Of a DNA stretch of 33,636 nt, positions 1 through 33,636 are shown piece by piece (positions within the stretch are counted from its first letter, which is position 1; every line of letters begins with the position of its first letter). Position numbers and translations under genes: made by a program. The stretch comes from Bacillota bacterium (lineage in GTDB: Bacteria > Bacillota > Clostridia > Acetivibrionales > DUMC01): NCBI GenBank assembly GCA_013314855.1, contig JABUEW010000037.1:1-33636 (forward strand), in the 5' to 3' direction. Below the pieces are notes generated by a model. That model searched no databases. It was not told the origin of the DNA and was given only the letters and a program-made list of their open reading frames with translations.

Positions 1-23
1 GTAACTAAATGCTCCAAGTCTTA

Positions 24-154
24 AGAGCCTGTAAATTCACTTCGGGGCAAATCAAACTCGCAAAATAATTTGAATAGAATTTAATAATATTTCAATGTAA
101 TTATTTTGCTTAGAACAGTTGATTTGCTTACCCCTCGTCGGATTAACAGGCTCT
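24..154. repeat. Long imperfect palindrome upstream of sigH
   Basis: Three nested pairs of inverted arms are visible: AGAGCCTGT (24-32) with ACAGGCTCT (146-154), GCAAATCAA (47-55) with TTGATTTGC (119-127), and GCAAAATAATT (60-70) with AATTATTTTGC (99-109). GGGG (44-47) also faces CCCC (131-134). Together they would fold a 131-base stretch into one long interrupted hairpin. There is no T tract, so it is unlikely to be a simple terminator. A MITE-like element or IS remnant is the most likely reading. I see no second copy in the window. Confidence 0.6.
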
Positions 155-231
155 ATAAGACTTTCCGCAATGTTACTTCCAGCATTTTCTTCAAAATTTG
201 AAAATGCGCCCGTTTTGCAGCTTAATACAAC

Positions 232-261
232 TTGACATAATGGTATCTATTAATTTATAAT
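232..261 (+). promoter_or_regulatory. Sigma-A type promoter of sigH
   Basis: TTGACA (232-237) and TATAAT (256-261) match the vegetative consensus perfectly with an 18-base spacer. Transcription would start near 268, leaving a leader of about 115 bases before the TTG start of sigH at 384. Confidence 0.7.
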
Positions 262-383
262 GTATATATATTTATTTTAATGATAAAATGGGTGTAGTAT
301 AAGTATTTCCCTGCTATTAACAAAAAATAAGAATAATAAAGCAAAGTAAAGGTACATTAAAGAAAGTAGAAGGGGGCATTACT

Positions 384-1052
384 TTGAAGTCCAATTTACA
401 ACTTGAGACAACTTCTATTTATAGTGTAATGGATGATGAGGAAATTGTTATGGCAGCAAGGTCGGGAAATGATAAGGCCCTCGAATATCTAATCCATAAA
501 TATAAAAATTTTGTACGTGCAAAGGCAAGGACATATTTTCTTATTGGTGCCGATAGGGAAGATATAATCCAGGAAGGAATGATAGGGCTTTATAAGGCAA
601 TAAGAGATTTTAAAGGGGACAAGCTGTCATCCTTCAAGTGTTTTGCTGAACTTTGCATAACAAGGCAAATTATCACTGCCGTAAAAACTGCTACAAGACA
701 AAAACATATACCTTTAAACTCTTACATATCATTGAATAAACCGGTTTTCGATGAGGAATCCGATAGGACCCTGCTGGATGTAATTTGCGGCAATGAGGTT
801 GTTTCAGACCCGGAAGAAATGATTATAAGCAGGGAAGAAATTGCAGGGATAGAGGGAAAATTAAATGAAATGTTAAGCAAGCTGGAGTGGAAAGTACTGT
901 CCTTATACCTTGAAGGAAAATCCTATAACGAAATTGCCCTTGAGTTGCATAGGCATGTTAAATCTATAGACAATGCCTTACAAAGAGTAAAACGTAAATT
1001 AGAGAAATATTTTGAAGAAGAAAAATTCAAATTGCATTATATCAATGAATAA
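384..1052 (+). CDS. sigH: RNA polymerase sporulation sigma factor SigH
   Basis: The 222-residue product is a sigma-70 family factor matching SigH (Spo0H), which directs early sporulation and stationary-phase transcription. Region 2 is highly typical, with KNFVRAKARTYFLIGADRED and IIQEGMIGLYKAIRDF at about residues 41-76, followed by SFKCFAELCITRQIITAVKT and ATRQKHIPLNSY. Region 4 near residues 165-212 has the usual HVKSIDNALQRVKRKLEKY ending. The start is TTG at 384, with a strong purine SD (GAAGGGGG) just before it; this gives close to the usual length of about 218 residues. ATG codon 16 is a possible but less likely start. The gene is preceded by a consensus promoter and followed by two tRNA genes. 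Confidence 0.95.
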   Translation: MKSNLQLETTSIYSVMDDEEIVMAARSGNDKALEYLIHKYKNFVRAKARTYFLIGADREDIIQEGMIGLYKAIRDFKGDKLSSFKCFAELCITRQIITAVKTATRQKHIPLNSYISLNKPVFDEESDRTLLDVICGNEVVSDPEEMIISREEIAGIEGKLNEMLSKLEWKVLSLYLEGKSYNEIALELHRHVKSIDNALQRVKRKLEKYFEEEKFKLHYINE

Positions 1053-1179
1053 AGACCTAGACAAAATATTAGAATTGTGGTATAAAAAATGTAGTATCAG
1101 CAATAAATTTAATAAGTATAATGAATATAATTTATTGCAGAGAAATTTAATTATGAAATTTATAAATATGAGCATTAGC

Positions 1180-1253
1180 GCGGGTGTAATTCAATGGTAG
1201 AATATCAGCTTCCCAAGCTGACTGCGAGGGTTCGATTCCCTTCACCCGCTCCA
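1180..1253 (+). tRNA. tRNA-Gly (anticodon CCC)
   Basis: The acceptor arm GCGGGTG (1180-1186) pairs with CACCCGC (1243-1249), followed by T and an encoded CCA. The anticodon stem TCAGC/GCTGA carries the loop TTCCCAA, giving anticodon CCC, which reads GGG. The T arm GAGGG-TTCGATT-CCCTT is standard. Confidence 0.95.
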
Positions 1254-1259
1254 TTGTAT

Positions 1260-1335
1260 GCCCTCATAGCTCAGTAGGTAGAGCGCATCCATGGTAAGGA
1301 TGAGGTCACCAGTTCGATTCTGGTTGAGGGCTCCA
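1260..1335 (+). tRNA. tRNA-Thr (anticodon GGT)
   Basis: The acceptor arm GCCCTCA (1260-1266) pairs with TGAGGGC (1325-1331), followed by T and an encoded CCA. The anticodon stem CATCC/GGATG holds the loop ATGGTAA, anticodon GGT. It lies six bases after tRNA-Gly, so the two are probably one transcript. A terminator follows at once. Confidence 0.95.
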
Positions 1336-1336
1336 G

Positions 1337-1390
1337 AAAAAATCCTTCAAATACTTGATTTTAGAGTATTTGAAGGATTTTTTAATTTTT
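1337..1390 (+). terminator. Rho-independent terminator of the tRNA pair
   Basis: A perfect 19-base stem (1337-1355 with 1365-1383) with a nine-base loop has arms rich in A on the left and T on the right, so the right arm ends in a run of Ts. It can act in either direction. Confidence 0.85.
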
Positions 1391-1489
1391 GCCATTATCC
1401 ATTTTTTGCCAAAATTATTCAAAAAAATTGTTTTTAAGTGGTACTTAAGTGATACTAAATAATGTACATTACATACATTTATACCTATA

Positions 1490-1806
1490 TAGCTATTTTG
1501 GCATAACTGTAGATGTTAATGTTGAAAGAGGAAAATTAAATGTTGACAAGTATAAAGAACTTTCGGATAAGGTTATGGAAGAATTCCCGAACCTAAAGGT
1601 TATGATAATTACATTGCACGAAAGTAAAAGCGCAGATTATAATGGATGGTCTGCATGCCTGAACGATGGCGAAAACTTTTATCATAGCCGAAAATACGAT
1701 ATTACTGATATAGTGGATCGTGTGGGTGCAGGAGATGCTTTTTCAGGAGGTTTAATATATGGGTTTAATAAGTAAGACAAAGAAGATGCCCTCAATAATA
1801 AAATGT
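1490..1806 (+). pseudogene. PfkB-family sugar kinase fragment (KdgK-like)
   Basis: This open stretch encodes only the C-terminal third of a PfkB carbohydrate kinase. The second PfkB signature is clear ([16 protein letters not shown]), and it contains the catalytic Asp of GAGDAF. The preceding [19 protein letters not shown] resembles 2-keto-3-deoxygluconate kinase, which phosphorylates KDG in pectin and uronate breakdown. The N-terminal substrate domain is absent and a TAA interrupts the frame at 1773. Homology-like sequence (DKEDAL) continues for a few codons after the stop. It is a dead remnant next to the tRNA genes. KdgK rather than another PfkB kinase is inferred from family resemblance only. 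Confidence 0.7.
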
Positions 1807-1826
1807 ATACCTTAAGATAATATATA

Positions 1827-2170
1827 TGCTAAGGCCGAAAATACTGTTAGTCACTATGGTGCTGAATGATTTTATCCGTTTATTTATAAGGAATATAAGG
1901 AAGAAGACATAAAGAGCTATGATTTTATGTTTCAGGTGCATAATGAATCTAATGAATATTGAAAAATGCGTCGATAGCAAAATGTGGTAGAGGAAAGAAA
2001 AATAGATGAGGTTGTCGATAAAGAAAAAAGGGAAAAGCTTTTAAATACTTGAAATGGGCGCGTGATAAGGCTGATTGGCTTGATTCTCTTATCGTCTTAC
2101 AGAAAAGGAAGATGAGCTTTTAGGTAAAAGCAAACATATATTTGAACTCATAGAAGATGAGGATTTTTAG
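1827..2170 (+). pseudogene. Unidentified broken gene
   Basis: Coding-like sequence is spread over all three forward frames with several stops. One frame gives AKAENTVSHYGAE, stop, then FYPFIYKEYKEEDIKSYDFM and NVVEERKIDEVVDKEKREKL. A second gives KYLKWARDKADWLDSLI near 2043-2095. A third gives TEKEDELLGKSKHIFELIE and a TAG at 2168. Joined by frameshifts, these read like one charged cytoplasmic protein C-terminus. I do not recognise the family. Amino-acid composition and the way the fragments hand over from frame to frame support a decayed gene rather than random DNA. Confidence 0.45.
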
Positions 2171-2188
2171 ACAAAATGCTAACCTTAA

Positions 2189-2223
2189 ACTTGATGTGTG
2201 AAAACATATCAAGTGTTTTTTTT
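2189..2223 (+). terminator. Terminator-like hairpin
   Basis: ACTTGATGTG (2189-2198) pairs with CATATCAAGT (2205-2214) with one G-T wobble, and a run of Ts follows. It closes the decayed region before the BREX operon. Confidence 0.6.
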
Positions 2224-2398
2224 AGTGTTTTTCGCCGTTCGAAGCACGTTGAGTGCGTAGTATCGCTCAAAAGAAAACACAGTGAGTAAAACCTTGCATA
2301 GCAAGGCTTTATGGGTTCTTGGGAGGAATTGGATATGTTCCCGTGGGCGGGGGGAGGAAACAGCCAAAGGAAAAAGAAACTGTAATATCAATTTATTC
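2224..2398. other. Fold-rich, locally G-rich intergenic stretch, function unknown
   Basis: No convincing gene lies here. Hairpins are visible: GCAC/GTGC (2244-2247 with 2252-2255) and CCTTGC/GCAAGG (2292-2297 with 2301-2306). GTGTTTTTC near 2225 can pair with GAAAACAC near 2273 to enclose the first. The second half (about 2310-2375) is unusually G-rich on the plus strand and then purine-rich. It could be a structured RNA, a BREX leader or an IS remnant. A 60-residue minus-strand reading frame across it does not look like a protein. Confidence 0.3.
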
Positions 2399-2427
2399 TT
2401 GAATATTCTTGCAAAAATTAATAGAAT
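2399..2427 (+). promoter_or_regulatory. Candidate promoter of the BREX operon
   Basis: TTGAAT (2399-2404) and TAGAAT (2422-2427) are separated by 17 bases, a moderate match to the vegetative consensus. It would give a very short leader ahead of the brxF ribosome binding site (AGGTG, 2443-2447). Confidence 0.35.
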
Positions 2428-2453
2428 AGAAATGTGAAAAGTAGGTGTTTTAT

Positions 2454-2897
2454 ATGGATGGTCATTTGATGCTCAAAGAAATTGCTGAAGGATATTCGGT
2501 AAAAAGTCAAAAAGTTATTATTGCCTGTGTTGACAGGGATATATTGAAATACTTCTTTTCGAATTGGGAATGGCTAAATCTTGGACTCATTGTATCCGAA
2601 CATCTTTTAAAGTTGCCGAAAGAAGCTAGAAAAGAGGAGATAGTGGATATTGTAAGAAAAATAATAGAAGTGACTGATTCGGAAAATGTTGTGATAGAAA
2701 ACATTGATGTTCTTTTTTCACCCGAATATTCCCTTGATGTTATTAAATTATTTACATTGGCAGGGAAAAACAAACGTCTAATTATATTATGGGAAGGCAC
2801 TTTTAAAAACGGAATTCTCACTTATGCAGAACCAGGTTATGATGATTATCACAGCTACGAGATAAAAAATTATGATGCATATTGCATCACAAAATAG
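2454..2897 (+). CDS. brxF: BREX type 3 protein BrxF
   Basis: The 147-residue product matches the BrxF family of type 3 BREX systems, small ATPase-like proteins of unknown exact role at the head of the operon. Family-like segments are LNLGLIVSEHLLKLP, a Walker-B-like VVIENIDVLF, and ILTYAEPGYDDY near the end. I chose ATG 2454 because AGGTG lies six bases upstream; a GTG at 2445 is in frame but overlaps that site. BrxF is usually described as P-loop containing, but no GxxGxGK[ST] is visible here: the N-terminus runs straight from KVIIACVDRDILKYF into the middle domain. It ends ten bases before brxC. Confidence 0.8.
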   Translation: MDGHLMLKEIAEGYSVKSQKVIIACVDRDILKYFFSNWEWLNLGLIVSEHLLKLPKEARKEEIVDIVRKIIEVTDSENVVIENIDVLFSPEYSLDVIKLFTLAGKNKRLIILWEGTFKNGILTYAEPGYDDYHSYEIKNYDAYCITK

Positions 2898-2907
2898 AGG
2901 TGATAGA

Positions 2908-5900
2908 ATGAAGTACAGTGAACTGGTGAGTTTTGAGCCCATTGAAACTGTTATTCAAATTAAGGATGCCGATGATTCGGAAAAAGCAGCAAAACTTATC
3001 GAAAGTTATGTCATGTCGGATGATATGGCTAAAATGATTAATGACAAGATACTTTCAGAACTTAATCTAAATGAAGTTGTGGATAACAAAGGAGTATTTC
3101 TTGTCGGTAATTATGGTACGGGTAAATCGCATCTCATGTCTGTCATATCGGCAATAGCTGAAGATGAAAATAATATTAAATATCTAAAGAATAAAAAGTT
3201 TGCCGAATATATAAAACCAATTGCAGGTAAATTCGAAGTGCTACGTATTGAGATAGGTGCAGTCAAAACATCTCTTAGAGATATCATAACAAAAGAACTT
3301 GAAAAAGATTTATCAAAAAGAGGTATTTTTTTTACTTTTCCACCAGCAGACACCATAACCAGCAATAAGGAAGCTTTGAACGAAATGATGGCAAAATTTG
3401 AGTGCGCTTATGGTACCAAGGGTTATTTGCTGGTTATTGACGAATTGCTGGATTATCTAAAGAGCAGGACACAAATGGATTTAATGCTTGATTTTGCCTT
3501 TTTAAGAGAACTTGGTGAGTTCATCAAAAACTCGAGATTCAGGGTTATTTGCGGTGTACAGGAAGCGCTGTTTGACAACCCAAGTTTTACTTTTGTGTCG
3601 ACCACACTATTAAAAGTTAAAGACAGGTTTGAACAGGCAATTATCAGAAGAGAAGACATTGCCTATGTCGTTTCGGAACGCATCCTGAAAAAGAATGCAG
3701 AACAAAAAGCAAAAATACGGGAACACCTGCAAAAATTCTGTAGTCTATATAAGAACATGGCAGAACGCATGGAAGAGTTTGTTGACCTGTTTCCCATCCA
3801 CCCTGCGTATATTGAAACATTCCAGCGCGTTTATTTGGCAGAAAAACGAGAAGTATTAAAAACAATTTCAGCAACTGTTAAGAGTATCATTGACACGGAA
3901 GTCCCTTCAGATGAACCGGGAATAAAATCCTATGATTCCTACTGGAAATATATCAAGGAAAACCTTGCCAAGAAGGCTGAGCCGGAAATAAAAGAAGTAC
4001 TGGATAAAAGCAGCTTATTAGAAGATATCATCAATCGTTCATTCACTGCGAAAGCGGTATATAAGCCGTTAGCCATCCGAATCATTTATGCTTTGAGTGT
4101 GCACAGATTAACCACGGGCAGCCTTGATGTAAAATCAGGCCTTATTGTTCAGAATCTAAAGGATGACCTGTGCCTTTATATAGATACACCTATAAAGGAA
4201 GAAGAGTTTCTTCTTTCAACAATCCAATCAGTAATGAAGGCAATCATGGAAACAGTAAGCGGACAGTTTATTGCATATAATAAGGATAATGAACAGTACT
4301 ACCTTGATTTGAAAAAGGACATTGATTACGATGCCAAAATCGAGCAAAAAGCGAACGTACTTCATGATTCGCAATTAAACCATTATTTTTATTCCATTAT
4401 TTATGACATGCTTGATTGGGATGCAAATGAGTATGTTCCCGGACACAAGATTTATGAATATTTTATAAACTGGGAAGAAAAAAACATTTACAGGATTGGT
4501 TACTTGTTCATGGGTGAGTCAAATGAACGACCTACGGCACAGCCCCCAAGGGATTTTTACGTTTATTTTCTGCCTCCATATGGAGTATTAACGGCTGCTG
4601 ATGAAAAAAAAGATGACGAGGTTTTCTTAAAATTTAAAGGCGATGAAGAGTTTAAATCGAACTTAAAAATGTTTGCAGCAGCCACGGAAATGGAACTTCT
4701 CGCAGCCCAGTCGGATACAAAGAAAATATACAACAGAAAAGCCGAAGATTATAAAAAGGCAGCTAAAAAATGGATTGACGCCAATAAGATTTCTTGCTTT
4801 ACAGTTACATACAAAGGCATAACAAGACAGCTTATCGAGGTTTTGCACGGTAAACGTCTTAATGACAAGACTTTTAAAGAAATAATTGACATGGCAGCTT
4901 CGATATCCTTATCTGATTATTTTAACGAAAAATATCCCAGGTATCCAAAATTCCAGGTAAAAATCACCGAAAGGAATATCCGGGAAGTATTGGGTAGAGG
5001 ACTTGATTATATTGCCGGAAAGCAAACCCAGGACGGAGCGAATCTTTTGGACAGCTTCGGACTGTTGTCAGAAGGTAAAATAAAGCCCGAGAACTCAATG
5101 TATGCTATGCATTTTATCAAAAAAATAAACAGCCTGCCCTCCAATAATGTTTTAAATGCTATGGATATTTTTGACAACCCATACCATGATGTGTATTATG
5201 ACAAGGAATTTAAACTGGGACGAGAATGGATAGTTCTCATCTTGGCTGCCATGGCTTATAGCGGATATGTGACAATTCTTGCCGGCAATAATGTAAGGTA
5301 TGATGCATCAAATCTCGATGCACTGGCAAAAGAAAATCTCTTGTACTTGATTGAATTTAAACATATTGCAAGGCCTAAAGCCCCTGCCATGGCTGAACTG
5401 AAAAAAGCGTTTAGTGTACTTGGTATTCCTGAAGGACTCATCGTAAACCCCAATACATGGGATGACGCAGTAAAAGAACTATTAAGCACCACTAGAAACC
5501 TCGCTGACAGGGCTCTGCATGCCAGGAATATTTTAAACGAGAATTTTGTTCTCTGGGGTGAACAGCTTATTCCCAATAATATTATGGACGATTACAAGGA
5601 AAAAACCCGCGTGGTATTGGATTTTGCCAATGCAGTCAATAGCCGCTTTAATACACCGGCAAAACTAATAAATTTTGATTACACAATTAAGCAGCTTGAA
5701 AACATTGCCGAAAGCATCAGAACAATCCGGATCGTGGAAAGATACCAGGACTTAAAGAATCAATGCTCTGCTAACATTGAGTATTTCAGTAAAGTAGAAC
5801 TTGTAGTAGATGACGAAAACTGGAAAAATAAAATTAAGGCTGAAAAAGATGCCTTCTTTGCCGTAAGGGATGCCCTTAGAACACCGGATGATGTTACCGA

Positions 5901-6597
5901 CTATGCAACCATCATCAATCAGAGGCTAAATGCCCTGAAAGAAGAGTATATTACATATTATATGGATTTGCACGCAAAATGCCGTCTGGGTATAAACGAC
6001 AGCGCCAGGAAAGGAAGAATCCTTGAAGATAAGACCATGGCAAACTTAAAAAAACTTACAAATATATCCGGTATTCTTTCGGTGGGTATATTTAACGAAA
6101 TTGTTGAGAAAGAACTGTCTCCGCTCAAGGTATGTTATGAGCTTTCTTCCGTGGAACTTAAGCAAAGCCATATTTGTCCTCACTGCCATTTTAAACCTTC
6201 GGATAATGAAAAACCGGTCAAAGGCAGTCTTGATATAATAGAAGATAAACTTGAAAGACTTCTAAAGGAATGGACACAGGCGATTTTATCAAGCATTCAA
6301 GACCCGCTGGTAGCCAGTGATACAGAGTATCTTAAACCGGAACAAAAACAGGTAATAAAAGCATTTTTATCAAGCCAAAAATTACCGGAGATTGTAGACA
6401 ACCACTTTATAGAAGCAGTGAATACATTGCTGCAGGGACTTGACAAGGTAGAAGTGGACATTGGCGAGCTAAGCCAAACCATCCTTTCCTGGGGTCCATG
6501 CACGATTGATGACTTGAAAAGAAAGTTTGATACATTAATTGCTAGGTGGTCTAAGGGAAAAGATAAGAATAAATTAAGGATAATTATTAAGAAGTAA
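2908..6597 (+). CDS. brxC: BREX type 3 AAA+ ATPase BrxC
   Basis: This 1229-residue protein is the large ATPase of the BREX complex (BrxC/PglY family), thought to drive the assembly that blocks phage DNA replication. The Walker A motif GNYGTGKS is at residues 67-74 and the Walker B motif YLLVIDE at 173-179. The long remainder is helical and charged, and a Cys/His pair motif HICPHCH lies near residue 1090. The start is ATG 2908, placed after GAGGTG; an in-frame ATG at 2872 lies inside brxF with no ribosome binding site. Length fits the type 3 family. After its TAA the same reading frame reopens for 27 codons, with an ATG at 6604 (see 6604-6681). Confidence 0.92.
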   Translation: MKYSELVSFEPIETVIQIKDADDSEKAAKLIESYVMSDDMAKMINDKILSELNLNEVVDNKGVFLVGNYGTGKSHLMSVISAIAEDENNIKYLKNKKFAEYIKPIAGKFEVLRIEIGAVKTSLRDIITKELEKDLSKRGIFFTFPPADTITSNKEALNEMMAKFECAYGTKGYLLVIDELLDYLKSRTQMDLMLDFAFLRELGEFIKNSRFRVICGVQEALFDNPSFTFVSTTLLKVKDRFEQAIIRREDIAYVVSERILKKNAEQKAKIREHLQKFCSLYKNMAERMEEFVDLFPIHPAYIETFQRVYLAEKREVLKTISATVKSIIDTEVPSDEPGIKSYDSYWKYIKENLAKKAEPEIKEVLDKSSLLEDIINRSFTAKAVYKPLAIRIIYALSVHRLTTGSLDVKSGLIVQNLKDDLCLYIDTPIKEEEFLLSTIQSVMKAIMETVSGQFIAYNKDNEQYYLDLKKDIDYDAKIEQKANVLHDSQLNHYFYSIIYDMLDWDANEYVPGHKIYEYFINWEEKNIYRIGYLFMGESNERPTAQPPRDFYVYFLPPYGVLTAADEKKDDEVFLKFKGDEEFKSNLKMFAAATEMELLAAQSDTKKIYNRKAEDYKKAAKKWIDANKISCFTVTYKGITRQLIEVLHGKRLNDKTFKEIIDMAASISLSDYFNEKYPRYPKFQVKITERNIREVLGRGLDYIAGKQTQDGANLLDSFGLLSEGKIKPENSMYAMHFIKKINSLPSNNVLNAMDIFDNPYHDVYYDKEFKLGREWIVLILAAMAYSGYVTILAGNNVRYDASNLDALAKENLLYLIEFKHIARPKAPAMAELKKAFSVLGIPEGLIVNPNTWDDAVKELLSTTRNLADRALHARNILNENFVLWGEQLIPNNIMDDYKEKTRVVLDFANAVNSRFNTPAKLINFDYTIKQLENIAESIRTIRIVERYQDLKNQCSANIEYFSKVELVVDDENWKNKIKAEKDAFFAVRDALRTPDDVTDYATIINQRLNALKEEYITYYMDLHAKCRLGINDSARKGRILEDKTMANLKKLTNISGILSVGIFNEIVEKELSPLKVCYELSSVELKQSHICPHCHFKPSDNEKPVKGSLDIIEDKLERLLKEWTQAILSSIQDPLVASDTEYLKPEQKQVIKAFLSSQKLPEIVDNHFIEAVNTLLQGLDKVEVDIGELSQTILSWGPCTIDDLKRKFDTLIARWSKGKDKNKLRIIIKK

Positions 6598-6603
6598 ATT
6601 ACT

Positions 6604-6681
6604 ATGGACAGGCTTGCCAACGATGAGTTAAGGCAAAACATTGAACGAAAAGGAATTGAAATTTACAGGAGGAAGGATTAA
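6604..6681 (+). CDS. 25-codon ORF between brxC and pglX, in frame with brxC
   Basis: ATG 6604 opens a 25-residue frame (MDRLANDELRQNIERKGIEI then YRRKD) whose TAA shares an A with the ATG of pglX at 6681. It is in the same frame as brxC, separated from it only by the brxC stop and two codons. The sequence is strongly helical and charged, like the end of a larger protein. Two readings fit: a former C-terminal tail of BrxC cut off by a stop mutation, or a short coupling peptide that carries ribosomes to the pglX start. No good SD precedes ATG 6604, while its last codons contain the pglX SD. Confidence 0.4.
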   Translation: MDRLANDELRQNIERKGIEIYRRKD

Positions 6682-9257
6682 TGAAGCAAATGAAGCTGAC
6701 TAAAGAGCTATTGGACAAAGTACGTCATTTCGAAGGATTTCCCATAGGCAGGGATGAGGATATTATTGCATTATCGCAGCCGCCGTATTATACTGCATGC
6801 CCCAATCCCTTTATTGAGGACTTCATAAAAGAGCATGGCAAACCCTATGATGAAGAAAATGACTGTTACCATCGGGAACCTTTTGCTGCAGATGTCAGTG
6901 AAGGGAAAAATGATCCTATATACAATGCCCACAGTTACCACACCAAGGTGCCATATAAAGCAATAATGCGTTATATCCTGCACTATACGGAGCCGGGTGA
7001 TATAGTCTTCGATGGCTTCTGCGGCACCGGTATGACGGGGGTGGCAGCCCAGATGTGTGGCAATCCTGACCCTGAATTTAAACTGCGGATTGAAAGCGAA
7101 ATGCCATACGTGAAATGGGGGGCACGGAAGGCCATACTAAACGACCTTTCGCCTGCAGCAACCTTTATTGCTGCCAATTATAACCTTCCGGTAGACGTTG
7201 TAGAGTTTGAGAAAGAAGCGAAGAGAATCCTTGACGAGTGCGAAAAAGAGTGCGGCTGGATGTATGAGACACAGCATGTCGACGAAAGCGGCAAGGTAAT
7301 CACGGGAATTGACGGGAAACCGATCATAGGGAGGATAAACTACGTGGTCTGGTCGGATGTTTTTGTATGCCCTAACTGCTCTAAAGAAATTGTTTTCTGG
7401 GAAACAGCGGTGGACAAAGAAAAAGGACAGGTGGTTGAACGATTTTCCTGCCCGCACTGTAGAAGCGAACTGAAAAAAACCGACTGCGAAAGGGCAAAAG
7501 AGACGGTATATGACAGGGCTTTAAAGGAGAACCATACCTTTGCAAAACAAGTGCCGGTGCATATCAGCTATTCGGTGGATAATAAACGCTGTAATAAGGA
7601 CCCCGATGCCTTTGACTTAGAACTCCTGCAAAGAATCGAGGAAATGGAAATACCTTACTGGTATCCCACGGACAGGATGCCGGAGGGATATAATACCGAG
7701 CAGCCAAAAAAATCTCATGGAATAACCCATGTGCACCATTTTTATACGAAGAGGAATTTGTGGGTATTGGCGAGTTTATATAAAAAGATTTTACTGGTGC
7801 AAATTCAAAAAATAAGGGAAGCTTTACTGTTTGGTTTTAATAATGTACAACAAAGACACTGTAAACTAAACGCTATGCGTTTTAATGTATCATTTCCATC
7901 AAATATTACAAGTGGCACGTTATATATGCCATCTCTAATTAAAGAGAATAATATTTATGATCAATTTAAGAATAAATTTTTTAAAAGGTTTACTCATGTA
8001 TTTAATAAGCTTATAATAAAAGATAATTCGATTATATCAACAAATAGTCATACAAATGTAGTAATGGTTCCAAACAACTCTATCGACTACATCTTCACAG
8101 ACCCGCCGTTCGGCAGCAACTTGATGTATTCAGAGCTCAACTTCCTCTGGGAAGCATGGCTTAGGGTATTTACCAACAACAAACCTGAGGCGGTTATCAA
8201 CAAAGTCCAAAAGAAAGGCTTGACTGAATACCAGGAGCTCATGGAAAAATGCTTTGCCGAGTGCTACCGCATCTTGAAACCCGGCCGCTGGATGACGGTA
8301 GAGTTTCATAATTCTTCCAATGCGGTGTGGAACAGCATCCAGGAGGCATTGCTGCGGGCAGGCTTTGTGGTAGCCGATGTGCGTACATTAGATAAGCAAC
8401 AGGGAAGTTTTAAGCAGGTTACTACTACTTCTGCCGTAAAACAGGATTTGATTATCTCTGCATACAAACCCAAAGAAAGCTTCAAACGCCGCTTTCTTGA
8501 GCATGCCGGCAGTAGTGATGCAGTCTGGGACTTTGTACGGCAGCACCTTGAAAAGCTACCGGTAGTGGTTGAAAGCAAGGGTAAGCTTACCGTGATTCCC
8601 GAGCGGCAGGCATATCTCCTTTTTGACCGCATGGTGGCATACCACATTATAAACGGCATTCCTGTACCCATGGATGCGGGAGAGTTTTACCAGGGACTTA
8701 AGGAAAGGTTTGTTGAACGGGATGGGATGTATTTCCTCCCTGGTCAGGTAAATATTTATGATGATAAAAGGCTGCGCATGGAGATTGAAAATAACAGCCA
8801 ACTTTCGTTTGTTGTCACTAATGAAAGGACAGCTATACAGTGGCTGTATTATGTACTAAAAACTCCCAAGACCTACCAGGAGATTCAGCCCAAATTCATC
8901 CAGGAACTGCATCAGCTTAAATATGAGAAAATGCCTGAACTAAGGGATATCCTGGAAGAAAATTTCCTGCAGGATGAAAATGGTAGATGGTATGTACCTG
9001 ATGTCAATAAGGCCTCAGACCTGGCTAAACTAAGAGAAAAGAGGCTTTTGAAAGAGTTTGATGAATATGTAAACAGCACGGGGAAGCTCAAAGTGTTCCG
9101 ACTGGAGGCTATCCGTGCAGGTTTTGACAGGTGCTGGAAGCAGAGGGATTTTAAAACCATAGTTAATATTGCCAGACGTCTGCCAGAAAACGTAGTGTAT
9201 GAGGATCCGGCTATTCTTATGTATTATGACAATGCTTTGGGCAAAGTAGAAGGTTAA
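6681..9257 (+). CDS. pglX: BREX type 3 adenine-specific DNA methyltransferase PglX
   Basis: The 858-residue product is the site-specific N6-adenine methylase that marks host DNA in BREX. The SAM-binding motif I is VFDGFCGTGMTG (about 109-120), and the catalytic motif IV is DPPFG (474-478). A four-cysteine zinc ribbon lies between them: CPNC at 230-233 and CPHC at 257-260. The order motif I, recognition region, motif IV is that of the alpha group of methylases. Residues about 370-467, just before DPPFG, are encoded by very AT-rich DNA: I count 57 G+C in 240 bases at 7801-8040, against 33 in 60 at 8101-8160. This suggests an exchanged recognition segment. ATG 6681 follows a strong SD (AGGAGGAAGG). 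Confidence 0.92.
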   Translation: MKQMKLTKELLDKVRHFEGFPIGRDEDIIALSQPPYYTACPNPFIEDFIKEHGKPYDEENDCYHREPFAADVSEGKNDPIYNAHSYHTKVPYKAIMRYILHYTEPGDIVFDGFCGTGMTGVAAQMCGNPDPEFKLRIESEMPYVKWGARKAILNDLSPAATFIAANYNLPVDVVEFEKEAKRILDECEKECGWMYETQHVDESGKVITGIDGKPIIGRINYVVWSDVFVCPNCSKEIVFWETAVDKEKGQVVERFSCPHCRSELKKTDCERAKETVYDRALKENHTFAKQVPVHISYSVDNKRCNKDPDAFDLELLQRIEEMEIPYWYPTDRMPEGYNTEQPKKSHGITHVHHFYTKRNLWVLASLYKKILLVQIQKIREALLFGFNNVQQRHCKLNAMRFNVSFPSNITSGTLYMPSLIKENNIYDQFKNKFFKRFTHVFNKLIIKDNSIISTNSHTNVVMVPNNSIDYIFTDPPFGSNLMYSELNFLWEAWLRVFTNNKPEAVINKVQKKGLTEYQELMEKCFAECYRILKPGRWMTVEFHNSSNAVWNSIQEALLRAGFVVADVRTLDKQQGSFKQVTTTSAVKQDLIISAYKPKESFKRRFLEHAGSSDAVWDFVRQHLEKLPVVVESKGKLTVIPERQAYLLFDRMVAYHIINGIPVPMDAGEFYQGLKERFVERDGMYFLPGQVNIYDDKRLRMEIENNSQLSFVVTNERTAIQWLYYVLKTPKTYQEIQPKFIQELHQLKYEKMPELRDILEENFLQDENGRWYVPDVNKASDLAKLREKRLLKEFDEYVNSTGKLKVFRLEAIRAGFDRCWKQRDFKTIVNIARRLPENVVYEDPAILMYYDNALGKVEG
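7780..8080. other. AT-rich insert-like block inside pglX
   Basis: Base composition falls sharply inside the gene: 24 percent G+C by my count for 7801-8040, compared with 47 percent at 7621-7680 and 55 percent at 8101-8160. The frame stays open through the block. It ends just before the conserved DPPFG motif. The encoded residues are rich in Asn, Ile, Phe and Lys, and I recognise no motif in them. Limits are approximate. Confidence 0.6.
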
Positions 9258-9273
9258 TTATGGGGGAAGGTAC

Positions 9274-11958
9274 ATGTTTGATATAGGCCAGTGGGCTTAT
9301 GACACTGTTAAAGGTGTACGGGTGCAGGTTATCGGAAAAGAAGACCTCTGGGGTTATGTTTCCTACCAGGTCTATGAGCCTGTGTCAAAGATGTCTTATT
9401 TCATCAACGGAGATTATCTCGACAAAAGTCCGGAAGAAAACTACTCTGTTTCATTTGTGCGGTATATTACAGCCCTTGCAAGGATCAAAAATGAATTGGC
9501 TGAAGGTATTTTTGTTAAATTGGACGAAAGCATCCTGCCTTTGCCACACCAGGTTTATGCCCTGAACAGGACGCTTTCCGGTAACAATATCCGCTATTTG
9601 CTGGCGGATGAAGTGGGTTTAGGGAAAACCATTGAAGCAGGACTGATCATCAGGGAATTGAAAGCACGCGGCCTCATCAAGAGGGTTTTGATAATCTGCC
9701 CCAAGGGACTTGTGACCCAGTGGTATATGGAAATGCTGGACAAGTTTCATGAAAAATTCAATATTGTATTATCGGAAGATTATGATACCATCAGAAGAAT
9801 TTATGGCACCGGAAATGTTTACGAGGCATTTGATAATGTTATCAGTCCCATGGATTCTATAAAGCCTTTAGAAAAGAGAACAGGATGGGACGATGAAAAG
9901 ATACGGCAGTATAATGATGAACGTATCTATGCCATTATCAACAGCGGATGGGATTTGATTATTATAGACGAGGCCCACCGTGTGGCCGGAAGTTCAAGTG
10001 AAGTGGCAAGGTACAAGATGGCAAACCTGTTAGCCAAGGCAAGCCCCTACCTGCTTCTGCTCACTGCCACTCCGCATTCGGGTAAAACAGAGCCGTTTTT
10101 GCGCCTGGTAAGGCTTTTGGATGAAAAGGCTTTCCCGGATTATCGTGCTATAGTAAAGGAGCAGGTTGCACCCTATGTTATCCGCACAGAAAAACGCGAA
10201 GCGATAGATTATGAAGGCAACAGGCTTTTTAAGGATAGAATAACCAGGGTTATAGGTATAAAGTGGAGTGAAAGGCATAGTTTGCAAAAGGAGCTTTACC
10301 AGCGTGTAACCAGGTATGTAGCCAATGGATACAAAAAGGCCATAAAACAGAAAAAATACCACGTCGGGTTTTTGATGGTTCTCATGCAAAGACTGGTTTC
10401 CAGCAGCACCGCTGCAATTCGTGAAAGCATAGAAAAACGGATAGCTGTCCTAAAAAATCAGTCATCCCAATTATCTCAGCTAACCTTGCAGCTATCTTTG
10501 GAAGATTTGTACGAAATTGATGCAGAGACTGCCCTGGAAAACTTGCTATCGACAGCGGATTTCGATATTGATTCAGAACTTAACGAGCTTGAGCAAATTT
10601 TAGCCGTAGCAAAGCAGGCTGAGCACCAGTTTTTGGATGCCAAGGCAGAACACCTGGTTGATCTACTGGACAAGCTTTATACCGAAGATAATGGAAGAAA
10701 AGTGATAATCTTTACCGAGTTTGTTGCTACGCAAATATTTTTACGCGATTTTTTGCAACGTCGCGGGTATTCATGCTCAATTCTGAACGGTTCCATGAGT
10801 ATTGATGAAAGAAGTGCTGTGCTCACTGAATTTAGGACAAAGACTGACCTTCTTATTTCTACGGATGCCGGCGGGGAAGGTTTAAATCTCCAATTTTCCA
10901 ATGTGGTAATCAATTATGATCTTCCCTGGAATCCGATGAAAATTGAACAACGTATCGGCAGGGTGGACAGAATCGGGCAAAGCCGTAATGTATTTGTGTA
11001 TAACTATGTGCTTGAAGATACCGTGGAAAAACGGGTCATGGAAGTTCTGGAAACAAAGCTTTCTGTTATCCTTGAACAGATGGGTATTGATAAAATACAG
11101 GATGTCCTTGATAGTGAGCTTGCAGAAGTTGATTTTACCGATGTTTACATTAAATCAATTGCTGACCCTAGATACACTGATTATTACCTTGACAGGCTTG
11201 AATCAGATATTAAAGAACAAGTTGCACAGGCGAAAAAAGTCCGAGAGTTAATGAAAGATGATAAAACTTTTGATGTTGCTCTAATATCGAATATTGACAA
11301 GAACAATAATGTTATAGACTTATTGCGCCGGATGTACGTAAATTATAAGGAGTGGAAAAATAAGAGCATTGAAAATATTGACCAGTTAATGATTGATCTT
11401 AATCATGAAGAAATAAAGACGCTTGTTAACCAGGTTTTGCATTGGGATAAATCAGACGGTGCTGTTATCATTAATATCCCGGATTTACCCAATGAGAAGG
11501 GATATAGGTCCATTTGGGAGCTCAGCATAAGTTCTGACGTTCAAGATAAACGTATCATTCCTGTTTTTGTAAACACAAATGGGCTTTCGCGCCCAGCTTC
11601 AGCTAATAGAATATGGGATGAACTTTTAAAACCGGGAAGGGTTATTGAAGTACTAGGAATAAAGCAACTGTATGATACTGATTATGAAAAAATATTTAAC
11701 GTAGCTAAAGATACGGCTTACAATAGTTTTTTTATGCTTAAAGATAGATATGAAAAACGGAATCAACTGGCATACGAAAAATATCTTTTTGCTTTGCAGT
11801 TAAGGCTTGAAGCTGCTGAAAGGATTGGCATAGAAAATATCAAGAGGAGCAGAATTGAATCCATTAGCAGGGAAAAAGAAATAATACAGACCGAGTATGC
11901 TTACAAAAGAAAATTATGTCCGGTATTAAGACCTGTATTTATAGCATTTATGGAGTGA
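9274..11958 (+). CDS. brxHII: BREX type 3 SNF2-family helicase BrxHII
   Basis: An 894-residue superfamily 2 helicase/translocase of the SNF2/RapA kind, one of the six core type 3 BREX proteins. Motif I is ADEVGLGKT (111-119) and motif II is DEAH (232-235). The motif III region LLLLTATPHSG follows, and the C-terminal RecA lobe ends with the arginine-finger motif VI QRIGRVDRIGQ starting near residue 559. The N-terminal 60 residues form a small beta-rich domain and the C-terminal 250 are helical. ATG 9274 follows the SD GGGGGAAGG. Its TGA overlaps the ATG of pglZ by one base. A DISARM DrmD assignment was considered but the neighbours fit only BREX. Confidence 0.9.
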   Translation: MFDIGQWAYDTVKGVRVQVIGKEDLWGYVSYQVYEPVSKMSYFINGDYLDKSPEENYSVSFVRYITALARIKNELAEGIFVKLDESILPLPHQVYALNRTLSGNNIRYLLADEVGLGKTIEAGLIIRELKARGLIKRVLIICPKGLVTQWYMEMLDKFHEKFNIVLSEDYDTIRRIYGTGNVYEAFDNVISPMDSIKPLEKRTGWDDEKIRQYNDERIYAIINSGWDLIIIDEAHRVAGSSSEVARYKMANLLAKASPYLLLLTATPHSGKTEPFLRLVRLLDEKAFPDYRAIVKEQVAPYVIRTEKREAIDYEGNRLFKDRITRVIGIKWSERHSLQKELYQRVTRYVANGYKKAIKQKKYHVGFLMVLMQRLVSSSTAAIRESIEKRIAVLKNQSSQLSQLTLQLSLEDLYEIDAETALENLLSTADFDIDSELNELEQILAVAKQAEHQFLDAKAEHLVDLLDKLYTEDNGRKVIIFTEFVATQIFLRDFLQRRGYSCSILNGSMSIDERSAVLTEFRTKTDLLISTDAGGEGLNLQFSNVVINYDLPWNPMKIEQRIGRVDRIGQSRNVFVYNYVLEDTVEKRVMEVLETKLSVILEQMGIDKIQDVLDSELAEVDFTDVYIKSIADPRYTDYYLDRLESDIKEQVAQAKKVRELMKDDKTFDVALISNIDKNNNVIDLLRRMYVNYKEWKNKSIENIDQLMIDLNHEEIKTLVNQVLHWDKSDGAVIINIPDLPNEKGYRSIWELSISSDVQDKRIIPVFVNTNGLSRPASANRIWDELLKPGRVIEVLGIKQLYDTDYEKIFNVAKDTAYNSFFMLKDRYEKRNQLAYEKYLFALQLRLEAAERIGIENIKRSRIESISREKEIIQTEYAYKRKLCPVLRPVFIAFME

Positions 11959-13448
11959 TGATTTTGTTTTGCACTTACTTGCTTGACAAGCTGGCTGTAG
12001 ATTATGAAAACAGGATCCTTCTTTTTGATGAGGATAACCTTTTCATAAGGAGCGGAGCTGTGCAGTCTGTTAAAAGCAGGGGCTTTGAAGTAATAGAATA
12101 TACAGAGCCACTGACATTCCGATATTATTATGAAGCAAGGCTGCGGGATAATAAAGACTCAAAAGTGGTTATCCACGTACGGGATACTGCCATTTTTGTT
12201 CCCTATGATATCAGAAAACGTTTTTATAACGTTTCAATTGATTATGTTAAGCTTTTCCCAAAGTTGGATGCATTGGTATTGAGAAAGGCTCGCCATATTG
12301 ACCTTGATTTGCTGTATGTGGCTTATCAAAACTATTTTGGCGATAATTTAGGTGCCAAAGGTACCATGGATTTTATTCGAAAAAGGATGTTTGAAGAAGC
12401 AAATGCTAATGAATTTGTAGATTTATTAAGTACCAAAATTAAGAAGCAAATAAGAAGAGAAAGTCTAAATTACAAAGATTGGCTTGATGTGGCTAAAAAC
12501 TGGGGAAAAATCCGCATGCTTGTTGACGGTGGGTATGCTGTTAGAGATATTCATGAATTATCACAGGAAATCAACAAGGCTTTTAAGTTATGGATGTTTC
12601 AACATTACCACCAACTTTCAGCAAGCCCAAATGTTGATGGCCCGGTAATTGTCCATAAAATAAACGATTATATGCGGACAAGAAGCCAAAAGATTGCGCT
12701 TATTCTTATAGATGGCATGTCAGTGGAAAATTGGCTGACTATTCTTGCTCATGTAGGGGATTTCGATTATAATATTGAGGATGGTTGCTGTTTTGCATTT
12801 GTACCGAGTGTTACTGCCATTTCCAGGCAGTCAGTGTTTTCAGGTAAGCTCCCGGTGAGCCATAGCGACCCGTTTTCTTTAAAAAATGAAGAAAAGCAGT
12901 GGGTAGAGTATTGGACAGAAAATGGATATAAGGCAAATGAAATTTACTTTGGCAAAGGGATGGAGGTAGATATACCTTATTACATTAAAATTGCAGGCAT
13001 TGTTATCAATTTTATTGATGATTTAATGCATGGTCAGATCCAGGGGCAGAAAGGAATGTACAGGGATATTGCTTCATGGGCGCGCGACGGAGAGTTTAAA
13101 AGATTTGTTGGTGGATTAATAAAAAGAGGGTTTGATGTGTATGTGGCTTCGGACCATGGAAATGTTGAAGCCCATGGGCAGGGAAAACCTAAAAATGAAG
13201 GCTTGCTAACCGAAATGACATCATTAAGGGCGAGGATTTACCATGATTTTGCTGTCACAGATAAGGTTGAGGAGAATTTTAAAGCTTTTAAGTATCCCGG
13301 CATATATTTGCCGAAGGATTTCCAATATATTGTTTGTGAAGAAAATACTGCTTTTGGCACAAAAGGAAAAAGTTATGTTTGCCATGGCGGGATGAGTATT
13401 GAAGAGGTTATTGTTCCATTTATCAGGATAAAGGATGTGACTTCATGA
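11958..13448 (+). CDS. pglZ: BREX type 3 alkaline-phosphatase-like protein PglZ
   Basis: The 496-residue product has a PglZ domain of the alkaline phosphatase superfamily, the hallmark of BREX. Metal-site motifs are visible: LILIDGMS (Asp 252), the nucleophile region VTAISRQSVFSG, SDHGN (Asp 399, His 400) and HGG (His 476). The N-terminal half has the family's FRYYYEARLRD segment. It seems shorter than the type 3 PglZ proteins I know, which are nearer 650 residues, but all metal motifs are present. The start is uncertain. ATG 11958 shares a base with the brxHII stop, but the nearest GGAG is only two bases away. TTG 11964 has the better spacing of eight bases. An in-frame ATG at 11916 lies inside brxHII. 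Confidence 0.9.
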   Translation: MILFCTYLLDKLAVDYENRILLFDEDNLFIRSGAVQSVKSRGFEVIEYTEPLTFRYYYEARLRDNKDSKVVIHVRDTAIFVPYDIRKRFYNVSIDYVKLFPKLDALVLRKARHIDLDLLYVAYQNYFGDNLGAKGTMDFIRKRMFEEANANEFVDLLSTKIKKQIRRESLNYKDWLDVAKNWGKIRMLVDGGYAVRDIHELSQEINKAFKLWMFQHYHQLSASPNVDGPVIVHKINDYMRTRSQKIALILIDGMSVENWLTILAHVGDFDYNIEDGCCFAFVPSVTAISRQSVFSGKLPVSHSDPFSLKNEEKQWVEYWTENGYKANEIYFGKGMEVDIPYYIKIAGIVINFIDDLMHGQIQGQKGMYRDIASWARDGEFKRFVGGLIKRGFDVYVASDHGNVEAHGQGKPKNEGLLTEMTSLRARIYHDFAVTDKVEENFKAFKYPGIYLPKDFQYIVCEENTAFGTKGKSYVCHGGMSIEEVIVPFIRIKDVTS

Positions 13449-14152
13449 GCAAAGCTGTAGTATTTGCCAGACCAATCAGGCAGGAATGGCTGGATAAAAC
13501 TGTTGAAATGTTGCTGAATAGCCAGAATAGAGATGAGATAAAAAAAAGTCTTAATGTCTATCTTGCCAATTATATTAAAAGCAGTACCAATATAAGAAAA
13601 ACAAGAGAAATTCTCATGAATATATGGGTGGATATTGATGATAATAACCGGGCTTTCCGGGATAAGTCTTTAGAAGTTTATAAGAATAGCATCCAGTCCG
13701 ACCGGCTAGCCATCCATTGGGCAATGCTGTTATTGGCATTTCCTATTTTCCGGGACTTATGCACCATTATCGGAAAACTGACAGATATGCAGGAAGAAAT
13801 AACGTTGTCTCAAATCAAAAGAAGAATTTTTGAAATATGGGGTGAGAGAAGCACGCTAATTTATTCAGTGCCGAAAAATATAAAAACACTAAGGGACTGT
13901 GGCGTATTGGAACAGGTTAAGACCGGAGTTTATAAGGTAGTAAAGCATGAGATAAAGAATAACGACGTTAGTTGCCTGCTGTTGTATGCAGTTTTTAAGA
14001 CGAGTGATAAATTGTACCATAGTTTTTCTCATATAGACAAACTAAAGGAATTGTTTCCCTTTATTATTGAAATCGGAATAGATGATTTGAGTTTAAGACA
14101 AATGTTTAGATTAGAAAGAATGGGTGGAGAAACTGTTGTAAGCATTAAATAG
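13445..14152 (+). CDS. brxA: BREX protein BrxA (DUF1819 family)
   Basis: The 235-residue product matches BrxA, a small mostly helical DUF1819 protein reported to bind DNA in other BREX types. It has the usual N-terminal helices (TVEMLLNSQNRDEIKKSLN), a middle LAIHWAMLLLAFPIFRD segment, and a winged-helix-like RRIFEIWGERSTLIYSVPKN that ends in TLRDCGVL. Its ATG overlaps the pglZ stop as ATGA, a standard sign of translational coupling. It is the last gene of the operon. No clear terminator hairpin follows, only a T-rich tract at about 14155-14164. Confidence 0.88.
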   Translation: MSKAVVFARPIRQEWLDKTVEMLLNSQNRDEIKKSLNVYLANYIKSSTNIRKTREILMNIWVDIDDNNRAFRDKSLEVYKNSIQSDRLAIHWAMLLLAFPIFRDLCTIIGKLTDMQEEITLSQIKRRIFEIWGERSTLIYSVPKNIKTLRDCGVLEQVKTGVYKVVKHEIKNNDVSCLLLYAVFKTSDKLYHSFSHIDKLKELFPFIIEIGIDDLSLRQMFRLERMGGETVVSIK

Positions 14153-14235
14153 TTTTCTTTTTTTGAAAAATGTGAGAATTAATTTTTAATTTCAAAACAT
14201 GTTAAAATATTGTAAAATAAATTTGTAAATATAAC

Positions 14236-14333
14236 CGACTTATCAAGAGTCAGGGTAGAGAGTTGGCTCGATGATCCTGCACCAACCTGCAGGATGCTGC
14301 AAGGTGGTAAAGCCAGCACCGATGAGGAGGTGG
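14236..14333 (+). promoter_or_regulatory. S-box (SAM-I-like) riboswitch candidate lacking P4
   Basis: The sequence follows the S-box order: CTTATCAAGAG, then GAGAGTTGGCTCGATGA, then CCAACC, then AAGGTGGTAAAGCCAGCA and GATGAG. P1 is CTTATC (14239-14244) with GATGAG (14321-14326). P2 is CAGGGT (14251-14256) with ATCCTG (14274-14279), and inside it GAG (14260-14262) pairs CTC (14267-14269). P3 stacks CC, ACC and TGCAG against CTGCA, GGT and GG. The usual GC/GC pair next to ACC/GGT is CC/GG here, a compensated change. The P4 stem normally found after CCAGCA is missing or minimal, as in SAM-I/IV variants. The P1 right arm overlaps an AGGAGG site, so translational control is possible. No methionine or SAM gene follows. 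Confidence 0.6.
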
Positions 14334-14338
14334 TCATA

Positions 14339-14353
14339 ATGATTGAATATTAG
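14339..14353 (+). CDS. Four-codon ORF (MIEY) after the riboswitch
   Basis: AGGAGGTGG (14325-14333) is followed by ATG ATT GAA TAT TAG. The TAG runs into the terminator stem. It may be a genuine mini-ORF, or the broken start of a lost riboswitch-controlled gene. Confidence 0.25.
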   Translation: MIEY

Positions 14354-14388
14354 CCTTCTTGTCAGGTTATGGCAGGAAGGCTTTTTTG
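14352..14388 (+). terminator. Rho-independent terminator after the riboswitch
   Basis: AGCCTTCTTGTC (14352-14363) pairs with GGCAGGAAGGCT (14371-14382), and six Ts follow. It lies 19 bases after the AGGAGG site, so it could be the expression platform or simply end a short transcript. Confidence 0.8.
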
Positions 14389-14431
14389 ATGGTATTATTT
14401 CCTAAGAACTAAATGAATGGAGGTATGTTGT

Positions 14432-14665
14432 GTGGAACTTAAACTAATGGGACACGGATATACGATTATTCCGCAGGATGACGGGACCTACCAGGTGGCA
14501 ATGATACTTTCGGAGCATGACAACGAGGATGAAGCTATCACAGCGAGGCTTGAAGCAATGAAATATGTATGGAAATGGGACGTATCAATACCACAGCAGT
14601 GGCAGTATGGGGATTGGGAAAAAGTTGTTTCCGGTGCATGTACTGCTGCCCATAGTAAGATGTGA
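14432..14665 (+). CDS. Small hypothetical protein, possibly a truncated gene
   Basis: GTG 14432 follows GGAGG (14419-14423) by eight bases and opens a 77-residue frame beginning MELKLMGHGYTIIPQDDGTY. An in-frame ATG at 14417 overlaps the SD and is less likely. The first 45 residues look like a small acidic soluble domain (QVAMILSEHDNEDEAITARL). The end, from about WQYGDWEKVV, overlaps a second frame with transposase-like features, so the gene may be a fragment joined to foreign sequence. No family recognised. It is the first reading frame after the riboswitch terminator. Confidence 0.4.
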   Translation: MELKLMGHGYTIIPQDDGTYQVAMILSEHDNEDEAITARLEAMKYVWKWDVSIPQQWQYGDWEKVVSGACTAAHSKM

Positions 14666-14765
14666 GGCATGTGGGAAATATTTTAGAGTAGAACCTGAAT
14701 TTATGATAAAGGGTACAATTCTTACTGTTCCTGCACTTGTTTTCGTGGTATTTACATATCCATAG
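14640..14765 (+). pseudogene. Zinc-ribbon fragment, transposase-like
   Basis: In the frame ending at the TAG of 14763-14765 the text reads VRCEACGKYFRVEPEF and MIKGTILTVPALVFVVFTY. A CxxC pair followed by that hydrophobic stretch resembles the N-terminal part of some transposases. There is no start of its own and the frame breaks at 14765. It overlaps the end of the preceding small gene. Confidence 0.35.
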
Positions 14766-14947
14766 CTTCTGCATTGGGTGTAAATACATCATGGTTTGGA
14801 GCTGATGCCATGAAAGTGGCCAACCTTTTGACATACTCATATATAGAATCAAACCGTCCTAATTTGCTTCTGATCGATGAAGCACATACCTTTTTAAAAT
14901 GGTGTAACACCGTTTTTCCCATTGTACCAATGGGGCATTGGTTGTAA
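14759..14947 (+). pseudogene. ATPase fragment with Walker-B-like motif
   Basis: A different frame from the preceding fragment encodes SIASALGVNTSWFGADAMKV, a helical stretch, and RPNLLLIDEAHTFLK. The LLLIDEAH string is a Walker B motif of the kind found in AAA ATPases that accompany transposases. There is no Walker A and no start codon. The frame ends at a TAA at 14945-14947 inside a cluster of small palindromes. Confidence 0.35.
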
Positions 14948-14953
14948 ACAACC
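14901..14953. repeat. Three consecutive tight palindromes
   Basis: Three perfect short hairpins lie side by side: GGTG-TAA-CACC (14901-14911), CCCATTG-TAC-CAATGGG (14918-14934) and GGTTGT-AA-ACAACC (14940-14953). Their centres are only two or three bases. They could be a recombination or operator site, or remnants of an IS end. Confidence 0.5.
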
Positions 14954-15001
14954 AGTAAATAATATTATATAAAGAAGAAATAAAAACTTTTTGTTATTTA
15001 T

Positions 15002-15036
15002 ACCTCCAGAGCTTTATATCTGGAGGTTTTTGTTTT
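15002..15036 (+). terminator. Rho-independent terminator
   Basis: ACCTCCAGA (15002-15010) pairs perfectly with TCTGGAGGT (15019-15027), loop of eight bases, followed by TTTTGTTTT. It closes the remnant region after the BREX operon. Confidence 0.85.
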
Positions 15037-15103
15037 ACTAGATTTTGTACTGTGATTCTTATATCAAGTCTGATTTAAAGTGATTCTATCAGTCTAGAAT
15101 AAA

Positions 15104-15499
15104 GTGACGCCTTACAGGGACGTTTTAAGGATACTTGAAACCTACAGGAAAAATGCAGGCCCGGCACTCAGGAATGAGCTTGACATAACCATTGCCGACA
15201 TGAAATCCGGCAGCTTCGAGGCTGCGCTTTCACGCTTTGAAGCGAGAATCGGAAGCGCCATGCTGTCTGATGTGGTAAGAGGGTTGTTAAGCGTTTTAAG
15301 AGGTGATGACGGCAGGGTGTATTTTCAAATGCTGGCTCACGACTTCAAACTGCTTGAAGTTCAAAAGCTGAAGCTGATTGCCATGAAACGCCCTTCAAAA
15401 GTGCGGAAGTATTCATTCTTCATGCTGGGGTGTTTTGTGATAATGTACCTTGCAGTAATGACGGTGGAGATAATGAAGGCTATTTCGGGATTGTTCTGA
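15104..15499 (+). pseudogene. 5'-truncated TadC-like pilus/secretion membrane protein
   Basis: The frame from GTG 15104 encodes 131 residues that look like the C-terminal half of a type II secretion F / TadC membrane protein: a helical cytoplasmic part (YRDVLRILETYRKNAGPALR, then DMKSGSFEAALSRFEARIGS) and one C-terminal membrane helix (FFMLGCFVIMYLAVMTVEIM). Family members have further membrane helices upstream, which are missing. The in-frame sequence upstream has stops, and no SD precedes the GTG. The DUF4320 gene 630 bases downstream belongs to the same kind of locus. A toxin-antitoxin pair on the other strand now separates them. Confidence 0.55.
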
Positions 15500-15514
15500 A
15501 GCCCATGATATGAT

Positions 15515-15781
15515 TTATATATTCTCAACTATGGAATGATGGCCGATGTCCAGGGTAATAATAATATCGGAACCGTAGTAACGCCAAAGAATACGAATAT
15601 CCATGTTAACGCTGCACTCAAACAATCCTTCATAGCCTTTGATTTTCTTTGTTCTTAAAGAAGGATGATAGGGATTTTCCTGAAGGATTTTCAGCTTACC
15701 GGCCACAATTTTCTGCTCATTAAGGCTCAGCTTCTTCAGGTTCTTTTCGAAGTTCTTTGTAAATGATATTCTATACTTCAT
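15515..15781 (-). CDS. RelE/ParE-family toxin
   Basis: The 88-residue product beginning MKYRISFTKNFEKNLKKL is a type II toxin of the RelE/ParE superfamily. It has the typical order: an N-terminal strand, a pair of helices (LSLNEQKIVAGKLKILQENP), then strands containing LRTKKIKGYEGLFECSVN, DIRILWRYY and IIITLDIGHHSIV. Members cleave mRNA on the ribosome or poison gyrase; which applies here cannot be told. Its start overlaps the last 11 bases of the antitoxin gene, which supports ATG 15781 over an in-frame ATG at 15805 that lies within the antitoxin. Convergent with the TadC fragment. Confidence 0.85.
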   Translation of the reverse strand: MKYRISFTKNFEKNLKKLSLNEQKIVAGKLKILQENPYHPSLRTKKIKGYEGLFECSVNMDIRILWRYYGSDIIITLDIGHHSIVENI

Positions 15782-16043
15782 CCAGTTTAATCCCCATGTC
15801 TTCAAACATTTTATCTATATCATCATAGCTCTTGACGTCGCCATTTTCCAGTTCTTTTTCTGTCTCCTTCAATAACCTGGCAATACGAGCCATTTCCGAC
15901 TTTGGATAGACCACGACGGGACAAAGAAATATGCCTCCATCCTTCTCAATTACCTCAAACTTGTCACCTTCTTTTATGCCCAGATGCTTTACGATTTCAG
16001 AAGGTATGGTAATTTGTGAGCGTCCTCTTAATTCCACCAGCAT
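15771..16043 (-). CDS. AbrB/MazE-type antitoxin
   Basis: The 90-residue product has an N-terminal swapped-hairpin AbrB/SpoVT DNA-binding domain (MLVELRGRSQITIPSEIVKH, then LGIKEGDKFEVIEKDGGIFL) and an acidic helical C-terminus that would neutralise the toxin. ATG 16043 is preceded by GAAAGG on the minus strand. It is the first gene of a two-gene operon with the toxin. A minus-strand promoter and an inverted repeat sit just upstream, the usual arrangement for autorepression by the antitoxin or the complex. Confidence 0.85.
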   Translation of the reverse strand: MLVELRGRSQITIPSEIVKHLGIKEGDKFEVIEKDGGIFLCPVVVYPKSEMARIARLLKETEKELENGDVKSYDDIDKMFEDMGIKLDEV

Positions 16044-16057
16044 GGAAATCAATCCTT

Positions 16058-16111
16058 TCAGAATTTCGTACTTTCTGATTATATTATATGCAAAATCCAA
16101 AAAAAATTCAA
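16058..16111 (-). promoter_or_regulatory. Promoter and possible operator of the toxin-antitoxin operon
   Basis: On the minus strand TTGAAT (16111-16106) and TATAAT (16088-16083) are 17 bases apart. Just downstream, TCAGAA (16058-16063) and TTCTGA (16073-16078) form an inverted repeat around the expected start of transcription, a likely binding site for the AbrB-type antitoxin. Confidence 0.6.
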
Positions 16112-16129
16112 TAAAAAGAGGTAAGAAAA

Positions 16130-18259
16130 ATGGTTTTCAAATTATTACAATCAAAATCAGGTGAAGGCTATGTGGATGTAATTATCTTCATCATGTCGGC
16201 CATGCTGGTTATAGCGCTTGCAGTGAATGTCCTTCCGGTATTTATTGCAAAGCATCAGCTGGATTACTTTGCAGACGAGCTTTGCAGGACGGCTGAAATC
16301 GCAGGGCGGATTGCCTCGGAAACCACCGCAAGGGAACGAGAGTTGAAGGAACAGACAGGCATAAATCCGGCAATCACATGGACAGCAAGTTTTGTTCCGG
16401 GGACAGGCAGGGTGCAGTTGAATGGAAAAATAACGGTCACGCTGAAACACACTGTAAATATCGGGCTGTTCGGCAGTTTTGGCTCATTTCTCATAGAATT
16501 GACTGCCAGGGCAACCGGAAGGAGTGAGGTTTATTTTGGAGGTAAAAAAATGAAAAAGTTTATAGTCTGCCTATTGTGCTTTTACATTACATTTTTATCT
16601 ATAATAAACGTTTTTGCTATAGGTGAGGGAAACATTGATGGAGGCGGAGGAGGCATGAGCCATGGAACAAGTGAATATTACTGGAATAGCGGCGATGACG
16701 GGGTGAGAGTAACAGTCATCCGTGACAGCGATAATACAGCTGTTTCTACACCAGTTGATTTTACAAACAGGCATCCGGATAACATTCAGGTTGATTTTGG
16801 CAAAGTGAGCAAGATACAGTATAGAAATGGTGCGACATTAACCCCGACTACAAGTACGTACTTATATAATAATCCAGAGCAACCCTTGCCGAGAATAGTC
16901 AGTAGTGACGGTAATGTTAATATTGTAGCTATAAAAAGTTATTTTACTGATGAACAGATAATAAGAAGTATAGCAAGTATAACAGGCTTTAACTATGAAC
17001 AGTTGATAGATGGGAAATACAAGCTTTTATTGGAACCTATCGCATACTTTACATTTGACGGATTAAAGGTTGCGATGACAGCCCATGAAGCAGCTTTATA
17101 TGACCAGCAGATTGGAGGCAGGCTTAGAAGCACAATGCCAAGCCTCACCCATAAGAATTTGCCCCTTGCCATGTTCCTGGAAACCTCTGATTTGGGATTC
17201 CCGGCCTGGGATGGCCCAACCACCGAAAAGGTGTCGGACGATCAAATCATATCTTCACTGGGCCTGGGAATTGTCCGATTTCGGGAAGCCGATACTCCTG
17301 TGGTTATTGGTGGAAGTGATTTTGAATACAGGGTTGACACAGATGTAATCACTGCGATTACTGTGACTGCCGGCAGCAGAATTACCCCTGACAATCCTGC
17401 GACAGTGACCTTTAATATTAATGGTTCAAGGTACAGTGTAACGGATGTTGTTATACCGGAAGGTGAGAGTCAGGAGGTCTGGGTAAAATGGCATACGCCG
17501 GGATACCCTACAACTTTAACCATTACTGCCAGTGCGGACAGAGGTACTGTAAGCCGGTCAACCATAACTGCCAGGGTTGTGGACCTTAATGAAAAGGTTC
17601 CACCCAACCCTACGGCAAACGACGAAAAGCCAGATGGATATTCTATTCCTGCTGTACCCAATATGCCGCAGAAAACAACAGCCTCCTGGGGATTATGGAG
17701 CTGTTACTGGAAAGCAAACTGGGTATGGGAGCCTCATTGGGTATGGGTTTCGGATGGAGATGGCGGAGGACACTGGGTGGATAATGGCGAGTGGGTAGAC
17801 CGGGGTGATTGGGAATACACCTACACAAACTACTCGGCCAGTCTTACAGCCAGTATGACTGTCACACCCGATGCAAAGGTTCCAACCGCATCAGGGAAAA
17901 CCATGAAGTCGGGGTACGGAATTAACCTGAATGTAAAAACAGGTTTATGGTCCAATGCACTGTCGTCAGCAATTACAGGAGCACAGAATGTATTGTCCTA
18001 CTATCCCGAATTCAATTACAATACATACCTCAGACTGTCCGATATGATAACGGGCGGGTACAGTGCGGAGTTTGAACTGAAGCCCAATGAATTTTCAACC
18101 TATGGCAGAAATGGTGATATCATTGCCGGCGCTTTTATAATCTGCTGCTCCAATGATGAGGGAGAGATGATTTCACTTACGGATGAGCAGAGTCAGGGAC
18201 ATCCGGGACAGGTATTTATACACGCGGGACAACAAGATTATGATGTATATAAAGATTAA
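16130..18259 (+). CDS. DUF4320 pilin-like protein fused in frame to a secreted surface protein
   Basis: A single 709-residue frame joins two proteins. Residues 1-139 match DUF4320, a small Tad-locus protein with one N-terminal membrane helix (GYVDVIIFIMSAMLVIALAV) and the ending ATGRSEVY. From residue 141 a second protein starts with its own signal peptide (MKKFIVCLLCFYITFLSIIN), a Gly-rich stretch, beta-rich repeats and a Trp-rich segment (HWVWVSDGDGGGHWVDNGEW). It resembles extracellular proteins of clostridial Tad loci, possibly DUF5704. An SD and ATG for the second protein lie at 16538-16552, so the DUF4320 stop codon has probably been lost. The C-terminus stops exactly where an unrelated U32-like fragment begins, so it may be truncated. 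Confidence 0.7.
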   Translation: MVFKLLQSKSGEGYVDVIIFIMSAMLVIALAVNVLPVFIAKHQLDYFADELCRTAEIAGRIASETTARERELKEQTGINPAITWTASFVPGTGRVQLNGKITVTLKHTVNIGLFGSFGSFLIELTARATGRSEVYFGGKKMKKFIVCLLCFYITFLSIINVFAIGEGNIDGGGGGMSHGTSEYYWNSGDDGVRVTVIRDSDNTAVSTPVDFTNRHPDNIQVDFGKVSKIQYRNGATLTPTTSTYLYNNPEQPLPRIVSSDGNVNIVAIKSYFTDEQIIRSIASITGFNYEQLIDGKYKLLLEPIAYFTFDGLKVAMTAHEAALYDQQIGGRLRSTMPSLTHKNLPLAMFLETSDLGFPAWDGPTTEKVSDDQIISSLGLGIVRFREADTPVVIGGSDFEYRVDTDVITAITVTAGSRITPDNPATVTFNINGSRYSVTDVVIPEGESQEVWVKWHTPGYPTTLTITASADRGTVSRSTITARVVDLNEKVPPNPTANDEKPDGYSIPAVPNMPQKTTASWGLWSCYWKANWVWEPHWVWVSDGDGGGHWVDNGEWVDRGDWEYTYTNYSASLTASMTVTPDAKVPTASGKTMKSGYGINLNVKTGLWSNALSSAITGAQNVLSYYPEFNYNTYLRLSDMITGGYSAEFELKPNEFSTYGRNGDIIAGAFIICCSNDEGEMISLTDEQSQGHPGQVFIHAGQQDYDVYKD
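16538..16552 (+). promoter_or_regulatory. Internal ribosome binding site and ATG for the second half of the fusion
   Basis: GGAGG (16538-16542), a seven-base gap, then ATG 16550 in frame with the upstream DUF4320 domain. The following codons encode a signal peptide, so ribosomes starting here would make the secreted protein (569 residues) separately. Confidence 0.65.
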
Positions 18260-18891
18260 CCGGAAAGGTAATTTCATATGACAAAGCTCATAAAACAATA
18301 AAAATCAGGCTTGAAGATTCATTGTCGGTAGGGGACGGAATTGAAGTCTGGAGTGATGAAGAGGAGCACCCGGGAAATATTGTTACAGGGATGAGGGTTA
18401 ACGGCAGGAACATACACACGTCCAACCCGGGGGATACCGTTATAATAGGCAGCATAAGCGGGAAAATACGGGAAGGGGACAGGGTTTGTAAAACCTCCGA
18501 TAAAAGGCTTAATGCAGCAGCCAGGGAGACCTTTACGGGAAGAGGCCGCAGAAAAGTAGGCTTGAAGGGTAAGATCACATTAAAGAAAGGAACTCCTTTA
18601 ACTCTCAGGATAAGCGATGGCGATAGAAATGAGATCCGGGTTGACAGCGGGTACAGGGACGAGCTGGGAATAATCATCACCAATACATCGCCCGTCTGCT
18701 GCAATGAGGAAGAAATGCTTAGCATAGATTCTAAGGAAAATACGGGAGGTACTTACAAGATACGAAAGGGTGACCGGATAGCCCAGATTGTACTGCAGGC
18801 TGTGCCTAAAATGCGGCTCAAAGTGGTGGAGTCTGTGGGCAATATCGGCACCAACCGGGGCGGTGGTTTTGGGTCGACGGGGATGAGGTAG
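18253..18891 (+). pseudogene. U32-peptidase fragment fused to the C-terminal half of dUTPase
   Basis: One open frame (TTG 18322 is the only near start; related sequence begins at 18262 with GKVISYDKAHKTIKIRLEDS) combines two unrelated proteins. The first 130 residues match the DUF3656-type C-terminal region of collagenase-like U32 peptidases (LSVGDGIEVWSDEEEHPGNI, then KTSDKRLNAAARETFTGRGR). From about 18645 it becomes dUTP pyrophosphatase: motif III end DSGYRDELGI, motif IV KGDRIAQIVLQ, motif V RGGGFGSTGM. dUTPase motifs I and II are absent and U32 catalytic parts are absent, so neither activity is expected. No SD is seen. The frame directly follows the stop of the preceding gene. Confidence 0.75.
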
Positions 18892-19090
18892 TAAGATTAT
18901 ATTATTAAACGGGGTTTTGGTAACACTGATAAAGGAAATATTAAATAATTAATGTGGAATAGACATTCAACATAAAAATTTCTCCAATTATCTACATATT
19001 TCTTTTAATTAATTTATCGCATTTTAATATCAAAACAATAATTTAAGAATATATTCAGAAAATTTATGAAAAAGTGTAGAAAAGTTTGAA
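18892..19090. other. AT-rich intergenic DNA
   Basis: About 200 bases of very AT-rich sequence between the chimeric pseudogene and a promoter at 19091. I see no gene and no strong hairpin in it. Confidence 0.5.
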
Positions 19091-19119
19091 TTTACAAAAT
19101 CTGGACGAGTTTGTATAAT
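19091..19119 (+). promoter_or_regulatory. Consensus-like promoter with no annotated gene
   Basis: TTTACA (19091-19096), a 17-base spacer and TATAAT (19114-19119) form a good vegetative promoter reading rightward. The transcript would begin near 19126 and run through a folded stretch and a small ORF toward the 3' end of the XRE gene. Confidence 0.55.
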
Positions 19120-19190
19120 TATTTTGCTAAAGTTTGACAGTACTAGTGACACAATGTTGGATGAAGTGCTAAATTTTGTGAGGAGCCTAT

Positions 19191-19249
19191 GAAGAGTGCT
19201 TCTTATATGGGCACCTGAAATAAATATAAATATTATTTCAAGCTCTTCA
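19191..19249 (+). ncRNA. Candidate structured RNA below the 19091 promoter
   Basis: GAAGAGTGCTT (19191-19201) pairs with AAGCTCTTC near 19241-19249 with one bulge. Inside it GAAATAA and TTATTTC form a second stem around 19219-19240. The fold lies about 65 bases after the expected transcription start. A nine-codon frame (ATG 19189) lies within it but its SD is too close. It could be a small RNA or a leader. Confidence 0.35.
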
Positions 19250-19277
19250 AAAATATTTGCAAATAGGAGCGATGCTA

Positions 19278-19334
19278 ATGTTCTATATAAATCTAGGAGT
19301 TCCTACATATATTCAATATTCATTGATGGAATAG
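19278..19334 (+). CDS. Possible 18-residue peptide
   Basis: AGGAG (19265-19269) is eight bases before ATG 19278, which opens a frame reading MFYINLGVPTYIQYSLME. The SD and spacing are good and a promoter lies upstream. The peptide is hydrophobic with no charged N-terminus. It converges on an XRE regulator gene 32 bases away. No family is known to me; a signalling or leader peptide is speculative. Confidence 0.3.
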   Translation: MFYINLGVPTYIQYSLME

Positions 19335-19365
19335 AATACATCAACATTGACTACAAATGCCAGGA

Positions 19366-19722
19366 TTAATCCTTTTTTAGAGCGTTTATCGCAGAAATGA
19401 TTTTTCTTATGTCTTCAGGCGGTATGCTTTTATTCTCCATTTCCTTTGCCAGTTTCAGGTATTCTACACCGACATTGAGCAACTCTTTGGGGATATAATC
19501 TTTTTCAAGCTTTACCAGGTCCCTCTCCTCGATCCTTCCAAGAAGCCAGTCGACAGTCACGTTAAAATGATTGGCGATTTTAATTATTATATCATACTCA
19601 GGCATTCTCTTTCCGTTTTCATAAAGGGATATTGCGCTGCCATTCAAGTTCAACAAAGATGCGAAATCCTGCTGCGTCATTTTATGTTCCTGGCGTAATT
19701 GTTTTATTCTTTTTCCTACCAT
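19366..19722 (-). CDS. XRE-family transcriptional regulator
   Basis: The 118-residue product has an N-terminal Cro/C1-type helix-turn-helix (RIKQLRQEHKMTQQDFASLL, then NLNGSAISLYENGKRMPEYD) and the usual HFNVTVDWLLGR end of that domain. A short C-terminal helical tail (LNVGVEYLKLAKEMENK, then IPPEDIRKIISAINALKK) is like SinR-type regulators and probably serves dimerisation. I chose the ATG at 19722 because AAAGGAG stands upstream of it; an in-frame ATG at 19824 has no SD. The target is unknown. It could regulate itself or the convergent small transcript. Confidence 0.85.
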   Translation of the reverse strand: MVGKRIKQLRQEHKMTQQDFASLLNLNGSAISLYENGKRMPEYDIIIKIANHFNVTVDWLLGRIEERDLVKLEKDYIPKELLNVGVEYLKLAKEMENKSIPPEDIRKIISAINALKKD

Positions 19723-19879
19723 TATAATATATACTCCTTTTAAATGAGATTCTAGAAGATAAAAACCTATCAAACGCATTTGATGTCCAATCCTGTTATT
19801 TACTACCTGCAGCTTATTGCTCATGGTAAATTATAAGTACTATAATTATAATATTTTCAATATGAAAAGTAGTAAACAA

Positions 19880-19939
19880 TGATTTTGGTGCATAAACTCA
19901 TTACGCGAAAGCTTCATTCGTTTATTGGCACCAAAATCA
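19880..19939. repeat. Inverted repeat before the miniature kinase copy
   Basis: GATTTTGGTGCATAAAC (19881-19897) faces GTTTATTGGCACCAAAATC (19920-19938), nearly perfect over 17-19 bases with a 22-base centre. There is no T tract. It ends about 15 bases before the point where similarity to the large kinase gene begins, so it may be a MITE-like remnant or belong to the rearrangement. Confidence 0.55.
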
Positions 19940-19953
19940 CTTTCTACACTCAA

Positions 19954-20246
19954 TTGGGAACCTGGTAAAACAGCTGATGACAGAAAGTCAGGAAGAGCTG
20001 GACCGGTGGAAGAAAAGAATTTTGCATGCTCTTGGCCGGAACGGTGCAGTGGTCACCGAGATCATTCCGGAACTGGAATGGATCATCGTAGAGGGAATGT
20101 CCAATAAGGAAATTGCCGATAGGTTGGAGATCACCATAAATACAGTTAAGGGCTATATAAAGAATATATATGAAAAACTGGGAGTAAACAGGAGGGTACA
20201 GGTCGTAACCAGGGCAAAGGAACTTAAGATATTAAAAAATAAGTAG
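19954..20246 (+). pseudogene. Miniature derivative of the large kinase/LuxR gene
   Basis: This segment is collinear with two separate parts of the gene at 26904-31613. Bases 19954-20088 match 28021-28155 with five differences, and 20083-20246 match 31450-31613 with one. The join is at TCATCG, which occurs at both donor positions, so exactly 3300 bases (1100 codons) are missing and the frame is kept. ATG 19977 would give 89 residues: a piece of the AAA domain, then the LuxR helix-turn-helix (VEGMSNKEIADRLEITINTV, KGYIKNIYEKLGVNRRVQVV). No SD precedes that ATG. It is probably a pseudogene, though a free LuxR domain could be made and compete for DNA sites. Confidence 0.8.
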
Positions 20247-20267
20247 GATGATAAAAAAATGTGTTTT

Positions 20268-20296
20268 CCCACCCTTTCGGGTGGTTTCTTTTTTTT
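20268..20296 (+). terminator. Rho-independent terminator of the miniature copy
   Basis: CCACCC-TTTC-GGGTGG followed by TTTCTTTTTTTT. It is duplicated from the end of the large kinase gene, where the stem is weaker (TACCC with GGGTG). Confidence 0.85.
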
Positions 20297-20318
20297 AAGA
20301 TTACTCTATAATCTTAAA
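20294..20318. repeat. Perfect palindrome upstream of the TM2 gene
   Basis: TTAAGATTA (20295-20303), five-base loop CTCTA, TAATCTTAA (20309-20317). It follows the terminator directly and could be an operator or a second hairpin. Confidence 0.5.
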
Positions 20319-20453
20319 TGTTCGATAAGCAGAGAAAGGATGATGTTTATATGGAGTGAAAGCAGACACATATAATGAAAAGGGACCTATACTTTTAATA
20401 AGTGGGGTACACTGTATTAACCTTTAATTAATTAAAGATAGGAGGGGTCTATT

Positions 20454-20645
20454 GTGAAAAGCAAAACAACAGCACTTATTTTAGCAATACTTTTACCGGG
20501 CATTGACAGAATGTATCTGGGTAAAATCGGCACGGGAATTTTGAAGTTCATTACGGGAGGCGGTTTTGGCATTTGGTGGATCATTGATATAATTTTAATC
20601 GCTACCGATAAAGCAACCGACAATAAAGGCAATAAACTTCAATAG
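20454..20645 (+). CDS. TM2-domain membrane protein
   Basis: The 63-residue product is a TM2-domain protein: two membrane helices joined by a short polar turn, here ALILAILLPGIDRMYLGKIG and GGGFGIWWIIDIILIATD. The DRxYLG turn is the family signature (usually GxDRFYLG). The start is GTG 20454 behind AGGAGGGG. It is the first gene of a run of five same-strand genes for membrane and surface proteins, nine bases before the next. The biochemical role of TM2 proteins in bacteria is not established. Confidence 0.88.
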   Translation: MKSKTTALILAILLPGIDRMYLGKIGTGILKFITGGGFGIWWIIDIILIATDKATDNKGNKLQ

Positions 20646-20654
20646 GGGGTCAAT

Positions 20655-21308
20655 ATGGAAAAAGATAAACTTTCTGCTAGACTTGAGCTTTTTGTTGCCA
20701 TATTTTTAGGTATCACTGCAGTGCTGACAGCCTGGGCATCGTGGCAGTCTTCGCTTTATGGCGGTAATCAAGCAACAAAATACGCAAAGGGTATTGCAAT
20801 TATTGGAGAAGCAAATTCCATGTATAATGAAGCAGCTCAGTACATTGCACAAGACATGGAGCTCTGGAACAGGATCAGCGACTTGCGCGTTGACCTTGAA
20901 TTTGCAAAAAGCAAGGGTGATGAGGAGGTTGAGAAACTCCAATGGAAACTTGACCAAATCATGGCTGATAATGTAAGTGAAGAGTTGGCGGCAGCCATCG
21001 AGTGGGCAGATGCACAACAGGAATATGCCTCCCCCTTTGACAAAGAGGGATTTATTGAAAGCTATTATGAGGAAGCAAATGCAAAATACGAGGAAGGACA
21101 AAAAACTTTAGAAGCAGGGCAAAAAGATAATTCACTTGGAGATGTTTTAGGACTAGTGACCGTTATTTATGCAGTTGTACTGTTTTTACTTGGTATTGCT
21201 GCGTCTTTTGAAGGTATACGCACTCGAATTGCTGTTATTGCTGTTGCTATTATTGGATTTATATACGCCACAATAACAATGCTTAGTGTACCTATCCTAA
21301 CTTTATAG
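20655..21308 (+). CDS. Membrane protein with central coiled coil (DUF4337-like)
   Basis: The 217-residue product has one N-terminal membrane helix (LFVAIFLGITAVLTAWASWQ), a long charged helical middle (about residues 45-155, rich in Glu, Lys and Ala) and two C-terminal helices (VTVIYAVVLFLLGIAASFEG and IAVIAVAIIGFIYATITMLS). This layout resembles DUF4337 proteins, whose function is unknown. ATG 20655 follows AGGGGGTC. It sits between a TM2 gene and an AIM24-like gene, and all three are closely spaced. Confidence 0.75.
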   Translation: MEKDKLSARLELFVAIFLGITAVLTAWASWQSSLYGGNQATKYAKGIAIIGEANSMYNEAAQYIAQDMELWNRISDLRVDLEFAKSKGDEEVEKLQWKLDQIMADNVSEELAAAIEWADAQQEYASPFDKEGFIESYYEEANAKYEEGQKTLEAGQKDNSLGDVLGLVTVIYAVVLFLLGIAASFEGIRTRIAVIAVAIIGFIYATITMLSVPILTL

Positions 21309-21324
21309 GACTGGAGGGTTAATT

Positions 21325-22005
21325 ATGAAATACAATATTTTTGGCGGTAATCTACCAGCAGTTACTATTACTCTGGATAATGGGGAAAGCATCTATACCC
21401 AATCAGGTGGAATGACCTGGATGACAGACAACATTGTAATGAAAACAAATATGAAAGGCGGTTTTCTCAAAGGTCTTGGTAGAATGCTATCCGGAGAATC
21501 GCTTTTTATGGCAACATATACCGCAAAGGCAAACGATGCTGAAATTACATTGGCATCTTCTTTTCCAGGTTCTATAGTTGCTGTTGATATTAGTAATAGC
21601 AATGTCATTATTCAAAAGAATGCATTTTTGTGTGCTCAGCCAACAGTTGAGCTTAGCATGTATGTCAACAAAAATGCCGGTTCCGGATTTTTCGGGGGTG
21701 ATGGGTTTATTCTGCAAAAATTGGCCGGCAGAGGGCTTGCATTCTTTGAAATTGATGGTGCATGTTGTGAAAAAGTTCTTGCTCCAGGAGAAGTCATTAA
21801 GGTTGACACTGGCAATGTTGCTGCTTTCGAAGAAGATGTAAAATATGAAGTAGAAACTGTAAAAGGCTTTAAAAACATTTTATTTGGTGGAGAAGGCTTA
21901 TTCCTTACAAAACTCACAGGACCCGGCAAGGTATGGCTGCAGACAATGACAATGCCAAACTTTGCTCAAAAGATTATTCCGTTCTTGCCAAAAAAGAACG
22001 ACTAA
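21325..22005 (+). CDS. AIM24 / TIGR00266 family protein
   Basis: The 226-residue product is an AIM24-like double-psi/beta-barrel protein. It has the family's repeated Gly-rich turns: GGMTWMTDNIVMKTNMKGGF, SSFPGSIVAVDI, GSGFFGGDGFILQKLAGRGL and FGGEGLFLTKLTGPGKVWLQ. It has no signal peptide or membrane helix. Members are of unknown function and often accompany TM2 or stress genes. ATG 21325 follows GGAGGG. Seventeen bases separate it from the preceding gene, so co-transcription is likely. Confidence 0.9.
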   Translation: MKYNIFGGNLPAVTITLDNGESIYTQSGGMTWMTDNIVMKTNMKGGFLKGLGRMLSGESLFMATYTAKANDAEITLASSFPGSIVAVDISNSNVIIQKNAFLCAQPTVELSMYVNKNAGSGFFGGDGFILQKLAGRGLAFFEIDGACCEKVLAPGEVIKVDTGNVAAFEEDVKYEVETVKGFKNILFGGEGLFLTKLTGPGKVWLQTMTMPNFAQKIIPFLPKKND

Positions 22006-22018
22006 CGAAATGATTATT

Positions 22019-22056
22019 TAAGGTGGGAATCAGTTGCGATGCCTCACCTTTTCTTT
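22019..22056 (+). terminator. Possible terminator after the AIM24-like gene
   Basis: AAGGTG (22020-22025) pairs with CACCTT (22045-22050) and TTTCTTT follows. The loop is large (19 bases), so strength is doubtful. Confidence 0.4.
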
Positions 22057-22080
22057 AATCTATAGAATAGAGGTCAATAC

Positions 22081-23364
22081 ATGAAAAAAATATTAATATT
22101 TTTAATGCTTACTTGTTTGATACTATCTTTTACAGCCTGTTCAGATGGCGAAAGCGGGGGCAATGAAGAAAGCAATTCCCCTTCATCTGAATATGTGAAG
22201 CCTGAGGACGCCGCTCTTTACACAATCATGGTATACATAAATGGCTCCGACCTTGAAAGCCAGGGGGGAATGGCGACAAATGATATTGCAGAAATGGTCT
22301 CGGCAAATTTTCCAAAGAAAGACATTAATGTGATTATACAAACCGGCGGGACAATTAATTGGCAAAACGATATTATTCCTGGTAATAAACTTGCCAGGTA
22401 TCGAGTAATTGATGACGATATTGAACTTTTAGAAGAATTACCTGCCAAAAGTGTTGGGGAAAGTTCTACGCTGACTGCTTTCATCAATTACTGCATGGAT
22501 AAGTTTCCAGCAGATAAATTCGGGCTTATTATGTGGAACCATGGGGGCGGAGCGGTAACTGGATATGGAGTTGATGAGCTGTTTGATTATGATGGCCTTA
22601 CTTTAAATGAAATGAAGACAGCGTTTGATAATTCATATTTAAAAACCCATAAATTAGAATTTCTAGGCTTTGATGCATGCTTGATGGCGAATATCGAAAC
22701 AGCCTACATGGCGAAGGATTATGCAAAATATCTTATTGCGTCAGAGGAATTAGAACCGGGCTGTGGCTGGGATTATGCTACATGGCTGTCTCGCCTGGGC
22801 AGCAACCCAAAGATGAACGGTGATGAAATTGGACGAGAAATTGTTGATAGCTTCGTTAGCTTTTATAAAAATAATGGAATGGAAGATGAAGCAACTACTT
22901 TATCTATTATAGATTTAACCAAAGTGGGAAATGTTGTATCAGCTTTGGAAGATTTTATAGAAGCTGCTGATATTTCAAGTTCAAGTTATCAACAAATCGC
23001 AAAACCTCGTTCGAAAACCCGTGAATTTGGTATGCCATCAGAATACGGCGGTAGTACCGACATGGTTGATATTGTGCATATGGCACAACAATTCAAGGCT
23101 ATTTATCCAGGTGAAGCCGATGCACTTATCAAAGCAGTGGAAAATTCGGTTTTATATAAATCTCAGGCTGATTTTGTAAACAATGCAAATGGCTTATCAT
23201 TATATTTTCCCTATTCTGCAAAAAAAGAGATAAAAGAACGTATACCCGTTTATCAGACAAGCGGCTTTTCATCAAAATATATAAACTATGTATCAGAGTT
23301 TGCATCCGCTTTAACGAATATTATACCGATTTTATTGAGGTGTCATATGACGAATAGGAGGTAA
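22081..23364 (+). CDS. Clostripain-like (C11 family) cysteine peptidase lipoprotein
   Basis: The 427-residue product begins with a lipoprotein signal (MKKILIFLMLTCLILSFTAC, lipobox FTAC, Cys 20), so it is anchored on the outer face of the membrane. The C11 caspase-like fold is shown by YTIMVYINGSDLES, the catalytic His in MWNHGGG and the catalytic Cys in LGFDACLMANIE. C11 enzymes cleave after Arg or Lys. The C-terminus (ALTNIIPILLRCHMTNRR) looks abrupt and may be shortened by a frameshift close to the next gene. ATG 22081 follows AGAGGT. The next gene, also for a surface protein, starts six bases after its stop. Confidence 0.88.
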   Translation: MKKILIFLMLTCLILSFTACSDGESGGNEESNSPSSEYVKPEDAALYTIMVYINGSDLESQGGMATNDIAEMVSANFPKKDINVIIQTGGTINWQNDIIPGNKLARYRVIDDDIELLEELPAKSVGESSTLTAFINYCMDKFPADKFGLIMWNHGGGAVTGYGVDELFDYDGLTLNEMKTAFDNSYLKTHKLEFLGFDACLMANIETAYMAKDYAKYLIASEELEPGCGWDYATWLSRLGSNPKMNGDEIGREIVDSFVSFYKNNGMEDEATTLSIIDLTKVGNVVSALEDFIEAADISSSSYQQIAKPRSKTREFGMPSEYGGSTDMVDIVHMAQQFKAIYPGEADALIKAVENSVLYKSQADFVNNANGLSLYFPYSAKKEIKERIPVYQTSGFSSKYINYVSEFASALTNIIPILLRCHMTNRR

Positions 23365-23369
23365 TAGTC

Positions 23370-26300
23370 ATGAAAAAGACAATTGCTATTCTTGTGACAA
23401 TTATGCTCATATTGTCACAATTTTCAGTGCTTACAGTTTTTGCGGCAGGCGATCCTGACACAGGTGAATACGCTGACGAAGTAATACGTCTTGTCAATGA
23501 GGAACGTGCTAAAGCAGGGCTTGGAGCTTTAACCACAATGGAAAATTTAACCTACGCTGCAGAATTGCGTTCTGAAGAACTGGTGGAAGTATTTGGTCAC
23601 GACCGTCCGGATGGGAGTGAATGGAAAACGGTACTGGATGAGTACGAAATTTCATATAGTATTGCCAGCGAGAATATTGCTTATGGCCAAAAAACTCCGT
23701 CAGCGGTTGTGTCCGCATGGATGAATTCACCTGGACACAGAAAGAACATATTAAATGAAGAGGTCAATTATATAGGGGTAGGCTATTATCTAAATGGCGC
23801 TACGCCGTATTGGGCGCAGATTTTTATCGGCAGTGACGAATCGGATGAATCAGAGGGACCGAAGGAAGAAAAACCAACCGCCTCTGCACAAAAACCCAAA
23901 CCACAGACAGAATCAACGCAAACAGACGCATCCGGCGAATCGGGCAATATTCAAGCGGTGGAAGTTACGCAGGTTATGGGGAAAGGTCAATCTATAGACG
24001 ATGGCAAGCTGTATTATATGCGTTCGTTTGTTGCAGGGAAAAATACTGCCGTATTAGTTGTACTTAAAAATGCTGTGACAGTTGATCCGTCCGGCAATAC
24101 ACAATATGTAACGGTATCGAAAGACGGCAAGGAAATTGCCAGATTGAAGCCGCTGGGCCCTGCCATACAAACGAATATCATCCAATTCGTGCCGCAAAAC
24201 TTAAAAGATGTTGGCAGCTGGGCAGCAGGAAACTATACTATTACCGCTGTGATTGAAAATGACAAGAGCAGCGTTGATGTAAAGTTTGAAGAGCGTATGA
24301 CAATGCGGGTGCTGGCTGTTCCGGTTAAAGGGAATTGGGGTGGAGAAATAAAAAGCACCGAAGGTGATTGGAAAACGGCAGGAAAATTTACCCAGGCAGT
24401 ATACCCCCTCAAAAATGGCGGCCTTATCTGGGAGCTTGCGCCGGAACTTGATTTGAGCGATGACAAATATGATCTTACAACTGATGATGGCATGTTTGAA
24501 GTTTGGCAGGCCCTTGCTGACAAGCAAACACGTGACAACAAATATACACTTATCGTAGGTTTCGTCCGTGACCGGCAAGGCGATGGCAGCTTACAGGGAT
24601 ATACTTATGGGCTACCGGCAACCATTGTCACCGAATCCGATGAAGATATGTTGGCAACGGTTGCACATGAAATTGCTCATTGTTATGAAATCGGCGATGA
24701 ATACAGTGGCGGTTCTATTAATATGAATATAAATCCCGCTCCTTATGGTATGTCCGGAAGCGACTGGTACAACAGTGAAGAGGAAATTACGGCAAATAAA
24801 AAGTTTATTAAAGGAGAATCTGAAACATACGGCGAAGGCTCGCTTGTTTTGGAAGAACAGCACGCATACGAACCTTATGGGCGCGGCCTGTTGGGCACTA
24901 TGGTAAGTTACATGGGTTCCGGTGCAAAGCAGTCACAATATTGGACAACATCGGCACTTTGGGAGCAACTTTTCAAAAGCTTTGCACATAGTGGAAAACA
25001 GGTATTGGCAGACCAAAGTCAAGCCGAAGAGAAAGAATGGATCGATTTAATTGATATTTCCGGCGTAGTCTACAAGGACGGATCCATTCGTCTTGACCCG
25101 TCTTATCAATATGAAGGCTTATGGGAGGATGTGAAAGAACCAACAGGAACAGGATATTTTGTTGTCTTACTCGATAAAGAAGAAAAAGAACTTCAAAAGG
25201 TAAAGTTTGGCGTTTCGTTCACAGCAAATTCCAATCCGCCGAGAAGTCTCGATAAAGCGCCGTTTTCTGTAACTTTAAAATATCCGCAGGATACGCAGTT
25301 TTTAGAACTTCGTTATGGGACACAAACAATTTATCGTAAAGAAATATCCAAGAATAAACCGGAGGTATCGTTCTCACCGGTAACTGGCAGGGGGGAATTA
25401 AGCGGAAAACAGATTATCGAATGGCAAGGAAGAGATAAAGATGGCGACAAGCTCTATTACGAGCTCTGGTATTCACCAAGTGAAGACGACTGGATATGCC
25501 TTGCAAAAGATATTACCGAAACTGCTTTTGAGGTAGATTTCGATACGCTGCCGGGCGGGAAAGAAGCAATATTCTATCTTTACGCTACAGACGGGATCAA
25601 TACGGCTTATACCGAGAGCGAAAGTTTTTCCGTTGCTTACAAAGCGCCGGAAATTATGACCGAGCAAAAACAGCCGGAAGTGTTTAAGGTGACGGATGAA
25701 ATTTACTTTGAAGTAGACGTGTATGACCCCCAGGATGGCTATATGTATGAACCTGAAGGACAAATTGTCTGGAAGGATAAAAAAGGTGAAGTTGTATCTG
25801 AAGATTATGCTTTGCTATTTTACCCTTATGAGCTTTCAATCGGTGAGCACACATTTACAATGACTGCAACCAATTCCGGAGGGAAAACGGTTTCACGCGA
25901 ATACAGGTTTTTGATTGAAAATGATGAGTCCGCTTTGCCTCAGGGTTGGTCGAGAGAAGAGTTTAAAGAAGCAATGGTGCTGGGTTTAGTTGACCCTGAA
26001 CTTATGTATGGTTATGCGAATAATGCAAGTAAGTTGGACCTTGCCATGACTGCCGTCAATCTGTATCTTCAAATTGCTGATGTGATTGAAGAAGTAGAAC
26101 TCAGTGAAGAAGCGCCATATGCTGATTATGAAGACAAGGACGGCTATGCCGAAATGGCGGTAAAGTATGGTTTTCTTACTGCAAATGACAATAAGTTTGA
26201 ACCTCAAAAGCCTGTAACCCGTTCCGAAGTAGTGGATACTTTCTGCAAGGTACTCAATTTAGCAGGATATAGAATCAATCAAAACGAGAATTTTATTGAA

Positions 26301-26474
26301 AAATATACCGATATTGGAACATTAACCGGGATTTCAAGGGCAAATATGGCATGTTTTAATGCGCTTGGTATCATAAAAGGGAGTGGAGATAATAAACTTG
26401 CACCATTTGATTTTGCTACGCGTGAACAAATTGTCGTGATAGCAAAAAGGGTTGCTGATGAAGTGTCAGAGTAA
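23370..26474 (+). CDS. Surface protein: CAP domain, zinc metallopeptidase, SLH anchor
   Basis: The 1034-residue exported protein has a signal peptide (ending near TVFAAG) and a CAP/SCP domain at about 30-155 with HDRPDGSEW, ENIAYG and WMNSPGHRKNIL. A low-complexity PKEEKPTASAQKPKPQTES linker follows. The peptidase domain has a zinc motif HEIAH at 433-437, then GDEYSGG, similar to M64/IgA-peptidase-like enzymes. Ig-like beta domains come next (about 560-860). The last 170 residues read as S-layer homology repeats (FEPQKPVTRSEVVDTFCKVL, LAPFDFATREQIVVIAKRVA) that attach to cell-wall polymers. ATG 23370 follows TAGGAGGT. The pairing of a CAP domain with a peptidase is unusual. Family placement of the peptidase is tentative. 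Confidence 0.85.
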   Translation: MKKTIAILVTIMLILSQFSVLTVFAAGDPDTGEYADEVIRLVNEERAKAGLGALTTMENLTYAAELRSEELVEVFGHDRPDGSEWKTVLDEYEISYSIASENIAYGQKTPSAVVSAWMNSPGHRKNILNEEVNYIGVGYYLNGATPYWAQIFIGSDESDESEGPKEEKPTASAQKPKPQTESTQTDASGESGNIQAVEVTQVMGKGQSIDDGKLYYMRSFVAGKNTAVLVVLKNAVTVDPSGNTQYVTVSKDGKEIARLKPLGPAIQTNIIQFVPQNLKDVGSWAAGNYTITAVIENDKSSVDVKFEERMTMRVLAVPVKGNWGGEIKSTEGDWKTAGKFTQAVYPLKNGGLIWELAPELDLSDDKYDLTTDDGMFEVWQALADKQTRDNKYTLIVGFVRDRQGDGSLQGYTYGLPATIVTESDEDMLATVAHEIAHCYEIGDEYSGGSINMNINPAPYGMSGSDWYNSEEEITANKKFIKGESETYGEGSLVLEEQHAYEPYGRGLLGTMVSYMGSGAKQSQYWTTSALWEQLFKSFAHSGKQVLADQSQAEEKEWIDLIDISGVVYKDGSIRLDPSYQYEGLWEDVKEPTGTGYFVVLLDKEEKELQKVKFGVSFTANSNPPRSLDKAPFSVTLKYPQDTQFLELRYGTQTIYRKEISKNKPEVSFSPVTGRGELSGKQIIEWQGRDKDGDKLYYELWYSPSEDDWICLAKDITETAFEVDFDTLPGGKEAIFYLYATDGINTAYTESESFSVAYKAPEIMTEQKQPEVFKVTDEIYFEVDVYDPQDGYMYEPEGQIVWKDKKGEVVSEDYALLFYPYELSIGEHTFTMTATNSGGKTVSREYRFLIENDESALPQGWSREEFKEAMVLGLVDPELMYGYANNASKLDLAMTAVNLYLQIADVIEEVELSEEAPYADYEDKDGYAEMAVKYGFLTANDNKFEPQKPVTRSEVVDTFCKVLNLAGYRINQNENFIEKYTDIGTLTGISRANMACFNALGIIKGSGDNKLAPFDFATREQIVVIAKRVADEVSE

Positions 26475-26578
26475 TGGTGAAAATATGGAAATCGATTTTG
26501 ATTTTTAGGGTATAATATAATCAACAAGTTTGCTGAGTATGTTATTCTATATAGGTAGCGATAAAGATTTTGCATCTC

Positions 26579-26643
26579 AAGGGGTGATGGTTTTCTTCCG
26601 GAACAAATTTTAATAGCACCGGAAAGATAAAAGCCATCACCCC
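26579..26643. repeat. Long imperfect hairpin between convergent reading frames
   Basis: GGGGTGATGGTTTTCT and TTCCGG (26580-26601) face CCGGAA and AAAAGCCATCACCCC (26618-26642). The arms are about 23 bases with small bulges and a 16-base loop. No T tract follows on either strand, so a MITE-like element is as likely as a terminator. Confidence 0.6.
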
Positions 26644-26652
26644 GTCAGAACG

Positions 26653-26826
26653 TTATTGTTGCTGCCTAATGTTTACAAAGTGGATATTTACTATAATTGG
26701 GATTTGATAACCAACGATTTTTTTCTTACCAATTGGTCTTTCATACTCTGAAATAACTTTCAGCTTCAGCCTGGTTGTAGAACAAAAATCATATTCATGG
26801 CTGTAAATATTGCGAATCCATTGCAT
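26653..26826 (-). CDS. Possible 57-residue protein
   Basis: A minus-strand frame from ATG 26826 encodes MQWIRNIYSHEYDFCSTTRL, then KLKVISEYERPIGKKKIVGY and a short hydrophobic end. The composition (YERPIGKKKIVGYQIP) looks protein-like rather than random, and nothing overlaps it. The SD is weak and an in-frame stop lies just upstream, so it may be a fragment of a longer lost gene. No family recognised. Confidence 0.35.
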   Translation of the reverse strand: MQWIRNIYSHEYDFCSTTRLKLKVISEYERPIGKKKIVGYQIPIIVNIHFVNIRQQQ

Positions 26827-26903
26827 ACATCTTCACATTATAAGGAACGGGTGATAATATATCAATAAGAGGATATGATAATAAATGGGGGCTGGAAGTT
26901 TGG

Positions 26904-29900
26904 ATGTTTGTTTTACCGGATTATATAATTTGTGAACAAATCCATGAAAATAGCAGAATAAATATATACAGAGGATATACAGCCAGGCACCGGGTGCCGG
27001 TTATCATAAAGGCGCTAAAAAAAGAAGCAGCCAACTCGATTGGAATATCAAGGCTCATACATGAGTACGAAATTACCCGGAATCTTAATATCGAAGGCAT
27101 TATTAAGGCCATAAGATTGGAACAGGCAGGGTCATTCTTTGCCCTGATCATGGAAGATATCGGGGCTGTATCCTTGAGAAAATACATGCAGGACCATCCA
27201 GTGAGCCTGCAGAACTTTCTTGATATTGCTGTCCATCTTACAGAAGTTCTTGGCCGACTTCATCAAAAAGGTATAATCCATAGGGATTTGAAACCGGAAA
27301 ATATTCTCATACATCCCAGTATGGGAAAAGTATATATTATTGATTTCAGCAGCGCCGAACTTTTTCCTGCGGAAAGTAAAAATACCCTGCTTTCAAATAA
27401 TCCGGCAGGGACCCTGGAGTATATGTCTCCGGAACAAACAGGCCGGTTGAATATAGGGATTGACCAACGCAGTGACCTTTATTCTCTGGGGGTAATATTT
27501 TATGAGATAATGACCGACCAGCTTCCTTTGCAGGCTGAAAAACCTGCTGAGTGGATACATGCCCATTTAACCCGGAAACCGGAACCGCCGGATAAAATCA
27601 ACCCTGATATTCCTTCCGTTATATCCGATATCATTATGAAACTATTGGCAAAGGGTGCTGAAGAGAGATACCAGAGTGCCTATGGGCTTTTGTGGGATCT
27701 TAAAGAATGTAAGAGACAGCTGATTCAAACAGGAAGGATTGAGCCTTTTTCCATAGGACGGATGGACGTATCCGCACGTTTCCAGCTGCCCCGTAAGCTC
27801 TATGGAAGAGAAAGGGAGAAGGAAGCTTTAAAAGCTGCTTTTGACCGTGTATGTGAAGGTCAGGCCGAGACAATACTGGTAAGCGGATATCCGGGTGTAG
27901 GCAAAACAATGTTGATAAATGAAAGCCTGAAGCCCATTGTGATGGAAAAAGGCTATTTCATCATGGGGAAATTTGACCAGCTCAGGCAAAACATTCCTTA
28001 TGCTCCCTTCGCGGCTGCCTTTGGGAATCTGGTAAAACAGCTGATGACCGAAAGTCAGAAAGAGCTGGACCGGTGGAAGAAAAGAATTTTGTGTGCTCTT
28101 GGCCGGAACGGTGCAGTGGTCACCGAGATCATTCCGGAACTGGAATGGATCATCGGAAAGCAGATTCCTGTGGATGTGCTGTCCCCGAAAGAGACTGAAA
28201 ACCGTTTCCTGCTGGTATTCAGAGATTTTGTCAGGGCATTTGCCCGGAGAGAGCATCCGCTGGTGCTGTTTCTAGACGACCTGCAGTGGTCGGACCCTGC
28301 TTCGGTACACTTACTGAAGTATTTGAACCAGGATGCAAACCTTCACTTTTTGCTTTTCATCGGAGCTTTCCGAGAAAATGAGGTGAATGGGGATCACCCG
28401 CTGGCGGAAATGCTGGAAGAAAGCCGTAAAGGGAAGCCCCATGAGAAGCATATTTCCCTGCTGCCCATGGAAAGAAACCAGGTTGAGAAACTGGTAGCTG
28501 AAACGCTGCACGCTGAGTCGGAAAATACGGCTGCCCTGGCGGAGGTATTGTACCGTAAATCCGGGGGCAATCCCTTTTTCCTGGGGCAGTTGCTCACTCT
28601 GATACATGACGAAGGATTTCTATATTTCAATACACAGGAAGGCTGCTGGAAGTGGGAACTGGAAGCTATCCAAAAGCTGCAGCCGGGAGAGGATGTGCTG
28701 GAAACTCTCCTGAAAAAGCTGCAAAGGCTTCCGGAGGAGACCCGGGAGATCATGAAGCTGGCGGCCTGCATTGGAAACAGATTTGACCTGGAAACACTGG
28801 CTGCTGTGAGCGGCAAGTCTTTGGAGGAGACAGCCTCCTGCCTGATGCCGTCGATCCTTGAAGGGCTTGTCCTGACAGCGGTAAATCAAAAGAAAAACCT
28901 GACTTCAGCTTATCCGGAGACCATGCTCTCTGTATTTGAATTCCTGCATGACCGGGTACAGCAGGCTGTCTATTCCCTCATTCCGGAAAATGAGAAGAAA
29001 GAGAAGCACATTGTCATCGGTCGTCTGCTTTTACAGAATACGGTCCGCAGCAGTCCGGAAGAGAAGATACTGTCCATCATGGACCATTTCAACCGCAGCC
29101 TGGAACTGATTTATGACCCTGTAGAGAGGATGGAGCTGGCAGGATATAACCTGATGGCGGGACGGAAGGCTAAAGTCTCGGCGGCGTATGCTTCGGCCCT
29201 GCAATATTTCAGATCCGGAAGGGCACTGCTGCCAGACGCCGCATGGGAGCATGCCTATAGTCTCAGCTATGACCTGCACCTGGAGCTTGCCCAGGCGGAA
29301 TATCTATCTGGCAATGTGAAAGCTGCCGAAGAACTATTTGACGCTGTCATCGAGAAGGCCGGAACTGAACTGGAGCGGGCAGGCGTATACGGCTTGAAGG
29401 TGATATTATATGCTGGCATGGGGAAATATGCCGAAGCGGTCCGGACGGGTATCCACGCTCTGGAGAATTTGGGAGTCAAGCTGCCTGTCCACCCCAAAAA
29501 ACTGGATTATGCAAGGGAACTGCTGCTATATAAATGGTACATGCGGAATAAAAAAATTGAAGATCTGATCCATCTGCCTGAGATGAAGGATCCGGTACAG
29601 AGGAAGATTGCAGAGCTCTTGACCCGTCTGTCCTCCGTAACAATGACCAGCTATCCGGATTTATACAGCTTTATTATTCTGAAAACCGGCAATCATGCCG
29701 TCCGGCATGGAAATACCGAAATGACTTCCGTCGGATACTTCGGGTACAGCATTACTGCCGGAAGCATTCTGGGAGATTATGAAGCAGGGGATAGGTATGG
29801 AAGGGTATGCATCCATCTGGTGGAAAAGTATGACCGGAGTTCTTCCAAATGCATCATATATTTTGTCATCGGAGCGTTTATTTCCCATTGGACCCGGCAC

Positions 29901-31613
29901 GCGGCCTTAGGGCTGGAGTACCTCGAAAAGGCTGCCCGCAGCGGGATGGAAGCCGGGGATGTACTGATTATTGGTTATGCACATTGTCTTATTCTTGAAA
30001 TCCGGTATCTTCTAGGTATTTCCCTGGGGGAAATTGCAGAGGAGATCCGGAAAAAACATGAGATTGCAAGAAGGCTAAAGCATGACAACCTTGCTATCAA
30101 TGCGGCAATTTACGAAAAGGTTATATCGGCGCTGCGGGGACGAAAGGCAGATTCACTGGCATCCGGTGCAGCAGAGTTTCAAAAGGATGAGTTTCTACAA
30201 CTGGCACAGAAGGATCAATCTTCCCTGGCAACCTATTATTTTTACAAAATGCAGTTGTGCTACATGGCAGGAAATTACAGGGATGCCCTGTCTGCCGCAC
30301 AAAAGATAGAGCCTCTAACCGGGGCTATTCTTGGCTTTATGATCAGCGCCGAATACAATTTTTATCATTCTCTGACTATAATGGCTCTTTATGGGGAACT
30401 GTCCTTTAAGGACAGGAAGCGTCACTGGAAAACACTGAAAAAAAACCAGCGGCAGATGAAAAAATGGTTGGAGGCCTGCAAGGAGAACTTTGAACACAAA
30501 TTCCTGCTGGTTGCCGCCGAAACAGCGCGCCTGCGGAACAGAAGGGAGGAAGCCATGTCGCTTTATGACCGGGCCATTCGATCAGCCCGGGAAAACGGCT
30601 ATATACAAAACGAAGCCCTTGCCAATGAACTGGCGGCAAGGTTTTATCTGTTCCAGGGTCTGAGGAAAATAGCAAGGACTTATATGATGGACGCCTGTAG
30701 CGGATACAATAGATGGGGAGCTTTTGCAAAAGTTAAAGAACTTCAGAACCGATATCCCGAACTTTTGGACGGAATAGATTTCGAAAAGCAAAAGAATGAT
30801 ACTGCTCAAGTATTTGAAAATATACTAAGTATTTCTACGACAAGCGACAGTGAAACGGCAGGCAGCCTGGATATGTATTTTATAGATAAAGCGGTAGAAA
30901 ATATTTCTAAAGAGACTGACATAAATAAGCTGCTCGAAAGCTTTTTAGATATAGCAGTCCAAAGCATCGGTGCAGACAGGGGGTATTTAATACTTGAAAA
31001 AAATGGAGAGTTGTTTATCGAAGCTGCAAAAGATAGTAACTGCAGTGTAACGGTCGTAAAAACCGTCCCAGTGGAAGAAAGTCATAAACTTTCAAAGGCA
31101 ATAGTACGGTATGTCGCCCGAACCCTTGAGACTATAGTTTTAAATTGTGGAGAGCAGAATGGAATCTTTGCCAGTGACCCTTATATAGCAAAATCGGATT
31201 TAAGGTCGGTAGCCTGTCTGCCTTTATTGTTTCAGGGAATACCGTTTGGTGTGCTTTACTTTGAAAACAGCCTTCTACCCGGGGTATTTACACCTGATCG
31301 GCTTGAGGCGTTGAAGCTATTATCCACCCAGGTAGCCTGTGTTAAAAAACTGCAATCGTATCTGGAGGAAAATACTGTAAAGGCCGAAGAGGAAGCATAC
31401 CCCTATCTTATTGATCCTCTCACTGAACGGGAGACAGAGGTGCTCAATCTCATCGTAGAGGGAATGTCCAATAAGGAAATTGCCGATAGGTTGGAGATCA
31501 CCATAAATACAGTTAAGGGCTATATAAAGAATATATATGAAAAACTGGGAGTAAACAGGAGGGTACAGGTCGTAACCAGGGCAAAGGAACTTAAGATATT
31601 GAAAAATAAGTAG
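26904..31613 (+). CDS. Multidomain regulator: Ser/Thr kinase, AAA ATPase, GAF, LuxR helix-turn-helix
   Basis: The 1569-residue cytoplasmic protein starts with a protein-kinase domain (about 1-270): Lys 36 in VIIK, catalytic HRDLKPEN at 126-133 and SPEQTG. The Gly-rich loop is not recognisable and DFG is DFS (147-149). Next is an AAA-16-type ATPase with Walker A SGYPGVGKT (near 327-335) and Walker B LVLFLDDLQW. A long helical TPR-like region (about 620-1290) follows, then a GAF sensor domain (about 1330-1490) and a LuxR DNA-binding domain (LTERETEVLNLIVEGMSNKE, last 65 residues). Relatives usually end in a histidine kinase; here the output is DNA binding. ATG 26904 follows GGGGGCTGG. TTCACA-17-TAATAT at about 26832-26860 is a weak promoter candidate. 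Confidence 0.9.
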   Translation: MFVLPDYIICEQIHENSRINIYRGYTARHRVPVIIKALKKEAANSIGISRLIHEYEITRNLNIEGIIKAIRLEQAGSFFALIMEDIGAVSLRKYMQDHPVSLQNFLDIAVHLTEVLGRLHQKGIIHRDLKPENILIHPSMGKVYIIDFSSAELFPAESKNTLLSNNPAGTLEYMSPEQTGRLNIGIDQRSDLYSLGVIFYEIMTDQLPLQAEKPAEWIHAHLTRKPEPPDKINPDIPSVISDIIMKLLAKGAEERYQSAYGLLWDLKECKRQLIQTGRIEPFSIGRMDVSARFQLPRKLYGREREKEALKAAFDRVCEGQAETILVSGYPGVGKTMLINESLKPIVMEKGYFIMGKFDQLRQNIPYAPFAAAFGNLVKQLMTESQKELDRWKKRILCALGRNGAVVTEIIPELEWIIGKQIPVDVLSPKETENRFLLVFRDFVRAFARREHPLVLFLDDLQWSDPASVHLLKYLNQDANLHFLLFIGAFRENEVNGDHPLAEMLEESRKGKPHEKHISLLPMERNQVEKLVAETLHAESENTAALAEVLYRKSGGNPFFLGQLLTLIHDEGFLYFNTQEGCWKWELEAIQKLQPGEDVLETLLKKLQRLPEETREIMKLAACIGNRFDLETLAAVSGKSLEETASCLMPSILEGLVLTAVNQKKNLTSAYPETMLSVFEFLHDRVQQAVYSLIPENEKKEKHIVIGRLLLQNTVRSSPEEKILSIMDHFNRSLELIYDPVERMELAGYNLMAGRKAKVSAAYASALQYFRSGRALLPDAAWEHAYSLSYDLHLELAQAEYLSGNVKAAEELFDAVIEKAGTELERAGVYGLKVILYAGMGKYAEAVRTGIHALENLGVKLPVHPKKLDYARELLLYKWYMRNKKIEDLIHLPEMKDPVQRKIAELLTRLSSVTMTSYPDLYSFIILKTGNHAVRHGNTEMTSVGYFGYSITAGSILGDYEAGDRYGRVCIHLVEKYDRSSSKCIIYFVIGAFISHWTRHAALGLEYLEKAARSGMEAGDVLIIGYAHCLILEIRYLLGISLGEIAEEIRKKHEIARRLKHDNLAINAAIYEKVISALRGRKADSLASGAAEFQKDEFLQLAQKDQSSLATYYFYKMQLCYMAGNYRDALSAAQKIEPLTGAILGFMISAEYNFYHSLTIMALYGELSFKDRKRHWKTLKKNQRQMKKWLEACKENFEHKFLLVAAETARLRNRREEAMSLYDRAIRSARENGYIQNEALANELAARFYLFQGLRKIARTYMMDACSGYNRWGAFAKVKELQNRYPELLDGIDFEKQKNDTAQVFENILSISTTSDSETAGSLDMYFIDKAVENISKETDINKLLESFLDIAVQSIGADRGYLILEKNGELFIEAAKDSNCSVTVVKTVPVEESHKLSKAIVRYVARTLETIVLNCGEQNGIFASDPYIAKSDLRSVACLPLLFQGIPFGVLYFENSLLPGVFTPDRLEALKLLSTQVACVKKLQSYLEENTVKAEEEAYPYLIDPLTERETEVLNLIVEGMSNKEIADRLEITINTVKGYIKNIYEKLGVNRRVQVVTRAKELKILKNK

Positions 31614-31634
31614 GATGATAAAAAAATGTGTTTT

Positions 31635-31667
31635 CCTACCCTTTCGGGTGATTTCTTTTTTTTTTAA
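31635..31667 (+). terminator. Terminator of the large regulator gene
   Basis: TACCC (31637-31641) with GGGTG (31646-31650), loop TTTC, followed by a long T tract. The same element in slightly stronger form ends the miniature copy at 20268. Confidence 0.75.
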
Positions 31668-31702
31668 GTTATAAACCTACTAAAAATTAATAATTTCCCA
31701 AT

Positions 31703-31734
31703 TTGACATCAACAAAACCAATTTATGGTATAAT
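31703..31734 (+). promoter_or_regulatory. Extended -10 promoter of the transposase
   Basis: TGGTATAAT (31726-31734) is an extended -10 element. TTGACA (31703-31708) matches the -35 consensus but the spacer is 20 bases, so the extended -10 probably does most of the work. Confidence 0.6.
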
Positions 31735-31794
31735 GTTGTACAGTCAATAAACTTTATACACGAAAGGAGTAGTGTCACCTTGTACAACATTATA
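31729..31794. repeat. Perfect 14-bp inverted repeat over promoter and start codon
   Basis: TATAATGTTGTACA (31729-31742) is the exact reverse complement of TGTACAACATTATA (31781-31794). The left arm is the -10 box and transcription start; the right arm lies on the transposase start codon. It could be an operator for a repressor, or fold the leader mRNA. Confidence 0.7.
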
Positions 31795-33210
31795 ACCTTT
31801 TTATTAGGCTATATATTCAACTACAATACAAAATAATTATTTTTCTTCTTACTGTAGTACTTGGCAAATTTCCTTTAAAAAAGAATACCAAGCAGCCAAT
31901 TAATAAACCTTACCGTAAATTTCAGGTAGAGCCCATGCCTGTAATAAAAACCTTAGAAACTCTCGATTACAAAAAGCTTATACAGGAACGATTCCTAAAA
32001 GACGGTAAAGTTATTCGCCCCGTTAAACGTCGTAAAGGAAAAGATATACCCCACGACATATCCTGCCCAAGGGGCAATGCACCTCATGAGTATATTTACG
32101 ACAATACCGGAGGCAAAGGTCAGTTTAAGTGTAAAGTGTGTGCCTTTTTGTTTAATCGTAAAACCAAATACCTTAAAACCATTGCTTTTCATTGCCCTTT
32201 CTGCGGTAGGACACTGGAACTTAAAAAAAGCGCAAGTATTTTAATATCTACAAATGCCCTAATTTTGAATGCCCGTTCTATCTAGATAACTTGAATTCTC
32301 TCTCTCAAGAGGATAAGAAACGATACAAGGAACAACCTCATCTCTTCAAGCTTCACTACCTCTATAGAGAATACAAGCTTGATTTTAAACCTCTTGAGAG
32401 AAAATACACCATGCCCAATATCCGTGATATCTCAAAGCTTTATGTCTCACCTCACACCTTGGGTCTTATACTTACCCACCATGTAAACTTTGGCCTTTCC
32501 ACTAGAATGACTGCCGCTGTTATGCGTGAAGTTCATGGCGTAAATATCTCACATGCTTCGGTTAACAACTATGCCAATGCAGCTGCACTCATTGTAAAAC
32601 CTTTCGTGGATAACTTTGACTACAAACCTTCAAATACTCTCTGCGGTGATGAAACTTACATCAAGGTGCTTGGAAAGTGGCACTATGTCTACTTTATTCT
32701 AGATGCAGTTAAAAAATCATCTTAGCTTATCCTGTATCTCCAAACCGTGATACCATCGCTGCTATAAAAGCACTTGATGATGCACTTTCCAAGTATGAGT
32801 CAATCCCCGAAGACCTTACAATGGTATTCGACGGTAACCCTACTTACCTGCTTGCCCGGTACTTCTTTGCCCAGTACAATATCAATTTTGATATAAAGCA
32901 AGTCATAGGACTCAAAAATGAAGATGAAGTATCACAGGAGTATAGGCCACTTAAGCAGATAATTGAAAGGCTTAATCGCACTTTCAGGTATAACTACAGG
33001 CCTACTAATGGCTTTGGCAGCGATACCGGTTCAGTATCTTTTCTTACGCTGTTTGTTGCCTACTTCAATTTCCTAAGGCCACATTCTTCTCTTGAAGGAA
33101 AAGTGCCTGTAGTACTGGAAGAACTTTCATCACTCCCTAATATGCCTGCACGGTGGCTGAAACTCCTTGAGTTATCTGAGGAATACATCATAAAGCAGCA
33201 ATCTGCTTAA
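31780..33210 (+). pseudogene. IS6-like DDE transposase, three frameshifts
   Basis: The gene begins at TTG 31780 behind AAAGGAG. The N-terminal frame is lost near 31800-31820 and recovered in the frame holding MPVIKTLETLDYKKLIQERF. Zinc-ribbon cysteines follow (CKVCAF, HCPFCGR). A second shift at the seven-A run near 32223 leads to KYFNIYKCPNFECPFYLDNL. A third at the six-A run near 32712 interrupts AVKK-IILAYPVSPNRDT. The catalytic triad is visible: Asp in CGDETYIKVLGKWHY, Asp in MVFDGNPTYL, and Glu in IIERLNRTFRYNYRP. Both A-run shifts would be repaired by one extra A. The enzyme should be inactive unless slippage occurs. Confidence 0.8.
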
Positions 33211-33338
33211 TGATGTATATCCGTTTAGCAGAAGCCCGAGGTAAAAACCGCCGGCGAAGCGAACCTTTGACAAACCAAAGCATGCAAATGCTATAATGAA
33301 GTTCCCGAGGGCGCATCATAATATGATGTATATCCGTT
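33210..33338 (+). repeat. 16-base direct repeat pair
   Basis: ATGATGTATATCCGTT occurs at 33210-33225, over the transposase stop, and again at 33323-33338, in the centre of the long palindrome, 113 bases apart. Confidence 0.75.
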
Positions 33339-33397
33339 CCCTTCGCCCTCGGCATGTCTTATCCTGCATTTGCATGCTGTTTGTCAAGGGCGGCGGT
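33247..33397. repeat. Long multi-arm palindrome at the 3' end of the IS
   Basis: Five nested pairs are visible: ACCGCCG (33247) with CGGCGGT (33391-33397), CCTTTGACAAAC (33264-33275) with GTTTGTCAAGG (33379-33389, one base shorter), AGCATGCAAATGC (33279-33291) with GCATTTGCATGCT (33366-33378), CCGAGGGCG (33305-33313) with CGCCCTCGG (33344-33352), and CATCAT with ATGATG (33314-33328). The 151 bases could fold into one long hairpin with an asymmetric centre. Confidence 0.75.
33267..33297 (+). promoter_or_regulatory. Outward-reading promoter within the palindrome
   Basis: TTGACA (33267-33272) and TATAAT (33292-33297) both match the consensus exactly, with a long 19-base spacer. A transcript would start near 33304 and carry the CCGAGGGCG/CGCCCTCGG hairpin out of the IS. 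Confidence 0.5.
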
Positions 33398-33421
33398 GAA
33401 CATCTATACATTTTTGGCTGC

Positions 33422-33553
33422 CTATATTCTTTTTTCAAAGATCATTTCTACTATATAGTTCCATAAAAATTGCTTATCAGCCTTTTTCATAAAACTTTTT
33501 ACACTACCCACTTTTTTTGTACAAATGGCAGATATTTTCTGCCGTATTTTCAA
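33422..33553 (-). CDS. Possible 43-residue protein or gene end
   Basis: A minus-strand frame from TTG 33553, seven bases after GGAAG, encodes MKIRQKISAICTKKVGSVKS, then FMKKADKQFLWNYIVEMIF. The region upstream on that strand has a stop in frame. It may be a fragment. The rest of 33398-33636 is AT-rich with no other gene seen; a short hairpin GGCAGA/TCTGCC lies near 33516-33532. Confidence 0.25.
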   Translation of the reverse strand: MKIRQKISAICTKKVGSVKSFMKKADKQFLWNYIVEMIFEKRI

Positions 33554-33636
33554 TATATCACTTCCGGTGGCGTTGCTGGTGTTTCACTTTTTGTTTGCTA
33601 ATATATGTAAATTCAATCATTTTGTGTATATTATGC

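Follow-up and report, generated by a model that had tools for sequence, protein, structure and literature searches.

A truncated LuxR-type regulator sequence upstream of TM2-like and AIM24 genes is probably the pseudogene stump of a former full-length gene

A stretch of 343 bases in a Bacillota genome lies upstream of a small membrane-protein gene and repeats two separate parts of an intact regulator gene located 7 kb away. This raises the question whether the element is a small gene in its own right, a fragment copied from the regulator, or what is left of a larger gene that once stood here. We addressed this within the window, i.e., the whole stretch of 33,636 nucleotides that was analyzed (contig JABUEW010000037.1 of assembly GCA_013314855.1). 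An earlier note on this DNA had described the element as a miniature copy of the regulator, made by a 3300-bp microhomology deletion, retaining an intact LuxR domain and possibly acting as a competitor of the full-length protein. The features discussed are listed in Table 1.

Table 1. Coordinates in the window of the mini element, the intact regulator and adjoining features
Feature	Position	Strand	Remarks
Left half of the element	19954..20088	+	Covers regulator codons about 373-417, where the AAA ATPase region begins; identity to L072 and L074 88%
Open frame with ATG, 89 aa	19977..20246	+	Probably untranslated; from the ORF list
TCATCG junction	20083..20088	+	6-nt overlap of both alignments; present at 28150-28155 and 31450-31455
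Right half of the element	20083..20246	+	LuxR HTH without first helix, up to the stop codon
Intrinsic terminator CCACCCTTTCGGGTGG and T tract	20269..20294	+	Same form as in L072
Native 3' flank of the regulator gene	20297..20374	+	Outside the duplicated stretch; match to L072
Small TM2-like membrane protein gene	20454..20645	+	Directly 3' of the regulator in G012 (L073)
AIM24 family gene	21325..22005	+	Downstream of the regulator in G012 (L073) and G002 (L035)
Native 5' flank of the intact copy	26808..26903	+	Promoter-like site TTCACA-17-TAATAT at 26832-26860, aligned with one in L072
Intact regulator, 1569 aa	26904..31613	+	Ser/Thr kinase, AAA_16 ATPase, GAF, C-terminal LuxR HTH
Terminator of the intact copy	31614..31663	+	Homology to the element stops here, followed by other DNA

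Self-BLAST of the window resulted in two gapless matches between the element and the regulator gene, for which a chance origin is excluded. The left half (19954-20088) corresponds to 28021-28155 (135 nt, 96.3% identity, five substitutions, E = 1e-58), and the right match (20083-20296) corresponds to 31450-31663 (214 nt, 98.6% identity, three substitutions, E = 6e-106). Thereby we recovered the two indel-free halves described before, joined at a TCATCG that is found at both donor sites. Since random joins within the regulator gene rarely have at least 6 nt in common (0.25-0.5%), the microhomology at the junction is probably real. Between the two halves, 3300 nt of the regulator are gone, and the loss of 1100 codons with preservation of the frame, also claimed earlier, could be verified; by chance alone, the frame would be kept in one of three cases. 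The homology does not end at the stop codon but continues to 20296, and the element also contains the terminator, as had been proposed.

The 5' end of the element is also broken. It begins inside codon 373 of the regulator, and the native start, the promoter and most of the coding sequence are gone. To the left, the DNA is unrelated; it includes an Xre-like gene in divergent orientation (19366-19824) as well as a strong hairpin (19880-19939). This hairpin is near-perfect (z = -4.5) and lies just left of the break. A search of the same genome returned no other copies of it, and it may be the boundary of the DNA now found in place of the 5' part of the gene.

Three lines of evidence bear on which of the two copies is older. 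Directly 3' of the element, positions 20300-20374 match positions 5009-5083 of L072 (contig JAAYMO010000120.1), which lie 3' of a full-length regulator whose protein is 79% identical (nucleotide identity of the flank 79%, E = 3e-10); this evidence comes mainly from that one relative. L072 carries other genes further downstream of its regulator, and the intergenic stretch of G012 showed no detectable match. The flank of the intact copy (31664-31760) did not match the 3' flank of the L072 regulator. The gene order is regulator, TM2 and AIM24 in G012 (L073, DUMB01000044.1) and regulator and AIM24 in G002 (L035). The window shows a matching arrangement, with the mini element followed by the TM2 gene (20454), a hypothetical gene (20655) and the AIM24 gene (21325); the name TM2 is based on the look of the sequence, with no positive match in Pfam or NCBIfam. 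Judged by the L072 flank and by the order in G012 and G002, the element stands where relatives have an intact gene. Finally, the two copies differ at eight bases. At five of these, the element has the base of L072, the nearest relative, and the intact copy has changed (19961, 19992, 20025 and two bases of the terminator stem, where the full copy carries T/A changes relative to the form shared by the element and L072). Only one base has changed in the element (19982), and the remaining two vary among relatives (20026 and 20234).

Because of the native 3' flank, the TM2/AIM24 gene order and the predominance of ancestral-like bases, the mini element is most readily interpreted as what remains of a full-length gene that occupied this conserved position, with the intact gene being the second copy. 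This would settle the direction of change, the stump marking the older place of the gene. The deletion of 3300 bp at a microhomology fits the sequence, whereas the notion of a copy has to be reversed: the mini element appears to be the remainder of a resident full gene. The gene upstream of AIM24 shows further decay or remodeling in the two relatives, with a frameshift just before the LuxR domain of the G012 regulator (L073 14476-14521) and a regulator without the kinase domain in G002 (L035 8230-12249).

The intact copy has a CAP/SLH gene in front of it and transposase remains after it. It alone has kept the conserved 5' flank and the promoter-like site. While the two copies are 96-99% identical to each other, identity to any other genome is at most 88%, and the duplication therefore probably happened within the lineage of this genome. 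Full-length relatives of the regulator were found in related clostridial genomes, most of them metagenome-assembled. The earlier note had also raised paralogues elsewhere, full-length or mini. The genome itself contains one other full-length relative (contig C85, 56% identical), and no further mini copies were found in it. Nor is the deletion shared with relatives, which had been suggested as a further check: of the 58 genomes of the order that were searched, only the genome of the window has the junction pattern, and the 57 others lack it. The frame across the junction is accordingly not conserved in these relatives.

The element is most likely a pseudogene stump of the kinase-AAA-GAF-LuxR regulator. 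It shows the properties of a pseudogene: identity to an intact parent is high, and the promoter, the start and the greater part of the coding region are lost. We propose that a full-length kinase-ATPase-GAF-LuxR regulator gene would once have been located directly upstream of the TM2 and AIM24 genes. A duplicate of the whole transcription unit would then have been established about 7 kb further downstream, following the CAP/SLH gene, as the intact copy at 26904-31613, leaving the copy in the first place redundant. Unrelated DNA would subsequently have taken the place of the promoter, the start and the first 372 codons of this first copy. A deletion from one TCATCG to another, presumably through slipped mispairing or a similar illegitimate recombination, would have removed 1100 of its internal codons.

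A different route to the same arrangement would be homologous recombination involving the 3' gene end, for example by integration of a circle or by unequal crossing-over. The element and the 3' end of the intact gene would then be a direct repeat flanking an 11.4-kb segment that could still be lost or multiplied. Such a repeat exists (214 bp, 98.6% identical, 11,367 bp apart), and the native 3' flank at the stump together with the native 5' flank at the intact copy speaks for such an event. However, neither a second copy of the segment nor an empty site was found, the internal deletion is not explained by such recombination itself, and even then we would regard the stump as a relic. We therefore regard this explanation as rather unlikely. 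The search for an empty site behind the CAP/SLH gene led to G023, where two related CAP genes are arranged in tandem with no regulator alongside and with unrelated flanks. A repeat of the 3' end of tRNA-Thr, which would mark an integrated island, was not found near the stump. The 214-bp direct repeat could permit loss or amplification of the 11.4-kb segment, and the stump might recombine with the full-length gene.

We also considered that two short pieces of the intact gene were copied in by template switching or repair synthesis, so that no full second gene ever existed at this place. Two short segments joined at a microhomology, with unrelated DNA preceding the left piece, would be consistent with this scenario. 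Nevertheless, the native 3' flank, the gene order of G012 and G002 and the ancestral-like bases call for a resident gene, making copied-in pieces a quite improbable origin.

The remaining biological alternative takes the stump for a working 89-aa HTH regulator that would share its binding sites with the full regulator and act as its competitor, or would form heterodimers through the last helix. The frame is open, and the recognition helix and the last helix are unchanged. In addition, a structure model of low confidence (mean pLDDT 66) shows four helices in the C-terminal part of the protein. Contrary to the earlier note, the LuxR domain is not intact: the GerE profile (PF00196) covers only positions 14-56 of 57 in the mini ORF (53 bits), compared to positions 1-56 in the full gene (74 bits). 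The first 13 of the 57 profile positions, and with them a complete four-helix domain, are missing from the stump ORF. Where the first LuxR helix (LTERETEVLNL) belongs, a segment of the ATPase region (VTEIIPELEWI) is aligned instead, and the low-confidence model places a helix there that replaces the lost one, followed by the HTH helices.

Nor did the stump show expression signals. No promoter-like site was detected on the + strand upstream of the 89-aa frame in a promoter scan, which is a weak test. Likewise, no Shine-Dalgarno sequence was found; this, too, is a weak test, with an anti-SD energy of -3.3 kcal/mol over the upstream 20 bases. The TM2, AIM24, CAP and intact regulator genes reached about -8 to -10 kcal/mol, values we treat as supporting evidence only, given that weak scores were also obtained for some other genes in the window. 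We would not expect the stump to yield a protein. The open frame says little about function, because the two copies differ at only eight positions, and these differences are too few to read selection from substitutions between the stump and the intact copy. Truncated LuxR-type antagonists are known, e.g., TrlR of Agrobacterium (PMC3907764), but TrlR keeps the dimerization part without the DNA-binding part, which is the reverse of the stump. With no promoter-like site on the + strand, no Shine-Dalgarno sequence, no native start or 5' end and a junction seen in no other genome searched, the proposed role as a competitor of the full regulator found no support, and we assign a working regulator only a very small probability. 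Smaller still is the chance that a chimeric 89-aa HTH protein, its first LuxR helix replaced by the ATPase segment, is expressed and damps the intact regulator. The terminator of the stump, on the other hand, may still be usable and could shield the TM2 gene from read-through coming from the left.

An assembly artefact is highly improbable: the metagenome-assembled genome is a draft (252 contigs, 3.3% contamination) and repeats can mislead assemblers, but the eight differences between the copies imply that the stump was not built from reads of the intact gene, and a 6-nt overlap is too short for an assembler to join without spanning reads.

Several other features of the window and of related loci were observed. 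Matches to BrxF, BrxC, PglXI, BrxH, PglZ and BrxA (PADLOC) at 2445-14152 make up the set of genes known from type 3 BREX defense systems. Directly behind this cluster lies a SAM riboswitch (14237-14328, + strand; RF00162, 54 bits), with no recognizable methionine gene after it. The genes for sigH, tRNA-Gly and tRNA-Thr are neighbors both in L035 (7438-15437) and in the window (384-1335). In G002, sigH and the tRNAs flank the regulator-AIM24 module, which in the window is found about 19 kb beyond them. This place looks like an insertion hot spot. A paralogous pair of the hypothetical gene at 20655 and the C11 peptidase gene is present in L126 (G000:C25, 161-2352), preceded by a terminator resembling that of the regulator. 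Contig C60 (6.7 kb) is 97% identical at both of its ends, in opposite orientation, to the end of the window's contig (33496-33636), and resembles an element bounded by terminal inverted repeats.

Single-domain LuxR regulators of the GerE type, of about 74 aa in Bacillus subtilis, resemble the 89-aa frame in length and in consisting of an HTH domain only. In contrast to the stump, the four-helix domain of GerE is complete and the gene carries expression signals of its own, whereas the first helix of the stump frame comes from another part of the protein. In annotation, the 89-aa frame should not be named a LuxR regulator. With TrlR, a defective TraR that blocks TraR (PMC3907764), the stump shares being a truncated paralogue of a LuxR-type regulator that probably arose by gene duplication. 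TrlR is expressed and lacks the DNA-binding domain while retaining the dimerization part; the stump retains the opposite, only part of the DNA-binding domain, and has no expression signals, and it does not fit a truncated antagonist of this kind. The closest likeness is to pseudogene remnants left by recombination between short direct repeats, illegitimate recombination having been put forward as a main contributor to small segment diversity in bacterial genomes (PMC2884548). Such remnants show the same internal deletion, few shared bases at the join and a redundant copy. The present case differs in nothing essential; its deletion is long (3.3 kb), and the frame was preserved by coincidence. 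We regard the stump as an ordinary gene relic.
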